From assembly GCF_025813715.1 (NCBI RefSeq), contig NZ_CP107532.1:1736001-1800000 (forward strand): DNA of 64,000 bases. The letters run 5' to 3'. Every line of letters begins with the position of its first letter. The first letter of the stretch is position 1. The notes beneath the pieces were generated by a model. That model was not told where the DNA came from, ran no database searches, and was given only the letters and a program-made list of their open reading frames with translations. The DNA comes from Methylobacterium sp. FF17 (lineage in GTDB: Bacteria; Pseudomonadota; Alphaproteobacteria; Rhizobiales; Beijerinckiaceae). Shown one piece after another: positions 1 to 64,000 of this stretch. Made by a program: the position numbers and the translations under genes.

Positions 1-357
1 CTCCCAGGCGATGGCGCCGGTGGCGAGCAGCAGGAACACCGCGTTGAACAGGGCGGCGAGGATCGAGGAGCCGCGCAGGCCGTAGGTGAAGCGCGGGGTC
101 GGCGCGCGCTTGACCAGCACCGAGGCGATCCAGGCGACCATGAGGCCGAGCACGTCCGAGAGGTTGTGGCCGGCATCGGCCACCAGGGCCATGGAGTCGC
201 TGGCGAAACCGTAGACCGCCTCGAGGATCACGAAGGCGATGTTGAGGGCGATGCCGATGGCGAAGGCGCGCCCGAAGGTGGCGGGCGCGTGGGAATGGCC
301 GCCCCCGTGGCTGTGCCCGTGATGATCGTGGTGGTGATCGTGCGCGTGCTCATCCAT
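1..357 (-). CDS. Cation diffusion facilitator (CDF) family metal transporter, N-terminal part
   Basis: The gene is cut by the left window edge; 119 codons are visible, starting at the ATG complementary to 355-357. The N-terminus is a histidine-rich tail (MDEHAHDHHHDHHGHSHGGG), as is common in CzcD/ZitB-type zinc exporters. It is followed by a first membrane helix and the segment SDSMALVADAGHNLSDVLGL, which carries the CDF metal-site D-x-x-x-D-like pattern (A-D-A-G-H-N-x-x-D). The family exports Zn2+ or related divalent cations across the inner membrane using the proton gradient. The start could instead be 4 bases inside, but that frame loses the His tail. The family assignment is firm; the exact metal is inferred. 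Confidence 0.9.
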   Translation of the reverse strand, partial: MDEHAHDHHHDHHGHSHGGGHSHAPATFGRAFAIGIALNIAFVILEAVYGFASDSMALVADAGHNLSDVLGLMVAWIASVLVKRAPTPRFTYGLRGSSILAALFNAVFLLLATGAIAWE

Positions 358-380
358 TCCATCCGCCTCGGGTTCGACCC

Positions 381-420
381 CCTCCCGCCCCCTTGCAGGG
401 AGGGATCGAGGGTGGGGGTG
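381..420. repeat. Dispersed GC-rich intergenic repeat, copy 1
   Basis: The 178-bp gap between the CDF gene and hemJ carries an imperfect palindromic block of the form CTCCC-CCCTTGCRGG-AGG followed by GGTGGGGGTG. A similar block occurs at about 60970-61006. Both lie outside genes. This suggests a dispersed intergenic repeat family; the genome-wide copy number cannot be judged here. Confidence 0.45.
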
Positions 421-535
421 GTTCCGCCGGCCTCCGAACGGTGAGGGTCACCCGACCCCCCCGACCTCCGCCAGGGGGAGGAGAGGCGCGCCAGGTTCGA
501 AGGCCGCGGTGCCGGTATCCGGACGTCGAAGATAA

Positions 536-982
536 TTACCAGAAACTCGGCTTCACCGCGGCCAGGATCACGATCAGGATCATGAGGAGCGTCGGCACCT
601 CGTTGATCACCCGGTAGAATTTATGGCCGCGCGTGTTCCGGTCGGCGGCGAAGTCCCGGACCATCCGGGCGAGCCAGCCGTGGATGCCGCTCATGGCCAG
701 CACCAGGACGAACTTCGCCTGGAGCCAGCCGGCGGCGTAGTACCCGCTCATCCAGGCCAGGATCAGCCCGAACACCCAGGTGGCGATCATCGCAGGCGTC
801 ATGATCGCCTTGAGCAGGCGCCGCTCCATGACCTTGAAGGTCTCGGACTGGGCCGCCGCGTGCGGACCCGGCACCAGGGAGGCGTGATAGACGAACAGGC
901 GGGGCAGGTAGAGCATCGCCGCCATCCAGGAGATGAGGGCGACGAGATGCCCGGCCTTGAGCCAGGGGTAGAGGCTGTCCAA
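536..982 (-). CDS. hemJ: HemJ, protoporphyrinogen IX oxidase (UPF0093)
   Basis: A 148-residue integral membrane protein with about four hydrophobic helices. It opens with LDSLYPWLKAGHLVALISWMAAMLYLPRLFVYH, where the conserved His residues of helices 1-2 are present. HemJ oxidises protoporphyrinogen IX to protoporphyrin IX in the inner membrane, the step before ferrochelatase. I chose a TTG start (980-982), which sits 5 bases past the hemE stop (987-989), because the upstream ATG would lie well inside hemE and add residues unlike the family. Neighbouring hemE (same strand, upstream) and hemH (5 kb away) support a heme role. The family is clear; the start is less certain. Confidence 0.87.
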   Translation of the reverse strand: MDSLYPWLKAGHLVALISWMAAMLYLPRLFVYHASLVPGPHAAAQSETFKVMERRLLKAIMTPAMIATWVFGLILAWMSGYYAAGWLQAKFVLVLAMSGIHGWLARMVRDFAADRNTRGHKFYRVINEVPTLLMILIVILAAVKPSFW

Positions 983-986
983 GGGG

Positions 987-2132
987 TCAGCCCCGCAGGC
1001 GCGCGAGCATGCGCTCGACATGGGCGATCGGCGTCTGTGGGGTGATGCCGTGGCCGAGGTTGAAGATGTGCGGCAGGCCCTCGGTGGCCGCGAGCACCCC
1101 GTCGACCGCCGCGTCGAGGGCGGCGCCCCCCGCGATCAGGGTCTCGGGATGGACGTTGCCCTGCGTCACCGTGGTGGCGGGCACCCGGTCGCGCAGGGCT
1201 TTCAGATCCACCGACCAGTCGACGCCGACCGCGTCGGCCGCCGTCTCCGGCACCACGCGGGCATGGCCGTCGAGGCCCGAACCCCGCGCGAACACGATGA
1301 TCCGCGCCCCCGGCACGCGGGCGCGCACCCCGGCGATCATCCGGGCAATGGGCTGGAGCGACCAGCGGGTCAGGGCGTCGCGCTCCGCGGGTTCAGGCAG
1401 CGCGCTCTCGGCGACCTCGTTGACGGCCTGCTCGGAGGGCTCGTCGGCGCCGCGCGCGTCGGGGAGCGAGCCCGCATGGGACTCGAAGATCTGCACCGCG
1501 TCCGCCCCGGCCTCGAGCTGGCGCACGAGGTACTCGGTCTGCACCGTGACGAGGCGGTCGATCAGCGCCTCCACCAGGGCGGTGTCCTGCCGGGCCAGGG
1601 CGCGGGAGGGTGCGAGGTCGGGCGTGCCGCGCCCGCCGATCATGTAGCTCGCCACCGTCCAGGGCGCGCCGCAGAAGCCGAGCAGCGTGGTCTCGTGGGG
1701 GAGTTCTGCCCGCAGGCGCCGCACCGTCTCGAAGACGGGCTCCAGGTGCGTGAAGATCGCCGGATCGCCGGCCTCGCGCAGGCGCTCGAATTCCGCCCGG
1801 CCCGCCATCGGGTTGAGGCGCGGCCCCTCCCCTTCCACGAAGCGCACGTCCTGGCCCAGCGCGTCCGGGATCACGAGGATGTCGGAGAACAGGATCGAGG
1901 CCTCGAAGCCGAAGCGCCGGATCGGCTGAAGCGTCACCTCGGTGGCGAAGTCCGGGTTGTAGCAGAGGTCGAGGAAGGAGCCCGCCTTGGCGCGGACCTC
2001 CCGGTACTCGGGAAGGTAGCGCCCGGCCTGCCGCATCATCCAGGCGGGGGGACGGGCTTGCGCCTCGCCCGCGAGAACCCGCAGGACCGTACGGTCCCGT
2101 GAAGGATCCCGGCTCGCAACACCCTGGCTCAT
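987..2132 (-). CDS. hemE: Uroporphyrinogen decarboxylase
   Basis: The product is 381 residues, the usual length for HemE. It removes four acetate carboxyls from uroporphyrinogen III to give coproporphyrinogen III in the cytosol. The two family signatures are present: RPPAWMMRQAGRYLPEY at residues 27-43 and the GFCGAPWTVASYM segment in the middle. The start ATG (2130-2132) has a GGGAGA ribosome-binding site 4 bases upstream; an upstream in-frame extension to about 2270 lacks family similarity and runs into the putative origin. The gene reads away from that origin and is followed within a few bases by hemJ, so the two are probably co-transcribed. Confidence 0.97.
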   Translation of the reverse strand: MSQGVASRDPSRDRTVLRVLAGEAQARPPAWMMRQAGRYLPEYREVRAKAGSFLDLCYNPDFATEVTLQPIRRFGFEASILFSDILVIPDALGQDVRFVEGEGPRLNPMAGRAEFERLREAGDPAIFTHLEPVFETVRRLRAELPHETTLLGFCGAPWTVASYMIGGRGTPDLAPSRALARQDTALVEALIDRLVTVQTEYLVRQLEAGADAVQIFESHAGSLPDARGADEPSEQAVNEVAESALPEPAERDALTRWSLQPIARMIAGVRARVPGARIIVFARGSGLDGHARVVPETAADAVGVDWSVDLKALRDRVPATTVTQGNVHPETLIAGGAALDAAVDGVLAATEGLPHIFNLGHGITPQTPIAHVERMLARLRG

Positions 2133-2280
2133 CCGATCTCCCGACGTCCCGTTCCCTGAGGCCGGTATGTAGCACCGAAGCCCCGGATGTCTGCCTCCCG
2201 AAACAGGTCCGCCGTTCGAAAACCCTTCGTCCGGTCCGGTGCCGGATCGGCGCGCGGCCTTCATCCCCACACCGGCCTTC

Positions 2281-2323
2281 TAAAAGGAAAGAAAGATTCT
2301 AGGACTCTGTTTTTTCTTTTTAG
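2281..2323. other. AT-rich tract, candidate DNA unwinding element
   Basis: A 43-bp stretch of about 70% A+T, with a purine-rich left half (TAAAAGGAAAGAAAGATTC) and a T-run right half. It sits on the hemE side of the CtrA box and the DnaA-box-like sites. It is the most AT-rich block in the hemE-PPSR gap and the natural candidate for the strand-opening site of the origin. It also contains two GANTC sites (2295-2299 and just before 2307). Confidence 0.55.
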
Positions 2324-2379
2324 GGGGGTCCGATGCGGGAGCAAAAAACCGTCCACAGGGCGTCCCCGCCGCCACGACG

Positions 2380-2394
2380 TTAAGCAGGCTTTAA
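2380..2394. promoter_or_regulatory. CtrA box, TTAA-N7-TTAA
   Basis: TTAAGCAGGCTTTAA is a perfect match to the CtrA full-site consensus TTAA-N7-TTAA. In Caulobacter, CtrA sites in the origin repress replication initiation and control the adjacent hemE promoter. The position inside the hemE-PPSR gap matches that arrangement. Binding here is inferred. Confidence 0.65.
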
Positions 2395-2582
2395 TGGATT
2401 GGGTCCAATGTCCCCGATAGGCGATGGGATACAGTGCCTTGCGTGCGCCTGCCGGGCTCGGCGCGCCCATCGGTCCCGGATTCTCCCAAAACCGCGCCGG
2501 AACGGCGCCGGTCGGCGCGCGTGTTGACGCCAGAGTCGACAAGTCGGGGCGGACATCCGCTGGACCCTCAAGCGAAGCCGGC

Positions 2583-2601
2583 TTATCCACCCTTATCGAC
2601 T
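2583..2601 (+). promoter_or_regulatory. Tandem DnaA-box-like sites
   Basis: TTATCCACC (2583-2591) matches the DnaA consensus TTATCCACA at 8 of 9 positions. TTATCGACT (2593-2601) follows one helical turn later and overlaps a GANTC site (2598-2602). Similar 9-mers on the other strand lie at 2534-2542 and 2618-2626, making a four-site cluster over about 90 bp upstream of the PPSR gene. Confidence 0.55.
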
Positions 2602-2672
2602 CCCCTGACCGTGCCCCGGTGGACAAGGCCGCGACCGGTCTGGCCCGCGAGGCCGGAGGAGACTGCCTCTCG

Positions 2673-3503
2673 ATGAGCCGTAGCTATTTCCATCTGCACC
2701 TCGTCTCGGATTCCACCGGCGAGACGCTCATCAACGTCGGCCGCGCGGCCGCCGCCCAGTACGAGGGGGTCTCGGCCATCGAGCACGTCTATCCCCTGGT
2801 GCGCTCCGGGCCGCAGCTGGAGCGGGTGATCTCCGAGATCGAGGCGGCGCCCGGCCTCGTGCTCTACACCCTGGTGGGGCACGACCTCACCGAGCGGCTG
2901 GAGGCGGCCTGCCGGGAGACCGGCTCGCCCTGCCTCTCGGTGCTCCAGCCCGTGCACGCCCTGCTGCAATCCTATCTCGGCGCGGATTCGACCGCCCGGC
3001 CGGGCGCGCAGCACATGCTCAACGCGGAGTACTTCAAGCGCATCGACGCGATGAACTTCACGCTGCTGCACGACGACGGCAACCTGCCGCCCGACGTGAA
3101 CGAGGCCGACGTCATCCTCATCGGCGTCAGTCGCACCTCGAAGACGCCCACCGCGATCTATCTCGCCAATCGCGGCCTGAAGACCGCGAACTTTCCCCTG
3201 GTGCCCGGCATGCCGCTGCCGGAAAGCCTGGAGACCGCGCGAAAGCCCCTCCTCGTCGGCCTGCTCGCCAGCCCCGAGCGCATCGTGCAGATCCGCCAGA
3301 ACCGGCTCCTCAGCCTGAAGGCGGACGATTCCTCCCTTTATGTCGATCGCAGCGCGGTGGCCGACGAGATCGCCGCCTGCCGACGGCTCTGCGCCAAGCA
3401 CCGCTGGCCGACCATCGACGTCACCCGCCGCTCCATCGAGGAGACGGCGGCCGCCATCGTCGACCTGCATCGCGAGCACCGCCTCAAGTTCATCGCCTCC
3501 TGA
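2673..3503 (+). CDS. Pyruvate,phosphate dikinase regulatory protein (PPSR/PDRP, DUF299)
   Basis: The 276-residue product is a bifunctional ADP-dependent kinase and Pi-dependent phosphorylase that switches pyruvate,phosphate dikinase (or PEP synthase) off and on by threonine phosphorylation. It begins [17 protein letters not shown], typical of the family, and carries the P-loop-like motif [10 protein letters not shown] at residues 151-160. The ATG at 2673 has GGAGGAG 12 bases upstream; a longer in-frame reading to about 2424 is low-complexity and lies in the putative origin. Its homologue flanks the origin in many alphaproteobacteria. maf follows 15 bases downstream. Confidence 0.95.
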
Positions 3504-3518
3504 AAACCGGGGCTCCCC

Positions 3519-4136
3519 ATGACCACCATTCTCTGGCGCGGGGCCCGGCCCCTCCTCCTCGCCTCCACCAGCCCGACCCGGCGCGGCCTCCTCGAAGGGG
3601 CGGGGTTCTCGGTCGAGACCGCGGCGCCGGGGGTGGACGAGCGCGCGGTGGAGGCGGCCTGCGCCGGGCTGGTGCCCGAAGCCCTGGCCGAACGCCTGGC
3701 GGAGGCGAAGGCCGGTGCCGTCGCCGCGCGGCATTCCGATCGCGTCGTCATCGGCGCGGATCAGGTGCTCGCCTGCGAGGGCACGCTGTTCCACAAGCCG
3801 GCGGACCTCGCCTCGGCCCGCGACCAGATCGCCGCCCTCGCCGGGCGCACCCACGCCCTGCATGCGGCGGTTTCCCTCGCCATCGACGGCAGCATCGTCG
3901 AGACCTTCGTGGAGACGGCGCACCTCACGATGCGGCGGCTCGATGCGCGCCAGATCGCGGCCTACGTGGCGCTCGCGGGTGCCGACAAGGTCCGGGCCAG
4001 CGTCGGCGGCTATCAGCTCGAAGGCCTCGGCATCCACCTGTTCTCGGAGATCGCGGGCGACCATTCGACCATCCTCGGCCTGCCGCTGCTGCCGCTCCTG
4101 GCCCGGCTGCGGGACCGGGGGCTCCTCGGCTTCTGA
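3519..4136 (+). CDS. maf: Maf-family nucleoside triphosphate pyrophosphatase
   Basis: The 205-residue product belongs to the Maf/YhdE/YceF family, which hydrolyses dTTP, UTP or modified NTPs to the monophosphate and pyrophosphate as a house-cleaning step. The substrate loop LLASTSPTRRGLL (residues 13-25) and the catalytic Asp in VIGADQVL (D81) are present, and the C-terminal YQLEGLGIHLFSEIAGDHSTILGLPL block is typical. It follows PPSR with a short gap, so the two likely form one transcript reading away from the putative origin. Which Maf subfamily it belongs to is not settled by the sequence. Confidence 0.93.
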   Translation: MTTILWRGARPLLLASTSPTRRGLLEGAGFSVETAAPGVDERAVEAACAGLVPEALAERLAEAKAGAVAARHSDRVVIGADQVLACEGTLFHKPADLASARDQIAALAGRTHALHAAVSLAIDGSIVETFVETAHLTMRRLDARQIAAYVALAGADKVRASVGGYQLEGLGIHLFSEIAGDHSTILGLPLLPLLARLRDRGLLGF

Positions 4137-4163
4137 CGCTCCACCGACCCCGCGAGGCCCGCC

Positions 4164-4523
4164 ATGACCGTCACCGTCCGCCCGCTCCTCGGTGCCCTGC
4201 TTGCGGGCGCCGTCCTCCTGGCGGCGGCTCCGGCCTCGGCCGCGAGCTTTGCCTGCGACAAGGCCGAGACCCCCGACGAGAAGGCGATCTGCGCGCATCT
4301 CCCTCTCAACGACCTCGACGTGGAGATGGCGACCCGCTTCGAGATCCTGCGCGCGATGCTGCCGATGGGCGGCAACGCCAAGCTGCGGGAGGACCAGGAG
4401 ACCTGGCTGACCGAGCGCCGCGCCTGCGGTGCGGAGGTCGCCTGCCTGAAGCAATCCTACGAGGCGCGGCTCAAGGTCCTGCGGGCGGTGTTTTCGGAGT
4501 TCGCCAAGCAGGGGCCGCTTTAG
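4164..4523 (+). CDS. Secreted LprI-like (DUF1311) protein
   Basis: A 119-residue protein with a clear Sec signal peptide (about residues 1-27, ending ASAA). The mature part, SFACDKAETPDEKAICAHLPLNDLDVEMATRF..., fits the lysozyme-inhibitor LprI-like N-terminal domain with its F-x-C ... A-I-C spacing, and it has four Cys that could form two disulfides. The function is probably periplasmic; lysozyme inhibition is known for LprI in mycobacteria but is not implied here. It lies 27 bases after maf and converges on hisG. Confidence 0.75.
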   Translation: MTVTVRPLLGALLAGAVLLAAAPASAASFACDKAETPDEKAICAHLPLNDLDVEMATRFEILRAMLPMGGNAKLREDQETWLTERRACGAEVACLKQSYEARLKVLRAVFSEFAKQGPL

Positions 4524-4583
4524 TCGCAGCCTCCCCGGCGCGGGGAAAGGGACGCGCCCTCGTTCGTTGGAAAGGGTTCCCCC

Positions 4584-5567
4584 CTACCCCAGCCGGCTCA
4601 GCAACCGGTCCATCAGCGGGTTGTCCGGCGTGAAGGCGTAATCGAGCTTGCGCACGTTCACCGCGCCCGCCCCGGCCTTCACCAGCGCGTCGGCGAGATC
4701 GAAGACCGCGTCGACGGGGCAGTGCAGCACCATCTCGCCGCCGCGGGCCTCGGGGGCGCCGTAGGGCAGCTCGGCATCGTGCAGGGCGGCGATGCCGGCG
4801 AGATCGATGTCGCCGTCATCCGGCATGGCGGCGCGGATCTCGCGGGTGGTGCGGGCGCGCTCCTCCGCCTGGATGCGGCCGAGCACGGCGCGCAGGGCCC
4901 GGCGCGGCGCCTCGCCCCAGGGCGCGTTCAGGGAGGCGACGAGGTTCGCCTCCGAGCGCAGGATGACCCCGTCCTCCAGGATCTTCAGGGCGTTGGCGGC
5001 GAGCGTCGCCCCCGTGGTGGTGATGTCCACGATGATCTCGGCCGAGCCCGCCGCCGGCGCGCCCTCGGTGGCCCCGAGACTCTCCACGATGCGGTAATCC
5101 GCGACCCCGTGCTCGGCGAAGAACCGGCGGGTGAGGTTGATGTACTTCGTGGCGATGCGCAGGCGCTGGCCGTGGCGCACCCGCATCTCGGCGGCGACCT
5201 CGTCGAGGTCGCTCATGGCGCGCACATCGATCCAGGCCTGGGGCACGGCCACCACCACCGTCGCCTGGCCGAAGCCGAGCGCCGTGAGCAGTTCCACCTG
5301 CCCGCGCGCGTCGGGCAGCGACTCGCGGATCAGGTCCTCGCCGGTGATGCCGAGATGGGCCGCCCCGCTCGCGAGCTGTGCCGCGATCTCGGAGGCCGAG
5401 AGGTAGCGCACCTCGACGCCGGGCACGCCCACGAGCTTTCCGCGATAGTCGCGCGCTCCGGTGTTCTGCGCGAGCTTGAGGCCGGCGCGGGCGAAGAAGG
5501 CCGCCGCGTTCTCCTGCAGCCGCCCCTTGGAGGGGACCGCGAGGACGAGGGATTCCGGTTCAGCCAT
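4584..5567 (-). CDS. hisG: ATP phosphoribosyltransferase catalytic subunit
   Basis: First enzyme of histidine synthesis: ATP + PRPP to phosphoribosyl-ATP. The N-terminal core (LAVPSKGRLQENAAAFFARAG) and the PRPP loop (EIIVDITTTGATLAANALKIL, near residue 180-200) are present. At 327 residues it is longer than the roughly 200-230 residue short-form HisG that normally pairs with HisZ; the last 110 or so residues end in an ACT-like GEMVLHCPVDAVFDLADALVKAGAGAVNVRKLDY segment. The start ATG (5565-5567) overlaps the hisZ 3' end by 8 bases, so the two are translationally coupled. Enzyme identity is firm; the role of the C-terminal part is unclear. Confidence 0.94.
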   Translation of the reverse strand: MAEPESLVLAVPSKGRLQENAAAFFARAGLKLAQNTGARDYRGKLVGVPGVEVRYLSASEIAAQLASGAAHLGITGEDLIRESLPDARGQVELLTALGFGQATVVVAVPQAWIDVRAMSDLDEVAAEMRVRHGQRLRIATKYINLTRRFFAEHGVADYRIVESLGATEGAPAAGSAEIIVDITTTGATLAANALKILEDGVILRSEANLVASLNAPWGEAPRRALRAVLGRIQAEERARTTREIRAAMPDDGDIDLAGIAALHDAELPYGAPEARGGEMVLHCPVDAVFDLADALVKAGAGAVNVRKLDYAFTPDNPLMDRLLSRLG

Positions 5568-6786
5568 GGGCCGCGTCCTTCGGGTTCAGGGCATCCGGGT
5601 TCAGGGCATCCGGGTTCGAGGCCTCCGGGTTCGGGGTCTCCACCCGCGAGGCGAGCCGCGAGAGCCAGACGGCGCAGCCGACGGCGGGCACCGGCACGGG
5701 GCTCCCGAGGTGCTGGAGCAGGCCGTCGTAGCGCCCTCCCCCCACCAGGGGGAGCGTCGCCCCCGGCGCCGTGCCCTCGAAGATGAAGCCGGTGTAGTAG
5801 TCGAGGTTGCGCGCGAGGCCGCCCGAGAAGCGGAAGCGCTCCACGGGCAGGCCCCGCGCGGCCATGAAGCCGGTGCGCTCCTCGAACAGGTCGAGGGCCG
5901 CATCGAGGGGCGGGTGGTCGAGGCCGGCGTCGCGGGCGAGATCCCGCACGGCGGCGGCGGCCGCGTCCGGATCGCCCGCGATGGCCCGGTAGCGTTCGAT
6001 CACCGCCCGGTTCTCGGGGTTGAGCCCGGATCCGCCGCTCGCCTGCGCGGCGGCCTTGGCGAGGAAGCGCTCGGCGATCTCGCCGGCACTCCGGCCGCCG
6101 ACGCGGGAGATCCCAGCGATGGAGAGCACGTCCTCCACGAAGGCGCGCACGCCCTGTGGATCCTGGCCCTGGATCGCGGCGAGCAGCCCCGCATGCGGGT
6201 CCTCCGTGCGCAGCCCGTTGGTGACCGCGTCGAGGGAGCGTCCGGCCGCCAGCGCCCGCAGGGTCCGGCGCTTGGCGGTGGGCGGCACGGCCAGCGCGTC
6301 GAGCAGCGTGTCGATGAGGCCCATATCCCCGAGCCGGACCGCCACCTCGCCGACGCCCATCAGGGCGAGGCCGTCGAGGGCGAGCCCGATCACCTCCGCG
6401 TCAGCGGCGGGCGTGTCGGTGCGCCCGATCGACTCGATGCCGGCCTGCAGGAACTCGTCCGGCTCGTCGGCGGCGAGCCGGAAGACGGGTCCGAGATAGC
6501 TGTAATCGGCGGTCCGCGGCGCGGCCTTGGAGGCGTGCGCGAGATGGTGGCGGCAGACGGGGATCGTGAATTCCGGGCGCAGGCAGAGTTCGCTGCCCGA
6601 GGCGTCCTGCGTCACGAAGATGCGCCGGCGGATGTCCTCGCCCGACAATTCGAGGAACGGCTCCACCGGCTGCAGCACCGGCGGCGTCACGAGGCCGTAG
6701 CCGGCGCCCTGGAAATGGTCGAGCAGGCGCAGGTGATCCTGCGATCGTTCGCCCGCGGTGCCCCCGCCTGCCTCCGGTCTCGTCAT
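5560..6786 (-). CDS. hisZ: ATP phosphoribosyltransferase regulatory subunit HisZ
   Basis: A 408-residue class II aminoacyl-tRNA-synthetase-like protein lacking tRNA charging function; it forms a complex with HisG and confers histidine feedback control. Motif 2 (SELCLRPEFTIPVCRHH, about residues 64-80) and motif 3 ([14 protein letters not shown], around residue 350) are recognisable. The C-terminus is extended by an NPEAS-NPDAL-NPDAL-NPK tail encoded by a 15-bp tandem repeat. It is upstream of and overlaps hisG. The true histidyl-tRNA synthetase is a separate gene in this window (35114-36637). Confidence 0.92.
   Translation of the reverse strand: MTRPEAGGGTAGERSQDHLRLLDHFQGAGYGLVTPPVLQPVEPFLELSGEDIRRRIFVTQDASGSELCLRPEFTIPVCRHHLAHASKAAPRTADYSYLGPVFRLAADEPDEFLQAGIESIGRTDTPAADAEVIGLALDGLALMGVGEVAVRLGDMGLIDTLLDALAVPPTAKRRTLRALAAGRSLDAVTNGLRTEDPHAGLLAAIQGQDPQGVRAFVEDVLSIAGISRVGGRSAGEIAERFLAKAAAQASGGSGLNPENRAVIERYRAIAGDPDAAAAAVRDLARDAGLDHPPLDAALDLFEERTGFMAARGLPVERFRFSGGLARNLDYYTGFIFEGTAPGATLPLVGGGRYDGLLQHLGSPVPVPAVGCAVWLSRLASRVETPNPEASNPDALNPDALNPKDAAHG
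5581..5640. repeat. Four 15-bp tandem repeats at the hisZ 3' end
   Basis: Four in-frame units (two identical CGGGTTCAGGGCATC copies, then two diverged copies) extend the HisZ C-terminus by a hydrophilic Asn-Pro tail just before the overlapping hisG start. The in-frame unit length means copy-number change would not disrupt either gene. Confidence 0.85.
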
Positions 6787-6949
6787 GGTCTCGCCTGCCG
6801 CCTCGTCGGGGTGTTTCGAGCCGCGCCCGATCGCGGGGCGATCCGGGGCGGCTCTAAGTCTCTGTTATCACGCGCGCTCTCGCGCCGAACCGGCAGCCAC
6901 CTCGGCGCAGTGCGCTCTAGTACCAACAGGCCCCGCGCTTGGCGATGGC

Positions 6950-8041
6950 TCAGGCCCCGGGGGCCGGGACCCAACCCTGCAATTCGCGCCGGACGACGTT
7001 CTCGATCACCCGCATGCCGAGGTCGCTGTCGTTGAGGCAGGGAATGTAGGCGAAGTGCTCGCCGCCATTGTCCTCGAAGTAGTGGCGGTTCTCGCCGTCG
7101 AGCTCCTCCAGGGTTTCGAGGCAGTCGGCGGTGAAGCCCGGGGCCACGATCGCCATGCGCTTGACGCCGCTTTTGGCCAGTTCCTGCACGGTCTCGTCGG
7201 TGTAGGGGCGCAGCCATTCCTCGTTGCCGAAGCGCGACTGGAAGGTGGTGCGCATCTTGTCCGTCGAGAAGCCGAGCGCCTCGCGGATCAGGCGCCCGGT
7301 CTTCACGCACTGGCAGTGATAGGGGTCGCCCTTGAGGAGGTAGCTCTTGGGCACCCCGTGGAACGAGGTCAGGATCACCTCCGGCTCGAAGTCGAGCTTG
7401 GCCAGCCCCTCGCGGATCGAGGTCGCCATCGCCTCGATGTAGACGGGATCGTCGTGGTAGGGGGCCGAGACGCGCACGGTGGGCTGCCAGCGCATCTGCA
7501 TCAGGGCCTTGAAGGCCTGGTCGCAGGCGGTGGCCGAGGTCGCGGCGGCGTATTGCGGATAGAGCGGCACCAGCAGGATGCGGTCGCAGCCCTGGTCGAG
7601 GAGCGCCTGGAGGCGCAGGGCGACCTCCGGCTTGCCGTAGCGCATGGCCCAGTCGACCACCACGGAATCGCCCATCGCCGCCTGCAGCCGCTCGGCCTGG
7701 CCCCGGGTGATGGTCTTCAGCGGGCCCTCGTCGCGCTCGTTGTTCCAGACGCTCGCATAGTCGCGGCCCTTCGGCCCCGGGCGCTTGGTCAGGATGACGA
7801 GGTTGAGCAGCGGCCACCAGATCAGGCGCGGCACCTCGATGACCCGGCGGTCGGAGAGGAATTCCTTGAGGTAGCGGCGCATCGGCCAGTAGCTCGTGCC
7901 CTCCGGCGTGCCGAGGTTCATCAGGAGCACGCCGACGCGGCCCCAGCGCACGGGCGGGTGTTCGGCCGGGAGAGGGCCGTGTCCGGGGGCCTTGAGCGAC
8001 AGGCCACCCTGCGGGGACGGCGGTGCGACGCGTTCGTTCAT
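6950..8041 (-). CDS. hemH: Ferrochelatase
   Basis: Inserts Fe2+ into protoporphyrin IX, the last step of protoheme synthesis. The 363-residue product has VGVLLMNLGTPEG near the N-terminus and the catalytic block EVILTSFHGVPKSYLLKGDPYHCQC, where the His of SFHGVP is the conserved metal-inserting residue. The C-terminal PGFTADCLETLEELDGENRHYF is also diagnostic. The first 28 or so residues are a non-conserved Pro/Gly-rich leader, so translation could begin later, at a GTG or ATG near VRWGRVGVLLMNLG. It is transcribed towards hisZ but separated by about 160 bp, and divergent from the methyltransferase gene at 8180. Confidence 0.96.
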   Translation of the reverse strand: MNERVAPPSPQGGLSLKAPGHGPLPAEHPPVRWGRVGVLLMNLGTPEGTSYWPMRRYLKEFLSDRRVIEVPRLIWWPLLNLVILTKRPGPKGRDYASVWNNERDEGPLKTITRGQAERLQAAMGDSVVVDWAMRYGKPEVALRLQALLDQGCDRILLVPLYPQYAAATSATACDQAFKALMQMRWQPTVRVSAPYHDDPVYIEAMATSIREGLAKLDFEPEVILTSFHGVPKSYLLKGDPYHCQCVKTGRLIREALGFSTDKMRTTFQSRFGNEEWLRPYTDETVQELAKSGVKRMAIVAPGFTADCLETLEELDGENRHYFEDNGGEHFAYIPCLNDSDLGMRVIENVVRRELQGWVPAPGA

Positions 8042-8179
8042 CGGGTTTCCGTATCGCTCCCGTGAGGGAGCGCCTGAGGTCGGCGGGCCAGAAGCGGGTT
8101 CGGGACAGGTTGTGTCCCGGGGGATATCTATCTAGAGCACGGAGCCTTCCAGCGACCTCGCGATGGATGAAGGCGCGAC

Positions 8180-9133
8180 ATGCCGTCTCCCCGGTACTTC
8201 TTCAACCACTTCATGCCCTTCACGGGGTATCCCTATACGGGGGCGCCGACCTCCTGCAATCTCTGCGGATCGTCGGATTCCGTGACGATCGCCGAGAGCG
8301 ACCGTCGCCTGAAGCGGCTCAAATCCATCGCCTGCACCCAGTGCGGACTGATTCGCACCGACCCGATGCCGACCCCGGCGGAACTGGCGGATTACTATGC
8401 CACGGCCTACCGGGCCGATTACCAGCTCGCCTTCGCGGGCGGTCCGCCCCGCGTCCACCTCAAGCGCTCGGCCCGCGAGGCCGCCGGCCGCGCCGAATTG
8501 CTGGCGCCCAAGCTGAAGCCCGGCGCCCGCGTCCTCGATTTCGGCTCGGGGTCCGGCGAGTTCCTGGCCGAGGCCCGCGCCCGGGGCTGCGAGGCCATCG
8601 GCGTCGAGCCGGGGCGGGACTACGCCAGCTACGCCCGTACGCATCACGGCGTCGAGGTGCTGGACGATGCCGACGACGAGCGCTTCCCGAAGGCGCATTT
8701 CGACGTCATCACCACCCGCCACGTGCTGGAGCACCTGCGCGACCCGGCCGACGTGATGGAGCGCCTGTCCCGCTGGCTCAAGCCCGACGGCGTGCTCTTC
8801 GCCGCCGTGCCCGACATGGCCACCACCGGAAAGCCGCCGCACGAGCGCTTCCACTTCGCCCATGTCCACGGCTTCGTGCGCGAGACCTTCGACCTCACCG
8901 CCCGCCGGGCCGGCCTCGTGCCCCACCCGGATTACCCGCGCGAGAACACCACGGTGGTCTATGCCAAGACCGACGCGCCGCCGGTGGCGCTCGCCTGCCC
9001 CGGCCTCGCCGCACGCCTGGCCGTGGACCTGAAGCCGATGCCACCGGCGGTCTTCCTCGCCTCCGGCGCCTGGCTCTGGCCCATGGTCCGTCGCAACGCC
9101 AAGGCCGTGCGCGACACCTTCGTGTCGCGCTGA
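8180..9133 (+). CDS. Class I SAM-dependent methyltransferase with N-terminal Cys4 motif
   Basis: A 317-residue protein. Residues 26-54 hold C-N-L-C and C-T-Q-C pairs, a zinc-ribbon-like arrangement seen at the front of C-methyltransferase/hypothetical methyltransferase families. The SAM-binding motif I is VLDFGSGSGEFLAEA (about residue 117), followed by an acidic motif II (GVEPG) and RHVLEHLRDPADVM, typical of Methyltransf_23 proteins. The substrate is not evident; relatives modify sugars or small molecules. An RBS-like GAAGG lies about 8 bases before the ATG. No linked pathway gene is nearby. Confidence 0.85.
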   Translation: MPSPRYFFNHFMPFTGYPYTGAPTSCNLCGSSDSVTIAESDRRLKRLKSIACTQCGLIRTDPMPTPAELADYYATAYRADYQLAFAGGPPRVHLKRSAREAAGRAELLAPKLKPGARVLDFGSGSGEFLAEARARGCEAIGVEPGRDYASYARTHHGVEVLDDADDERFPKAHFDVITTRHVLEHLRDPADVMERLSRWLKPDGVLFAAVPDMATTGKPPHERFHFAHVHGFVRETFDLTARRAGLVPHPDYPRENTTVVYAKTDAPPVALACPGLAARLAVDLKPMPPAVFLASGAWLWPMVRRNAKAVRDTFVSR

Positions 9134-9315
9134 CGGTGCCGGTCGACCCGGCCGGCGCTCCCCGGAGCGTCGGGAACATGACCCTGGCGTGACAGCCGGA
9201 CGCGAGCTTCGCGCGCCCCGTCCCGGCTGTCGTAGCGCCTTCGTGAACCACACCTTAGAACAGCCTGAGCGTAGGGGCGGCACCCGGCCGCCCGGCCCCC
9301 GTCGAGACCGCTTCC

Positions 9316-10842
9316 ATGTCGCGCCCCAACCGCCGTCAGACCCTCGGTTTCGGTCTTGGAGCGGGGCTCGCCCTCGGCGCGGGCGGCGCCGAGGCCGCGC
9401 CGGCCCCGACGCCCGATCCCACCTTCACCCTGCTCCTCGTCAACGACCTCTACCAGATGTCCGAGGTCGACGGCCGGGGCGGCTTCGCGCGGCTGGCCGC
9501 CATCGTGAAGGCCGAACGGGCGCGCGGCGTGCCGATGCTCTACGCCCATGCGGGCGACACGCTCTCGCCCTCGCTGATGTCGGGGTTCGATCGCGGCGCG
9601 CACATCGTCGAACTCCTCAACATCGCGCCCCCGGACGTGTTCGTGCCGGGCAACCACGAGTTCGACTTCGGGCCCGCGATCTTCCTGCGGCGCATGGACG
9701 AGGCGACGTTCCCGGTGCTCGCCGCCAACCTGCGCGACGGGCGGGGTCAGCTCCTCCCGGGCCTGCGCGACCGCATGGTGGTGACGCTCGGCGGCCTGCG
9801 CGTCGGCGTGGTGGGGATCGCGCTCGCGAGCACGCCGGAGAAGTCGCAGGCCGGCGACCTGCGCTTCGGACCCGAGATCGAGGCGCTGTCCCGCGAGGTG
9901 CAGGCCCTGCGCGCCGAGGGCGTCGACCTCGTGGTGGGGGTCTGCCACACCGACCGGGCCACCGACGACGCCATCGTGGCCGCGCGCCTCGTGGACATCC
10001 TGCTCTCGGGCCACGACCACGACCTCGTGCTGCGCTACGACGGCCAGACCGCCATGGTCGAATCGAGCTTCGACGCCCATTACGTCACGGCGATCGACAT
10101 CACCGCGAGCGTCGGTGGCACCGGCAAGGACCGCCGCGTGGCCTGGCGCCCGAGCTTCCGGGTGCACGACTCGGCGACGGTCACCCCGGACCCGGAGACC
10201 CTGGCGCTGGTGCGGCGCTTCGAGACCCGTCTGTCGAGCGAACTCGACGTGCCGGTGGGGACGATCCGCGCGCCGCTGGACAGCCGGATCGCCTCGGTGC
10301 GGGTCCGGGAAGCGAGCTTCGGCAGCCTCGTCGCCGATGCGATGCGGGCCGCGACGGGCGCCGAGATCGCCCTGATGAATGGCGGCGGCATCCGGGGCAA
10401 CCGGTTCTATCCGGCCGAGACCACCCTGACCCGCCGCGATGTCCTCACCGAACTGCCCTTCGGCAACTCCCTGGTGACGGTCTCGCTGACGGGTGCGCAG
10501 ATCCGGCGCCTGCTCGAAGGGACGCTCGCCGATTGGGGCCGCCCGGCCGGACGCTTTCCCCATGTCTCCGGCCTCGTCCTCACCGTCGATCCCGGCGCGC
10601 CGGTGGGTTCGCGGATCGTCGCCATGACGGTGGCGGGGGCAGCGCTGGAGCCGGACCGGACCTACACCGTGGCGGCGAACAACTTCCTCTACGATGGCGG
10701 CAACGGCTACGGCGAACTCGCCCGGGGCCGGACCCTGGTGGGCCGCACCGACGGACAACTCGTGGCCAACGCGGTCATGGCCTATATCCAGGCCCACGCG
10801 CCGCTCCCGGCCCCCGCCGAAGGGCGCATCCTGGTCCGCTGA
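9316..10842 (+). CDS. 5'-nucleotidase/UshA-type metallophosphoesterase, exported
   Basis: A 508-residue two-domain protein. It starts with a twin-arginine-like leader (PNRRQTLGFGLGAGLALGAGGAEA), suggesting Tat export to the periplasm. The N-terminal calcineurin-like domain has D44 in NDLYQM, D81 in AGDT, GNHE at 112-115 and GHDHD; the first metal motif reads D-x-Y instead of the usual D-x-H. The C-terminal 5_nucleotid_C domain carries MNGGGIRG and the NNFLYDGGNGY substrate loop. It probably hydrolyses nucleotides outside the cytoplasm to release phosphate and nucleosides. Its stop overlaps the start of the downstream glycosylase gene (TGATG). Confidence 0.9.
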   Translation: MSRPNRRQTLGFGLGAGLALGAGGAEAAPAPTPDPTFTLLLVNDLYQMSEVDGRGGFARLAAIVKAERARGVPMLYAHAGDTLSPSLMSGFDRGAHIVELLNIAPPDVFVPGNHEFDFGPAIFLRRMDEATFPVLAANLRDGRGQLLPGLRDRMVVTLGGLRVGVVGIALASTPEKSQAGDLRFGPEIEALSREVQALRAEGVDLVVGVCHTDRATDDAIVAARLVDILLSGHDHDLVLRYDGQTAMVESSFDAHYVTAIDITASVGGTGKDRRVAWRPSFRVHDSATVTPDPETLALVRRFETRLSSELDVPVGTIRAPLDSRIASVRVREASFGSLVADAMRAATGAEIALMNGGGIRGNRFYPAETTLTRRDVLTELPFGNSLVTVSLTGAQIRRLLEGTLADWGRPAGRFPHVSGLVLTVDPGAPVGSRIVAMTVAGAALEPDRTYTVAANNFLYDGGNGYGELARGRTLVGRTDGQLVANAVMAYIQAHAPLPAPAEGRILVR

Positions 10843-11537
10843 TGCCCGACGCCCCCGTCGCCGACGCCCTCGCCCGGTTCAAACGCTCCGGTTCGCCCTG
10901 GCTCGTCCTGCCGTTCTTCGCGGACGGCGCCGCCGAGGCGGTGGCCGCCAAGGTGGATGCCCGTATCGCGGCGGGGGCCACCGTGCTGCCGGCGCCCGCC
11001 GACATCTTCAACGCCCTCACCCTGACTCCGCTCGATCGCGTGAAGGTCGTCATCCTCGGCCAAGATCCCTACCCGACCCCCGGCGACGCCAACGGCCTCG
11101 CCTTCTCGTATGTCGGCCCGCGCCGGCTGCCCGCCTCCCTCAAGGTGATCCTGGCCGAGCTGACCGAGCCCGCCGCGAAGCCCGCCTCGGGCGACCTGAC
11201 CCCCTGGGCCCGGCAGGGCGTCCTCCTCCTCAACGCCGCCCTCACGGTGGAGGCCGGCAAGGCCGGCGCGCACCTGCGCCTCGGCTGGTCGGCCCTCACG
11301 GATCAGGCGGTGGCGGCGGTCTCCGCCCGTGCCGAGCCCGCGGTCTTCCTGCTCTGGGGGGCGCAGGCGCGGTCCCGCGCCGCCCTCGTCGACACCGGGC
11401 GGCACGGCGTGATCGAGACGGGCCATCCCTCTCCCCTCAATCGCGCCCGGGACTTTCCGGGCTCGCGCCCCTTCGACGCCGCCAATGCCTGGCTGGAGGC
11501 GCGGGGCCTCACCCCCATCGACTGGCGCCTCGGCTGA
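10842..11537 (+). CDS. ung: Uracil-DNA glycosylase, family 1
   Basis: The 231-residue product removes uracil from DNA by hydrolysing the N-glycosidic bond. Catalytic Asp75 sits in GQDPYPTPGDANGLAFS, and the HPSPLNRARDFPG motif provides the catalytic His and minor-groove loop. The usual GQDPYH reads GQDPYP here. LLLNAALTVEAGKAGAH is the conserved LLLN block. Its ATG overlaps the stop of the 5'-nucleotidase gene, so the two are coupled in translation although one is exported and the other acts on DNA. Family assignment is secure; the symbol follows the family. Confidence 0.92.
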   Translation: MPDAPVADALARFKRSGSPWLVLPFFADGAAEAVAAKVDARIAAGATVLPAPADIFNALTLTPLDRVKVVILGQDPYPTPGDANGLAFSYVGPRRLPASLKVILAELTEPAAKPASGDLTPWARQGVLLLNAALTVEAGKAGAHLRLGWSALTDQAVAAVSARAEPAVFLLWGAQARSRAALVDTGRHGVIETGHPSPLNRARDFPGSRPFDAANAWLEARGLTPIDWRLG

Positions 11538-11692
11538 TCCCGTCGCGCGGTGCCGGGCGGAAGCCCCGATGCGCCCTCAGCGGGGAAATCGACCGATCTG
11601 GGATGAGGCGATCGGTTTGACGACGCGTCGCCTCGATCTATGTCAGGCCTCGAAGCGGAGCCTAAGAATCCGCGACCGAGGAAACACCAACC

Positions 11693-12088
11693 ATGTCTCT
11701 GCGTCTCATGCTGGCCGCGTGCCTCCTGTTGCCGGTCTCGGCCCAGGCCCAGATCCGCAACGCGCCCTCGCCCCGCGCCCTGGAATTCTCCGCCTACATC
11801 TTCGCGGCCTCCAACGTGTGCGGATACCGCATCGGCACCGAGGAGTTCGACGGGCTGCTGGAGAAGCAGAACGTGCGCGCCGCCGATGTCGGACCGCGCG
11901 GTCCGTTCGGGGGCCGCGTGCAGACCATGTTCGCGCTGATGTCCAACCAGATGCAGCTCAACCGCGAGAAGGCCTGTCTGGCGGTCGCCGGCGAGTACGG
12001 CCCCGAGGGTACCATTCACAAGAACGTCCTGTTGCCGGCGCCCGGCATCGATGCCCCGGCCCCGGGTGATGTAAAGCCGGCGCAATAA
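11693..12088 (+). CDS. Secreted protein of unknown function
   Basis: A 131-residue protein with a Sec signal peptide (MSLRLMLAACLLLPVSAQAQ) and a mature region with two Cys (ASNVCGY and REKACLA) that may pair. I do not recognise the family. The mature protein is mostly helical-looking with a Pro-rich, disordered C-terminus (LLPAPGIDAPAPGDVKPAQ). The gene stands alone, 155 bp after the glycosylase gene and 169 bp before rlmN. The signal peptide and codon use typical of the window support it as real. Confidence 0.7.
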   Translation: MSLRLMLAACLLLPVSAQAQIRNAPSPRALEFSAYIFAASNVCGYRIGTEEFDGLLEKQNVRAADVGPRGPFGGRVQTMFALMSNQMQLNREKACLAVAGEYGPEGTIHKNVLLPAPGIDAPAPGDVKPAQ

Positions 12089-12257
12089 ATTACTTTCCAT
12101 TTGAAATGAAACGGGTGTGCGGGGCTGTAGGGCGCGACGGGGTGACGGAGAAGGAGCCTGTCGTCCCATGATCCAGGGACAGCCCCGCCCCGCAGTCGCG
12201 TTTCCGCCCCGGATCCCCTATATCGGAGCCATTCCGGTCCGAAGGTTATCCCCGATC

Positions 12258-13547
12258 ATGGCGACGGCGTCGTTCGACACCGCCCGGCGCGACACGAGCG
12301 CCGTTCCCGCAATTGAGAAGCTGCCCGAGTTCGAGCCGCAGACGCCGCCGCTCGGGCGCGCTTCCCTCGTGGGGCTCACCCGTGAGCAGTTGAAAGCCCG
12401 GCTCGGCGCTATCGGCGTCTCCGAGCGCGAGCAGCGCATGCGCTCCGGCCAGATCTGGCACTGGCTCAACGTGCGCGGCGCCAAGGCCTTCGACGAGATG
12501 ACCAATGTCGGCAAGGGCCTGAAGGCCCAGCTGGCGGACGCCTACACCCTCGACCGGCCGGAGGTGATCACCGAGCAGGTCTCGCGGGACGGCACCCGCA
12601 AGTGGCTGATGCGCATGGCCCCCACGGGCAAGCACGACCACAATCGCGGCGCCGAGATCGAGTGCGTCTACATTCCGGGGCGCGGGCGCGGCACCCTCTG
12701 CGTCTCGAGCCAGGTCGGCTGCACCCTGACCTGCTCGTTCTGCCACACCGGCACCCAGCGCCTCGTGCGCAACCTGACGGCGGCCGAAATCACCGCGCAG
12801 GTCGTGGTGGCCCGCGACCATCTCAACGACTGGGCCGGGCAGAACCCCACCGCCCCGGGCGAGGACGAGACCCGGCGCAAGGTCACCAACATCGTGTTCA
12901 TGGGCATGGGTGAGCCTCTCTACAATCTCGACAACGTCGTGGACGCGGTCGGGGTGATGGCCGACCAGGAGGGGCTGGGCCTCTCCCGCCGCCGGATCAC
13001 GGTCTCGACCTCCGGCGTCGTGCCGCAGATGCAGCGCCTCGGCGACGAGGCCCACGCCATGCTGGCGATCTCGCTCCACGCGGTGCGCGACGACCTGCGC
13101 GACACCCTCGTGCCCCTGAACCGGAAGTATCCGCTCGCCGAACTGCTCGCGGCCTGCCGCGCCTATCCGGGCCTCAACAACGCCCGGCGCATCACCTTCG
13201 AGTACGTGATGCTGAAGGGCATCAACGACACGGACGCGGATGCCCGCGAACTCGTGCGCCTGCTCAAGGGGATCCCGGCCAAGATCAACCTGATCCCGTT
13301 CAACCCCTGGCCGGGCAGCGTCTACGAATGCTCGGATTGGGAGCGGATCGAACGCTTCTCGGAGATTGTCTACGAGGCCGGCTACGCCTCGCCGGTGCGC
13401 ACCCCGCGCGGGCGCGACATCCTGGCGGCCTGCGGCCAGCTCAAGAGCGAGACCGAGAAGCTGCGCGCCCGCGCCCGGATGATGCTGGAGGACGGCATCG
13501 GCGCCGAGGGCGTCTATGCGGGTGCCGACGACGGCGACGAAGACTGA
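12258..13547 (+). CDS. rlmN: Dual-specificity 23S rRNA/tRNA adenine-C2 methyltransferase RlmN
   Basis: A 429-residue radical-SAM enzyme that methylates C2 of A2503 in 23S rRNA and A37 in some tRNAs. The 4Fe-4S motif CTLTCSFC (C-x3-C-x2-C) is present, as are MGMGEPLYN and the C-terminal [14 protein letters not shown], where the Cys is the conserved methyl-carrying/resolving residue near the end. The N-terminal extension of about 40 residues is family-variable. I chose the ATG at 12258; a 47-codon upstream extension is not conserved-looking. The gene for a membrane protein overlaps its 3' end by 32 bases. Confidence 0.96.
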
Positions 13548-14061
13548 CGGGCGGGTGCGCTTCCTCGGGCACCTCTTCGTCGCGGGCCTCGCGCTGATCC
13601 TGGCGATCCCGTGCGGGGCCGCCGTGCTCGCCTTCGGGGCGATGCTCGATCCGGCCACCAGCGAGACCCTCTCGCGCCTCGGCCTCGTCGGGCTGTTCTC
13701 GGGGCTCGAGGACCTCGCCTCGGGGATCGGTCCCGAGACCCTGCTCTTCGCGCTGGCCGCTCTCGCCCGCGCGCTGTTCGTGCTCCTCGTGGTGCCGCCC
13801 GTCCTCGTGGCGGTCCTCGGCGGCGCCCTGAACTGGCGCGCCGCCACCTGGTACGGGGCCGGCACCGGACTCCTCACCGCCGGGGTGCCCTGGTTCGCGC
13901 GGGGTCTGGCGCGGACCGGGCCGAGCCCCGACGCCCTGATGCTGGAGGGCCGCATCACCGCCGTGCTGTTCCTCACCGGCGCGGCTTCGGGCCTCGTCTA
14001 CTGGCTGATCGCCGGCCGGCATTCCGGCGCCCCGTCCCCCCCCGATACCGGACGCGCCTGA
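13516..14061 (+). CDS. Small integral membrane protein of unknown function
   Basis: A 181-residue protein with about four strongly hydrophobic segments (residues 17-43, 70-100, 108-122 and 145-165). I do not recognise a family. The ATG lies inside the rlmN 3' end in another frame, overlapping by 32 bases, which suggests translational coupling with rlmN. It ends 4 bases before the gamma-glutamyltransferase start. Reality is supported by clean hydrophobic periodicity and tight packing between neighbours. Confidence 0.7.
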
Positions 14062-14065
14062 TCCC

Positions 14066-15799
14066 ATGCGGCTCACCCTCCTGCGCACCCTCGCCCTGGT
14101 TCTGGCCGCCACGGGGCCGGGCCTCGCGCAGGGGGTGCCCGAGCCGCCCCCGATCCAGTCCGACGATGCACGCCTGCTCCCGGTGCTGGGCGCCCACGGC
14201 ATGGTCTCCTCGCAGGAGGCGCAGGCCACCCGGGTCGGCGTCGAGATCCTGAAGGCGGGCGGAAACGCCATCGACGCCGCCGTGGCGGTGGGCTTCGCGC
14301 TGGCCGTGACGTTGCCGCGCGCGGGCAACCTCGGCGGCGGCGGCTTCATGATGATCCACCGCGCGGGCGGCGACGAGACCATCGCCCTCGATTACCGCGA
14401 GACCGCCCCGGCCGCCGCCCGCTCGGACATGTTCCTCGACGCGAAGGGCGAGCCCGACCGCGCCGCCTCCACCCGCACCGGCAAGGCGGTGGGCGTACCC
14501 GGCACCGTGCGGGGTCTCGCCGAGGCGCACCGCCTCTACGGCTCGGGCCGCTTCGCGCTCGCCGACCTGATCGCCCCGGCGGAGAAACTCGCCCGCACGG
14601 GCATCCCGGTGGAATCGGGTCTGGCCGACTCGCTGCCCCGCGCCGCCGGCCTGCTCGGCCGCTGGCCCGCCTCGCGAAAGATCTTCTTTGCCGGTGAGCG
14701 ACCCCTGCAGCGCGGCGAGCGGCTGGTCCAGGCGGATCTGGCCGAGACGCTGGCGGCCATCGCCAAATCCGGCCCCGACGCCTTCCACACCGGGCCCATC
14801 GCCGAGCGCATCGCCGCCGCCGTGCGCGAGGCCGGCGGCGTGATGACGGCCGAGGATCTCGCCGCCTACCGCCCGGTGATCCGCGAGCCCGTGCGGGGCA
14901 ACTACCGGGGTTACGCCATCGCCTCGATGCCGCCCCCGAGCTCGGGCGGCATCCACCTCCTCGAGATCCTCAACGTGCTGGAAGGCTTCGACCTCGCCCG
15001 CATGGGCGCCGGCAGCGCGGAGGCGCTCCATATCCTGGCCGAGGCGATGAAGCCGGCCTATGCCGACCGTGCGACCTGGCTCGGCGACCCGGCCCGCACG
15101 CAGGTACCGGTGGAGGGGCTGATCGCCAAGCCCTATGCCGAGACCCTGCGCGCCGCCATCGATCCCGCCCGCGCCCGGCCCGCCGCCGAGGTCAAGGCCG
15201 GCGATCCCCTGCCCTTCGAATCCGACCAGACCACGCATTTCTCCGTGGTGGACGCGGAGGGCAACGCGGTGGCGAACACCACCACCCTGAACTTCTCCTA
15301 CGGGCTCGGCCTCGTGGCCGAGGGCACCGGCGTGCTCCTGAACAACGAGATGGACGATTTCTCGGCCAAGCCCGGCGCCCTCAACGCCTACGGCCTCGTC
15401 GGCAGCGTGGCGAATGCGGTGGCGCCCGGCGCCCGGCCGCTCTCCTCCATGACCCCCGCCTTCGTGTTCCGGGACGGCCGGCTCGTGCTGGTGACGGGCA
15501 GCCCGGGCGGCAGCCGCATCATCTCGACGGTGCTGCAGGTCATCGTCAACCTCATCGATTTCCGCATGAACCTCGCCGAGGCGGTGGCCGCGCCGCGCAT
15601 CCACCACCAGTGGCAACCGGACGTGCTGATGGCCGAAGAGGGCCTTTCGCCCGACACCCTGGCGCTGCTCCGGGCGCGCGGCCACCGGATCAAGGTGGGG
15701 GCGACCTCCGGCTCGGCCAATTCGATCCAGGCCGCCGACGGCCTGCTCGCCGGGGCGGCCGACCCACGCCAGCGCGGGACGCTGGCCGACGGTTACTGA
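14066..15799 (+). CDS. ggt: Gamma-glutamyltransferase (glutathione hydrolase)
   Basis: A 577-residue N-terminal-nucleophile hydrolase that cleaves the gamma-glutamyl bond of glutathione and conjugates, normally in the periplasm. It has a signal peptide (about residues 1-22, ending GLAQG), the GNLGGGGFMM substrate loop, and the autoprocessing site DQTTHFSVVD: T389 is predicted to be the new N-terminal Thr nucleophile after self-cleavage into large and small subunits. NNEMDDF and the PLSSMTPAFV and GSPGGSRI motifs follow as expected. It is probably co-transcribed with the overlapping rlmN/membrane-protein pair upstream. Confidence 0.95.
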   Translation: MRLTLLRTLALVLAATGPGLAQGVPEPPPIQSDDARLLPVLGAHGMVSSQEAQATRVGVEILKAGGNAIDAAVAVGFALAVTLPRAGNLGGGGFMMIHRAGGDETIALDYRETAPAAARSDMFLDAKGEPDRAASTRTGKAVGVPGTVRGLAEAHRLYGSGRFALADLIAPAEKLARTGIPVESGLADSLPRAAGLLGRWPASRKIFFAGERPLQRGERLVQADLAETLAAIAKSGPDAFHTGPIAERIAAAVREAGGVMTAEDLAAYRPVIREPVRGNYRGYAIASMPPPSSGGIHLLEILNVLEGFDLARMGAGSAEALHILAEAMKPAYADRATWLGDPARTQVPVEGLIAKPYAETLRAAIDPARARPAAEVKAGDPLPFESDQTTHFSVVDAEGNAVANTTTLNFSYGLGLVAEGTGVLLNNEMDDFSAKPGALNAYGLVGSVANAVAPGARPLSSMTPAFVFRDGRLVLVTGSPGGSRIISTVLQVIVNLIDFRMNLAEAVAAPRIHHQWQPDVLMAEEGLSPDTLALLRARGHRIKVGATSGSANSIQAADGLLAGAADPRQRGTLADGY

Positions 15800-15928
15800 G
15801 CGAAGCGGATCGACCGGAGCGCTGACGAGACCTGGGCGATCCGCCGGCTCGGATGGCCTGCGGCGGCGGCCCGCGCTACAGGGGAAACGGGTCGCGCCCC
15901 GTTCCGGGCTGTCTCCTCCGGGTTCCCG

Positions 15929-16714
15929 ATGCTCATCGTTCGTTCGCTCGCGTTCAATCTCGCTTTCTATGTCGCCACCACGATCATCGCGATCGGCGGC
16001 CTGCCGACCCTGCTGTCCCGGCGGGCGGTGATCCGCCTCGCGCAGCTCTGGGGCGGCGTCACCCTGTGGCTCCTGCGGGTGGTGGGCGGCATCACCGTGG
16101 AGTTCCGGGGCGTGGAGAACATTCCCCCCGGCCCCCTCCTGGTGGCGGCCAAGCACCAGTCGGCGCTGGAGACCCTCGCCCTCGTCACGGCCTTCCCGGA
16201 TTTCGCCTACATCCTGAAGCGCGAACTCCTCTGGATCCCGCTGATCGGCTGGTATCTCTCCCGCTCCGGCATGGTGGCCATCGACCGGAGCAAGGGCGCC
16301 CGGGCGATGAGCGCCATGAACGAGGCCGCCGCCGATGCGATCCGCGACGGCCGCCAGCTCATCATCTTCCCCGAAGGCACCCGTCGTGCGCCCTGGGCGC
16401 CCCCCGCCTACAAACTCGGCATCACCCACCTCTACGCCGCCCTCGGCGTGCCCTGCCTGCCGGTCGCCCTCAACACCGGCCTGCACTGGCCGCGCCGCCG
16501 GCTGGTGCGCCGCCCCGGGACCTCGGTGATCGAGTTCCTGGCCCCGATCGCTCCGGGCCTGGAGCGGGCCCGCTTCCTCGAAGTGGTGCAGGAGCGGATC
16601 GAGACCGCCTCGAACAGCCTCCTGGCCGCCGGACGCGCCGAACTCGCCGCAGGGGGACACGCCGTTCCGGACGCCGCTCCGGGGGCGGAGCGCAGCGGCT
16701 CGCGCGTCGTCTGA
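15929..16714 (+). CDS. PlsC-type 1-acyl-sn-glycerol-3-phosphate acyltransferase
   Basis: A 261-residue membrane-associated acyltransferase. Motif 1 reads KHQSALET, giving H-x4-E rather than the textbook H-x4-D; motif 3 FPEGTR and the P-V-A-L-N-T motif 4 are intact. N-terminal hydrophobic helices anchor it in the inner membrane. The expected reaction is acylation of lysophosphatidic acid to phosphatidic acid, but the family also includes lyso-ornithine-lipid acyltransferases (OlsA), which cannot be excluded. It lies 129 bp after ggt. Confidence 0.87.
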   Translation: MLIVRSLAFNLAFYVATTIIAIGGLPTLLSRRAVIRLAQLWGGVTLWLLRVVGGITVEFRGVENIPPGPLLVAAKHQSALETLALVTAFPDFAYILKRELLWIPLIGWYLSRSGMVAIDRSKGARAMSAMNEAAADAIRDGRQLIIFPEGTRRAPWAPPAYKLGITHLYAALGVPCLPVALNTGLHWPRRRLVRRPGTSVIEFLAPIAPGLERARFLEVVQERIETASNSLLAAGRAELAAGGHAVPDAAPGAERSGSRVV

Positions 16715-16898
16715 GCGCGCCGCGGCGGGACGCGAACGAAGCCGTGGACCCCCAATGGGACGCCACCCCCGCAGGCCGTCCGCGACGCGCCCGGCGCAGG
16801 TGTCGCGCGGCTGTCCGGCTTGTGGATAACTCCGTTCATCCCCATCTATCGGAGACGCGGGGCGTCGTCCTTGACGCCAACGAAACGTTAAGATTAAT

Positions 16899-17354
16899 GT
16901 GGAACAAATGGCGAACAAGAGAGCCCTGTCCTGGTCGGCCGCGCTTCGCGACCTGAAGGACGATCGAGCACGGAGACAGGAAGTGCGCGAGGAACGCCTG
17001 AGGACGACGGCCGGGCTGCGCGGTACCCCAGCCCTGGTGCTGAGTGCCTGGCGCGGCCGCTCCGGCCGCCGCTACGTGGTCGGCATTCACGAACTCGCCG
17101 AGCCCGAGCTCGACGACATGGGCGAGGCCGTGGTGATGGCGGTGCGCCGCGACGCCTCGGGCGTGGGTGAGCTGATTTCGGTGGCCTCCGCCGGGCAGAG
17201 CCCGCGCGAGCGCCTGCACCGCAACTGGATCGCCCGTGCCCGTCACAAGGGCGCCACCGAGATGCACGTCCACCGCCTGGCCGAGGACGAGGCCGAGCGC
17301 GAGGCGATCGTCGCCGATCTCGGTTCCGAGCAGAAGGCCGACGCCGCGAACTGA
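16899..17354 (+). CDS. Conserved-looking cytosolic protein of unknown function
   Basis: A 151-residue basic N-terminus followed by a mixed alpha/beta core (TPALVLSAWRGRSGRRYVVGIHELAEPELDDMGEAVVMAVRRD) and an acidic C-terminus. No signal or membrane segment is present and I do not recognise the family. The start is either the GTG at 16899 or the ATG three codons later (16908); neither has a strong Shine-Dalgarno. It follows a 184-bp gap with an AT-rich stretch just before the start (TTAAGATTAATG). Composition and codon use match neighbouring genes. Confidence 0.65.
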   Translation: MEQMANKRALSWSAALRDLKDDRARRQEVREERLRTTAGLRGTPALVLSAWRGRSGRRYVVGIHELAEPELDDMGEAVVMAVRRDASGVGELISVASAGQSPRERLHRNWIARARHKGATEMHVHRLAEDEAEREAIVADLGSEQKADAAN

Positions 17355-17530
17355 TCGCGGCGTCTCGAACGCCCGACCGCCCTCGCCTCACGATCCCGCC
17401 GTGAGGATCCCGGAAGCGCCCGAATCGCGGCTCGCCATCCTTTCGCCGTCGAGACCCTGCCAAGCCTGTGATCGGGACGCCCTTCCCCGGGCTGCCATGC
17501 CCCGTCACGAGCGCAGGATACGAACACCCG

Positions 17531-18613
17531 ATGGCGCAGAGCCCGACCCCGGCCCGTTCCCCTTCGCGCAAGGGGTTGTTCCTCCCCTACATCCTGCTCG
17601 GCACTCTGGTGGTCGCGTGGTCCGCCGGGTGGTTCTACATCCGTCATCGGGCCGCCTCCGAGATGGATGCCTGGCTCGCGCGGGAGCAGGCCGCCGGGCG
17701 GACCTGGACCTGCGCCGACCGCTCCATCACCGGCTATCCCTTCCGGATCGAGCTGCGCTGCGCCGCCCTAGCCTTCGCGCGCACCGACAGCCGCTTCACC
17801 CTCGGGCCGGTGACGGCGGTGGTGCAGGTCTATCAGCCGCGCCAGGGCATCCTGGAAGTCGGCGGCCCGTTCCACGTGGAACAGGGCGACCTCACGGCGG
17901 ATGCGGACTGGACCGCCCTGAAGGGAAGCTTCCACGGCGCGTCGGACGGTTTCGTCCGGGCCTCCCTGGTGGCCGACGGTGCAAAGGGCAGCGTGCACGG
18001 CGCGGGCGAGGCGCCGATCGCGTTCGCGACCCAGCACCTCGAACTTCATGCCCGTCCGACGCCGGGCCGCTTCGAATCGGACGGCGCCGTCGATACCAGC
18101 CTCCGGGTGACCCGGATCCAGCTCCCGCTGGCCGATGCGGCGCTCGGCAACACCGATCCGGCCGATCTCGCACTGGACACCACGATCAATCGCGCCACCA
18201 CCCTGCAGACCGGTCCGGTGGCCCAGGAACTCGACGCGTGGCGCCAGGCGGGCGGAAGCCTCAACCTCACGCTCCTGTCGTTGGCCAAGGGTGAGCGCCG
18301 ATTGCAGGCGAAGGGCTCCCTCGACCTCGACGCCGCGCATCGGCCCCAGGGTCAGCTCGAACTGCGCGCGGCCGGCGTCGAGGCCCTGGTCGCCCAGGTG
18401 ATGGGCCAGCGCTTCGGGGCCGAGAAGGGGGCGCTCCTCGGCAATCTCGTCGGGCAGTTGCTGAACCGGCGCAACCCGGCCGGCGCCGAGGGGAGCGCGC
18501 CGGCGCAGGGCGACGCCGCCCTGAAGGCGCTGCCGCCGCTGCGCCTCGCCGAGGGACGCCTGATGCTCGGCCCGTTCCCGATCCCGAGCGTGCAACTCCC
18601 CCCGCTCTACTGA
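17531..18613 (+). CDS. DUF2125 domain protein, membrane-anchored
   Basis: A 360-residue protein with one N-terminal transmembrane segment (FLPYILLGTLVVAWSAGWFYI) and a large periplasmic domain typical of DUF2125, including TCADRSITGYPFRIELRC near residue 70. The function of the family is not established; its beta-rich repeats suggest an envelope role. I prefer the ATG at 17531 (MAQSPTPARSP) because the 21 codons upstream look non-coding. A parS-like palindrome lies within the coding sequence at 17868-17883 (encoding F-H-V-E). It ends 13 bp from the convergent tyrC gene. Confidence 0.85.
   Translation: MAQSPTPARSPSRKGLFLPYILLGTLVVAWSAGWFYIRHRAASEMDAWLAREQAAGRTWTCADRSITGYPFRIELRCAALAFARTDSRFTLGPVTAVVQVYQPRQGILEVGGPFHVEQGDLTADADWTALKGSFHGASDGFVRASLVADGAKGSVHGAGEAPIAFATQHLELHARPTPGRFESDGAVDTSLRVTRIQLPLADAALGNTDPADLALDTTINRATTLQTGPVAQELDAWRQAGGSLNLTLLSLAKGERRLQAKGSLDLDAAHRPQGQLELRAAGVEALVAQVMGQRFGAEKGALLGNLVGQLLNRRNPAGAEGSAPAQGDAALKALPPLRLAEGRLMLGPFPIPSVQLPPLY
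17868..17883. other. parS-like palindrome inside the DUF2125 gene
   Basis: CGTTCCACGTGGAACA contains the perfect 14-bp palindrome GTTCCACGTGGAAC and matches the bacterial parS consensus TGTTTCACGTGGAACA at 14 of 16 positions. It is about 15 kb from the putative origin and 30 kb from parAB. Binding of ParB is inferred only. Confidence 0.45.
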
Positions 18614-18626
18614 GCGCGGTGTCCCG

Positions 18627-19553
18627 TCAGGGCGTCGGCTCGCTCGGGCGACCGCGCCCGAAATCGGCCTCCGCCGTCTCCTGGCCCATGGCCACGATGC
18701 CCCGGCGGATGGCGCGGGTGCGGGTGAAGAGCTCGTGGAGCGCGTCGCCGTCGTCCCAGCGGATCGCGCGGGCGAGGGCCGCGAGATCCTCGTTGAAGCG
18801 CCCCAGCATCTCCAGCACCGCGTCCTTGTTGGTCAGGAACACGTCCCGCCACATGGTCGGGTCGGAGGCCGCGATGCGGGTGAAATCGCGAAAGCCGCCG
18901 GCGGAGAACTTGATCACCTCGGATTGCGTCACCGCCTCCAGGTCGGCGGCGGTGCCGACGATGTTGTAGGCGATGAGGTGCGGCACGTGGCTGGTGATCG
19001 CCAGGACGAGGTCGTGATGCTCCGGCGTCATCGTCTCGACGATGGCGTTGAGGCCCTCCCAGAAACGCTGGACCCGGGCGGTCGCCTCCGGGTCCGTGCC
19101 TTCGGTGGGCGTGAGGATGCACCAGCGCCCCGAGAACAGGGTCGAGAACCCGGCATCCGGCCCGGAATACTCGGTGCCCGCCACGGGGTGCGCGGGCACG
19201 AAGGCCACGCCCTCGGGGAGGTGCGGCGCCACCGCCGCGACCACCGAGGCCTTGACCGAGCCGACATCGGACACGATGGCGCCGGCCTTCAGGTGCGGGC
19301 CCATCAGTGCCGCGACCGCGCCCACCGTCCCCACCGGCACGCACAGGATGACGAGGTCGGCCCCGCCCACGCCCGTCGCGATGTCGTCGGTGACCGTGTC
19401 GGCGAGGTTGAGGGCGCGCACCCGCTCCAGCACGCCGGCATCCCGGTCGATGGCGACGATGTGCCGGGCAAGCCCGTAATGCCGGGCGCCGCGCGCGATC
19501 GAGGATCCGATCAGCCCGAGGCCGACGATGGCGAGGGTGTCGAGGTCAGGCAC
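18627..19553 (-). CDS. tyrC: Prephenate/arogenate dehydrogenase (TyrC type)
   Basis: A 308-residue NAD(P)-dependent dehydrogenase of tyrosine synthesis. The Rossmann motif is [18 protein letters not shown], followed by VSDVGSVK and the catalytic-His block [14 protein letters not shown] chose the GTG at 19551-19553 (V-P-D-L-D-T), which overlaps the stop of the upstream aminotransferase gene, because the Rossmann motif then starts at residue 7 as in the family. Whether prephenate or arogenate is the substrate cannot be read from sequence. The gene forms an overlapping pair with the aminotransferase. Confidence 0.92.
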
Positions 19554-20667
19554 CGGGCGCGTCCTGCACGAAAGCGGTGAGCGCGTCGAGGAAGGCGGTG
19601 TTCGCCGCCTCCCCACCGACGGTGACGCGCAGGGCGTCGGGCAGCCCGTAGGACGAGACCCGCCGGGTGATGACGCCCCGCGCCGTGAGGAAGGCGTCGG
19701 CTTCGGCGGCCGAGCGGCCGGGCGCGTCGGGGAAGTGCACGAGGAGGAAGTTCGCCACGCTCGGCGTCACGGTCAGGCCGAGGCCGCGCACGGCCTCCGT
19801 CATCGCGGCGAGCCAGGTGTCGTTGTGGGCGACCGCCGCCGCCACGTGCGCGTCGTCCGCGATGGCGGCCGCCCCCGCCGCGATCCCGGCGCCCGACAGG
19901 TTGAACGGCCCCCGGATGCGGTTGACCGCATCCGCCACTTCCAAGGGCGCCACCATCCAGCCGATGCGCAGGGCGGCGAGACCGTGGATCTTCGAGAAGG
20001 TGCGGGTCATCACGACGTTGTTGGCCTCGAGCACGAGGTCGAGGCCCGAGGCGTAGTCGTTCGCCCGCACGTACTCGGCGTAAGCGCCGTCGAGGACGAG
20101 GAGCACGTGCGGCGGCAGGCCCGCATGCAGGCGCCGCACCTCGTCGAAGGGCAGGTAGGTGCCGGTCGGGTTGTTGGGATTGGCGAGGTAGACGATCTTG
20201 GTGCGCGGCGTGACGGCGGCGAGCAGGGCATCGACGTCGGCGCGCAGGTCCCGCTCCTTCACCACCACGGGCGTACCCCCGGCGGCCAGGATCGCGATCC
20301 GGTAGACCAGGAATCCGTGTTCGGTGAAGATGCCCTCGTCGCCGGCGCCGAGATACGCGTAGGCGAGGAAGGACAGGAGCTCGTCCGAGCCCGCGCCGCA
20401 GACGATGCGCGCCGGATCGAGGCCGTAGCGGGCCGCGATGGCCTCGCGCAGGCGCGCCGAGGTGCCGTCCGGATAGAGTTCGAGCTTGGCGGCCTCCGCC
20501 TTCATCGCCGCCACCGCCTTCGGACTCGGACCCAGGGGCGTCTCGTTCGAGGAGAGCTTGTGCACCTTCAGGCCCGGGGCGCCGCTCTTGCCGGGCACGT
20601 AGGCCTCGATGGCGAGAACGCCGGGGCGGGGCACCGGGCGTGAGGGAGCGAGGGGGGCAGAGGACAT
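19546..20667 (-). CDS. PLP-dependent aminotransferase, histidinol-phosphate/aromatic type
   Basis: A 373-residue fold-type I aminotransferase of the HisC family. Features include [17 protein letters not shown] near residue 36, [14 protein letters not shown] (PLP phosphate and cofactor contacts) and the Schiff-base Lys in [17 protein letters not shown]. Coupling to tyrC and proximity of chorismate mutase suggest an aromatic transaminase in tyrosine/phenylalanine synthesis, although HisC activity is equally compatible with the sequence. The 8-base overlap with tyrC implies a joint transcript. Confidence 0.9.
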
Positions 20668-20737
20668 GGGAACGGGCCAATCGAGGTGCGAAGCGCCCGT
20701 CTAACAAAGCTCGCCCGGCTTTGCGAGCAGGCGCGCC

Positions 20738-21727
20738 TCAGGCCGCCGCGATCTCGGCGAGCAGGATTTCCGGAATCGTCAGCCCCTCCGCCTCGGCGCG
20801 GGCCCGGAGCGCGAGGCGTCGGCTGCCCGGCAGGCGGGCGCCCGGCTGCGCTTCGATGGATCCGGCGAGCACCGCGAACCGCTCCAGCGCGTCCGTGGCC
20901 AGCGCCGTGGCGTCGAGGGCGAGGATGAGCTGCCCGGTGCCCGGCGGATCGCCGGCGGCGTCGAGGAACGAGGAGGCCTCCCCGGCAAAGCGCGCGCCCA
21001 CCAGCCCGGCGGCCAGGATCTCCACCATCAGCGCCAGGGCGATGCCCTTGGCGTCGCCCAGCGGCAGCATCGTGCCCGCCAGCGCCGCGCTCGGGTCGGT
21101 GGTGGGCCGGCCCTCGGCGTCGAGCGCCCAGCCCTCGGGGATCGCCTCCCCGCGCTGGCGGGCGCTCACGATGGCGCCGCGCGCCACCTTCGAGAGGGAG
21201 AGGTCGATGACCACCGGCGCGCGGCCGGGCAGCGGGGCGGCAAAGGCGACGGGGTTGGTGCCGAGCACGGCGCGGGCGCCGCCCCAGGGCGCCATCGCGG
21301 CGGGGGTGTTGGCGAACAGGATCGCCACGAGGCCCTGCTCGGCCAGGGCTTCCACCGGACGGCCCGCCGCGCCGCAATGGTGCGAGCGCCGGATGCCGGC
21401 CGCCGCCACGCCCTGGACCCGTGCGATTGCGGGCAGGTCGGCCACGACCCGGTCCAGGGCCGGATAGGCGAAACCGTGCGCGGCATCCACGGCGAGCAGT
21501 CCCGGCCGGGGCTGCGTGACGGACGGCACGGCGTCACCCTTCACCTTGCCCGCCCGGACCTGCGCCGCATAGGCGGGAACCCGGGACAGGCCGTGCCCCC
21601 TGAGGCCGTCGGCCTCCGCGCCGACCAGGGCACGCGCGGTGCTGTCGGCCGCAGTAGGCGACGTGCCGCATCGCAGCAACGCGTCCGTCACGAGGGCTTG
21701 GGCCTGGTCAAGGGTCAGAATCGGCAT
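20738..21727 (-). CDS. LDH2/malate-dehydrogenase-family NAD(P) oxidoreductase
   Basis: A 329-residue protein of the Ldh_2 family (malate, L-sulfolactate, ureidoglycolate or pyrroline-2-carboxylate reductases), which has its own non-Rossmann fold. Diagnostic parts are GHGLSRVPAYAAQVRAG, IRRSHHCGAAGRPVEAL (the active-site His), LGTNPVAFAAP and a final segment near PGARLPGSRR. The substrate is not determined by sequence. The start at 21725-21727 gives the normal N-terminus PILTLDQAQALV. It lies between the aminotransferase and the Hint gene, divergent from the latter. Confidence 0.88.
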   Translation of the reverse strand: MPILTLDQAQALVTDALLRCGTSPTAADSTARALVGAEADGLRGHGLSRVPAYAAQVRAGKVKGDAVPSVTQPRPGLLAVDAAHGFAYPALDRVVADLPAIARVQGVAAAGIRRSHHCGAAGRPVEALAEQGLVAILFANTPAAMAPWGGARAVLGTNPVAFAAPLPGRAPVVIDLSLSKVARGAIVSARQRGEAIPEGWALDAEGRPTTDPSAALAGTMLPLGDAKGIALALMVEILAAGLVGARFAGEASSFLDAAGDPPGTGQLILALDATALATDALERFAVLAGSIEAQPGARLPGSRRLALRARAEAEGLTIPEILLAEIAAA

Positions 21728-22057
21728 GGTCTTCGCGGTTTCCTTACTCTGCCGGTGATGCAGACGCGGCGGCTGGCCGGTCACCTCGGCGCGGTGACAT
21801 CGGGTTTACTGGGCCGAGGCGCTGCAAAAATGGCACATCGCCCCGGAATTCATTCTTGATCTTTAACGGAACCGGAGTTTGGCCCCGGTTTGGGAAGTTC
21901 TGGCAAATGCTTCGGGGGGATTTGCCATAGACGCCCCAAGATCTTCGCAACATAGAACGAGAACCGATGACGGATGCCGGATCGTCTGGGCGCGCAACAC
22001 AGAGCCTTGTCTTCCGCTGCAAAACGGTCGTCGAAGAAAATATTGGAGGGATCGAGC
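21728..22057. promoter_or_regulatory. Divergent intergenic region between the LDH2 gene and the Hint gene
   Basis: 330 bp with no gene I can support. The part from about 21825 to 21960 is notably richer in A+T than the surroundings and probably holds the promoters of both divergent genes. The right end carries the strong Shine-Dalgarno GGAGGG (22045-22050) of the Hint gene. A roughly symmetric GGAACCGGAGTTTGGCCCCGG block near 21868-21890 could be an operator; this is weak. Confidence 0.4.
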
Positions 22058-23053
22058 ATGGCTGTCACTTTCAGAGATACTGTCTATGGCGCGGGCTTTG
22101 TTGGGTCAGATGACGGCGCTCCCAGCGCAGGATTTGGAATCGACGATGTCTCGACCTCGGCGATCTCCTTCACCGGCACCGTGAACCAGGCCGGCGATTC
22201 CATCTCGGCGACGGGCATCTTCCCGGGGGAGTCGGCCTCCTCGACCAGGACCCTGTTCGCGACGCAGTACGATTCGCAGAGCCAGATCCAGTTCACGGAC
22301 AGCACGACCACGCCCACGACCCGGTACGTCCTGTCCAACTCGACCCTGACGCCCCGGCAGCGCGTCACCTTCGACAGCAACAACACCGTGGGTGACTACG
22401 CGCCGGTCTGCTTCGTCACCGGCACGGGCATCCGCGTGATCCGCGACGGCCGCGAGGTGGATGTCGCGGTGGAGGACCTGCGCGTCGGCGACCGGGCCGT
22501 GACCGCGTCCGGCCCGATCCGGCCGATCGTCTGGATCGGGCACCGCGACCTCGCGGGACAGGGCGGCGCGCTGCCCCACGCCCAGCAGCCGGTCCGCGTC
22601 AGCGCCGGTGCCTTCGGAGACGGCCTGCCGACCCGCGACCTCACCCTCTCGCCGGGCCATCCCGTGCTGGTGGGCGCGGACGACGACGCGCAGGGCGGCC
22701 ACCTCGTGCCGATCATGTGCCTCATCAACGGCACCACCATCGTGCGCCTGCCGCTGGCCGCCGTCACCTACTGGCACGTGGAGCTCGACGCCCACGACAT
22801 CCTGCTGGCCGAGGGTCTCGCCGCCGAGAGCTACATCGACGGGGGCGACCGTCCGTTCTTCGCGCAAGCCTCCGACCACGCCCTGCACAACCCGGATTTC
22901 GTGGCGCCGGGCTGGTCGGCCCGCTGCCGGCCGGTGGCCGTGGACGGTCCCGTCGTCACCGCCGAGCGGGCGCGCCTGAGCGCCGTGTTCGCCGACACGC
23001 TGACGGCGCAGGGCGCCTGGACCGACGCCGCCTTCACGACCGCGTGGAACTGA
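22058..23053 (+). CDS. Hint_2 (Hedgehog/intein-like) domain protein
   Basis: A 331-residue protein. Residues 1-117 are Ser/Thr-rich and low in charge with a strand-like pattern and no signal peptide. A Hint domain begins at Cys118 (CFVTGTGIRVIRDG...VAVEDLRVGDRAVTASGPIRPIVWIGHR) and continues through LSPGHPVLVG, YWHVELDAHDILLAEGLAAESYID, the usual Hint_2 signature. Hint domains can self-cleave at the leading Cys; bacterial Hint_2 proteins are often secreted and some carry RTX repeats, which are absent here. The start is fixed by GGAGGG 7 bases upstream. It stands alone within a tyrosine-synthesis block; the function is unknown. Confidence 0.85.
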   Translation: MAVTFRDTVYGAGFVGSDDGAPSAGFGIDDVSTSAISFTGTVNQAGDSISATGIFPGESASSTRTLFATQYDSQSQIQFTDSTTTPTTRYVLSNSTLTPRQRVTFDSNNTVGDYAPVCFVTGTGIRVIRDGREVDVAVEDLRVGDRAVTASGPIRPIVWIGHRDLAGQGGALPHAQQPVRVSAGAFGDGLPTRDLTLSPGHPVLVGADDDAQGGHLVPIMCLINGTTIVRLPLAAVTYWHVELDAHDILLAEGLAAESYIDGGDRPFFAQASDHALHNPDFVAPGWSARCRPVAVDGPVVTAERARLSAVFADTLTAQGAWTDAAFTTAWN

Positions 23054-23067
23054 CGAAACCGATCTCG

Positions 23068-23091
23068 CGGGCGGCGCTCGTGTGCCGCCCG
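23068..23091. terminator. Hairpin after the Hint gene
   Basis: CGGGCGGC and GCCGCCCG form an 8-bp perfect stem with an 8-base loop, 15 bp past the Hint stop and before the convergent chorismate mutase gene. There is no T tract, so it may be Rho-assisted or act in both directions. Confidence 0.45.
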
Positions 23092-23197
23092 TGACCGGAG
23101 CCCGAGCGCCCCGTCGATCGACCGTCCCGGACATGGGGGGTGCCGATCGGCGGGGCGCTTCGCTTTGGCCGCTCCCGGTGGGCGCGCTTCGCCCCGG

Positions 23198-24061
23198 TCA
23201 GACCCGGAAACGGGCGGCGTGGCTGCCGATCTCGTCGAGGGCCTGGGGCGCGGCCCCGGCGCGGGTCAGGGCCTCGTGCAGCTGCCGGGTGCTGACGCCG
23301 CCGGGGACGGCCAGCAGCAGGCAATGCCCCTCGGCCTGGGGCGCGCGCGCGACGACCTCCCCGTAGAGGTCCTGCAGGGCGCGCGACGCGGCCGGCTCCC
23401 AGGCCGCCACGCGGGTCGCGTGCAGGACCCAGTCGCGCTGGGCCGCCGCCGGATCGTCGAGGGGGTTCGAGACCACGAGGACGGGGGTACCGGCCGGATG
23501 CGTCGGCCGCTCGATGAAGGGCAGGCGCGCGATGACCTTGGGGCGCCCCTCGCCGACGAGCCCCTCCCACCAGGGCGCCGCGTCGGCGGACGCGCCCGAG
23601 CCGTCGGGATCGAGCCGGAAGATGCCGAGGTCGCCCCGCGAGGCCGCCACCGCCGCGATCACCGCGAGACAGGTGGGGTGCGGCCGGTAGGGCACCGTGA
23701 AGCCGAAATGGAAGCGGGCGGAATCGCGCATTGGCGCATCCCCGCCCGAGATGTCGGCATGCACCGAGAACGGCGCCTGCACGTAGGTGAAGGTGGCGAT
23801 GATGACGCGCCAGATGCCCTCCACGGTGTCCAGCGGCAGCAATCCGCGATGGCGCTCGGCGACGCGGCGCATCATCGAGGCTTCCCGCCCCGGCCGGAAG
23901 GCCGAGCCGCTGGCCGAGGTCCGCTTGACGGCGATCAGCTGGTCGATGATCGACCCGCGCTGGATCAGCAGGTCATGCATCTCGGCGTCGATCCGGTCGA
24001 TCTCGGCGCGCAGGTCGGCGAGGTTCTCGAGGGACGGCGCGGGTCTCGTGGTGAAGCGCAT
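23198..24061 (-). CDS. Chorismate mutase (AroQ) with a long C-terminal domain
   Basis: A 287-residue protein. Residues 10-95 are an AroQ helical chorismate mutase (LADLRAEIDRIDAEMHDLLIQRGSIIDQLIAVK ... FRPGREASMMRRV), which converts chorismate to prephenate. The remaining 190 residues are not the usual short tail; their order (VIAAVAASRGDLGIFRLD, then THPAGTPVLVVSNPL, then a terminal AEGHCLLLAVPGGVSTRQLHEALTRAGAAPQALDEIGS) loosely follows a prephenate dehydratase plus ACT layout, but the catalytic TRF motif is absent. It could be a regulatory remnant. It belongs with the tyrC-aminotransferase pair 3 kb away. Confidence 0.87.
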   Translation of the reverse strand: MRFTTRPAPSLENLADLRAEIDRIDAEMHDLLIQRGSIIDQLIAVKRTSASGSAFRPGREASMMRRVAERHRGLLPLDTVEGIWRVIIATFTYVQAPFSVHADISGGDAPMRDSARFHFGFTVPYRPHPTCLAVIAAVAASRGDLGIFRLDPDGSGASADAAPWWEGLVGEGRPKVIARLPFIERPTHPAGTPVLVVSNPLDDPAAAQRDWVLHATRVAAWEPAASRALQDLYGEVVARAPQAEGHCLLLAVPGGVSTRQLHEALTRAGAAPQALDEIGSHAARFRV

Positions 24062-24331
24062 GCGGGGCTCGCGAGGGTCCGGCGAGAGATCCGGAGGAGA
24101 GGGGGTCGAGGAAACCGGCGGGGTCTCGTTCCCCCGTCATCGCCGCCCGGTCTACGATCGTGCGCGCCGAAGGGCCAGTGCGGAGCGCCGGCGGCGGTGG
24201 CCTTTCGTTGACGCGTGAGGGTGCGCACACTACCTCAACCCCCTGGGTCGCAGGGTCCTCGCGCGGATGGCATACCAGCCGGCCGCCCATCCCGGATCGA
24301 CGCGCCGCCTCCTCCAACCCGTTTCCTGATC

Positions 24332-25543
24332 ATGTCGCTGGATACCGCCCTCAAGCCCGGCACGTCCGAAGACGAAGCGGCCCGCGCCGAGGCGCCGGGC
24401 CTGGAACTGTCGCAGGCCCGCGAGCCGATGGGCCTCGTCGCCGCGTTCGGCCTGGACGAGCCCCTGGCGATGGATGCCGGCGTGCAGCTGGCCCCGTTCC
24501 AGATCGCCTACCGGACGGCCGGCACCCTCAACGCGGACCGCTCCAACGCCGTCCTGATCTGCCACGCGCTGACCGGCGACCAGCACTTCGCCCATACCCA
24601 TCCGGTCACGGGCAAGCGCGGCTGGTGGGAGACCCTGGTGGGGCCGGGCAAGCCCGTCGACACCGACCGCTACTTCGTCGTCTGCTCCAACGTCATCGGC
24701 TCGTGCATGGGCTCCACCGGCCCGGCCTCCATCGACCCGGCGACCGGGCGCGCCTACGGGCTGGACTTTCCCCTGGTGACCATCCGGGACATGGTCCGCG
24801 CCCAGGCGATGCTGCTCGACCGCCTCGGCATCCCGGACCTGTTCCTCTGTATCGGCGGCTCCATGGGCGGCATGCAGGTGCTGCAATGGGCGGCGAGCTA
24901 CCCCGAGCGGGTCTTCGCCGCGATGCCGATCGCCACGGGCCCGCGCCACTCGGCGCAGAACATCGCCTTCCACGAGGTCGGCCGGCAGGCGATCATGGCC
25001 GATCCCGCCTGGGCGGAGGGGCGCTACCTCGAGGTGGGCACGCGTCCCGCCAAGGGCCTCGGCGTCGCCCGCATGGGCGCACACATCACCTACCTGTCGG
25101 AGCCGGCCCTGCACCGGAAGTTCGGCCGGCGCTTCCAGGGTGGCTCGGCCCCGACCTTCTCGTTCAACGCCGACTTCCAGATCGAGAGCTACCTGCGGCA
25201 CCAGGGCCTCAGCTTCGTCGAGCGCTTCGACGCCAACGCCTATCTCTATCTCACCCGGGCGATGGACTATTTCGACCTCGCCGCCGACCAGGGCGGCGTG
25301 CTCGCCAACGCCTTCAGGGGGACGAAGACCCGGTTCTGCGTGATGTCCTTCACCTCCGACTGGCTGTTCCCGACCTCCGAATCCCGCGCCATCGTGCACG
25401 CGCTGAACGCGGCCTCGGCCCCCGTCGCCTTCGTGGAGGTGGAGAGCGACAAGGGCCATGACGCGTTCCTCCTCGACGAGCCCGTGATGTTCGCCGCCGC
25501 GCGGGGCTACATCGACGCCGCCGCCCGGGCGCGCGGCCTGTGA
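24332..25543 (+). CDS. metX: Homoserine O-acetyltransferase
   Basis: A 403-residue alpha/beta hydrolase that acylates homoserine, the first committed step of methionine synthesis in this group. The nucleophile elbow is [12 protein letters not shown] (Ser177), the Asp and His of the triad are in SFTSDWLFP and DKGHDAFL, and [12 protein letters not shown] is diagnostic. The ATG at 24332 gives a normal N-terminus. The stop overlaps the metW start (GTGA), so the two are coupled. Acetyl versus succinyl donor is not settled by sequence, since MetX homologues with either specificity exist. Confidence 0.95.
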
Positions 25544-26238
25544 CGGCGTCCCGATCTCCGATCCAGGAACGCCCCTGGGAGACCGCCGAGGCACTGCCGC
25601 GCGACGACGCGGGCAGCACCCGCGTCGACCACCTCGTCGTGCTCGGCCTCGTGCCGGAGAATGCCCGCGTCCTCGATATCGGCTGCGGCGACGGAGCCCT
25701 GCTCGCCCTGCTGCGGGACCGGCGCGGCGTCGACGGGCGCGGCATCGAACTCTCGCGCGAGGGCGTCAATGCCTGCCTCGCCCGGGGCCTGCCGGTGATC
25801 CAGGGCGACGCCGACACGGACCTGGCGAACTATCCCGACGGCGCCTTCGACGTGGTGGTGCTGTCCCAGACCATCCAGGCGACCCGCAACCCGCGGATCG
25901 TACTGGAGCATCTGCTGCGCATCGGGCGGCAGGTGGTCATCTCGTTCCCGAATTTCGGCCATTGGCGCGTGCGCTCGGAACTCGCCCTGCGCGGGCGCAT
26001 GCCGGTCACCGCCCTGATGCCGGAGGAATGGTACGAGACCCCGAACATCCATCACTGCACCATCCGCGACTTCGTCGGCCTGTGCCGGACGGTGAACGCG
26101 AAGATCGAGAAGGCGACGGCCCTCGACGCGCGCGGCCGGCCCATGCGGTTCGCGATGCCCTGGTGGGTCTGGAACCTGATGGGGGCCCAGGGCGTGTTCC
26201 TGCTGCGTCGCGGGGGCGCCGGCGATCCCGCGCCCTGA
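25540..26238 (+). CDS. metW: Methionine biosynthesis protein MetW
   Basis: A 232-residue class I methyltransferase-fold protein that works with MetX; in several proteobacteria it is needed for full MetX activity. Motif I is [15 protein letters not shown], and the family blocks [36 protein letters not shown] and the [13 protein letters not shown] segment are intact. The GTG start overlaps the metX stop by 4 bases. Its own stop codon lies inside the left arm of a strong terminator hairpin, which fixes the operon end. Confidence 0.95.
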
Positions 26239-26256
26239 GCGAGGGCGCGGGATCGC
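26222..26256. terminator. Strong hairpin ending metXW
   Basis: GCGATCCCGCGCCCT and its exact complement (26242-26256) form a 15-bp perfect stem with a 5-base loop. The metW stop codon (26236-26238) is at the loop edge. The T tract is weak (TGTT). The site also faces the convergent bioC gene and could serve both directions. Confidence 0.75.
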
Positions 26257-26272
26257 TGTTGCACGTGAAAAC
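26257..26272. other. parS-like site between metW and bioC
   Basis: TGTTGCACGTGAAAAC matches TGTTTCACGTGAAACA at 13 of 16 positions and has the intact CACGTG core. It lies in a short convergent intergenic gap directly after the metW hairpin. A role in ParB binding is inferred and weaker than for the mnmG-flanking sites. Confidence 0.35.
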
Positions 26273-26274
26273 CC

Positions 26275-27042
26275 TTAACCCTGTTGGCTGCGCCGGATGA
26301 GCAGGGTCGCGACCTCGTAGGTCACCTGCGCGCCCCCCGCCTCGAAGACCCGCAGGACGCGGCGCAGGGCGCCCGGCCGCAGGGGCATCCCCCCGCCGGG
26401 GGTGTCCGCCCCGATGGCGCGCAGGGATCGCAGGAAGGCGCGGCCATCGGCGTGGGGTTCGAGCAGGGCCTCGGCCGAGACGCAGAGCGTGCAGCCGGGA
26501 ACCGCCAGCGCCGCGAGGTCCGCCAGGGCGGGGTAGCGGGGCGTCGCCGCCTCCAGGCCACAGGCCGCGTGCGCGGCCCGCCACTCGGTGAAGCTGCCCG
26601 AGGACAGGGTCGCCACCGCGAGCAGGCCGCCGGGGGCGAGGAGCGCGGCGAGGCTCGCCAGCGTGCCCGGAAGATCCTCGAACCATTGCGCCGCGAGGCT
26701 GGAGGCGATGAGGTCGAAGCCGGGGGCAAGGCAGGGCCGCTCCGCATCCATGACGAGGACGCGCAGGTTCGCCGCCCCGGCGAGGCGGGCGCGGCAGCGC
26801 CGGACCATGCCGGGCGCGATGTCGGTGGCGAGGAGCGTGCCGCCGTGCCCGTGTTCCCGTAAGGCCGTGGTGAGCAGGCCCGTCCCGCACCCGACCTCGA
26901 GGATGCGCCGCGCCGCCCGGGCTTCCCCCGCGATGCGTCCGGCCAGCCGCGCGGCGGCCTCGGCCTGGATCCGGGCCGCGCCGTCGTAATCTTCGGCGCC
27001 GTCGAAGGCCCGGGCCACTGCCTGCTTCCAGGAACGCATCAC
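26275..27042 (-). CDS. bioC: BioC-like malonyl-ACP O-methyltransferase
   Basis: A 255-residue SAM methyltransferase. The N-terminal KQAVARAFDGAEDYDGAARIQAEAAARLA, motif I ILEVGCGTGLLTTAL, the SSLAAQWFEDLPGTLASLAALLAPGGLLAVATLSSGSFTEW block and LRSLRAIGADTPGG all follow the BioC pattern. BioC methylates malonyl-ACP so that fatty-acid synthesis can build the pimeloyl chain of biotin. No other biotin gene is adjacent. A mitochondrial NDUFAF5-type hydroxylase relative is a less likely alternative. Confidence 0.75.
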   Translation of the reverse strand: MMRSWKQAVARAFDGAEDYDGAARIQAEAAARLAGRIAGEARAARRILEVGCGTGLLTTALREHGHGGTLLATDIAPGMVRRCRARLAGAANLRVLVMDAERPCLAPGFDLIASSLAAQWFEDLPGTLASLAALLAPGGLLAVATLSSGSFTEWRAAHAACGLEAATPRYPALADLAALAVPGCTLCVSAEALLEPHADGRAFLRSLRAIGADTPGGGMPLRPGALRRVLRVFEAGGAQVTYEVATLLIRRSQQG

Positions 27043-27118
27043 GGCTGCCGTCGGGATCGTCTGCGAGAGGCGGCGATAGCGCCTGCGCGGGGGCGGCTCA
27101 AGGTCCGGCCGGTCCGGT

Positions 27119-28351
27119 TCACGCCGCCAGCGCCGCCTCGATCATCCGCGCCACCGCGAGGGCGCGGCCGTCATCGCCGAAGCGGGCCACCACCTGCACG
27201 CCGAGCGGCAGGCCGTCGCTCGGGACCGGGACGGTGACGCAGGGGACGCCCATCAGGGTCCAGAGGCGGTTGTAGCGGGCGTCGCCCGTGGTGCCGAGAC
27301 CGGCCGGTGCGCGGCCGGGCGCGGAGACGGTCAGGATGGCGTCGACGTCGCGGAACAGGTCCTTGAGCACGCGGCGGGCCCGGTGCGCGCTGCGCCGGGC
27401 CTCGTCGTACGCGGCGGCGTCGAGGGCCTGGGCCGCGTCGAGCTGGTCGCCGAGTTCCGGGCTGAGCCGGGCGCGGTGGTGGGTGTATTCCCAGGCCAGT
27501 GCCTGGCGCGCCTCGTAATCCTGGATGGTCGCGTGGCAGGCCCAGGCTTCGGGCAGCGGCGCCGGCAGGGTCAGGTCGCCGACCCGTGCACCGGCGGCCT
27601 CCAGGGCGCGCACGGCCGTCGAGAGTGCCGCTAGCGCCTCCGGATCGGCCGGGCCCGCGAAATCCTGGAGGCAGAGGCCGATGCGCGGGGTGCCCGGCGC
27701 TTCGTCGAGATCGAGCCCCGGCCGGTCGGCGATCAGGCTCAGGCCCTGCGCGATGTCCCGGATGCCGGCCCCGAACAGGCCGAGGGTATCGAGCGCCCAG
27801 GAGAAGGTCTTGACGCCGACCGTGGGCAGGAGGCGGAAGGACGGCTTGATCGCCGCGACCCCGCAGAACGCCGCCGGGCGGATCACCGAGCCGCCGGTCT
27901 GGGTGCCGATGGCCAGCGGGACCATGCCGGCGGCGACCGCCGCGGCCGAGCCCGCCGAGGACCCGCCGGGGGTGTGGCCCCGATCTCGCGGGTTCACCGT
28001 GGCGGTGGGGTCGTGGCTGGCGAACGGCGAGGTGGTGGTCTTGGCCAGCGGGACGGCGCCGAGCGCCCGCAGCCGCGCCACGATGGCCGCATCGGCCTTG
28101 GGTTGCCAGCCGGCATAGATCGGCGAGCCCATCTGCGTGGGCAGGTCGGCGGTGTCGATGATGTCCTTGATGCCCACCGCGATGCCCGCGAGCGGCCCCC
28201 CGCGGGGGATCGCCGGGTCCGGGTGCTGGCGGACGATCGCCCCGATTCCGGGATCGCGTGCCGCGATGGCCTCCTGGGAGAGGCGGACGGCACCGGCCGG
28301 ATCCAGGGTGCCGGCGGCGATGCGGGTACGGAGATCGACGAGGGACAGCAT
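27119..28351 (-). CDS. Amidase-signature family amidohydrolase
   Basis: A 410-residue amidase-signature enzyme. The Ser-cisSer-Lys triad is visible: Lys62 in VGIKDIIDT, cis-Ser in TPGGSSAGSAAA (about 131-132) and the nucleophile Ser155 in GTQTGGSVIRPAAFCG. The conserved glycine-serine-rich core and the C-terminal GVPCVTVPV block support it. The substrate is unknown; it is not GatA since no gatC/gatB partners are nearby and the length is short. The start at 28349-28351 (MLSLVDLRTRI) gives the usual N-terminus. Confidence 0.9.
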   Translation of the reverse strand: MLSLVDLRTRIAAGTLDPAGAVRLSQEAIAARDPGIGAIVRQHPDPAIPRGGPLAGIAVGIKDIIDTADLPTQMGSPIYAGWQPKADAAIVARLRALGAVPLAKTTTSPFASHDPTATVNPRDRGHTPGGSSAGSAAAVAAGMVPLAIGTQTGGSVIRPAAFCGVAAIKPSFRLLPTVGVKTFSWALDTLGLFGAGIRDIAQGLSLIADRPGLDLDEAPGTPRIGLCLQDFAGPADPEALAALSTAVRALEAAGARVGDLTLPAPLPEAWACHATIQDYEARQALAWEYTHHRARLSPELGDQLDAAQALDAAAYDEARRSAHRARRVLKDLFRDVDAILTVSAPGRAPAGLGTTGDARYNRLWTLMGVPCVTVPVPSDGLPLGVQVVARFGDDGRALAVARMIEAALAA

Positions 28352-28462
28352 GCGGGCTTGGTCCGGCCTGCGTCGGCGGCTGTCAACACCGTTCCACAAG
28401 GTCCGCGTTTCGCGTGGCATCGTTGACGCATCGTTTACGCAACGCTGCGCATCGTCCGCATC

Positions 28463-29503
28463 ATGTGGCGTAGCGTATTCGCATTCTCAGGCTTGGCGTT
28501 GTTCGGTGCGGGCCTCACGGGCTGTGCCCTCAACAGGTTCGAGCAGCGCGAGCCCTGGCGCGACCAGACCGAGCAGGCCTGCAACGCCAAGCGGCTCGTG
28601 GAGACGACGGAGTTCGTCACCCCCGCCAAGGAGATCAGCGGGCCGGGCGTCTGCGGCATGCTCCAGCCCTATCGCGTCACCCGCCTCGGCAGGGGCACCG
28701 TCGCCCTCAAGCAGCGCGTGACCCTGGCCTGCCCGGCGCTCACCGAGGCCGAGGCCTGGCTCGCCGACACCATCCAGCCGGCCGCGAACCTGTATTTCGG
28801 CCAGCCGGTCGCCGAGATCAACGCGGGCACCTATGCCTGCCGGGGCCGCAACAACCAGGTCGGCGCCAAGCTCTCGGAGCATTCCTTCGGCAATGCCCTC
28901 GACATCATGTCGTTCAAGCTCGCCGACGGCTACGTCATCACGGTGAAGGGCGGCTGGCGCGGTACCGAGGCCGAGCAGGGCTTCCTGCGCGAGGTGTTCC
29001 TCGGCGCCTGCGCCCGGTTCTCGACGGTGCTGGCGCCGGGTTCGAACGTGTTCCACTACGACCATATCCACGTGGATCTCGCCCGCCACGATCCACGCGG
29101 CCTGCGCCGGATCTGCCAGCCGCTGATTAAGTTCGTGCCGCAGCTCGGCGCCGACGGAATGGCCCGTGCCACGGCCCGGCCGCGTCCGCCGGAGCGCCTG
29201 CCGGCCCCGCCCCAGGCGCCGATCGACGTCGAGGAGGACGATCCCTACGGGGCGACGCCGATGTCGTCCCGGCAGCCCGCGCGGCCGGCCCCGTCGCAGC
29301 TCGCGCACGCACCGGCCCGGATCCCGGCGCAAGCTGCGGCCCCGATGCGCCCGCCCGCGCCGGCGGTCGCCTACACCGCCGCGCCTCGTCCCCCGACCCC
29401 GCGCCCGCCGGCACCCCGGGTCGCGGCCGCCCTCCCCCCGGAGGATTTCGCCTCCGAGCCGCTCTCGCTGGCGGCGCCCGGGCTCGCCGATCCGATCTAC
29501 TGA
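28463..29503 (+). CDS. Extensin-like lipoprotein with LAS-type metallopeptidase motifs
   Basis: A 346-residue lipoprotein: a lipobox at L-T-G-C21 suggests membrane anchoring. The core (residues 38-225) is the extensin-like C-terminal domain (PF06904). It holds H140-x6-D147 in SEHSFGNALDIM and H201-x-H203 in YDHIHVDL, the zinc-ligand spacing of LAS peptidases such as D-Ala-D-Ala carboxypeptidases. Residues 235-330 are Pro/Ala-rich and probably span the periplasm or contact peptidoglycan. A peptidoglycan hydrolase role is inferred. It is divergent from the amidase gene. Confidence 0.82.
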   Translation: MWRSVFAFSGLALFGAGLTGCALNRFEQREPWRDQTEQACNAKRLVETTEFVTPAKEISGPGVCGMLQPYRVTRLGRGTVALKQRVTLACPALTEAEAWLADTIQPAANLYFGQPVAEINAGTYACRGRNNQVGAKLSEHSFGNALDIMSFKLADGYVITVKGGWRGTEAEQGFLREVFLGACARFSTVLAPGSNVFHYDHIHVDLARHDPRGLRRICQPLIKFVPQLGADGMARATARPRPPERLPAPPQAPIDVEEDDPYGATPMSSRQPARPAPSQLAHAPARIPAQAAAPMRPPAPAVAYTAAPRPPTPRPPAPRVAAALPPEDFASEPLSLAAPGLADPIY

Positions 29504-29630
29504 GGTGTGCCCGGCGAACCCCAGGCCCCCGAGAAAGCGACGCCGTTTCCCGGCGCGTGCTTGACACACCGGGCCGAGCCGCCATCGTTCGGGCAAGACT
29601 TACGGACTCCAGCGGAATAAAGACGCCGGC

Positions 29631-30098
29631 ATGCGCCCGAACCCTCTCTCCACCGCCTTCGCCCTCGGCCTCGTCCTGGCCGGCGCCCTCCAGCCGGCCC
29701 TCGCCCGCTCCGGCCGCGAGGAGATCACCCCCGCCGAGGAGCGCGAGTTCAACTACGAGGCCGATATCCCGGGCTGCCAGGCGCCGGAGGTGCTGGAGCG
29801 GCTCTCGTCCCACTTCGCCGAGAAGGAGGCGAAGTTCTGGAACTCGTCCCTGACCATCCTGCGCTACGAGCGTATCGAGCGGACCGCCTGGCGGCCCTGG
29901 GGCCTCGACTACGTCCCGCGCCGCTTCTGCAGCGCGGTCGCCACCACCTCGGACGGCGTCCGCCGCAAGGTGGACTATTCCGTGCGTGACGGTCTCGGCA
30001 TCATCGGGGCCGACTGGGGCATCGAGTTCTGCGTCCACGGCCTCGATCGCAACCTCGCCTACGCCTACGCCACGGCCTGCCGCGAAGCCCGTCCGTGA
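29631..30098 (+). CDS. Secreted protein of unknown function coupled to RNase T2
   Basis: A 155-residue protein with a signal peptide (to about LQPALARS). The mature part has four Cys (PGCQAP, RFCSAV, EFCVHG, TACREA), which could form two disulfides. Sequences such as AKFWNSSLTILRYERIERTAWRPWGLDYVPRRFCS look well ordered. I do not recognise a characterised family. The last 4 bases overlap the GTG start of the RNase T2 gene, so the two are translationally coupled and both exported, hinting at a joint function. Confidence 0.75.
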   Translation: MRPNPLSTAFALGLVLAGALQPALARSGREEITPAEEREFNYEADIPGCQAPEVLERLSSHFAEKEAKFWNSSLTILRYERIERTAWRPWGLDYVPRRFCSAVATTSDGVRRKVDYSVRDGLGIIGADWGIEFCVHGLDRNLAYAYATACREARP

Positions 30099-30775
30099 CG
30101 CTTCGCCCGCGGCCGACCCTGCGCCTCGCCCTGGCGGGCCTGACCCTGGCGCTGGCGGCGCCCGATCTGCGGGCCCAGGGTTTCGAACGCGGCGGCACGC
30201 CGGGGTCGTTCGACTTCTACGTCCTGGCCCTGTCCTGGTCGCCGACCTATTGCGACGGCCCCGGGGCCCGTCGCGAGGCGGACGGCCAGTGCCGGCCGGG
30301 GCGCGGCCTCGGCTTCGTCGTGCACGGGCTCTGGCCGCAATACACCCGCGGCTATCCCTCCAACTGCGCCTCCGTCGAGCGCTCGCCGACCCGGCAGGCC
30401 ATCGCGGTGGCGAGCGAGGTCTATCCGAGCGAGGGGCTGGCCCGGCACGAGTGGCGTACCCACGGCACCTGCTCGGGCCTCGACCCGGTCTCGTACTTCC
30501 AGGCGGCCCGCGAGGCCCGCGCGGCGGTGACGATCCCCGAGGCGTTCAAGCTCCCGGAGCGCGGCACCCGGATGGCACCGATCGAGGTCGCCCGGCAGTT
30601 CGTGACGGCCAATCGCGGCCTGCGCCCCGACATGATGTCGGTGACCTGCCGGAGCGGGCAGCTGCAGGAGGTGCGGATCTGCTTCACCAAGGACCTGCGC
30701 GGCTTCACCCCCTGCCCCGAGGTCGCGCGCCAGAACTGCCGCGCCGGCGAGGTCGCGGTCGACGCCGCGCGCTGA
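30095..30775 (+). CDS. Ribonuclease T2 family, periplasmic RNase
   Basis: A 226-residue exported endoribonuclease. A signal peptide is followed by the two catalytic signatures: CAS-1 FVVHGLWPQ (His77) and CAS-2 HEWRTHGTC (His118, Glu119, His123). Bacterial RNase T2 (RNase I) degrades RNA non-specifically in the periplasm through a 2',3'-cyclic phosphate. The GTG start overlaps the stop of the upstream secreted protein. The gene is followed by rlmJ after 86 bp. Confidence 0.93.
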   Translation: MTLRPRPTLRLALAGLTLALAAPDLRAQGFERGGTPGSFDFYVLALSWSPTYCDGPGARREADGQCRPGRGLGFVVHGLWPQYTRGYPSNCASVERSPTRQAIAVASEVYPSEGLARHEWRTHGTCSGLDPVSYFQAAREARAAVTIPEAFKLPERGTRMAPIEVARQFVTANRGLRPDMMSVTCRSGQLQEVRICFTKDLRGFTPCPEVARQNCRAGEVAVDAAR

Positions 30776-30861
30776 CGCCGTCTCCGACCGGCTCTTGGTT
30801 CGATGCGCGATTCCCGCCCCGAGCGGAGGCGCCGGGCATCTGTGAGACGGGTTCCGAAGTC

Positions 30862-31707
30862 ATGAATTACCGCCACGCCTTCCACGCCGGCAACTTCGCC
30901 GACGTTCTCAAGCACCTCGTGCTGACCCGCGTCCTCGCCCATCTCTGCCTGAAACCCACCGGGTTCCGGGCCATCGACACCCATGCGGGCCTCGGCTTCT
31001 ACGACCTCACCGCCGACGAGGCCGGGCGCACCGGCGAATGGCAGGAGGGCTGGGGCCGTCTGGCGACGCCGTTCCCCGAAGCCGTCGAGGCCCTGCTCGC
31101 CCCCTATCGCGCGGCCGTCGCGGCGACGCGGGAGCGCCACGGGGCGGACACCTATCCGGGCTCGCCCGCCCTCATCCGCGAGTTCCTGCGCCCCACCGAC
31201 CAGGGCGTGTTCGTGGAACTGCACCCCGCCGATGCCGAGACCCTGCGGGCGCGCTTCAACCAGGATTCGCTGTCCAAGGTGATGCACCTCGACGGCTGGA
31301 CGGCGCTCAATGCCCTGATCCCGCCCCCGGAACGGCGCGGCGTGGTCCTGATCGACCCGCCTTACGAGGAACTCGGCGAGATCGACCGCCTCGGCGCCGC
31401 GCTGGCGAAGGCGGTCGCGAAATGGCCCACCGGCATCTATCTCGGCTGGTACCCGATCAAGGACGTGGCCAAGGTCGACCACATGGTGGCCGAACTCGAT
31501 CGCGCCCTCGCCCGCCCGGCCCTGCGCCTCGACCTGATGGTCTCCGCGCCCGACCCGACCCGCCTCAACGGCAACGGGCTCATCGTCATCAACCCGCCCT
31601 GGCGGCTCGCCGAGGAGGCGATGCTGTTCCTGCCCGCGCTCGCCGAGCGCCTGGCCCGGACCGATTACGGCGCCTTCCGCTGCGAGGCCTTCGGCGCGGC
31701 GGCCTGA
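30862..31707 (+). CDS. rlmJ: 23S rRNA adenine-N6 methyltransferase RlmJ
   Basis: A 281-residue methyltransferase that modifies A2030 of 23S rRNA. It starts MNYRHAFHAGNFADVLKHLVL, characteristic of the family, has DTHAGLGFYDL as motif I and the catalytic IDPPYEE (D-P-P-Y) motif. Full length for the family. It converges on glcD with only 4 bp between the stops. Confidence 0.95.
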   Translation: MNYRHAFHAGNFADVLKHLVLTRVLAHLCLKPTGFRAIDTHAGLGFYDLTADEAGRTGEWQEGWGRLATPFPEAVEALLAPYRAAVAATRERHGADTYPGSPALIREFLRPTDQGVFVELHPADAETLRARFNQDSLSKVMHLDGWTALNALIPPPERRGVVLIDPPYEELGEIDRLGAALAKAVAKWPTGIYLGWYPIKDVAKVDHMVAELDRALARPALRLDLMVSAPDPTRLNGNGLIVINPPWRLAEEAMLFLPALAERLARTDYGAFRCEAFGAAA

Positions 31708-31711
31708 GTGC

Positions 31712-33145
31712 TCAGGCGAGCAGGCGTCCCTCCAGGGGAAACACCTTGGCGGGGTTCATCAGCCAGCCGGGGTCGAACACGTTCCTCACCCGCATCTGCT
31801 GCTCGAGGTCGGCCTGGGCGTACTGGAAGCGCATGAGCTCGCGCTTCTCGATGCCGACGCCGTGCTCGCCGGTGAGGCAGCCGCCGACCTCGACACAGAG
31901 CTTCAGGATCTCGTCGCCGGCCGATTCCGCCTTCTCGATCTCGCCCGGCGTGTTGATGTCGAACAGGATCAGCGGGTGCAGGTTGCCGTCGCCCGCATGG
32001 AACACGTTGGCGACCCGCAGGCCGCGCTCGGCGCAGATGGCGCCGATGCGCTCCAGCACCTGTGGCAGCTGGCCCGTGGGGATGGTGCCGTCCATGCAGA
32101 TGTAGTCCGAGATGCGGCCCGTGGCGCCGAAGGCGGATTTGCGGCCCTTCCAGATCGCGGCGCTCTCGGCCTCGGACTTCGACACCCGCAGGCTCGTCGG
32201 GTTGAAGTCGCGGGCGATGGCCTCGATCCGGGCGAGCATGGCCTCGCACTCGGCATCCGAGCCCTCGACCTCGATGATCAGCATGGCCTCGGCGTCGCGG
32301 GGATAGCCGGCCTGGGCGAAGTCCTCGGTGATGAGGATCGCCTCGCGGTCCATGTACTCGATCGCCACCGGGATGATGCCGGCGCCGATGATGGCCGCCG
32401 TGCAGGCGCCCGCATCCTCCACCGAGCCGAAGCCGACGAGGGCCGGGCGCGCGCCCTCAGCCGCCCGCAGGATGCGCACGGTGGCCTCGGTGACGATGCC
32501 GAGCTGCCCCTCGGAGCCGCAGACGAGGCCGAGCAGGTCGTAGCCGCCGGAATCGAGGTGCTCGCCGCCGATCTCCACCACGGTGCCGTCGTTCATCACC
32601 AGGGTGACGCCGAGGAGGTTGTTGGTGGTGACCCCGTATTTCAGGCAGTGCGCGCCGCCCGAATTCATCGCGATGTTGCCCGCGATGGTGCAGGCGAGCT
32701 GGCTCGACGGGTCGGGGGCGTAGAAGAAGCCCTCGTGGCTCACCGCGCCCGAGATGGCGAGGTTGGTGATGCCGGCCTCGACCCGGGCGGTGCGGTTCTC
32801 GTAATCGAGGGCGAGGATGCGGTTCATCTTGGCGACGCCGAGGATCACCGCGTCCTCCTGCGCGATGGCGCCGCCGGCGAGCGACGTGCCGGCGCCGCGC
32901 GGCACCACCCGCACCCCGTTGGCATGGCAGAAGGCCATGATGGCCGAGACTTCGGCGGTGGTGGAGGGCAGCACCACGGCCAGCGGCATCTTCCGGTAGG
33001 CGGTGAGCCCGTCGGTCTCGAAGGCGCGGCGCTCGTCCTCGGTGGTCACCAGGGCCTCGGGCGCCACGAGAGGGGCGAGCCCGGCGATGATGGCCTCGCG
33101 GCGGGCGACGATGCCGGCATCCGGCACGGGAAAGGCGATGGACAT
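31712..33145 (-). CDS. glcD: FAD-linked oxidase, glycolate oxidase subunit GlcD-like
   Basis: A 477-residue flavoprotein with the FAD_binding_4 core (VVPRGAGTSLAGGAIAQEDAVILG and GNIAMNSGGAHCLKYGVTTNNLLG) and a C-terminal FAD-oxidase domain ending GVGIEKRELM..., PGWLMNPAKVF. GlcD oxidises glycolate to glyoxylate with GlcE and GlcF, but neither partner gene follows; rlmJ converges just past its stop. It may therefore be a stand-alone D-lactate or 2-hydroxyacid dehydrogenase. The ATG (33143-33145) is preceded by GAGGAG. Confidence 0.87.
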   Translation of the reverse strand: MSIAFPVPDAGIVARREAIIAGLAPLVAPEALVTTEDERRAFETDGLTAYRKMPLAVVLPSTTAEVSAIMAFCHANGVRVVPRGAGTSLAGGAIAQEDAVILGVAKMNRILALDYENRTARVEAGITNLAISGAVSHEGFFYAPDPSSQLACTIAGNIAMNSGGAHCLKYGVTTNNLLGVTLVMNDGTVVEIGGEHLDSGGYDLLGLVCGSEGQLGIVTEATVRILRAAEGARPALVGFGSVEDAGACTAAIIGAGIIPVAIEYMDREAILITEDFAQAGYPRDAEAMLIIEVEGSDAECEAMLARIEAIARDFNPTSLRVSKSEAESAAIWKGRKSAFGATGRISDYICMDGTIPTGQLPQVLERIGAICAERGLRVANVFHAGDGNLHPLILFDINTPGEIEKAESAGDEILKLCVEVGGCLTGEHGVGIEKRELMRFQYAQADLEQQMRVRNVFDPGWLMNPAKVFPLEGRLLA

Positions 33146-33433
33146 GGGCGCTCCTCGCGGTGGTCTCGCCTTCATCCGGCACTCAGGCATGTCGGGGTAG
33201 ACCTGACGTCCGGGACAGGGGCGATGTTGGGGAGAATCGTAAGCCAAACGCGCGCCGGCTGCACCCGTCGGACGGTCGAACGGAGGTTCGAAAGCGAAAC
33301 CATCGCCCTGAAGCTTCGTTTCGTCGCAGTGCGCGACGGCGTGCTGAGGCGTTCTCAGCTTCGATCTGTTCTAAAACGTCAAGCTCTGCCATAAGCCAAG
33401 GCGGCTTCTGCCGCCCAACGGAGGAAAACAACA

Positions 33434-33799
33434 ATGCGTCATCTGATCCTCGGCGCCGCGCTCGCGCTCCTGCTGCCCCTCTCCGCCCAGGCCCAGGATG
33501 CCGGCGATGCCGCAGCCGGCGAGAAGGCCTTCGCGCCCTGCAAGGCCTGCCACGCCTTCGGCAAGAACGGCGTCGGGCCGGACCTGAAGGGCGTCGTGGG
33601 CCGCAAGGCCGGCGTCCATGAGGGCTACAACTATTCCGCCGCCCTGAAGGGCTCGGGCCTGACCTGGGACGAGGCCAACCTCAAGGAGTGGCTGAAGGAT
33701 CCCAAGGCCAAGGTGCCGGGCAACAAGATGGTCTATCCGGGCCTCAAGGACGACAAGAAGCTCGCCGACGTGATCGCCTACCTCGGCACGCAGAAGTAA
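33434..33799 (+). CDS. Soluble class I c-type cytochrome
   Basis: A 121-residue cytochrome c with a signal peptide (residues 1-21). Heme is attached at C36-x2-C39-H40 (CKACH), and M99 in GNKMVYPG is the distal ligand. This is a short periplasmic c550/c2-type electron carrier. It has GAGGAAA just before the ATG and a small GGCGGC-TTCT-GCCGCC hairpin (33400-33415) in the leader. A textbook terminator follows at 33842. The partner oxidase or reductase is not in the window. Confidence 0.93.
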   Translation: MRHLILGAALALLLPLSAQAQDAGDAAAGEKAFAPCKACHAFGKNGVGPDLKGVVGRKAGVHEGYNYSAALKGSGLTWDEANLKEWLKDPKAKVPGNKMVYPGLKDDKKLADVIAYLGTQK

Positions 33800-33841
33800 G
33801 ACCCGGCCTTCCGGGACCGTTCGACGGCGCGCCCGTCAGGA

Positions 33842-33877
33842 AGAGCCGTTCCCGCCCCCGCGGGGACGGCTCTTTTG
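33842..33877 (+). terminator. Rho-independent terminator after cytochrome c gene
   Basis: AGAGCCGTTCCCG (33842-33854) pairs with CGGGGACGGCTCT (33861-33873), a 13-bp stem with one G-U pair, 6-base loop, followed by TTTT. It is the clearest intrinsic terminator in the window. Confidence 0.88.
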
Positions 33878-33926
33878 CGTGAGGGGCTCCCGGTCGAGAC
33901 CCGGCTCTTCGCGATCCGGTGCGACC

Positions 33927-34460
33927 TCAGACATCCGCCCCGGCGCGGGATTCCGCGTGGGACGTCTCCGGGTCGCCCGCATGCGCGAGGTTCTCGTGGA
34001 GCGAGGCGCGGAGCTGGACGAGGGTGTCGAGGAGGGCGCGGCGCGCCTCCATGTCGAGCCCCGTGAGGCCGCCGGCGCGACCCGGCACGCATTCCATCCG
34101 CTCGCGCAGGCTCCGGCCCTTGACGGTGAGGAGGATGCTGACCTGGCGCTCGTCGACGCGGTCGCGGGTGCGGCGCACGTGTCCGGCCGCCTCCAGGCGC
34201 TTGAGGAGCGGCGTCAGGGTGCCGGAATCGAGGAACAGCCGCTGGCCGATCTCCTTGACGGTCAGCCCCTCCTCTTCCCACAGCACCAGCAGCACCAGAT
34301 ATTGCGGATAGGTCAGGTCGTGTCCGGCGAGCAGCGCCCGGTAGGCGCGCCCGAAGGCGTGGGCCGAGGCGTAGACGGCAAAGCAGAGCTGGCTGTCGAG
34401 GCTCAGGGGATTCGAGCCCGGGGGCGGCTCGTTCGGCGGGCGAGTCTGCCGTCCCGACAT
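33927..34460 (-). CDS. ohrR: OhrR, MarR-family organic-hydroperoxide sensor
   Basis: A 177-residue MarR-type winged-helix repressor. The peroxide-sensing Cys is C26 in [22 protein letters not shown], and the wing [16 protein letters not shown] is typical. OhrR represses ohr until its Cys is oxidised by organic peroxides. The gene is divergent from ohr across a 186-bp region with a pair of inverted 12-bp operator candidates. The N-terminal 18 residues are Pro-rich and the C-terminus is extended. Confidence 0.92.
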
Positions 34461-34529
34461 GGCGCGGTGTCCTTCATGGGGTGGACCGGACGAAACCGGT
34501 CCTGTGTCGCGACCTTATGCAAAACTCAT

Positions 34530-34579
34530 ATTGCGCACAATCGAGTTCCGTGCGACAAGAAATCTAGATTGTGCGCAAT
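34530..34579. promoter_or_regulatory. Paired OhrR operator candidates
   Basis: ATTGCGCACAAT (34530-34541) and its exact reverse complement ATTGTGCGCAAT (34568-34579) stand 26 bp apart between divergent ohrR and ohr. They lie in the AT-richest part of the gap. They are good candidates for OhrR binding and for overlapping promoters of both genes; binding is inferred from position and symmetry. Confidence 0.65.
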
Positions 34580-34646
34580 CGATACGCCCCGGCATCCGTG
34601 GGGCTGGCGCAGGATCGCCCCGTTCGACGAACAGGAGAGACCGACC

Positions 34647-35069
34647 ATGAAGGCACTCTACACCGCCCACGCCCATGCCACCGGCGGCCGCGAGGGCTCC
34701 GCCGCCACCGACGATGCCAAGGTCGACGTCAAGCTCTCGACCCCGAAGGAGCTCGGCGGCGGCGGTGGCGCCGGCACCAACCCCGAGCAGCTCTTCGCAG
34801 CCGGCTACGCCGCCTGCTTCCTCGGCGCGATCAAGTTCGTGGCCGGCAAGGACAAGATCACGGTCGCCGAGGATTCCAAGATCGAGTCGAGCGTCGGCAT
34901 CGGCCCGCGCGACGACGGCACCGGCTTCGGCCTCGTCGTCGCCCTCAAGGCCACCCTGCCGGGCCTCGAGCGCAGCGTCGCCGAGGACCTCGTGAAGCGC
35001 GCGGACGTGGTGTGCCCCTACTCGCATGCCACGCGCGGCAACATCCAGGTCGACATCTCCGTCGCCTGA
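34647..35069 (+). CDS. ohr: Organic hydroperoxide resistance protein Ohr
   Basis: A 140-residue thiol peroxidase of the Ohr/OsmC family that reduces organic hydroperoxides using lipoyl groups. The two catalytic Cys are C57 in GYAACFLGAIKF and C123 in VVCPYSHATRGN, the classical spacing. GAGAGACCGACC before the ATG provides a ribosome site. Regulated by the divergent ohrR. A strong hairpin at 35078 ends the transcript. Confidence 0.95.
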   Translation: MKALYTAHAHATGGREGSAATDDAKVDVKLSTPKELGGGGGAGTNPEQLFAAGYAACFLGAIKFVAGKDKITVAEDSKIESSVGIGPRDDGTGFGLVVALKATLPGLERSVAEDLVKRADVVCPYSHATRGNIQVDISVA

Positions 35070-35077
35070 CGGTCTTC

Positions 35078-35104
35078 GCCGTGGCGGCTCGTCCCCGCCA
35101 CGGC
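35078..35104. terminator. Hairpin between convergent ohr and hisS
   Basis: GCCGTGGCGG and CCGCCACGGC form a 10-bp perfect stem with a 7-base loop, located between the ohr stop (35069) and hisS stop (35114). No T tract on either side; probably a shared structured terminator. Confidence 0.6.
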
Positions 35105-35113
35105 CCGGGGCGC

Positions 35114-36637
35114 TCAGAAGTGGCGCCCCAGCACCTCCCGCACCCGCTCCACCATCTCGGCCACCGGGACCGAGAACTGCGCGGGCCGCGCGGCCTTCCA
35201 CTCGGCGTTGCTGGTGATGGCGGCCGCCGCCTTGGCGCCCTCGATCAGGTCCTTGATCTGGACCTCGCCGGCCTCGCGCTCGTTCGAGCCCTGGATGATG
35301 GCGCACGGGCTGCCGCGCCGGTCGGCATACTTCATCTGCGCCTTCATGCCCGAGCCGCCGAGGTAGAGTTCGGCTCGGATGCCGGCCTCCCGCAGGGCCG
35401 AGACGAGGCGCTGGTAATCGGCGATGTTTTCGCGGTCCAGCACGAGGACCACGACGGGGCCGGGCTTGGTGATGCCGTCGAGCAGCGGGCTCTTCACGAG
35501 CTGCAGCGCCGAGAACAGCCGCGAGACGCCGATGGAGAAACCGGTCGCCGGCACCGGCTCGCTGCGGAAACGCCCGACGAGGCCGTCGTAGCGCCCGCCG
35601 CCCGAGACCGAGCCGAAGCGTACGGTCTGCCCGTCCTCGTTGGTGACCGGGAAGGTCAGCTCCGCCTCGTAGACCGGGCCGGTGTAGTATTCGAGCCCGC
35701 GCACCACCGAGGGGTCGATGCGGATGCGCCCGTCATAGCCCGCCGCCGCGAACAGGGCGGCCATCTCGGTGAGCTCGCGCACGCCCTCCAGGCCGATGGT
35801 GCTGCCCGCGAGCGACGTTTCGAAATTCGCCAGCGTGGCGGCATTGTCGGTGGTGGCCGCCTCGGCGCCGGTCCAGCCGGTGAAGGCCAGGACACGCCCG
35901 ATCGCGTCCTCGGCGAGGCCCGCCCCCTTCGTGAAGTCGCCGCTCTCGTCCTTGCGGCCGGTTCCCAGCAACTCGCGCACGCCCGAATCGCCGAGCCGGT
36001 CGAGCTTGTCGATGGCGCGCAGCACGGTCAGGCGCTGGCCGGCCTTGTCGGGACCACTGAGCCCGATCGACTCCATCAGCCCGTCGAGCACCTTCCGGTT
36101 GTTGACCTTGACCACGTACTGGCCGGTGAGCCCGAGCTTCTCGAGCGTGTCGGCCATCAGCATGCAGATCTCGGCATCGGCCGCCACCGAGCCGGCCCCG
36201 ACGATGTCGGCGTCGAACTGCATGAACTGGCGGAAGCGCCCCGGCCCCGGCTTCTCGTTGCGGAAGACGTAGCCCGCCCGAAAACTCCGGTAGGGCTTGG
36301 GGAGCGCGTCGAAGTGCTCGGCCACGTGCCGGGCCAGCGGCGCGGTGAGGTCGTAGCGCAGCGAGAGCCAGGCCTCGTCGTCGTCCTGGAACGAGAACAC
36401 GCCCTCGTTCGGCCGGTCGAGGTCGGGCAGGAACTTGCCCAGCGCCTCGGTGTACTCGACGAAGGGGGTCTCCAACGCCTCGAATCCGTAGAGCTCGAAG
36501 CTCTGCCGGATCGTCTCCAGCATGCGGTGCTGAGCCGCGATCTCGTCCGCGCGCCGGTCGACGAAACCGCGCGGCAGGCGCGGCTTCAGGGTGTCGGCCT
36601 TGCCGGAATCGGCCTTCTTGGAATCGGCCTTGGCCAT
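35114..36637 (-). CDS. hisS: Histidyl-tRNA synthetase
   Basis: A 507-residue class II aminoacyl-tRNA synthetase. Motif 2 is [14 protein letters not shown], the His-specific signatures [14 protein letters not shown] and [10 protein letters not shown] are intact, and the anticodon-binding domain ends the protein. The Lys/Asp/Ser-rich N-terminus ([15 protein letters not shown]) is a non-conserved tail. I chose the ATG at 36635-36637. The true synthetase lies 29 kb from its paralogue hisZ; in several Hyphomicrobiales the two are adjacent. Confidence 0.96.
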
Positions 36638-36735
36638 GGGATGCGTGTCCGTCGGAACTGTTCGGGGTTCCGGGGGCTCTATCGCGGGCAACGGGGGGCG
36701 GCAAGCGCCGGAGCCGGCGTCCGGGACGGCGCGGC

Positions 36736-37239
36736 TCAGAGCTTCAGCACCAGCAGCGCCGCGAGGCCGAGGAGCGCCAGCGGGATCTGCACCGGGCGCA
36801 GGCGCGCGAAGTACAGGGGCGCCTCGCCGCGCCGGGCCGCGATCGGATCGAGGATCGCGATCGCCGCGAAGCCGAGGAGGAGCAGGCTCAGCGCGGCCAC
36901 GGTCCGGTCGGTCACGGCGAGCACCAGGGCCGCGAAGCCGAGGCTGAACAGGCCGATCATGGTGGCGACCTGGCTCAGCCTCGCCCCGCCCTCGGTGCGG
37001 AAGCTCAGGCCCCGGCGGACCCCGGACAGGAACAGCAGGATGGCGCAGCCCCACAGGAGGGTCAGGGTCAGGGCCGCGTCCCCCCACGCTTCACCCCGCC
37101 AGCCCCACGCGGCGGCGGCGCCGGCGAGGAAGGGCAGCATCGGCCCGTAGCCGAACACGATGCTGAGCCAGGGCACGCGGCGCGGCTCGGTGACGTGAAG
37201 CGTGCGGCCGTCGGGGTGGTCATCCATGGGGGCGGTCAT
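36736..37239 (-). CDS. DUF3429 integral membrane protein
   Basis: A 167-residue protein with about five hydrophobic helices and the [23 protein letters not shown] opening typical of DUF3429. The family function is unknown. The start codon region is duplicated: a 16-bp block containing ATGACCGCCCC is present twice, and the upstream copy makes an 11-codon reading frame that ends in the gene start. I chose the ATG at 37237-37239, with 37227 (codon 5) also possible. Confidence 0.8.
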
Positions 37240-37256
37240 TCATGGGGGCGGTCATT
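37225..37256. repeat. 16-bp direct repeat over the DUF3429 gene start
   Basis: CATGGGGGCGGTCATT occurs twice back to back (37225-37240 and 37241-37256). On the minus strand this doubles the start ATG. The distal ATG opens an 11-codon frame ([11 protein letters not shown]) whose TGA lies inside the annotated gene, a possible small upstream ORF. Confidence 0.85.
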
Positions 37257-37344
37257 CGTGCGCGTGCGGTCCTCGGTCGGTCCCCGCCAACCCCGGCGCC
37301 GCGGCCCTGTTCCGGAGGTCCGCGCGCTCCGGCCGCGTTCGGGC

Positions 37345-38592
37345 TCAGGACGTGGAGGCCGGACCCGGCGCGCCATCGGGTTCGTCCCCAGGGTCCCGGG
37401 GCTGCCGGCCCCTTCCCTCGGCGGTGGTGTCGAGCCAGAGGACCAGTGCGAGGGCGAGGAGCGCGGGAGCGCCGAGCGCGAGGAAGGCGCCGCTCCAGCC
37501 GAGCCAGGATTGGGCGAGGCCGCCATACCAGGCCGAGAGCGCGCCGCCGATGCCCTGGATGGCGTTGAGCGAGCCCAGAGCCGTCTGGGTGCGGCCGGAG
37601 CCCCAGGTCAGGTCGGCGACCACCACCGGCACGGCGACGCCAATGATGCCGGAGGCGACCCCGTCGAGGATTTCGGCCGAGATCAGCCAGAGGGGATCGT
37701 CGATGAAGGCCGAGAGCAGGGCGCGGACGGGCAGCACCGCGCAGGCGGCGATGAGGAGCTGGCGCCGGCCGCGCCGGTCGGCGAGCGACCCGGCGAACAG
37801 GGCCACGGGGATCATCACGAGCTGCGCCACCATGACGTAGCGGGCGGTCCAGCTCGTGGCGTCGGCGGCGGTGGCCACCAGCTTCTGGCCGAGCAGCGAG
37901 AGCATGCCGCCGTTGCCGAGGTTGAACAGGGCCAGCGCCACGGCGAGCACGAGGAGCTTGCGGTTGGCGACGATGCTGCGCAGGCCGGCACGCGCGGGCT
38001 TGTCGTCCGAATCCTCCTGCCAGCCGAGCGCCCGGCGCTCGCTGTAGCAGTGCCCCGGCGTCGTGAGCGCGGCGAGGATGGCCAGCACCGCCATGCCGCC
38101 GAGCACCCAGAAGGCGATGGCCGGGCCGAACGCGCCGGTGCCGAGGCTGATGCCGCCGGCGGCCAGCAGGATGCCGAAATGGTTGAAGGCCTGGTTGCGG
38201 CCCTGCTGCTTCGGGAAGCGGTCCTTGCCGACGATGCCGAGGGTGAGCGCCGTCACGGCCGGCAGGAGCAGCGTGCCCCCCGCCGCCGCCAGCATCTGCG
38301 CGGCGAAGACGGGCACGACCCCCCGGGCGGGGAGCAGCAGCAGCGTGCCGCACAGGATCGCCCCGCAGGCCAGGGCGATGAGGAGCCGGGGCCGGCCGAG
38401 CCGGTCCACCAGGGCACCGAAGGGCCCGCTGAGCAGGAGGGAGCCGACGCCCACCAGGGTGGTGACGAAGCCGATGCGGGCCGGGCTCCAGGCGGCGGCC
38501 TCGGCGAGCCAGGTGCCGAGGAAGGGGCCGAGCCCACCCTGGATGTCGCCCGTGAAGACGTTGATCAGGGCGAGGTGATGGGTGGCGAGCAT
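37345..38592 (-). CDS. Major facilitator superfamily transporter
   Basis: A 415-residue protein with about 12 hydrophobic segments. The MFS loop 2-3 motif is GPFGALVDRLGRPRLL and a second GSLADRRGRRQLL lies in the C-terminal half. The substrate is unknown. I start at the ATG 38590-38592 (MLATHHLALINVFTGDIQGG), because longer versions rely on a TTG and read through a 21-bp imperfect tandem repeat. The C-terminal 25 residues are hydrophilic. Confidence 0.82.
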   Translation of the reverse strand: MLATHHLALINVFTGDIQGGLGPFLGTWLAEAAAWSPARIGFVTTLVGVGSLLLSGPFGALVDRLGRPRLLIALACGAILCGTLLLLPARGVVPVFAAQMLAAAGGTLLLPAVTALTLGIVGKDRFPKQQGRNQAFNHFGILLAAGGISLGTGAFGPAIAFWVLGGMAVLAILAALTTPGHCYSERRALGWQEDSDDKPARAGLRSIVANRKLLVLAVALALFNLGNGGMLSLLGQKLVATAADATSWTARYVMVAQLVMIPVALFAGSLADRRGRRQLLIAACAVLPVRALLSAFIDDPLWLISAEILDGVASGIIGVAVPVVVADLTWGSGRTQTALGSLNAIQGIGGALSAWYGGLAQSWLGWSGAFLALGAPALLALALVLWLDTTAEGRGRQPRDPGDEPDGAPGPASTS

Positions 38593-38805
38593 GCAAACCT
38601 GGGGCTGGAGCGGTCCGCCAGCCAAGAACGCGCTCTCGCCGAACAAGAACGGGTTCTCGCCGAGCCGGACCGGGAGCCTCTAACGGCCAAGCCTCGGTTT
38701 TCGATCCCGGGACGGAACGGGCTCGCCCCATGCCGCCCGCCCCGCCGGGAGGGACGCGCCGCACGGGGACGGCGCGTCACGCGCGGGGCGCGGGCGGAGG
38801 TTGCC

Positions 38806-39315
38806 TCAGGAGGCGAGCGGGCCGGTCGCGCCCTGGGCCTCGGCTTCCATCGCCTTCTGGCGGTAGAGGCCGACGAAGTCGATCGGGTCGATGTAGAGGG
38901 GCGGGAAGCCGCCGTTGCGCACGGCTTCGGCGACGATCTGGCGCGCGAAGGGGAAGAGCAGGCGCGGGCACTCGATCATCACCGCCGGGTGAAGCTGGTC
39001 CTGCGGGATGTTGCGCATGCGGAAGATGCCCGCATAGGTCAGTTCGAAGGCGAACAGCACCTCGCCGTTGATCTTGGCGTCGCCTTCCAGGGTCAGCTCG
39101 ACCTCGAAATCGACGTCGGCGATCTGCCGGGCGTTCACGTTGACCTGGATGGCGATCTGCGGGCCGGTCTCCTGCGGCTGCAGCGAGCGCGGCGCGTTCG
39201 GATTCTCGAAGGAGAGGTCCTTGGTGTACTGCGCGAGCGCGTTGATCGTCGGGGTTCCGTCGTCGGGCTGCGCCGTGGCGCCACCGTTGCCGTTCGGTGC
39301 CGGAGTGTCGGCCAT
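38806..39315 (-). CDS. secB: SecB protein-export chaperone
   Basis: A 169-residue cytosolic chaperone that keeps preproteins unfolded and hands them to SecA. The core [19 protein letters not shown]..., [41 protein letters not shown] and [13 protein letters not shown] blocks are diagnostic. The N-terminal 20 residues are a Gly/Asn/Asp-rich tail. It is divergent from the Tim44-like gene across a 480-bp gap. Confidence 0.96.
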
Positions 39316-39795
39316 GGCGTTCTGTCCTCTCGCTGGGTCTTCGGGCGCCGGAGGAGCGATGCCGTGCCTGAACGGTGGCTCGGCTCCGACAGCGCGTCCG
39401 GGCCGGTCGCGCGAGCCGCGACGATGCGACCGCCCGGCCGACGCGCAAGCGCGCTATCATGCCCGTCCGGGCGGAACAAGCAGAGGTGTGCGGCGGCCCG
39501 GGACGTCCCCGACCGGTGGGCGCCTGCCTGGAACCCGCGCGCGAAATGCCCCATATCCTTTTCGCGACCCGAAGAATTCCCGATCTGAGGACTTCTCCAC
39601 GCGAGGACATCAAGCCATCCCGCCCTTGCCCTCACGACGAACCGGCTCGATCCTTCAGCGGCTCTCCGTTAAAGCGCGGGAAGATCGAGCGTCTCGGCCG
39701 GATGGTCCGGTCGGGTCTCCCGGGCAGGCGGTTCGGCCGGGTTTCGGGACCCCTTGGAACACCATATTCGTGCGACGGCCACGATCGGATCAGTG
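39316..39795. promoter_or_regulatory. Divergent intergenic region secB / Tim44-like gene
   Basis: 480 bp with no gene I can support: open frames here are long only because of GC content and show no family resemblance. It should hold the promoters for secB (left) and the Tim44-like gene (right). The stretch from about 39545 to 39640 (CCATATCCTTTTCGCG ... GAATTCCC) is locally AT-richer. No palindromic operator stands out. Confidence 0.4.
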
Positions 39796-40527
39796 ATGCA
39801 GGACTCCTTCGACTTGACGACCCTGATCTTCCTCGCGCTGGCGGTCTTCGTCATCTGGCGGCTTCGCTCGGTCCTGGGCCAGAAGACCGGCGCGGAGCGC
39901 TCGCCCTTCAAGCCGGCGGACCGCAGCCGCACGGACTCGCCCACCGCGCGCGGGGACGGCGACAACGTGGTGCGCCTGCCCGGCAGCGACCGGGCCCAGG
40001 CCCCGGCCGAGCGCGGCCAGACGGCGGTCAAGACCGAGGTGCGGGACTGGCGCGGCATCGCCGAACCCGGCTCGGCCATCGCCCAGGGCCTCGAATCCGT
40101 GGTGCAGGTGGAGTCGAACTTCGATCCCCGCGCCTTCGTGGAGGGTGCCAAGAGCGCCTACGAGGCGATCGTGATCGCCTTCGCCAAGGGGGACCGCAAG
40201 ACCCTGCGCAGCCTGCTCTCCCGCGAGGTCTGCGAGGGCTTCGAGCGGGAGATCGACGCCCGCGAGGCCCGGCGCGAGACCGTGGAGACCACCTTCGTCT
40301 CCCTGGACAAGGCCGAGATCGTCGCCGTGGACGTGAAGAACCGCGTCGCGCAGATCACCGTGCGCTTCCTGTCGCACCTCATCACCGCCACCCGCAACGC
40401 GCAGGGCGAGGTCACGGATGGCAGCGCCGAGGCCGTCGTGGAGGTGCCCGATGTCTGGACCTTCGCGCGGACGCTGGGCACCCGCGACCCGAACTGGCAG
40501 CTCGTGGCCACCGAGGCCGGCGCCTGA
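39796..40527 (+). CDS. Tim44/TimA-family membrane-associated protein
   Basis: A 243-residue protein with a single N-terminal hydrophobic segment (LTTLIFLALAVFVIWRLRSVLG), a polar linker and a C-terminal Tim44-like domain (about residues 100-240: FVEGAKSAYEAIVIAFAKGDRKTLRSLLSREVCEGFEREIDAR). Bacterial homologues (TimA) are the likely ancestors of mitochondrial Tim44. The function in bacteria is not firmly established. The gene opens a run with mltA and smr, and faces secB. ATG 39796 is preceded by an in-frame GTG (39793). Confidence 0.88.
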   Translation: MQDSFDLTTLIFLALAVFVIWRLRSVLGQKTGAERSPFKPADRSRTDSPTARGDGDNVVRLPGSDRAQAPAERGQTAVKTEVRDWRGIAEPGSAIAQGLESVVQVESNFDPRAFVEGAKSAYEAIVIAFAKGDRKTLRSLLSREVCEGFEREIDAREARRETVETTFVSLDKAEIVAVDVKNRVAQITVRFLSHLITATRNAQGEVTDGSAEAVVEVPDVWTFARTLGTRDPNWQLVATEAGA

Positions 40528-40561
40528 GCCCGAGACACGCTCTCGCGAGACACGTCCCCGC

Positions 40562-41767
40562 GTGACATTCCCCCTGCGCGCGGCCGTCACGGCCGCCCTC
40601 GTTGCCATAAGCCTCCCGATCCCCGGCTCGGCCGCCCCCGCGGCCGGGCCGTTTCGCGTCGGCGACGCCGTGCTGGAGCCGGTGGACCCCGCGACCCTGC
40701 CGGGCTTTCCCGGCGCGGACCCGGCCGCGTCCCTCGCGGCCTTCCGCCGGACCTGCCTCGCCGCGACGCCCGCGGCCCAGCCCGCCACGGTCACGGGATC
40801 GGCCACCGATCTCGCCGCCGCCTGCGCCCGGGCCGCCGCCACCCCCGAGGCTGAGGCGGCGCGCTTCTTCACGGACGCCTTCGGCGCCTACCGCATCGTC
40901 CGCCCCGCCCTCGACGGGGCCCCGGAACGCCGCACCGGCTTCCTCACGGGGTATTTCGAGCCGGAACTCACCGGCTCGCCCGGTCCGGCCCCCGGCTTCA
41001 GCGCCGCCGTGCTCGCCCGGCCCGACGATCTCGTCAGCCTGGAACCCGGCGAGACGCGACCCGGCCTCGACCCCACCTTGCGCGCCGCGCGCCGGGTCGG
41101 CGACGCCTTCGAGGCCTATCCCGACCGGGCGGCCATCGAGGACGGGGCCCTCGGCGCGCGGGCCCGTCCCCTCCTCTACCTGCGCGACGCCGTCGACCTG
41201 TTCGTGCTCCAGGTGCAGGGATCCGGCCGGGTCCGCCTCCCCGACGGGCGCTCGGTGCGCGTGCTCTATGACGGGCGCAACGGCCGCCCCTACACCTCCA
41301 TCGGCAAGCTCATCGTCTCGGAAGGCCACCTCCCCCTCGAGGGGCTCACCCTGGCGCGCTGGACCGGCTGGCTGCGGGCGAACCCCGAGCCGGCACGCCG
41401 CCTGATGCGGGCCAACGCCTCGTACATCTTCTTCCGGCTGGCCGAGATCACCGATCCCGCCCTCGGGCCGCCGGGTGCCGCCGGCGTGCCCCTCGCGCCG
41501 GGCCGGAACCTCGCGGTCGACGCCACCCTGTGGCGCTACGGGCTGCCCTTCTGGCTCGACGGACGGATCGCGGGCGATCCCGCCCCGGGCCGCCTCGTGG
41601 TGGCGGCCGATACCGGATCCGCCATCGTCGGACCGGCGCGCGGCGACCTCTACGTCGGCACCGGCGCGGAGGCCGGCATCCGGGCCGGGAACCTGCGCGA
41701 TGCGGTGGGCTTCATCGTCCTGCTGCCGAAACCCGTGGCCGCGCCCGAGGCCCCGTCCACGCCATGA
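40562..41767 (+). CDS. mltA: Membrane-bound lytic murein transglycosylase A
   Basis: A 401-residue periplasmic enzyme that cleaves the MurNAc-GlcNAc bond with formation of anhydro-MurNAc. The GTG start gives a signal peptide (VTFPLRAAVTAALVAISLPIPGSAAPA). The MltA domain has FLTGYFEPELTGS and YLRDAVDLFVLQVQGSGRVRLPDG, and the C-terminal 3D domain has VVAADTGSAIVGPARGDLYVGTG with its Asp pair. The 3' end overlaps the Smr gene start by 4 bases. Confidence 0.93.
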   Translation: MTFPLRAAVTAALVAISLPIPGSAAPAAGPFRVGDAVLEPVDPATLPGFPGADPAASLAAFRRTCLAATPAAQPATVTGSATDLAAACARAAATPEAEAARFFTDAFGAYRIVRPALDGAPERRTGFLTGYFEPELTGSPGPAPGFSAAVLARPDDLVSLEPGETRPGLDPTLRAARRVGDAFEAYPDRAAIEDGALGARARPLLYLRDAVDLFVLQVQGSGRVRLPDGRSVRVLYDGRNGRPYTSIGKLIVSEGHLPLEGLTLARWTGWLRANPEPARRLMRANASYIFFRLAEITDPALGPPGAAGVPLAPGRNLAVDATLWRYGLPFWLDGRIAGDPAPGRLVVAADTGSAIVGPARGDLYVGTGAEAGIRAGNLRDAVGFIVLLPKPVAAPEAPSTP

Positions 41768-42393
41768 AGACACCGCGACGCCCACGCGGCCTCTCCGGGG
41801 AGGATGCCTATCTCTGGGGAGAGATCGCCCGCCTGATCGTGCCCCTGCGCGGGCGCGCCGCCGCCCGCACCCAGGTGCCGGCCCCCGCCGCCGGAACCGC
41901 GGCGGCGCCGAAGGCCGGTCCGGGTCCCGCCCCGAAGGTGCCCCCGCCCCCCGGCCCGCCCAAACCAATGCCGAAGACGCTCGCCAAGCGCGCCGCACTG
42001 AAACCGGGCCCCGCCCCGGTGGCGCCGGTGCCGGCCCCCCCTCCCCCGGCGGCGCCGGGCCTGGAGCGACGCGTCCGTCTCGCCCTGCGCCGGGGCGCGC
42101 TGCGGGTCGATGCCCGCATCGACCTCCACGGGATGTACCAGGCCGAGGCGCACGGCGCGCTGATGGGCTTCCTGATGCGGGCCCGCGCCGCCGGGCACAC
42201 CCATGTCCTCGTCGTCACCGGGAAGGGCGGACCGACCTACGACGAGGCCTTCTCCGAGCGCGGCGTGCTCCGGCGCAGCGTCCCGCACTGGCTGCGGGCG
42301 CCGGAACTGCGCAACGTCGTGCTCGGCTTCGAGGAGGCGGCCCGCCACCATGGCGGGGCGGGCGCGCTCTATGTGCGTCTACGCCGCCGGTGA
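41764..42393 (+). CDS. Smr-domain protein
   Basis: A 209-residue protein. Residues 35-100 are a Pro/Ala-rich linker; the C-terminal Smr domain (residues 118-209) has DLHGMYQAEAHGALMGFLMRARAAGHTHVLVVTGKG, the family's DLHG and TGKG motifs. Smr domains are nucleic-acid endonucleases or binding modules related to the MutS2 C-terminus. The ATG overlaps the mltA stop (ATGA), giving coupled translation. Function beyond the domain is unknown. Confidence 0.88.
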   Translation: MKTPRRPRGLSGEDAYLWGEIARLIVPLRGRAAARTQVPAPAAGTAAAPKAGPGPAPKVPPPPGPPKPMPKTLAKRAALKPGPAPVAPVPAPPPPAAPGLERRVRLALRRGALRVDARIDLHGMYQAEAHGALMGFLMRARAAGHTHVLVVTGKGGPTYDEAFSERGVLRRSVPHWLRAPELRNVVLGFEEAARHHGGAGALYVRLRRR

Positions 42394-42489
42394 TCCAGCT
42401 TGACGCGGGAGGGCGCTTGCGAAAGCCGGCGAAACGCGCTAGCGGTGAGGTCTCTCCTCGTTACGCCGTTCTGCATCCGTGAGCCCAGA

Positions 42490-42521
42490 GGCTCCGCAAA
42501 GACGATGCGCGGAGCCGTTTT
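42490..42521 (+). terminator. Terminator-like hairpin in the rho leader
   Basis: GGCTCCGC (42490-42497) pairs with GCGGAGCC (42509-42516) and is followed by G-TTTT, about 150 bases before the rho start. It could end the Tim44-mltA-smr transcript or act as an attenuator in the rho leader, as rho autoregulates in E. coli. Role inferred. Confidence 0.5.
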
Positions 42522-42669
42522 CCCCGAAGACGGTTCGACTGACAGGCGCCGCAAAGGCGCCCGGCGATCATATCCCCCGACGACCGATTTCTTGAATTCT
42601 ACTTTCCACGACCGCGAAAACTCAGACGCTCTGCCCCGCCTCGCCCTCCCCGCCGGTTCTGAATCTCCC

Positions 42670-44010
42670 ATGACGTCACAGTACGATGCCCTTCCCGTGG
42701 ACGAGTCGGCCGAGGGCGGAATCGTCGCCGCCGACCTTGATGCCGTGCGCGAGGTCAAGCTCCAGGACCTCAAGTCCAAGACGCCGACCGACCTGATCGC
42801 CTTCGCCGAGGAGGTCGAGGTCGAGAACGCCTCGACCATGCGCAAGCAGGAACTGATGTTCGCCATCCTGAAGCAGCTCGCTGCCAAGGAAGTCGAGATC
42901 ATCGGCGCCGGCACCGTCGAGGTCCTGCAGGACGGCTTCGGCTTCCTGCGCTCCTCCGATTCGAACTACCTGCCGGGCCCGGACGACATCTACATCTCGC
43001 CGACGCAGATCCGCCGCTTCGGCCTGCGCACCGGCGATACCGTCGAGGGCCCCATCCGGGGACCGAAGGACGGCGAGCGCTACTTCGCCCTGCTCAAGGT
43101 GAACACGATCAACTTCGAGAACCCGGAGAAGATCAAGCACAAGGTTCACTTCGACAACCTGACGCCGCTGTTCCCGACGCAGCGCTTCAAGCTCGAGCTC
43201 GACAATCCGCCGAAAAAGGATTTTTCGCCCCGGATCATCGATATCGTCGCCCCCATCGGCAAGGGCCAGCGCGCCCTGATCGTGGCGCCGCCGCGCACGG
43301 GTAAGACCGTACTGATGCAGAACATCGCCCAGTCGATCACCATCAACCACCCGGAATGCTACCTCATCGTGCTGCTCATCGACGAGCGCCCCGAGGAAGT
43401 GACCGACATGATCCGCTCGGTGAAGGGCGAGGTCATCGCCTCCACCTTCGACGAGCCGGCTACCCGCCACGTCCAGGTCGCCGAGATGGTGATCGAGAAG
43501 GCCAAGCGCCTCGTGGAGCATGGCCGCGACGTGGTCATCCTGCTCGACTCGATCACCCGCCTCGGCCGCGCCTACAACACGGTGGTGCCGTCGTCCGGCA
43601 AGGTGCTGACGGGCGGTGTCGACGCCAACGCGCTGCAGCGCCCGAAGCGCTTCTTCGGTGCCGCCCGCAACATCGAGGAGGGCGGCTCGCTCTCGATCAT
43701 CGCCACCGCGCTCATCGATACGGGCTCGCGCATGGACGAGGTGATCTTCGAGGAGTTCAAGGGCACCGGTAACTCGGAAATCATCCTGGACCGCAAGGTT
43801 TCGGACAAGCGCATCTTTCCGGCCATCGACATCACCCGCTCCGGAACCCGCAAGGAAGAGCTGCTGGTGCCGCCGGATTCCCTCAAGAAGACCTATGTGC
43901 TCCGCCGCATCCTCAACCCGATGGGCGTCACCGACGCCATCGAGTTCCTCATGGACAAGCTGCGCCAGACCAAGAGCAACAACGACTTCTTCGATTCGAT
44001 GAACACCTGA
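42670..44010 (+). CDS. rho: Transcription termination factor Rho
   Basis: A 446-residue hexameric RNA-dependent ATPase that ends transcription. The N-terminal Rho_N and cold-shock RNA-binding parts ([27 protein letters not shown]) precede the P-loop [13 protein letters not shown], Walker [17 protein letters not shown] and the Q/R loops ([30 protein letters not shown]). Full length and intact. The 276-bp leader carries a hairpin (42490). It opens the conserved rho-mnmE-mnmG-rsmG-parAB series. Confidence 0.98.
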
Positions 44011-44280
44011 GACCGGATCCGCTCGGTCGAAGCGGACGCTGTTCCGTCAGGCCCGAGCGACGTTTCGGTGAAGTTTCGATTGGGGTTGCGTTCGGTGGCG
44101 ATGCGGGCAACGGCTCGTGTCGCCACTCTCGTTTCGAGCGTGGGTCCATCACGTCGCGGGCTCGGCTCGAACGCCCATCGGGCACGCTCGCAACTATCTA
44201 TTTTCCAAGAATAATAAAATAATTCGCCGGCTTAACAAGGCGCGGGGCCGTGCGTCAGGACCTCTCTCGGAGCCGATCGG

Positions 44281-45627
44281 ATGTCGAACGCGAGTACCAT
44301 CTACGCGCCGGCCACCGGCTTCGGGCGCGCCGCCATCAGCGTGATCCGGATCAGTGGACCGGCATCGGCGGATGTGCTCGGACGCCTGACGGGTGCCCTC
44401 CCCCCACCGCGTCGCCTGTCCCTGCGGACCTTGCGAAACACGGACGGCGATGTGCTGGATCAGGCCCTGGTCGCCTGGATGCCCGGCCCTGGAACGGTCA
44501 CGGGCGAGGACATGGCGGAGCTTCATCTCCATGGCGGCCTGGCCGTGCGCAGCGCCGTTCTCGGGGCGCTCGCAACCGTGCCCGGCTGCGAGCCCGCGCA
44601 ACCCGGCGCCTTCACCCGTCGCGCCTTCCTGAACGGCCGCCTCGATCTCACGGAGGCGGAGGGCATTGCCGACCTGATCGATGCCGAGACCGAGGCGCAA
44701 CGGCGCCAAGCCCTGCGCCAGCTCGACGGCGCTCTCGGGCGCCAGGTCGCCGATTGGCGCACGCGGCTCATCGATCTGCTGGCCGGGGTCGAAGCGGCCC
44801 TCGACTTTTCCGACGAGGGCGATGTGGACGAGGCGGCCCTCGACGCAGCCCTGACCGCGAAGGCCGCTCTCCTGCGGGATGAGATCGCCCGCACCCTGGC
44901 GGATGGGCGGCGCGGCGAGCGCCTGCGCGAAGGGTTCGTGGTGGTGCTGGCGGGCGCCCCGAACGCCGGGAAGTCCACCCTGCTCAACGCCCTGTCCCGT
45001 CGCGATGCGGCAATCGTCTCGGCGATCCCAGGGACGACCCGGGACGTCATCGAGGTCCGCTGCGATCTCGGTGGGCTACCCGTCATCCTCGTCGATACGG
45101 CTGGCTTGCGGGACGCCGGCGATCCGATCGAGGCGGAGGGCATTCGGCGCACGCGCGTCCGCATGGAACAGGCCGATCTGATCCTGTTGCTGCGTGCGCC
45201 GGATGAGGCGGGAAACGCGGCCTCGCACACGGACGAGACTGATCTGCACGTGCCGGCGGGGGTGCCGACACTCACGATCCGGACGAAGCAGGATGTCGTC
45301 GCCTCAGGCGCGGAGGCCGAGGATCAGACCGCACTGCGGATCTCGGCACTGACCGGTCTCGGGCTCGATCGCCTTCTCGGCCGCATCGAGGCACAGGCGG
45401 CCGAAGCGGTCGGGGGCGGGAGCGCACTGATCACCCGGGAGCGGCATCGCCTCGGTCTGGCCCGGTGCCGCGATCACCTCGACCGCCTGCTCGCGGGAAG
45501 CGCCTTGCCAGAGCTCGCGGCCGAGGATCTTCGCCTCGCGGTGCGTGCACTCGGCGAGGTCGCCGGCATGGTCGGTGTCGAGGAATTGCTGGATCGCTTG
45601 TTCTCGGGCTTCTGCATCGGCAAATGA
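44281..45627 (+). CDS. mnmE: tRNA modification GTPase MnmE
   Basis: A 448-residue GTPase that with MnmG installs the cmnm5 group on wobble U34. The N-terminal tetrahydrofolate-binding domain leads, followed by G1 GAPNAGKST (225-233), G2 TTRD, G3 DTAG; the G4 motif reads TKQD in place of NKxD, with a Thr substituted for the base-contacting Asn. The C-terminal FCIGK (C-x-G-K) is conserved. The 270-bp leader contains an AT-rich stretch (about 44198-44232) likely holding the promoter. Confidence 0.96.
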
Positions 45628-45714
45628 TCCGACGGGGCGGGTCGATAGCCGGACGTCTCGGCAGCGCAGTCCTGACGGCAGGAAGGCTGTGTTGCCGGCA
45701 CCGCACAAGCGTCT

Positions 45715-45730
45715 TGTTTCACGTGGAAAC
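45715..45730. other. parS-like site between mnmE and mnmG
   Basis: TGTTTCACGTGGAAAC matches the parS consensus TGTTTCACGTGGAACA at the first 14 positions. It lies in the mnmE-mnmG gap, 2 kb before a second strong site and 3.5 kb before parB. parS sites next to parAB are the rule in this class. Confidence 0.75.
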
Positions 45731-45787
45731 ACCCTTCTTCAGCGCCCCTGCGTTGACCGGCCCCATCACGCCCGCGTAACTGGAACC

Positions 45788-47671
45788 ATGCATCACGATC
45801 CTGATTCCTTCGACGTGATCGTCGTTGGCGGAGGCCATGCGGGCGTCGAGGCGGCCGCGGCCGCAGCCCGCATGGGTGCCCGCACGGCTCTGGTGACCCA
45901 TCGGGCCTCGACCATCGGCGCCATGTCCTGCAACCCGGCGATCGGCGGCCTCGGGAAGGGCCACCTCGTGCGCGAGGTGGATGCCCTCGACGGCCTCATG
46001 GGGCGCGTCGCCGATGCGGCCGGGATTCAGTTCCGTCTCCTCAACCGCCGCAAGGGACCGGCGGTCCGGGGCCCCCGGACGCAGGCCGACCGCAAGCTCT
46101 ACGCCCGCGCCATGCAGGACGCCATCGCCGAGACCGCGAACCTGCGGGTGATCGAGGGCGAAGTGGCGGATCTCGCGGTGAGCGCTGGCCGCGTCGCCGC
46201 CGTCGTCCTGGGAGATGGCACCACCCTCCCCTGCGCCGCCGTGGTTCTGACCACGGGCACGTTCCTGCGCGGGCTGATCCATATCGGAGAGACCCAGGTT
46301 CCGGCGGGACGCGTCGGCGAGGACCCGTCCATCGGTCTCGCCCATACCCTCGACCGCTACGGCTTCGCCCTCGGGCGCCTGAAGACCGGCACCCCGGCCC
46401 GCCTCGACGGCCGCACCATCGACCGGTCCGGCCTCGACATGCAGTCGGCCGACGATGAGCCGGTCCCCTTCTCGACCCTCACCGAGCGCATCACCAACCC
46501 GCAGATCCAATGCGGTGTCACGCGCACCACCCAGGCCGTGCACGACCTGATCCGCGCCAACCTCCATCGCTCGCCGATGTATTCGGGCGGTATCGCGAGC
46601 CGAGGTCCGCGCTACTGCCCCTCCATCGAGGACAAGGTGGTGCGGTTCGGCGACCGCGAGGGCCACCAGATCTTCCTCGAGCCGGAGGGGCTGGACGATC
46701 CGACAGTCTATCCGAACGGGATCTCGACCGCCCTTCCCGAAAGCGTCCAGCGCGACATCATCGCGTTGATCCCGGGCCTGGAGCGGGCTGCGATCCTGCG
46801 CCCCGGCTACGCCATCGAGTACGACTACGTCGATCCGCGCGAACTCGACGCGACCCTGCAGACGAAGCGCCTGCCGGGACTGTTCCTAGCGGGGCAGATC
46901 AACGGGACGACGGGATACGAGGAAGCGGCCGGGCAGGGCCTCGTCGCCGGGATCAACGCGGCGCGGCTCGCCGGCGGGTCCGCCCTCGCGGTGTTCGATC
47001 GCGCGGAATCCTATCTCGGCGTCATGATCGACGATCTGGTGACCCATGGGGTGAGCGAGCCCTACCGGATGTTCACCTCGCGCTCGGAGTACCGGCTGTC
47101 CCTGCGCATCGACAACGCCGACGAGCGCCTGACACCGCGCGGCGCGGCACTGGGCTGCGTCGGCCCCGTACGGGCGTCGCACTTCGCGGCCTCGCAGGCG
47201 GCGCTGGAGGCGACACGGTCCCGTCTCGACGCCCTGAGCCTGACGCCGAACGAGGCCCGGGCCGTGGGGCTCGACCTCAACCAGGATGGCCTGCGGCGCA
47301 GCGCCTTCCAGCTGCTCTCCTATCCCGACATCGGCTGGGACCGCCTCGCGGCGATCTGGCCCGAGCTTGCCGCGGTCGCGCCCCGCGTCGCGGAACGCCT
47401 CTGCACGGACGCGACCTACGCCGTCTACCTCGACCGGCAGCGCGCGGATATTGCCGCCTTCCGCCGGGACGAGGCCGTGGCGCTCTCGGACCGTCTCGAC
47501 TACGCGGCGATCCCCGGGCTCTCGAACGAGATGCGGGCGAAGCTCGAGATCGTCCGGCCCGGGACCCTGGGGCAGGCGGCCCGCATCGAGGGCGTGACAC
47601 CGGCCGCCCTCACCCTGCTCGCGGCGCATGCCCGGCGCCGTCATCGGGAGCCGGTGGCGCATGCCCGCTGA
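45788..47671 (+). CDS. mnmG: tRNA uridine-5-carboxymethylaminomethyl modification enzyme MnmG
   Basis: A 627-residue FAD enzyme, partner of MnmE. The N-terminal dinucleotide site is [16 protein letters not shown], followed by [36 protein letters not shown] and the two catalytic Cys (SIEDKVVRF context and the [16 protein letters not shown] block, with Cys in RYCPSIEDK and the later CGV). Length and motif order are normal. It is followed by rsmG, whose ATG overlaps its stop region. Confidence 0.97.
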
Positions 47672-48299
47672 ACCGGACCGGGATCGTGTGCTGGCGGAGG
47701 CCGGTGTTTCACGTGAAACCGCCCGACGCCTCGCCATCTACGTGGCGCAGCTTCGACGCTGGCAGAACGTGAAGAACCTCGTCGGACCCGGCACCCTGGC
47801 CGAGGTTTGGACCCGCCACATCGCCGATGCCCTTCAGCTCCGGGCCCTGGCACCCGAAGCCGACACCTGGCTCGACCTCGGAGCCGGCGCCGGCCTGCCG
47901 GGCCTCGTCCTGGCGATCGCCGGACATGAGCGCCCCGGGTTTCAAGTCGACATGATCGAGAGCAATGCCCGCAAATGCGCCTTCCTGACGGAGACGGCGC
48001 GTCTCACGGAGGCGCCGGCGCGGGTGCACAATGCCCGTATCGAGCAGGCCATCGATGGGCACCAGGGCGTTGGCATCGTCTGTGCTCGCGCGCTGGCACC
48101 CCTCACCCAGCTTCTCGCCTGGTGTGAGCCACTGCTGACGACGGGCACCATCGGCCTGTTCCCGAAGGGCCGGGACGTGCAATCGGAATTGACCGACGCT
48201 GCGCAACGGTGGAGGTTCGTTTACGATCTTGAGCCGAGCCGAACCGATTCGGAAGCGCGGATCGTCCGCGTCACGACCCTATCTCGCGTGGATTCATGA
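47661..48299 (+). CDS. rsmG: 16S rRNA (guanine527-N7) methyltransferase RsmG
   Basis: A 212-residue methyltransferase. Motif I is [47 protein letters not shown] and the [15 protein letters not shown] block are diagnostic. The ATG at 47661 overlaps the mnmG stop; its own stop overlaps the parA start by 4 bases. A strong parS-like site lies within its 5' coding region (47705-47720), encoding V-S-R-E-T. Confidence 0.95.
47705..47720. other. parS-like site inside rsmG
   Basis: TGTTTCACGTGAAACC differs from the palindromic parS consensus TGTTTCACGTGAAACA only at the last base. It overlaps rsmG codons for V-S-R-E-T and is 1.5 kb from parB. It is the best parS match in the window. Confidence 0.85.
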
Positions 48300-49144
48300 C
48301 AAGCGATCCGACGAAAATCCCCGCCGCCGGAGGCAACCCGGAGCGGCCGCTGCGTATCCTGGCGTTGGCCAACCAGAAGGGCGGCGTCGGCAAGACCACG
48401 ACGGCGATCAATCTCGGCACCGCCCTGGCCGCGATCGGTGAAACCGTCCTGGTGATCGATCTCGATCCGCAGGGCAACGCCTCCACGGGGCTCGGCATCG
48501 ACCGGCGCCAGCGCAAGGTGTCGACCTACCACGTCCTCGCCGGAGAGGCGTCCCTGGCGGAGGCCTGCATCCCGACGGCGGTGCCGCGCCTGCTGGTGGC
48601 CCCCTCCACCATGGACCTGCTCGGCCTCGAGCTGGAGATGGCGAGCGCGCCGGACCGGGCCCACCGCCTGCGCAACGTACTGAAGGGGATCGGTCAATCC
48701 GGAGCGACCGAAGGCGTGACCTACGTCCTGATCGATTGCCCGCCCTCCCTCAACCTCCTCACCATCAATGCCCTGGCGGCCTCGGACGCGGTGCTGGTGC
48801 CGCTGCAATGCGAGTTCTTCGCCCTGGAGGGCCTGAGCCAGCTCCTGCGCACCGTGGAGCAGGTGCGCGGCGCCCTCAATGCCCGCCTCACCATCCAGGG
48901 CATCGTGCTGACGATGTTCGATCCGCGCAACAACCTGTCGGCGCAGGTGGTGGCGGATGTGCGCAGCTTCATGGGCGAGAAGGTTTACGAGACCATGATC
49001 CCCCGCAACGTGCGCGTGTCGGAGGCCCCGTCCCACGGCAAGCCGGTGCTGCTCTATGACCTCAAATGCGCGGGTTCGCAGGCCTATCTGCGTCTGGCCT
49101 CGGAGATCATCCAGCGCGAGGGGCGGCTGCCGGTGGCGGCCTGA
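48296..49144 (+). CDS. parA: Chromosome partitioning ATPase ParA (Soj)
   Basis: A 282-residue Walker-type ATPase that moves the ParB-parS complex of the newly replicated origin. Deviant Walker A KGGVGKTT at 28-35 and the VIDLDPQGNAS and VLIDCPPSLNLL motifs are intact. The ATG overlaps the rsmG stop; parB follows after 71 bp. It is the chromosomal rather than plasmid type by context. Confidence 0.97.
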   Translation: MTSDPTKIPAAGGNPERPLRILALANQKGGVGKTTTAINLGTALAAIGETVLVIDLDPQGNASTGLGIDRRQRKVSTYHVLAGEASLAEACIPTAVPRLLVAPSTMDLLGLELEMASAPDRAHRLRNVLKGIGQSGATEGVTYVLIDCPPSLNLLTINALAASDAVLVPLQCEFFALEGLSQLLRTVEQVRGALNARLTIQGIVLTMFDPRNNLSAQVVADVRSFMGEKVYETMIPRNVRVSEAPSHGKPVLLYDLKCAGSQAYLRLASEIIQREGRLPVAA

Positions 49145-49215
49145 GATTTGACCGGAGGGGCACCCTGCTCCCCGGGACGAGCGTGAAACGGATTCGGGAG
49201 TCGAAGCAGGTGGCG

Positions 49216-50115
49216 ATGGCGGATGATGTGGTGCGACCCCGGCTCGGACGTGGCCTCGCGGCCCTGATCGGTGATTTCGGCGATGATACGCCCGAGGCCG
49301 GCAAGTCCCAGGCGCAGCGCAAGGTCGCCGTCGAGTTCCTGCGGCCGAACCCGCGCAACCCGCGCCGCCGCTTCAACGAGGCGGACCTCGACGAACTCTC
49401 GGCCTCGATCAAGCTGCGCGGCATCATCCAGCCCATCGTGGTGCGGGCCCTTCCCGGTGTTCCGGACACCTACGAGATCGTCGCGGGCGAGCGCCGCTGG
49501 CGCGCGGCCCAGCGCGCCGGCCTCACCGAAGTGCCGGTGGTTACCGTGGAGATCGACGACCGGACCTCGCTCGAATTCGCGATCCTGGAGAATGTCCAGC
49601 GCACGGACCTCAACGCGATCGAGGAAGCGGCCGGCTATGAGCGCCTGATGAGCGAGTTCCAGTACAGCCAGAGCGAGCTGGCCGAGATCCTGGGTAAGAG
49701 CCGCAGTCACCTCGCCAACACCCTGCGCCTGTTGCAGCTGTCGCCGTCGATCCAGGACCGGGTCGTGGCCGGCGAGATCACGGCGGGTCACGCGCGCGCA
49801 TTGCTGGCGGTGCGGGACGCCGAAGGCGTCGCGCGCCGGATCGTGGAGGAGGGGCTCTCGGTCCGCGAGGTCGAGGCCCTCGCCTCGGCGGAGGTGCCGG
49901 AGGGCGATGGCCCCCGCCCCGGCCGGCCGCGCCGCGCGGCCGAGAAGGATGCCGAGATCCGCTCCCTGGAGCAGGCCATGGCCCGCGCCCTGGGAATGAA
50001 CGTCGCGTTGAAATCCAAGGTCGCGGGAGCCGGAGAAATCCGCATCCGCTATGAGACCCCCGCCGAACTCGACGCCCTCTGCCAGCGCTTCAACATCGCG
50101 CGGTCCGAGGGGTAG
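49216..50115 (+). CDS. parB: Chromosome partitioning protein ParB
   Basis: A 299-residue CTPase/DNA-binding protein that loads at parS and spreads along DNA. The RPRLGRGLAALIGD N-terminus interacts with ParA; VEFLRPNPRNPRRRFNEADLDELSASIKLRGIIQPIVV is the ParB/Srx fold with GERRWRAAQRAG as the CTP-binding GERRxR motif; the helix-turn-helix KSRSHLANTLRLLQL and a C-terminal dimer domain follow. An in-frame GTG at 49210 is an alternative start. It converges on holA with a 3-bp gap. Confidence 0.96.
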   Translation: MADDVVRPRLGRGLAALIGDFGDDTPEAGKSQAQRKVAVEFLRPNPRNPRRRFNEADLDELSASIKLRGIIQPIVVRALPGVPDTYEIVAGERRWRAAQRAGLTEVPVVTVEIDDRTSLEFAILENVQRTDLNAIEEAAGYERLMSEFQYSQSELAEILGKSRSHLANTLRLLQLSPSIQDRVVAGEITAGHARALLAVRDAEGVARRIVEEGLSVREVEALASAEVPEGDGPRPGRPRRAAEKDAEIRSLEQAMARALGMNVALKSKVAGAGEIRIRYETPAELDALCQRFNIARSEG

Positions 50116-50118
50116 GCC

Positions 50119-51147
50119 TCAGCGCCGCCGCGCGGCCTCGGAGGCGATGCGCAGGAGCGTGCTCGAGGCCTGCGCATGCGCCAATCCGGGATCGGAGCGG
50201 CGGCAGGTCAGGACCGCGTCCTGGAGCAGCTGAACCGCGTGGCGGAGGGCAGGGGGAGACCAGCGGGCAAGCTGCGTCTCCACCAGCGCCTTGCGCCGGA
50301 AGTGCAGGCCGCGCCAGTTCGCCACCATGGCGCCGGCACTCTGTCCCTCCCCCGCGATACGGGTCGCGAGCAGGGTCAGGGCGTGGCGCAGGGCGGCGCC
50401 CAGCATCACCGAGGGGTCCATGCCCTCGTGGCGGAAGCGCCGGTAATCGCGCTCCACCTCGCCGATGCGGCCGGCAAAAGCCGCGTCGATCAGCGTGTTG
50501 AGCACACTGCCCGCGACATCGCTGACGATCGCTTCCACATCGTCCAGGCTGACGGTGCCCTGCCCCTGGGCATAGAGCGACAGCTTCTCGATCTCCGACA
50601 GGCTCGCGCCCCGGTCGCCGCCGAGACTCGCCGCGAGGATGTCGCGGGCGTCCCGCGCGATGCGCAGGCCCTGGTCCTGCAGCGTGCGGTCGATGATGTC
50701 GGCGAGCGCCCGCTCGTCGTCGGGATAGCAGGGTAGGGCGAGGGCCTTGGGGGATTTCTCGCAGAGGGTCCGCAAGGGAGCGGTCTTGCCGAGGTCGCCA
50801 CCTTCCACGACGATGCGCGCCTGGGTGATCTCGGCCTTCAGGGCGGCCTCCACGGCCGGCGCGTAGTTGCGACTGCCCGCGCGCACCCAGATCGTGCGGT
50901 TGCCCCCGAACAGGCCGACGGTGCCGGCCTCGTCCACCAGGCGCCCAGGATCCTGCGCCAGCACGTCGCCGTCGATCTTCACCATGGCGAAGGGGTCGCC
51001 CGGATCCGCCACGAAGGCCTCCGCTAGCGCCTTGGCCCGGTGGAAGACGAGCCCGGTATCCGGCCCGTAGACGAGCAGGATCGCGATGCGCGGATCGGGG
51101 CCGCGCCGGATCAGGCCATCGACGTCGCCGGCCTTGACGGCGGTCAT
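50119..51147 (-). CDS. holA: DNA polymerase III subunit delta
   Basis: A 342-residue clamp-loader subunit that opens the beta sliding clamp. LLVYGPDTGLVFHRAKALAEAF and DEAGTVGLFGGNRTIWVRAG in the N-terminal domain and the DVEAIVSDVAGSVLNTLIDAAFAG linker are recognisable. Preceded by lptE and leuS on the same strand with short gaps, the usual alphaproteobacterial order. Confidence 0.93.
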   Translation of the reverse strand: MTAVKAGDVDGLIRRGPDPRIAILLVYGPDTGLVFHRAKALAEAFVADPGDPFAMVKIDGDVLAQDPGRLVDEAGTVGLFGGNRTIWVRAGSRNYAPAVEAALKAEITQARIVVEGGDLGKTAPLRTLCEKSPKALALPCYPDDERALADIIDRTLQDQGLRIARDARDILAASLGGDRGASLSEIEKLSLYAQGQGTVSLDDVEAIVSDVAGSVLNTLIDAAFAGRIGEVERDYRRFRHEGMDPSVMLGAALRHALTLLATRIAGEGQSAGAMVANWRGLHFRRKALVETQLARWSPPALRHAVQLLQDAVLTCRRSDPGLAHAQASSTLLRIASEAARRR

Positions 51148-51166
51148 GCCGGGGTCCCCGACGTCG

Positions 51167-51748
51167 TCAGGGCTTGGTCACCAGCACGGAGGCGATCCGG
51201 GTCTTGATCTGCTCGGCCAGCACCTTGGCGAGGCGAATCTCGGCGTCGCGGGCGGCGCGCAAGCTGGCGAAGCGCTGGATCGAACGGTCATACGTCGCCG
51301 TCGAGGTGGCGACACCCTCGCTGATGATCTTCGTGCCGCTCAGGTCCTCCAGGGCGTACTTGATCGTGCCGACGATCGTGCCCGCTTCGGCGCGCCCGGT
51401 CAGCGAGGACACGATCGGGGTCTGCACCGTCTCGCTCCCCTGCATCTTGAGCCGATAGCGCTTGGGCGCGCTCTGGCCCGATCCGTCGAGGTCGAAGATC
51501 AGTTCGCTGCGCAGGTAGTGCCCGAGGCGCTCCTGGCCCTGCGCCATCAGCACGTCGTCCACCTGCACCGCGGCGAGCAACGCCGCCATCGGCTCACCGG
51601 AGGCGGTGGGGCCGTAGAGGGGGCGGAAGCAGGCCGAGAGGTTGAGGGCGAGCGACGAGACGAGGGCGACGCGCGCCGCCCGACGCAGGGTTCCGCCCGC
51701 TGCCGCTCCGAGTGCCAAACGCATCATGCCCGCCGCCGTCCCGCTCAT
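51167..51748 (-). CDS. lptE: LPS-assembly lipoprotein LptE
   Basis: A 193-residue outer-membrane lipoprotein that plugs the LptD barrel. The lipobox is LNLSAC followed by FRPLYGPTASGEPM. The start at 51746-51748 has a GGCGGAA site; two later Met codons (51727 and 51724) are alternatives, whereas a TTG further upstream seems unlikely. It lies between leuS and holA, the common gene order, which strengthens the assignment. Confidence 0.85.
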   Translation of the reverse strand: MSGTAAGMMRLALGAAAGGTLRRAARVALVSSLALNLSACFRPLYGPTASGEPMAALLAAVQVDDVLMAQGQERLGHYLRSELIFDLDGSGQSAPKRYRLKMQGSETVQTPIVSSLTGRAEAGTIVGTIKYALEDLSGTKIISEGVATSTATYDRSIQRFASLRAARDAEIRLAKVLAEQIKTRIASVLVTKP

Positions 51749-51848
51749 CCGTTCCGCCCGATCTGTACGGCGAACCGAGGTCCGACGACAGCCTATTCGC
51801 CCCAAGCTTTACGTTTCCTATCCGGCCACGGTCGGAGCCGGATCGGGG

Positions 51849-54455
51849 TCAGACGACGAGGTTCACGATCCGGCCCGGCACGACGATGACCTTCTTCGGG
51901 GTTCGCCCTTCGAGGGCCCGCTGTACGGCCTCGTCTGCGAGGACCAGGGCCTGGACCGCCGCGACATCGGCGCTGCGGGGGACGGTCACGTCCGCACGCT
52001 TCTTGCCGTTGAGCTGGACGGGGAGGGTGACCTCGTCCTCGACCAGCAGGCCGCGCTCGACCTCCGGCCAGCCCGCCTGCGCGGCCAGACCGTCGCGGCC
52101 GAGCGCCCGCCAGCACTCCTCCGCGAGGTGCGGCATCATCGGGGCGATCAACTGCGTGAGGATGCCGGCCGCTTCCGTCGCGGCGCTCCGGGAGACGCCG
52201 CCCCGCAGGCCCTCGTCGAGGGCGTTGGCCAGCGTGTAGGTATGCGCGACGCAGCGGTTGAAGCGCAGGCGTTCGATATCCTCCTCCACCGACGCAAGGG
52301 CCTTGTGCGCGGCCTTGCGTAGGGCGGCGTCGCCGCTGCCCGCGCTGCCCTCCGACGCGGCCGCGAGGGACACCAGCCGCCAGACGCGCTGGACGAAGCG
52401 CGCCGCGCCCTGCACGCCGTCCTCGGTCCAGATCACGTCGCGCTCGGGCGGCGAATCGGAGAGCATGAACCAGCGGGCGGTATCGGCGCCGTAGCTCGCG
52501 ATGATGTCGTCGGGGTCGACCACGTTCTTCTTCGACTTCGACATCTTCTCGATGGGGCCGATCGCGATCGGCTCCGCTGTTTTCACGTGGAACGCCTGAC
52601 GCGCACCGGCCTCGCCCGTGATGCGGATGTCGGCCGGGGGCACCCAGGCGCCGGCCGCATCCTTGTAGGTCTCGTGCACCACCATCCCCTGCGTGAACAG
52701 GCCGGCGAAGGGCTCGGAGACGCCGGACCAGTCCGTCGCCTTCATCGCCCGCATGAAGAAGCGGGCGTAGAGCAGGTGCAGGATCGCGTGCTCGATACCG
52801 CCGATATACTGGTCGACGGCGAGCCACTGGTCGACGGCCTTGCGGTCCGTGGGCGCGTCCTGGAGCCAGGGCGCTGTGAAGCGCGCATAGTACCAGGACG
52901 AATCCACGAAGGTGTCCATGGTGTCGGTTTCGCGCCGGGCCGGCTTCCCGCAGGTGGGGCAGGGGACGTTGCGCCAGGCGTGGTCGCGCTCCAGCGGATT
53001 GCCGGGCACGTCGAAGGAGACCTCGTCCGGCAGCTTCACCGGCAGGTCGGCCACCGGCACCGGCACGGGCCCGCAGGCCTCGCAATGGATGATCGGGATC
53101 GGGCAGCCCCAGTAGCGCTGGCGCGAGACGCCCCAGTCGCGCAGGCGGAACTGCACCTTCCGCGAGGCCACCGCGGTGCCGGACAGGGTCTCGGCTTCGA
53201 GGCGGTTGGCCACCGCCTTGAAGGCCTCGTCCGTGGTCATGTCGTCGAGGAAGCGGGAATTGATCATCCGGCCGTCGCCGTCATAGGCGGTGTCGGTGAC
53301 GACGAAGCTGCCGGCGTCCTGGTCTTCCGGGCAGACCACGGGCGTGTTGCCGAGACCGTACTTGTTGGCAAAATCGAGGTCGCGCTGGTCGTGGGCCGGG
53401 CATCCGAAGACCGCGCCGGTGCCGTAGTCCATCAGCACGAAGTTCGCGACGTAGACCGGCAGCAGCCAGGACGGGTCGAGGGGATGGCGGACCTTCAGCC
53501 CGGTGTCGAAGCCAAGCTTCTCGGCCGTGTCGATGGCGGCCTGGGCCGTACCCGTGCGCCGGCATTCCTCGATGAAGGTCTGGAGGGCCGGATGGGCGGG
53601 TGCGAGCTTCGCCGCGATCGGGTGATCGGCGGCGATCGCCAGGAACTTCGCGCCGAACAGGGTGTCGGGCCGCGTGGTGTAGACCGTCACCTCGGGGGCG
53701 ACGCCGTGGGGCGGTGCCTCGATGGCGAAGCGGACCTCGAGCCCCTCCGAGCGGCCGATCCAGTTCTTCTGCATCAGCCGGACTTTTTCCGGCCAGCGCT
53801 CCAGGCCGTCCAGCGCATCGTAGAGGTCCTGCGCGAAATCGGTGATCTTGAAGAACCACTGGGTCAGCTCGCGCTGCTCCACCAGGGCGCCCGAGCGCCA
53901 GCCGCGCCCGTCGATGACCTGCTCGTTGGCGAGCACGGTGTGATCCACCGGGTCCCAGTTCACCTTGGCCGTGCGGCGCGTCACCAGCCCCTTGGCCAGG
54001 AAGTCGAGGAACATGCGCTGCTGGTGCTTGTAATAGTCGGGGTCGCAGGTCGCGATCTCCCGGCTCCAGTCCAGCGAGAGGCCCATGCTCTGCAACTGGC
54101 CGCGCATCGTCGCGATGTTGGCGTAGGTCCAGTCGCGCGGGTTGACCTTGCGCTCCATGGCGGCGTTCTCGGCGGGCAGACCGAAGGCGTCCCAGCCCAT
54201 CGGGTGCAGCACGTTGAAGCCGCGCGCCCGCTTGTAGCGCGCCACCACGTCGCCCATCGCGTAGTTGCGCACGTGGCCCATGTGGATGCGCCCCGACGGA
54301 TAGGGGAACATCTCCAGCACGTAGTATTTCGGCCGGGGATCGTCGTTCTTCGTGGCGTAGATGCCCGCCGCGTCCCAGGCCTGCTGCCAGCGCGGCTCGG
54401 TCTCCTTGGCGTTGTAGCGCTCGGGAGCGGGACTTTGAGCGGGGGACGTGGTCAT
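51849..54455 (-). CDS. leuS: Leucyl-tRNA synthetase
   Basis: An 868-residue class I synthetase. The HIGH motif reads [21 protein letters not shown] is in [15 protein letters not shown], and the editing-domain threonine-rich motif [21 protein letters not shown] is intact. Start ATG at 54453-54455. A weak parS-like site falls within the coding sequence (52579-52594; A-F-H-V-K). It heads the leuS-lptE-holA run and is divergent from the yggS gene. Confidence 0.98.
52579..52594. other. parS-like site inside leuS
   Basis: GTTTTCACGTGGAACG keeps the 13-base core TTTCACGTGGAAC of parS, but the two outer left positions and the last base differ (13 of 16). It lies 2.5 kb past parB. ParB binding is inferred. 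Confidence 0.4.
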
Positions 54456-54587
54456 GGGCCGGGCGCCGGGGTTCGCGAGGGTGAGGGCGGGCCGCGCGTG
54501 GTCGCGCCGCCGCCGGGGGTTGGGGGTCGGACTACCACGGCAAGGGGAGGGGTCAACACGGCGGCCGCACCGCGACGCATCGGAGCC

Positions 54588-54644
54588 GCTGCGGGAGCTT
54601 CGTCTTGCTGCGGGAGCTTCGTCTTGCTGTGGGAGCTTCGTCTT
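54588..54644. repeat. Three 19-bp tandem repeats in the leuS/yggS divergent region
   Basis: GCTGCGGGAGCTTCGTCTT occurs three times head to tail; the third copy differs by one base. The array lies between the starts of leuS and yggS, about 70 bp upstream of yggS, in a position where it could hold operators or a leader structure. No homology recognised. Confidence 0.9.
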
Positions 54645-54710
54645 GCGGCCCGCGTTCGGAATGGTAGTCCCCGGTCGGACCGGTTCATCCCACGCATTTC
54701 CCGAGAGATC

Positions 54711-55439
54711 ATGGACGACGTAGCTCCCGACGCTCCCGCCCCGCAGGCCACCACTCCCCTCGAGGCCACCGATGTCGTGGCCGGGCTGGAGGCGGTGCGC
54801 CACCGGATCCGCCAGGCGGCCCAGGATTCCGAGCGCGACCCGGCCTCGGTCGCCCTGGTCGCCGTGTCGAAGACGATTCCCGCCGAGGGGATCCTGCCGG
54901 CGCTGGAGGCCGGGCAGCGGGTGTTCGGCGAGAACTACGTGCAGGAATCGAAGGCGAAATGGCCGGCGCTCCGCGCGCGCTTCCCGGATGTCGAACTTCA
55001 CCTCGTCGGACCGCTGCAATCGAACAAGGCGCGCGAGGCCGTGGAGCTGTTCGATGTGATCCACGGGCTCGACCGGCTCTCGCTGGCCGCCGCGCTCGCC
55101 AAGGAGATCGAGCGGGTCGGGCGCGCGCCGAAGCTCCTGATCCAGGTGAACACCGGGGACGAGCCGCAGAAGGGGGGCGTCTCTCCCTCGGCGGTGGATA
55201 CGCTCCTCTCGGAATGCCGCGACACCCACGGGCTCGCGATCCAGGGGCTGATGTGCATCCCCCCCGCCGAGGCGCCGCCCTCGCCGCATTTCGCCCTGCT
55301 CGCCCGCATCGCGCACGCTCACAACCTGCCGATCCTCTCCATGGGCATGAGCGCGGATTACCCGGCCGCGATCCAGATGGGGGCCACCCATGTCCGTGTC
55401 GGCACCGCGATCTTCGGGGCCCGCCCGCCCAAGGGCTGA
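54711..55439 (+). CDS. YggS/PLPBP family pyridoxal-phosphate homeostasis protein
   Basis: A 242-residue PLP-binding protein with an alanine-racemase-like barrel. The PLP lysine lies in [38 protein letters not shown] and the final [27 protein letters not shown] segment are diagnostic. It maintains vitamin B6 and amino-acid balance. The ATG gives a 25-residue variable N-terminus. It converges on the MarR gene with 3 bp between stops. Confidence 0.95.
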
Positions 55440-55442
55440 GGC

Positions 55443-55865
55443 TCACACGGCGGCGACGACCCGGGCCAGGGCCCCGCGCAGGGTCGCGGCCTCCGCGGCG
55501 CCGTAGCGCGCCTCGAACGCGGCCTGCGCCGCCTGCCAGAGCGGCTCGGCCGCCTCCAGCCGCGCCCGGCCCGCCTCGGTCAGGGTCAGGGCGCGCGTGC
55601 GCCCGTCCGGGCCGGGCCCGATCGCCACGAGGCCGTCGCGCTCCAGGGGGCGCAGGGCCCGGCCCATCGTGGTCCGGTCCATCACCATCGCGTCGGCGAG
55701 CCCGTTGATCGAGATCGGCCCCAGGCGCCGCAGGCCCTTCAGCATCGCGTATTGCGAGATGCGCAGGCCCGTCGGGGCGAGCTGCCGGTCATAGAACTGC
55801 GTGACCTGCCGGGCGCCCTGGCGGATCGCGTTGCAGAGGCAGATCACCGGGCGAGGATCGTCCAT
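55443..55865 (-). CDS. MarR-family transcriptional regulator
   Basis: A 140-residue winged-helix repressor (YAMLKGLRRLGPISINGLADAMVMDRTTMGRALRPLERDGLVAIG with wing PGPDGRTRALTLTEAG). I start at the ATG 55863-55865, preceded by GGAG, because a 20-codon longer version would begin within the palindromic operator candidate. It is divergent from the MFS transporter at 55979 and probably controls it. The ligand is unknown. Confidence 0.87.
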   Translation of the reverse strand: MDDPRPVICLCNAIRQGARQVTQFYDRQLAPTGLRISQYAMLKGLRRLGPISINGLADAMVMDRTTMGRALRPLERDGLVAIGPGPDGRTRALTLTEAGRARLEAAEPLWQAAQAAFEARYGAAEAATLRGALARVVAAV

Positions 55866-55920
55866 CGAGAACTCCGGGCGGGCCGAACCCGCCGCTCTCC
55901 GAGTGCCCTTGTCTAAAGCG

Positions 55921-55938
55921 TGCATATGCGCCTATGCA
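55921..55938. promoter_or_regulatory. Operator candidate for the MarR/MFS pair
   Basis: TGCATATGCGCCTATGCA is an inverted repeat (TGCATA-N6-TATGCA; 16 of 18 positions symmetric) centred between the MarR and MFS starts. It is an AT-rich island typical of MarR operators. Binding is inferred. Confidence 0.6.
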
Positions 55939-55978
55939 AGGGGACGCCGGTGGAAGCGGCGCCCCGGAGCGCGCTCGC

Positions 55979-57325
55979 ATGGCCACGCACCCCTCTCTCC
56001 TCGTCTCGGATGCGGTGGCCGCGAGCCTCGCCCGGCGGGGCATCCATTACGGCTGGGCGGTGGCCGCCGTGACCTTCCTCACCATGCTGGTGACGGCGGG
56101 CGCGGTCGGGGCCCCCGGCGTCCTGATCCTGCCCCTGCAACGTGAATTCGGCTGGGACACGGCGACGATCGGCTCGGCGCTGGCCGTGCGCCTCCTGCTG
56201 TTCGGCCTGATGGGACCCTTCGCCGCCGCCCTGATGAACCGCTACGGGCCGCGCCGCATCGTGCTCCTGGCGCTCGCGCTCATCGCGGGCGGGCTCCTCG
56301 CCTCCCTCGGGATGCGGGAGGTCTGGCAACTCGTCCTGCTCTGGGGCGTGGTGGTCGGCGTCGGCACCGGGCTCACCGCCCTGGTGCTCGGCGCCACGGT
56401 GGCGACGCGCTGGTTCTCGCACCGGCGCGGCCTCGTCGTCGGCCTGCTCACCGCGAGCTCGGCCACGGGCCAGCTCGTGGTGCTGCCCCTGCTCGCGGCG
56501 CTCACCGAGGCCCTGGGCTGGCGCGCCGCCCTCCTGGTGATCTGCGGGCTCCTGCTCACGGCGGGTCTCGGCGTGCTGGCGCTGATGCGCGACCGGCCGG
56601 AGGATCTCGGCCTGGTCCCCTACGGCGAGACCGCGCCCGCCGGGCCGGGTGCCATCGGCTCCCAAGCGACTGGAGCGATCGCCGGCGGAGCGATCGCGGC
56701 CCTGCGGGAGGCCGCCGCCGCCCGGGTGTTCTGGGTGCTGTTCGCCACCTTCTTCATCTGCGGGGCCAGCACCAACGGGCTGATCCAGACCCACTTCATC
56801 CCCCTCTGCGCCGATTACGGCATCGGCCCGGTCCAGGGGGCGAGCGTGCTCGCGGTGATGGGCGTGTTCGACTTCATCGGCACGGTGGCCTCGGGCTGGC
56901 TGTCGGACCGCTACGACAACCGCTGGCTCCTGTTCTGGTACTATGGCCTGCGCGGCCTCTCGCTGATGTTCCTGCCGTTCTCGGACTTCTCCTTCGTCGG
57001 CCTGTCGCTGTTCGCGGTGTTCTACGGCCTGGACTGGATCGCCACCGTGCCGCCCACGGTTCGGCTCACGGCGGCGCGGTTCGGGCGCGAGCGCGCCAAC
57101 CTCGTCTTCGGCTGGGTCTTCGCGGGGCACCAACTGGGTGCGGCCACCATCGCGTACGGGGCCGGGCTCTCGCGGGCGGAACTGGCGAGCTACCTGCCGG
57201 CCTTCTTCGCGGCGGGCGCGCTCTGCCTGATCGCGGCACTGCTGATCCTCACCCTCGGCCGCCCCGTCGCGGGCCAAGCCTCCGCCCCGCGCCAAGCCGC
57301 CGCCGCGCGGCCGGCCCGCGCCTGA
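55979..57325 (+). CDS. MFS transporter, oxalate:formate antiporter / monocarboxylate-like
   Basis: A 448-residue protein with 12 hydrophobic segments. HYGWAVAAVTFLTMLVTAGAVGAPGVLILPLQREFGWDTATIGSALAV is typical of OFA/MCT-like MFS members, and MNRYGPRRIVLLALAL and GWLSDRYDNRWLLFW are the loop motifs. The substrate is probably a small organic anion but is unproven. I prefer this ATG over one at 55934, which lies inside the operator candidate. Regulated by the divergent MarR gene. Confidence 0.83.
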   Translation: MATHPSLLVSDAVAASLARRGIHYGWAVAAVTFLTMLVTAGAVGAPGVLILPLQREFGWDTATIGSALAVRLLLFGLMGPFAAALMNRYGPRRIVLLALALIAGGLLASLGMREVWQLVLLWGVVVGVGTGLTALVLGATVATRWFSHRRGLVVGLLTASSATGQLVVLPLLAALTEALGWRAALLVICGLLLTAGLGVLALMRDRPEDLGLVPYGETAPAGPGAIGSQATGAIAGGAIAALREAAAARVFWVLFATFFICGASTNGLIQTHFIPLCADYGIGPVQGASVLAVMGVFDFIGTVASGWLSDRYDNRWLLFWYYGLRGLSLMFLPFSDFSFVGLSLFAVFYGLDWIATVPPTVRLTAARFGRERANLVFGWVFAGHQLGAATIAYGAGLSRAELASYLPAFFAAGALCLIAALLILTLGRPVAGQASAPRQAAAARPARA

Positions 57326-57745
57326 GACGGGCGGGGACGCAGCGCCTTCCGCCCGCCGAGCGCCTTCGGGCGATTCCGGAGCCCCGTGCTCCCTCGGCGC
57401 CCCCCTGGCGTCGCCCTGAAGCCTCACATCGTCGGCTCCGCCCGGCACCGCCGGGGATGTGGTCCGGATGATGCTAGGCGGGGCGGCACCGATGCCCCGC
57501 CGACCCGCCCTCCCGAATCGACCGAGACGCACCGGCGCCCCCGCTCTGGCGGGGTGGGCGCGTGCATGCCACAAGCCCGAATCTGCCTGTAAAAGCGGCA
57601 AACCTTGGGAAATGTCAGTGCGCGACCGAGGCGCGGGCTTGGAGGCCCTGGACCTTCCGGCCAAGGTCTCGGCACTGTCCGACACAGCACCGCCACATTC
57701 CACGGGCGCCCGCCCGTACGCCCGATCACAGGGAACGAGGACGCG
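57326..57745. promoter_or_regulatory. Intergenic region before the amino-acid ABC operon
   Basis: 420 bp without a supportable gene, between the MFS transporter and the permease gene. It has a GGCGGGGC/GCCCCGCC hairpin (57477-57501) and, from about 57560, a less GC-rich stretch that probably carries the operon promoter. No substrate-binding-protein gene or remnant is visible here. Confidence 0.45.
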
Positions 57746-58468
57746 ATGAACTACAACTGGAATTGGGGCATCTTCCTTGAACCTTCCCCGGAAGGGGCCG
57801 GAACCTACGCGGGCATGCTGCTCTCGGGCCTGCTCTGGACCGTCGTGACCGCGCTCTGCTCCTGGATCATCGCGTTCTCCCTCGGCTCGGTCATCGGCGT
57901 GATGCGCACGCTGCCTTCGAAGACCGCCAACGCCATCGGCACGACCTATGTCGAGCTGTTCCGCAACATCCCGCTCCTGGTGCAGATGTTCCTCTGGTAC
58001 TTCGTGCTGCCGGAGGTGCTGCCCGAGGCATGGGGCAACGGGATCAAGCAACTGCCCAACGCGCCGTTCTACACGGCGGTGGTGTGTCTCGGCTTCTTCA
58101 CGGCCTCCCGCGTCGCCGAGCAGGTGCGTGCCGGCATCCAGGCCCTGCCGCGCGGACAGAAGATGGCCGGCACCGCCATGGGCCTCACGGTGAACCAGAC
58201 CTACCGCTACGTGCTGCTGCCCAGCGCCTACCGGATGATCCTGCCGCCCCTGACATCGGAGTTCCTCAACAACCTGAAGAACACCTCCGTGGCCCTGACC
58301 ATCGGCCTGCTGGAGTTGACCGCGCGGGCCCGCGCCATGCAGGAATTCTCGTTCCAGGTGTTCGAGGCCTTCACGGCCGCCACCATCCTCTACGTCCTCA
58401 TCAACATCGTGGTGATCTTCACCTCCGGCTGGATCGAGCGGCGCGTCGCCGTCCCGGGCCATCGCTGA
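57746..58468 (+). CDS. gltJ: Polar amino-acid ABC transporter permease (GltJ-like)
   Basis: A 240-residue inner-membrane permease of the HisMQ/GltJ family (TYAGMLLSGLLWTVVTALCSWIIAFSLGSVIGVMRTLP; the EAA loop appears as EQVRAGIQALPRGQKMAGTAMGLT). With GltK it forms the channel of a glutamate/aspartate-type importer. First gene of a gltJ-gltK-gltL run; GAGGA precedes the ATG. Specificity inferred from similarity. Confidence 0.9.
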   Translation: MNYNWNWGIFLEPSPEGAGTYAGMLLSGLLWTVVTALCSWIIAFSLGSVIGVMRTLPSKTANAIGTTYVELFRNIPLLVQMFLWYFVLPEVLPEAWGNGIKQLPNAPFYTAVVCLGFFTASRVAEQVRAGIQALPRGQKMAGTAMGLTVNQTYRYVLLPSAYRMILPPLTSEFLNNLKNTSVALTIGLLELTARARAMQEFSFQVFEAFTAATILYVLINIVVIFTSGWIERRVAVPGHR

Positions 58469-58511
58469 GGGCCCCCAGCCCTCGCGCCTCCCCCCTTAAG
58501 GATCGCCCACG

Positions 58512-59204
58512 ATGCTCGCGAACTTCGACTTCTCCGTCATCACCTCGGCGCTGCCGTACCTGTTCCTCGACGGCATGCGCTTCACCCTGACGCTCACGGC
58601 GCTCGCCGCCGTCGGCGGCATCATCCTCGGCACGCTCATCGCCATGATGCGGCTCTCCAGCATCCCGGTGATCCCGCAGGTGGCCAAGGGCTACGTCAAC
58701 CTGATGCGGTCGCTGCCCCTCGTGCTGGTGATCTTCTGGTTCTACTTCCTGGTGCCCTATCTCGGGCAATGGGTGACGGGGGCCGACCGGCCGATGACGG
58801 TGGGCGCCTTCACCTCGTCGTTGGTGACCTTCACGCTGTTCGAGGCCGCCTACTTCTCCGAGATCATGCGCGCGGGCATCCAGTCGATCCCCAAGGGCCA
58901 GGCGGCGGCCGCCTCGGCGCTGGGGCTCACCTACTTCGCCTCGATGCGCAGCGTGATCCTGCCCCAGGTGTTCCGCAACATGACGCCCATCCTCCTGACC
59001 CAGACCATCGTGCTGTTCCAGGACACCTCGCTCGTCTACGTGCTCTCGGTCACCGACTTCCTGGGCGCGGCCTCGAAGATCGCCCAGCGCGATGGCCGCC
59101 TCGTCGAAATGTATCTGTTCGCGGCCGTGGTCTACTTCGCGGTCTGCTTCGTGGCCTCGATGGCGGTGCGCCGCCTTCAGAAGAAGATCGCCATCATCCG
59201 CTGA
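58512..59204 (+). CDS. gltK: Polar amino-acid ABC transporter permease (GltK-like)
   Basis: A 230-residue second permease (LDGMRFTLTLTALAAVGGIILGTLIAMMRLSSIP, with EAA loop SEIMRAGIQSIPKGQAAAASALGLTYFASMRSVILPQVFRN). The gene follows gltJ by 43 bp and precedes gltL by 30 bp. Intact and full length. Confidence 0.92.
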   Translation: MLANFDFSVITSALPYLFLDGMRFTLTLTALAAVGGIILGTLIAMMRLSSIPVIPQVAKGYVNLMRSLPLVLVIFWFYFLVPYLGQWVTGADRPMTVGAFTSSLVTFTLFEAAYFSEIMRAGIQSIPKGQAAAASALGLTYFASMRSVILPQVFRNMTPILLTQTIVLFQDTSLVYVLSVTDFLGAASKIAQRDGRLVEMYLFAAVVYFAVCFVASMAVRRLQKKIAIIR

Positions 59205-59234
59205 CGCCGCACCCCGAGCCTTAGGATTCCCCCG

Positions 59235-60011
59235 ATGAGCACGTCGCTGAACACGTCCCAGGCCCGCGAGACCACGGCCCCCATGATCACGATGAAGTCC
59301 GTCAGCAAATGGTATGGCGACTTCCAGGTCCTCACCGACTGCACCACCGCCGTGAACAAGGGTGAGGTGGTGGTGGTGTGCGGACCCTCCGGGTCGGGCA
59401 AGTCGACCCTGATCAAGACCGTCAACGCCCTCGAGCCCTTCCAGAAGGGCGAGATCGTGGTGGACGGCACCCCCGTGCACGACCGCAAGACCAACCTGCC
59501 GAAGCTGCGCGCCCGCGTCGGCATGGTGTTCCAGCACTTCGAGCTGTTCCCGCACCTGTCCATCACGGAGAACCTGACCCTCGCCCAGGTGAAGGTGCTC
59601 AAGCGCAACGAGGGCGAAGCCCTGAAGACGGGCCTGGCGCTCCTCGACCGGGTCGGCCTCTCGGCCCATGCCAAGAAGTTCCCGGGCCAGCTCTCGGGCG
59701 GCCAGCAGCAGCGCGTCGCCATCGCGCGGGCGCTCGCCATGAACCCCGTCGTGATGCTGTTCGACGAGCCGACCTCGGCCCTCGACCCCGAGATGGTGGG
59801 CGAGGTGCTCGACGTCATGGTGCAGCTCGCCCGCGAGGGCATGACCATGATGTGCGTGACCCACGAGATGGGCTTTGCCCGCAAGGTCGCCAACCGCGTC
59901 ATCTTCATGGACAAGGGCGAGATCGTCGAGGACGCCACGAAGGAAGACTTCTTTGGCAACGCCCGCTCGGAGCGCGCGCAGAACTTCCTCTCCAAGATCC
60001 TCGTGCACTGA
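59235..60011 (+). CDS. gltL: Polar amino-acid ABC transporter ATPase (GltL-like)
   Basis: A 258-residue ABC ATPase. Walker [10 protein letters not shown] (50-58), Q-loop HFELFPH, signature [16 protein letters not shown] and Walker [14 protein letters not shown] are intact. An ATG 16 codons later (59283) would give the usual shorter N-terminus. It ends the operon before a perfect 17-bp terminator stem; the operon has no binding-protein gene. Confidence 0.94.
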
Positions 60012-60033
60012 CAGCCGCGAAGCCCCGTCGCCC

Positions 60034-60072
60034 CGAAGGGCCGGTTCCGTGAGAGACGGAACCGGCCCTTCG
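60034..60072 (+). terminator. Terminator after gltL
   Basis: CGAAGGGCCGGTTCCGT (60034-60050) and its exact complement (60056-60072) form a perfect 17-bp stem with a GAGAG loop. Little T tract follows, so termination may need other factors, but the position 23 bp past gltL is clear. Confidence 0.8.
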
Positions 60073-60246
60073 TCGTTCGGGCCCCCTGTTTTCGCGTGCC
60101 GGGCCGGACCCAGGCGGGGCGACAACGCATTATGCCCTCAAGGCCGAGACCATCGGCGGGCGGCCTCCCGAACGGACCGCGACGCCGGCGGGAGATCGCA
60201 GAGGCGTCGGAATCCTGTCGGTGCGGTCCGCACCTTGAGGGAGACG

Positions 60247-60747
60247 ATGTCCATGCCCACACGCACCACGACGATGGCCGCGCTCGCGTCGGCCTGCCTG
60301 CTCACCGGACCGGCCCGGGCCGAGGCGCCACCGGCCCTGACCGGCCTCTGGAAGCTCGTCTCCTACGAGGTCGAGGTCCGCGCCGACGGCAAGACGCAGC
60401 CGGTGATGGGCGCCCATCCCACCGGCTACGCCTACTTCACGCCGGAGAACCGCGTCTTCTTCCTGCTCTCGGGGGAGGGGCGCAAGGCCGCCGAAACCGA
60501 CGCCGAACGCGCCCAGCTGATGAAGACGCTGGTCTCCTACACCGGCACGGTGACGCTCAGCGGCGACCAGTGGACCACCCGGATCGACACGGCCTGGGAC
60601 CCGAAATGGGTCGGCACCGACCAGACCCGGACCTTCACCGTCGAGGGCCGCCGCCTGCGCGTCCTCACCCCCTGGCGCGTGATGCCGAACTGGGCCGACC
60701 AGGGCGAGACCCGCAGCATCGTCACCTTCGAGCGCGCGAAGGACTGA
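60247..60747 (+). CDS. Exported lipocalin-like domain protein
   Basis: A 166-residue protein with a signal peptide (to about ARAEA) and a lipocalin-like domain (PF13924 type): LTGLWKLVSYEVEVRADGKTQPVMGAHPTGYAYFTPENRVFFLLSGEGRK ... LVSYTGTVTLSGDQW ... RTFTVEGRRLRVLTPW. The ligand is unknown. GAGGGAG precedes the ATG; a second ATG (60253) is an alternative. It lies after the gltL terminator. Confidence 0.85.
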   Translation: MSMPTRTTTMAALASACLLTGPARAEAPPALTGLWKLVSYEVEVRADGKTQPVMGAHPTGYAYFTPENRVFFLLSGEGRKAAETDAERAQLMKTLVSYTGTVTLSGDQWTTRIDTAWDPKWVGTDQTRTFTVEGRRLRVLTPWRVMPNWADQGETRSIVTFERAKD

Positions 60748-61355
60748 TCGGGCTTCACGCTCGCAGTGCGCTTCCTCTCCCGAAAGAGAGGGGACCCGCG
60801 GCGTCGCCGAGAGCGACACAGCGTGGCGGGGCTTTCGATGCCCCTTGAGGCCCTGCCGCAACGGGGGCCGTCGTGGTCCGAACGCCGGATCTCGCCGGCC
60901 TTCACATCCGCGCTTGGGGAGAAGAGACCGATCGCCCCAGCACGAACCCAAATCCGTCCAGCACTGCTCTCCTCCCCCTTGCGGGAAGGAGCCGGAGGTG
61001 GGGGTGCGGCGCCTTACTTCGGACGTTGAGGCGCTCCTGGCGATCCGGTTCGGGGGACCTTGGGAGTGGCGCGCCGGCACCCCCACCCTGACCCTCCGGC
61101 AAGCCCAGGATGACCCAGCGTGGCAGGGCATTCGATGCCTCCAAGCGCCATAGGCGATCGCCCTACCTGTAAGGAGAGGGTGAGGGCGTGGTCCATCTCC
61201 GGAGAATCCAAATACCTCACCGGCCCCCAAAGGCGGGGAACCCGCACCAGAACCCGACCGATTCAGTCGAAAACAGCATGCTGCGGCTTCCGGTGCGGCC
61301 GGAGCGAACGCACCGCACGGGATTTCACGGGAAACAAGCCGCGCGGCCGGGCGGT
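60748..61355. repeat. Intergenic region with dispersed repeats
   Basis: 608 bp without a supportable gene. It contains a 23-bp element, AGCGTGGCRGGGCWTTCGATGCC, twice (60820-60842 and 61117-61139; 21 of 23 identical), and a GC-rich block at 60970-61006 resembling the one at 381-420. Open frames here are unlike known proteins. It looks like an accumulation of intergenic repeats between the lipocalin-like gene and the porin. Confidence 0.55.
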
Positions 61356-62849
61356 CTACTGTCCCGGCCCGCGCGCCAGCCCCGCCAGGGTGAACAGGTC
61401 GACCGAGAGCTTGGCGCCGATGACGAAGGCGTCGGGGATCGTCTTGCGACGGTACGGGAAGCGCGTCTGGTCCGGATTGATGATGTACTGGAGGTTCGGC
61501 GTCAGCCGCACCGAGGGCGCGACCTGGATGCCGTAGTTCAGTTCCATCATGATCTGCTGGCGCGGGATGGTCCGGTCGATCCCAAGGCTGTTCTGCGCGA
61601 ACACGATGTTCGAGAGCGCGAGCCGCGAGAAACGCTGGATGTTGACCACGAAGCCCACGGTGTCGAAGGGCCGGCCCGCGAAGGTGCCGGTCTGCAGCGC
61701 GCCGATCTCCAGGAAGGTATCCTCCACGAGGCGGCCCGAGGTGCCGGCCATGGCGACACCGAACACGGTCAGGCCCTGGATGCCGGCCGGGTCGGGGCGC
61801 CACACCATCTGGTCGAAGCGCGCATAGATGCCGGAGCGCCCGAACCGGGTGGCGGGGGCGAGGCCGGTGAGCACCGAGCGTTGGCCGGTCACGTCGCGGA
61901 CCGGGTCGGCGTAGTCGGAGGCGTCGTACCAGCCGCCGACGCCGTAGTTCCGGGGCAGGGGGTCGTTGGCGAAGGTGGTGGCGTAGCCGAGCTCGAACGG
62001 CATGATCGCGCCGGTGGCGCCCCGCGTCGAGAAATCGAGGCCGTTGTCGCCGAGCTGCTGGTGGCGCGGGTTCACCTCGTAGACGCCCGCATGGACGAAC
62101 ACCCGGTCGGTCAGCCAGGCCTTGGCGTGGGCGCCCCAGCTCGCGACCGGCCAGAAGGTGAAGTTCGAGGTCTTGAACACGAAGGTCGGGTTGCCGCAGG
62201 CGGAGTTCGTCTGGAAATTGCAGTAGATCGGCGAGTTGAGGAAGGCGATGTTGGCGACCAGCCGGCCGAACTCGACGATCAGCCGGTCGTCGAAGAGCTT
62301 CTGCTCGTAGCTGAGCAGGGTGAGCCGGGTGGTCTGGCCGCCCCCGAAGATCTCCTGCACCGAGGTGTTGTTGCCGATGAACCGGTCGGAGAGATTGTTG
62401 CCGTGCCGGTTCGTCACCGCGACGTGGAGGGCTCCGCCCGCGATCCCGGCGAGCCGGTTCAGGTCGGCGTCGATGCCGAAGAAGACCTGCCCCGCATAGG
62501 CGCCGCCCTGCCGGATGCCGCCGATGGGATTGGCCGCCGCCTGCCCGGTGTAGTTGGCGATGAGGTTGAGGCCGTTGCCGAGGTCGAAGGTGCCGGCCGG
62601 CAGGGTCGGGGGCGTCGCGGTCTGGCCCAGCGTGTCGGCGGCGCCGGCCGCGCTGTCGGCGCCCGCGAATCCCTGGCCGTCCGGCTGCGGCGGCCGGCGG
62701 GAAGCGCGCCGCAGGGCAGGCCGCTGCACCGTGTCCGGCAGGCCGATGCCGGTCGCTTGCGCCCGCGCTTCCGGTGCGAAGGCCAGCGCCGCGAGGCCGA
62801 GGCCCAGAGCGCTCGCTCTCAATCCCGCCACCGTCGATATCTTGCCCAT
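61356..62849 (-). CDS. OprB-family carbohydrate porin
   Basis: A 497-residue outer-membrane protein. A signal peptide (to PEARAQA) and a proline/glutamine-rich region precede the barrel. LNLIANYTGQAAANPIGGIRQGGAYAGQVFFGIDADLNRLAGIAGGALHV and the final EFGYGIQV-type MELNYGIQVAPSVRLTPNLQYIINP are characteristic of OprB (PF04966). It probably lets sugars enter the periplasm. The neighbouring fructose PTS gene on the same strand fits. GAGGGGGC precedes the ATG. Confidence 0.88.
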   Translation of the reverse strand: MGKISTVAGLRASALGLGLAALAFAPEARAQATGIGLPDTVQRPALRRASRRPPQPDGQGFAGADSAAGAADTLGQTATPPTLPAGTFDLGNGLNLIANYTGQAAANPIGGIRQGGAYAGQVFFGIDADLNRLAGIAGGALHVAVTNRHGNNLSDRFIGNNTSVQEIFGGGQTTRLTLLSYEQKLFDDRLIVEFGRLVANIAFLNSPIYCNFQTNSACGNPTFVFKTSNFTFWPVASWGAHAKAWLTDRVFVHAGVYEVNPRHQQLGDNGLDFSTRGATGAIMPFELGYATTFANDPLPRNYGVGGWYDASDYADPVRDVTGQRSVLTGLAPATRFGRSGIYARFDQMVWRPDPAGIQGLTVFGVAMAGTSGRLVEDTFLEIGALQTGTFAGRPFDTVGFVVNIQRFSRLALSNIVFAQNSLGIDRTIPRQQIMMELNYGIQVAPSVRLTPNLQYIINPDQTRFPYRRKTIPDAFVIGAKLSVDLFTLAGLARGPGQ

Positions 62850-62986
62850 TGGTCGTGCCCCCTCGAGTTTCGTGGTGTTCGCGTGGCCGGTCTTGGCGCC
62901 GGGTTGGTGGAGTGCGGCCCTCCGCGATGCGTGAGGCGTGGAGGCTTCGAAGAGGCTCCACGTCGCACCCGGGAAAGCACCGCCCC

Positions 62987-64000
62987 TCAGGCCGCCCGCT
63001 TCTTCAGGAGCCCGACGAGGAGCCCCGTCGTCAGGGTGCCGGCGACCAGCGCGATCAGGGCGCCGGGCAGGTTGGTGACCGCGTTGGGGATCGGCAGCAC
63101 GAACAGGCCGCCATGGGGCACCTTGAGCTCGACGCCGAGGCTCAGCGCGAGGGCGCCGGCCAGGGCCGAGCCCGCCACCATCGCGGGGATGACCCGGAGC
63201 GGGTCGGCCGCCGCGAAGGGGATCGCCCCCTCGGTGATGAAGGCCGCGCCCAGCACGGCGGCGGCGCCGCCCGCCTCGCGCTCGGGCTTCGAGAAGCGGG
63301 CCGGGAACAGGCGGGTGGCGAGCGCGATGCCGAGCGGCGGTGTCATGCCCCCGATCATCACCGCCGCCATCGGGGCGGTGATGCCCGACGCGATCAGCGC
63401 CGCGGAGGACGCATAGGCCGCCTTGTTGACCGGCCCGCCCATGTCGATGGCCATCATGCCGCCGAGAACGAGGCCGAGCAGCACGGCGCTGGTGCCCTGC
63501 ATGCCCTTCAGCCACTCGGTCAGCGCGGCCAGGATCGCCGCCACGGGCACGCCGACGACGTAGATCATCAGGAGGCCGCTGATCGCGGTGGCCAGCAGCG
63601 GCAGGATCAGGACGGGCTTGAGGCCCTCCAGGTTCCGGTGCAGGCGGATATGCCTGTTGAGGAAGGAGGTGGCATAGCCGGCTATGAAACCCGCCGCGAT
63701 GCCGCCGAGGAAGCCGGCCTGGAGGTTGGCGGCCAGCATGCCGCCGATCATGCCGGGCGCGATGCCGGGGCGGTCCGCGATGGAATAGGCGATGTAGCCG
63801 GCGAGTGCCGGAACGATCAGCGCGAAGGCCGCCTTGGCGCCGATCTCGCCGAGCGCGAAGCCCAGCGTGCCGGCGTGCTCGGGCTTCATGGCGTCGATGC
63901 CCCCGAGCGCGAAGGCGAGCGCGATGAGCAGCCCGCCCGCCACGACGAAGGGCAGCATGAACGAGACGCCCGTCATCAGGTGCTTGTAGGCGCCCGCCTT
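62987..64000 (-). CDS. fruA: PTS fructose-type EIIC domain protein, 3' part
   Basis: At least 337 codons are visible; the N-terminal part (probably EIIB) is beyond the right window edge. The EIIC domain has [66 protein letters not shown] and [18 protein letters not shown], typical of fructose/mannitol EIIC. It transports and phosphorylates fructose using PEP via EI/HPr. It lies upstream of and on the same strand as the OprB porin gene, 137 bp apart. Confidence 0.92.

Follow-up and report, generated by a model that had tools for sequence, protein, structure and literature searches.

A putative Caulobacter-type replication origin between hemE and PPSR in Methylobacterium, with KOPS-like polarity turning near the partition locus

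Introduction

Where does replication of a Methylobacterium chromosome begin? For the published chromosomes of M. extorquens AM1 and DM4, a site upstream of dnaA is reported to have been chosen as the start by convention, since the origin could not be read from GC skew (PMC2680597). Among the matches listed from the open-licence literature, titles and the opening lines of abstracts name neither a mapped Methylobacterium oriC nor a KOPS map of the genus. The question is raised anew by a 540-bp gap between divergent hemE and PPSR genes, which the initial annotation took for the probable replication start of the chromosome. The gap lies in the window analysed here, a 64-kb stretch of one Methylobacterium genome (G000:C1:1736001-1800000; assembly of 5.99 Mb in 7 contigs, C1 being 5,735,273 bp long). 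The origins of Caulobacter and Rickettsia are described as sitting between hemE and a gene of the same COG1806/DUF299 family (PMC1914354).

Results

Gene setting and motifs of the gap

The hemE and PPSR genes both score above their family cut-offs in Pfam and NCBIfam and diverge around a gap with a GC content of 0.644, in a window of ~0.71 (Table 1). The arrangement is stable among the best 80 of 331 relatives (Methylobacterium, Methylorubrum, a few MAGs and 7 Microvirga), whose named records have hemE and PPSR divergent in 79/80 loci and a hemJ-like gene beside hemE in 76/80. The PPSR proteins nearest among the matches listed, from Methylobacterium sp. J-068, Leaf104 and M. goesingense, are 99% identical to that of the window. 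Rfam and tRNA scans of the 64 kb gave no matches. Two features of the setting count against an origin at the gap. The dnaA gene lies at 3.79 Mb of C1, unlinked to the gap, and was dropped as an origin marker; and locus L209 (Methylorubrum podarium) has, around position 6001 and within the 6 kb of flank examined, PPSR without hemE and without the conserved core of the gap, which, if present in that genome, must sit elsewhere.

The motif content of the gap was judged against 2000 dinucleotide shuffles of its 540 bp. For 50-mer GC the AT-rich tract ranks second from the bottom in the window, after the place around 44188, and in relatives the lowest 40-mer per gap has a median GC of 0.30 and a maximum of 0.40 (79 gaps from the best 80 of 331). 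The full CtrA site has a shuffle P of 0.001. Four of the five TT[AG]TC[CG]AC words in the window fall in the gap, a number reached in 0/2000 shuffles, and the gap holds three TCCAC[AC] words, which 0.8% of shuffles attain. The gene context, AT-rich tract, DnaA-box-like words and CtrA box of the initial annotation are thus borne out. So is its GANTC cluster: five sites are unusual for the window, where 13 of 3173 sliding 540-bp windows reach five and the mean is 0.76 per 540 bp, but not for the gap's own composition, since 10.7% of its shuffles also reach five (P = 0.11), a result that weighs against an origin here. The description of the gap as the longest feature-dense non-coding region of the window could not be established, because simple ORF calling gives a longer gap of 608 bp at 60748-61355 (a further ORF-free gap, likewise ranked by length only, has 438 bp at 39316-39753).

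Neither the exact DnaA box TTATCCACA nor the G-box TGATCCACA occurs in the gap; the closest match to the former is TTATCCACC, and the missing exact box counts against an origin here. TCCCCA by itself, present in one copy, is not enriched (shuffle P 0.33). The only perfect TTATCCACA in the window is at 16821-16829, in a 184-bp gap ~14 kb from the proposed origin.

Table 1. Features of the 64-kb window (positions are those of the window)
Feature	Position	Strand	Basis or remark
hemJ-like gene (UPF0093), adjoins hemE	536..1021	-	PF03653
hemE, uroporphyrinogen decarboxylase; left border of putative origin	987..2132	-	PF01208, TIGR01464 above cut-off
Putative oriC = hemE/PPSR intergenic region	2133..2672	.	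DNA match in 36/36 congeners
W-box-like TCCCCA in conserved ATCCCCAC	2264..2269	+	W-box consensus TCCCCA as given in PMC4285127
AT-rich tract, candidate unwinding element, GC 0.34	2273..2322	.	Among lowest 50-mers of window; kept in alignment
Twin GANTC sites, GATTC-TAG-GACTC, inside AT-rich tract	2295..2307	.	
Conserved GTCCACAG, DnaA-like half box	2351..2358	+	
Full CtrA site TTAA-N7-TTAA (predicted)	2380..2394	.	Sole one in 64-kb window
Conserved GGTCCCGGATTCTCCC with GANTC site	2472..2487	+	
GAGTCGACAA: GANTC overlapping inverted DnaA-like 8-mer	2533..2542	.	
DnaA-box-like TTATCCACC, then TTATCGAC overlapping GANTC site	2583..2602	+	
Inverted DnaA-box-like TTGTCCACC	2618..2626	-	35 bp start to start from box at 2583
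PPSR (DUF299, kinase/pyrophosphorylase); right border of putative origin	2673..3503	+	PF03618, NF003742
Maf-like gene, adjoins PPSR	3519..4136	+	PF02545
Secondary parS-like palindrome CGTTCCACGTGGAACA	17868..17883	.	15 kb from gap
rho	42670..44010	+	TIGR00767
trmE/mnmE	44281..45627	+	NF003661, TIGR00450
ORF holding gidA/mnmG (domain from residue 89)	45545..47671	+	TIGR00136
Best-fit KOPS-like polarity turn	46224..46931 (C1:1782224-1782931)	.	2-lnL support 44396-52957
gidB/rsmG	47628..48299	+	TIGR00138
parS-like TGTTTCACGTGAAACC, at start of gidB	47705..47720	.	
parA	48296..49144	+	PF13614
parB	49216..50115	+	PF02195, PF17762

Conservation of the gap among relatives

A DNA search found the gap in 37/61 genomes, namely its own and all 36 congeners, and in 0/24 genomes of other families. 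Loci were cut for 30 of these 37 (own included) and aligned. Conserved blocks run from ATCCCCAC through the AT-rich tract with its GATTC-TAG-GACTC, GTCCACAG and GTTAA-N7-TTAA to CAG..CTTG, GGTCCCGGATTCTCCC, GAGTCGA, TATCCACA-TCATCGACTCC and GGTGGA. Columns at least 95% identical make up 24.4% of the gap (8 genomes). Their share is 6.6% in a rho-trmE slice that takes in 60 bp of rho and 20 bp of trmE (9 genomes), and 8.5% in a trmE-gidA slice with some coding bases (7 genomes).

The same elements persist in the wider sample of the best 80 of 331 relatives, where 75/540 columns reach 95% identity or more in an alignment of 80 sequences (the window and 79 gaps, 7 of the latter from Microvirga). 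Every one of the 79 gaps contains a full CtrA site, and none has fewer than five GANTC sites; [AG]TCCACA is found in 78, box 1 in 77, TCGACTC in 76, a twin GANTC (GANTC-N2..4-GANTC anywhere in the gap) in 75, GATTCTCC in 66, GAGTCGA in 62 and box 2 in 59. The Microvirga gaps keep the CtrA site, [AG]TCCACA and box 1 (7/7 each) and lack box 2 (0/7). These motifs are concentrated in the gaps of the 79 loci: full CtrA sites number 85 in 42 kb of gap versus 1 in 937 kb of flank, GANTC sites 552 versus 1499 (13.0 versus 1.60 per kb) and DnaA-like 9-mers 91 versus 75 (2.14 versus 0.08 per kb).

Two results on protein-binding motifs point the other way. A box within one mismatch of TTATCCACA, TGATCCACA or TTGTCCACA is absent from 7/30 aligned gaps (G005, G009, G016, G018, G025, G027 and G029), where the paired boxes read TCCCCA, given as the Caulobacter W-box consensus (PMC4285127). 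The IHF consensus WATCAANNNNTTR occurs in 1/79 gaps from the best 80 of 331 relatives, by a simple consensus that may not suit the genus. The inverted boxes at 2583-2626 tend to vary jointly by lineage, reading TCCAC in many genomes and TCCCC in a Methylorubrum-like group; G008, with one box of each kind, is an exception.

Might the gap be no more than a strongly conserved promoter region that CtrA and CcrM control, in a window that has no origin at all? Divergent genes need promoters, and CtrA and GANTC sites occur in cell-cycle promoters too. We nevertheless consider this very improbable, for the DnaA-like boxes, the AT-rich tract and conservation over ~365 bp (2262-2626) would exceed what a promoter pair requires, and parS sites and a turn of chromosome polarity lie in the same window (below). 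The Caulobacter origin, which was found experimentally, is moreover described as flanked by the same gene pair (PMC1914354).

Where chromosome polarity turns

The GC skew of C1 is weak and without a clear turn, which counts against an origin at the gap, and skew at four-fold sites hardly differs between the arms; both were discarded as too weak for origin placement. The same lack of GC skew is reported for M. extorquens (PMC2680597), and a GC-skew shift is listed as one of seven origin elements, not all of them required (PMC1914354). Polarity was instead read from octamers, by a fit of two breakpoints that ignored annotation and drew on the window and 60 stretches of C1, of which two overlapped and one was half masked. 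The most polar words were GGGGAGGG and GGGCAGGG, which belong to the KOPS family GGGNAGGG as it is described elsewhere (PMC6199493, PMC13342612). The fit places an origin-type turn at ~1.77-1.90 Mb and a terminus-type turn at ~4.5-4.9 Mb of the 5.735 Mb of C1, with a score of 4.47 against 3.56-3.69 in five permutations of segment order (on a coarser grid), and GGGGAGGG has strand counts of 57:4 in the right arm and 2:36 in the left arm of the sampled stretches. The sense of the polar words makes the 1.78-Mb turn the origin side, so that the window (1.736-1.800 Mb) is at the origin end of the chromosome, the turn lying within it or at most ~100 kb away. Some GGGGAGGG hits recur at a spacing of ~250 bp (G000:C1:30386, 549998, 888460, 897066, 1194823 and 2395513), which suggests short tandem repeats that carry the word and raise plus-strand KOPS counts.

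Within the window the best-fit turn falls inside gidA, adjoining the parS site at 47705 and ~44 kb to the right of the gap; from the gap to parS there are nine KOPS words, counted as +1 -8. No turn of strand asymmetry, a usual correlate of an origin, was found at the gap, GC skew being uninformative and the KOPS-like turn displaced. The GC-skew inversion that the initial annotation had proposed as a check placed no origin, and its warning that a turn elsewhere would speak against the gap applies in part, to KOPS-like polarity at ~46.2-46.9 kb and not to the unusable GC skew. The fit also prefers parS to the gap as the turning point, by 2.7-15.6 lnL units, in each of five genomes compared: the window's own (G000, -39.90 versus -45.62), G018 (-50.25 versus -60.25), G036 (-48.17 versus -63.77), G005 (-42.14 versus -53.65) and G008 (-13.20 versus -15.94). 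The gap is 90-426 kb from parA in the four relatives.

The parS site is not the exact turning point everywhere. That candidate fails in G018 and G005, whose best turns are ~10-12 kb from parS, upstream of trmE, with support intervals ~8-14 kb away on that side that exclude it; G009, G016 and G027 have mixed or plus-type words directly upstream of trmE. In genomes with a short interval, words in the sense expected with parS as the turn (r) and words scored F number 10 and 2 in G035, 2 and 1 in G030, 1 and 0 in G006, and 2 and 1 in G019, counts that are not independent because several of the words fall at corresponding sites of conserved genes. In the 6 kb next to the gap, the 73 non-Microvirga loci have KOPS words at +41 -76 towards hemE and at +76 -84 towards PPSR, a weak shift in the direction that a turn at the gap would give; the 7 Microvirga loci among the best 80 of 331 relatives (+1 -5 and +2 -10) have no turn.

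A single inversion was considered as the sole cause of the displaced turn. By our reasoning it can account for the arrangement of G005, G018 and G036, where the gap is downstream of parA, and fails for the window's genome, where the 42-kb interval should carry the other polarity and counts +1 -8; inversion may still be a partial cause. No dif site was found in 13 genomes with the E. coli-type consensus at up to three mismatches, so replichore balance could be judged only inexactly.

The partition locus and an origin near parS

A search at E 1e-60 gives a single parA match per genome in 14/14 genomes. In 13 genomes, own included, parA lies 19-426 kb from the gap (median 90 kb); both sides and both orientations occur. 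In all seven Microvirga among the best 80 of 331 relatives, rho stands on the hemE side of PPSR at a distance of 3.5-4.1 kb, and G055 has maf-PPSR-hemE-rho-trmE-gidB-parAB as one block. This block is broken in Methylobacterium genomes, which makes oriC-like and parS-like landmarks separable; the ancestral order persists in G016 and G027, with an interval of 85-97 kb. G008, G002 and G010 have further parS-like sites at 15-23 kb from the gap, a parS is found beside trmE in G002, G007 and G026, and G008 and G003 (L155, L156) carry parA-parB-gidB inverted with respect to trmE.

The main rival to our reading is that replication starts near parS and KOPS polarity marks the origin as usual: the origin would have moved to the rho-trmE-gidA-gidB-parAB block (42-52 kb), leaving the hemE/PPSR gap as a relic or a cell-cycle regulatory region. 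The turn at gidA/parS and its lnL advantage over the gap in 5/5 genomes agree with such a move, as does the AT-rich 50-mer of the rho-trmE gap (44188-44237, GC 0.32, the lowest of the window), although that 50-mer is unconserved in 9 genomes. Yet no conserved non-coding element was seen in the two gaps compared there, rho-trmE and trmE-gidA, with their few near-invariant columns, and from 42 to 52 kb the window has no full CtrA site and a single T[TG][AG]TCC[AC]C[AC] word, at 48996. Nor is the block compact in every relative, rho and trmE being ~19-20 kb apart in G005 and G018 and trmE and parA ~12-13 kb apart in G002, G007, G010 and G026. A dispensable relic, for its part, is unlikely to keep a CtrA site and at least five GANTC sites in all 79 gaps from the best 80 of 331 relatives. 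We regard a relocated origin as improbable, if less so than a gap that is promoter and nothing else.

Discussion

The hemE/PPSR gap is very probably the chromosomal oriC, of Caulobacter type, with the partition locus moved off and KOPS turning near the latter. Gene context, motif content and conservation all fit such an origin, a case that we consider well supported but unproven, and together with the position at the origin end of the chromosome they uphold the initial annotation's probable replication start. We place oriC at the gap because the sequence marks of an origin are there, with nothing comparable near parS in the window, and because the gap is within 426 kb of parA in 13/13 genomes, a range that other bacteria tolerate: P. 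aeruginosa is reported to accept parS in a zone of ~650 kb (~-200 to +450 kb from oriC), and Caulobacter a separation of 400 kb with no defect described (PMC5098823).

Position, motifs, conservation, gene context and origin-end location are shown by the sequence data; from them we infer protein binding and firing as follows. DnaA would bind the inverted pair TTATCCAC[AC] / TT[AG]TCCACC near PPSR together with the weak TCCCCA/TCCACA boxes spread over the gap, unwind the AT-rich tract (2273-2322) and load the helicase. Phosphorylated CtrA on the site at 2380 would keep the origin from firing, and methylation of the GANTC cluster by CcrM, with the twin in the AT-rich tract among its targets, would tie firing to the cell cycle. 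Rearrangement would have shifted parS and parAB away, with KOPS-like polarity turning at or near the partition locus instead of at oriC.

With oriC at the gap, the displaced KOPS turn would either go back to past inversions or indicate that KOPS follow a segregation axis from parS to dif. We put forward only tentatively, and think somewhat doubtful, the broader proposal that oriC and parS-parAB have drifted up to 426 kb apart in Methylobacterium and Methylorubrum while KOPS polarity has the centromere, not oriC, as its centre. If it is true, KOPS arms record the axis of segregation, and elsewhere the usual 'ori-to-dif' rule owes its validity solely to parS adjoining oriC. Since many of its members have the oriC candidate at a great distance from parS, the genus is a natural setting in which to ask whether chromosome polarity is set by replication or by partition. 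The conserved, motif-rich hemE/PPSR element gives the genus a concrete oriC candidate, and GGGGAGGG and GGGCAGGG a usable polarity signal where GC skew fails.

The closest known system is Cori of Caulobacter crescentus, which is described as likewise lying between hemE and the COG1806/DUF299 gene, with an AT-rich region, DnaA boxes including the weak TCCCCA type and CtrA sites of the form TTAA-N7-TTAA (PMC1914354, PMC4285127). The gap differs from Cori in having one full CtrA site, as against the five reported there, no G-box, an IHF consensus absent from 78/79 gaps (best 80 of 331 relatives), and five GANTC sites with a twin inside the AT-rich tract. Cori is also within ~8 kb of parS, whereas the parAB-linked parS is 45 kb off here, with a secondary parS-like site at 15 kb, and parA is 19-426 kb away in 13 genomes. 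The hemE/COG1806 origin of Rickettsia prowazekii has the same flanking genes (PMC1914354), a likeness drawn from gene context only. For the displaced turn the nearest parallel is Pseudomonas aeruginosa PAO1-UW, in which segregation is uncoupled from replication: KOPS and skew polarity are reported to depart from the replication map and to turn at dif instead of the replication terminus (PMC6199493). The displaced end in Methylobacterium is instead the origin end, with its turn near parS, so that PAO1-UW presents the mirror case at the terminus.
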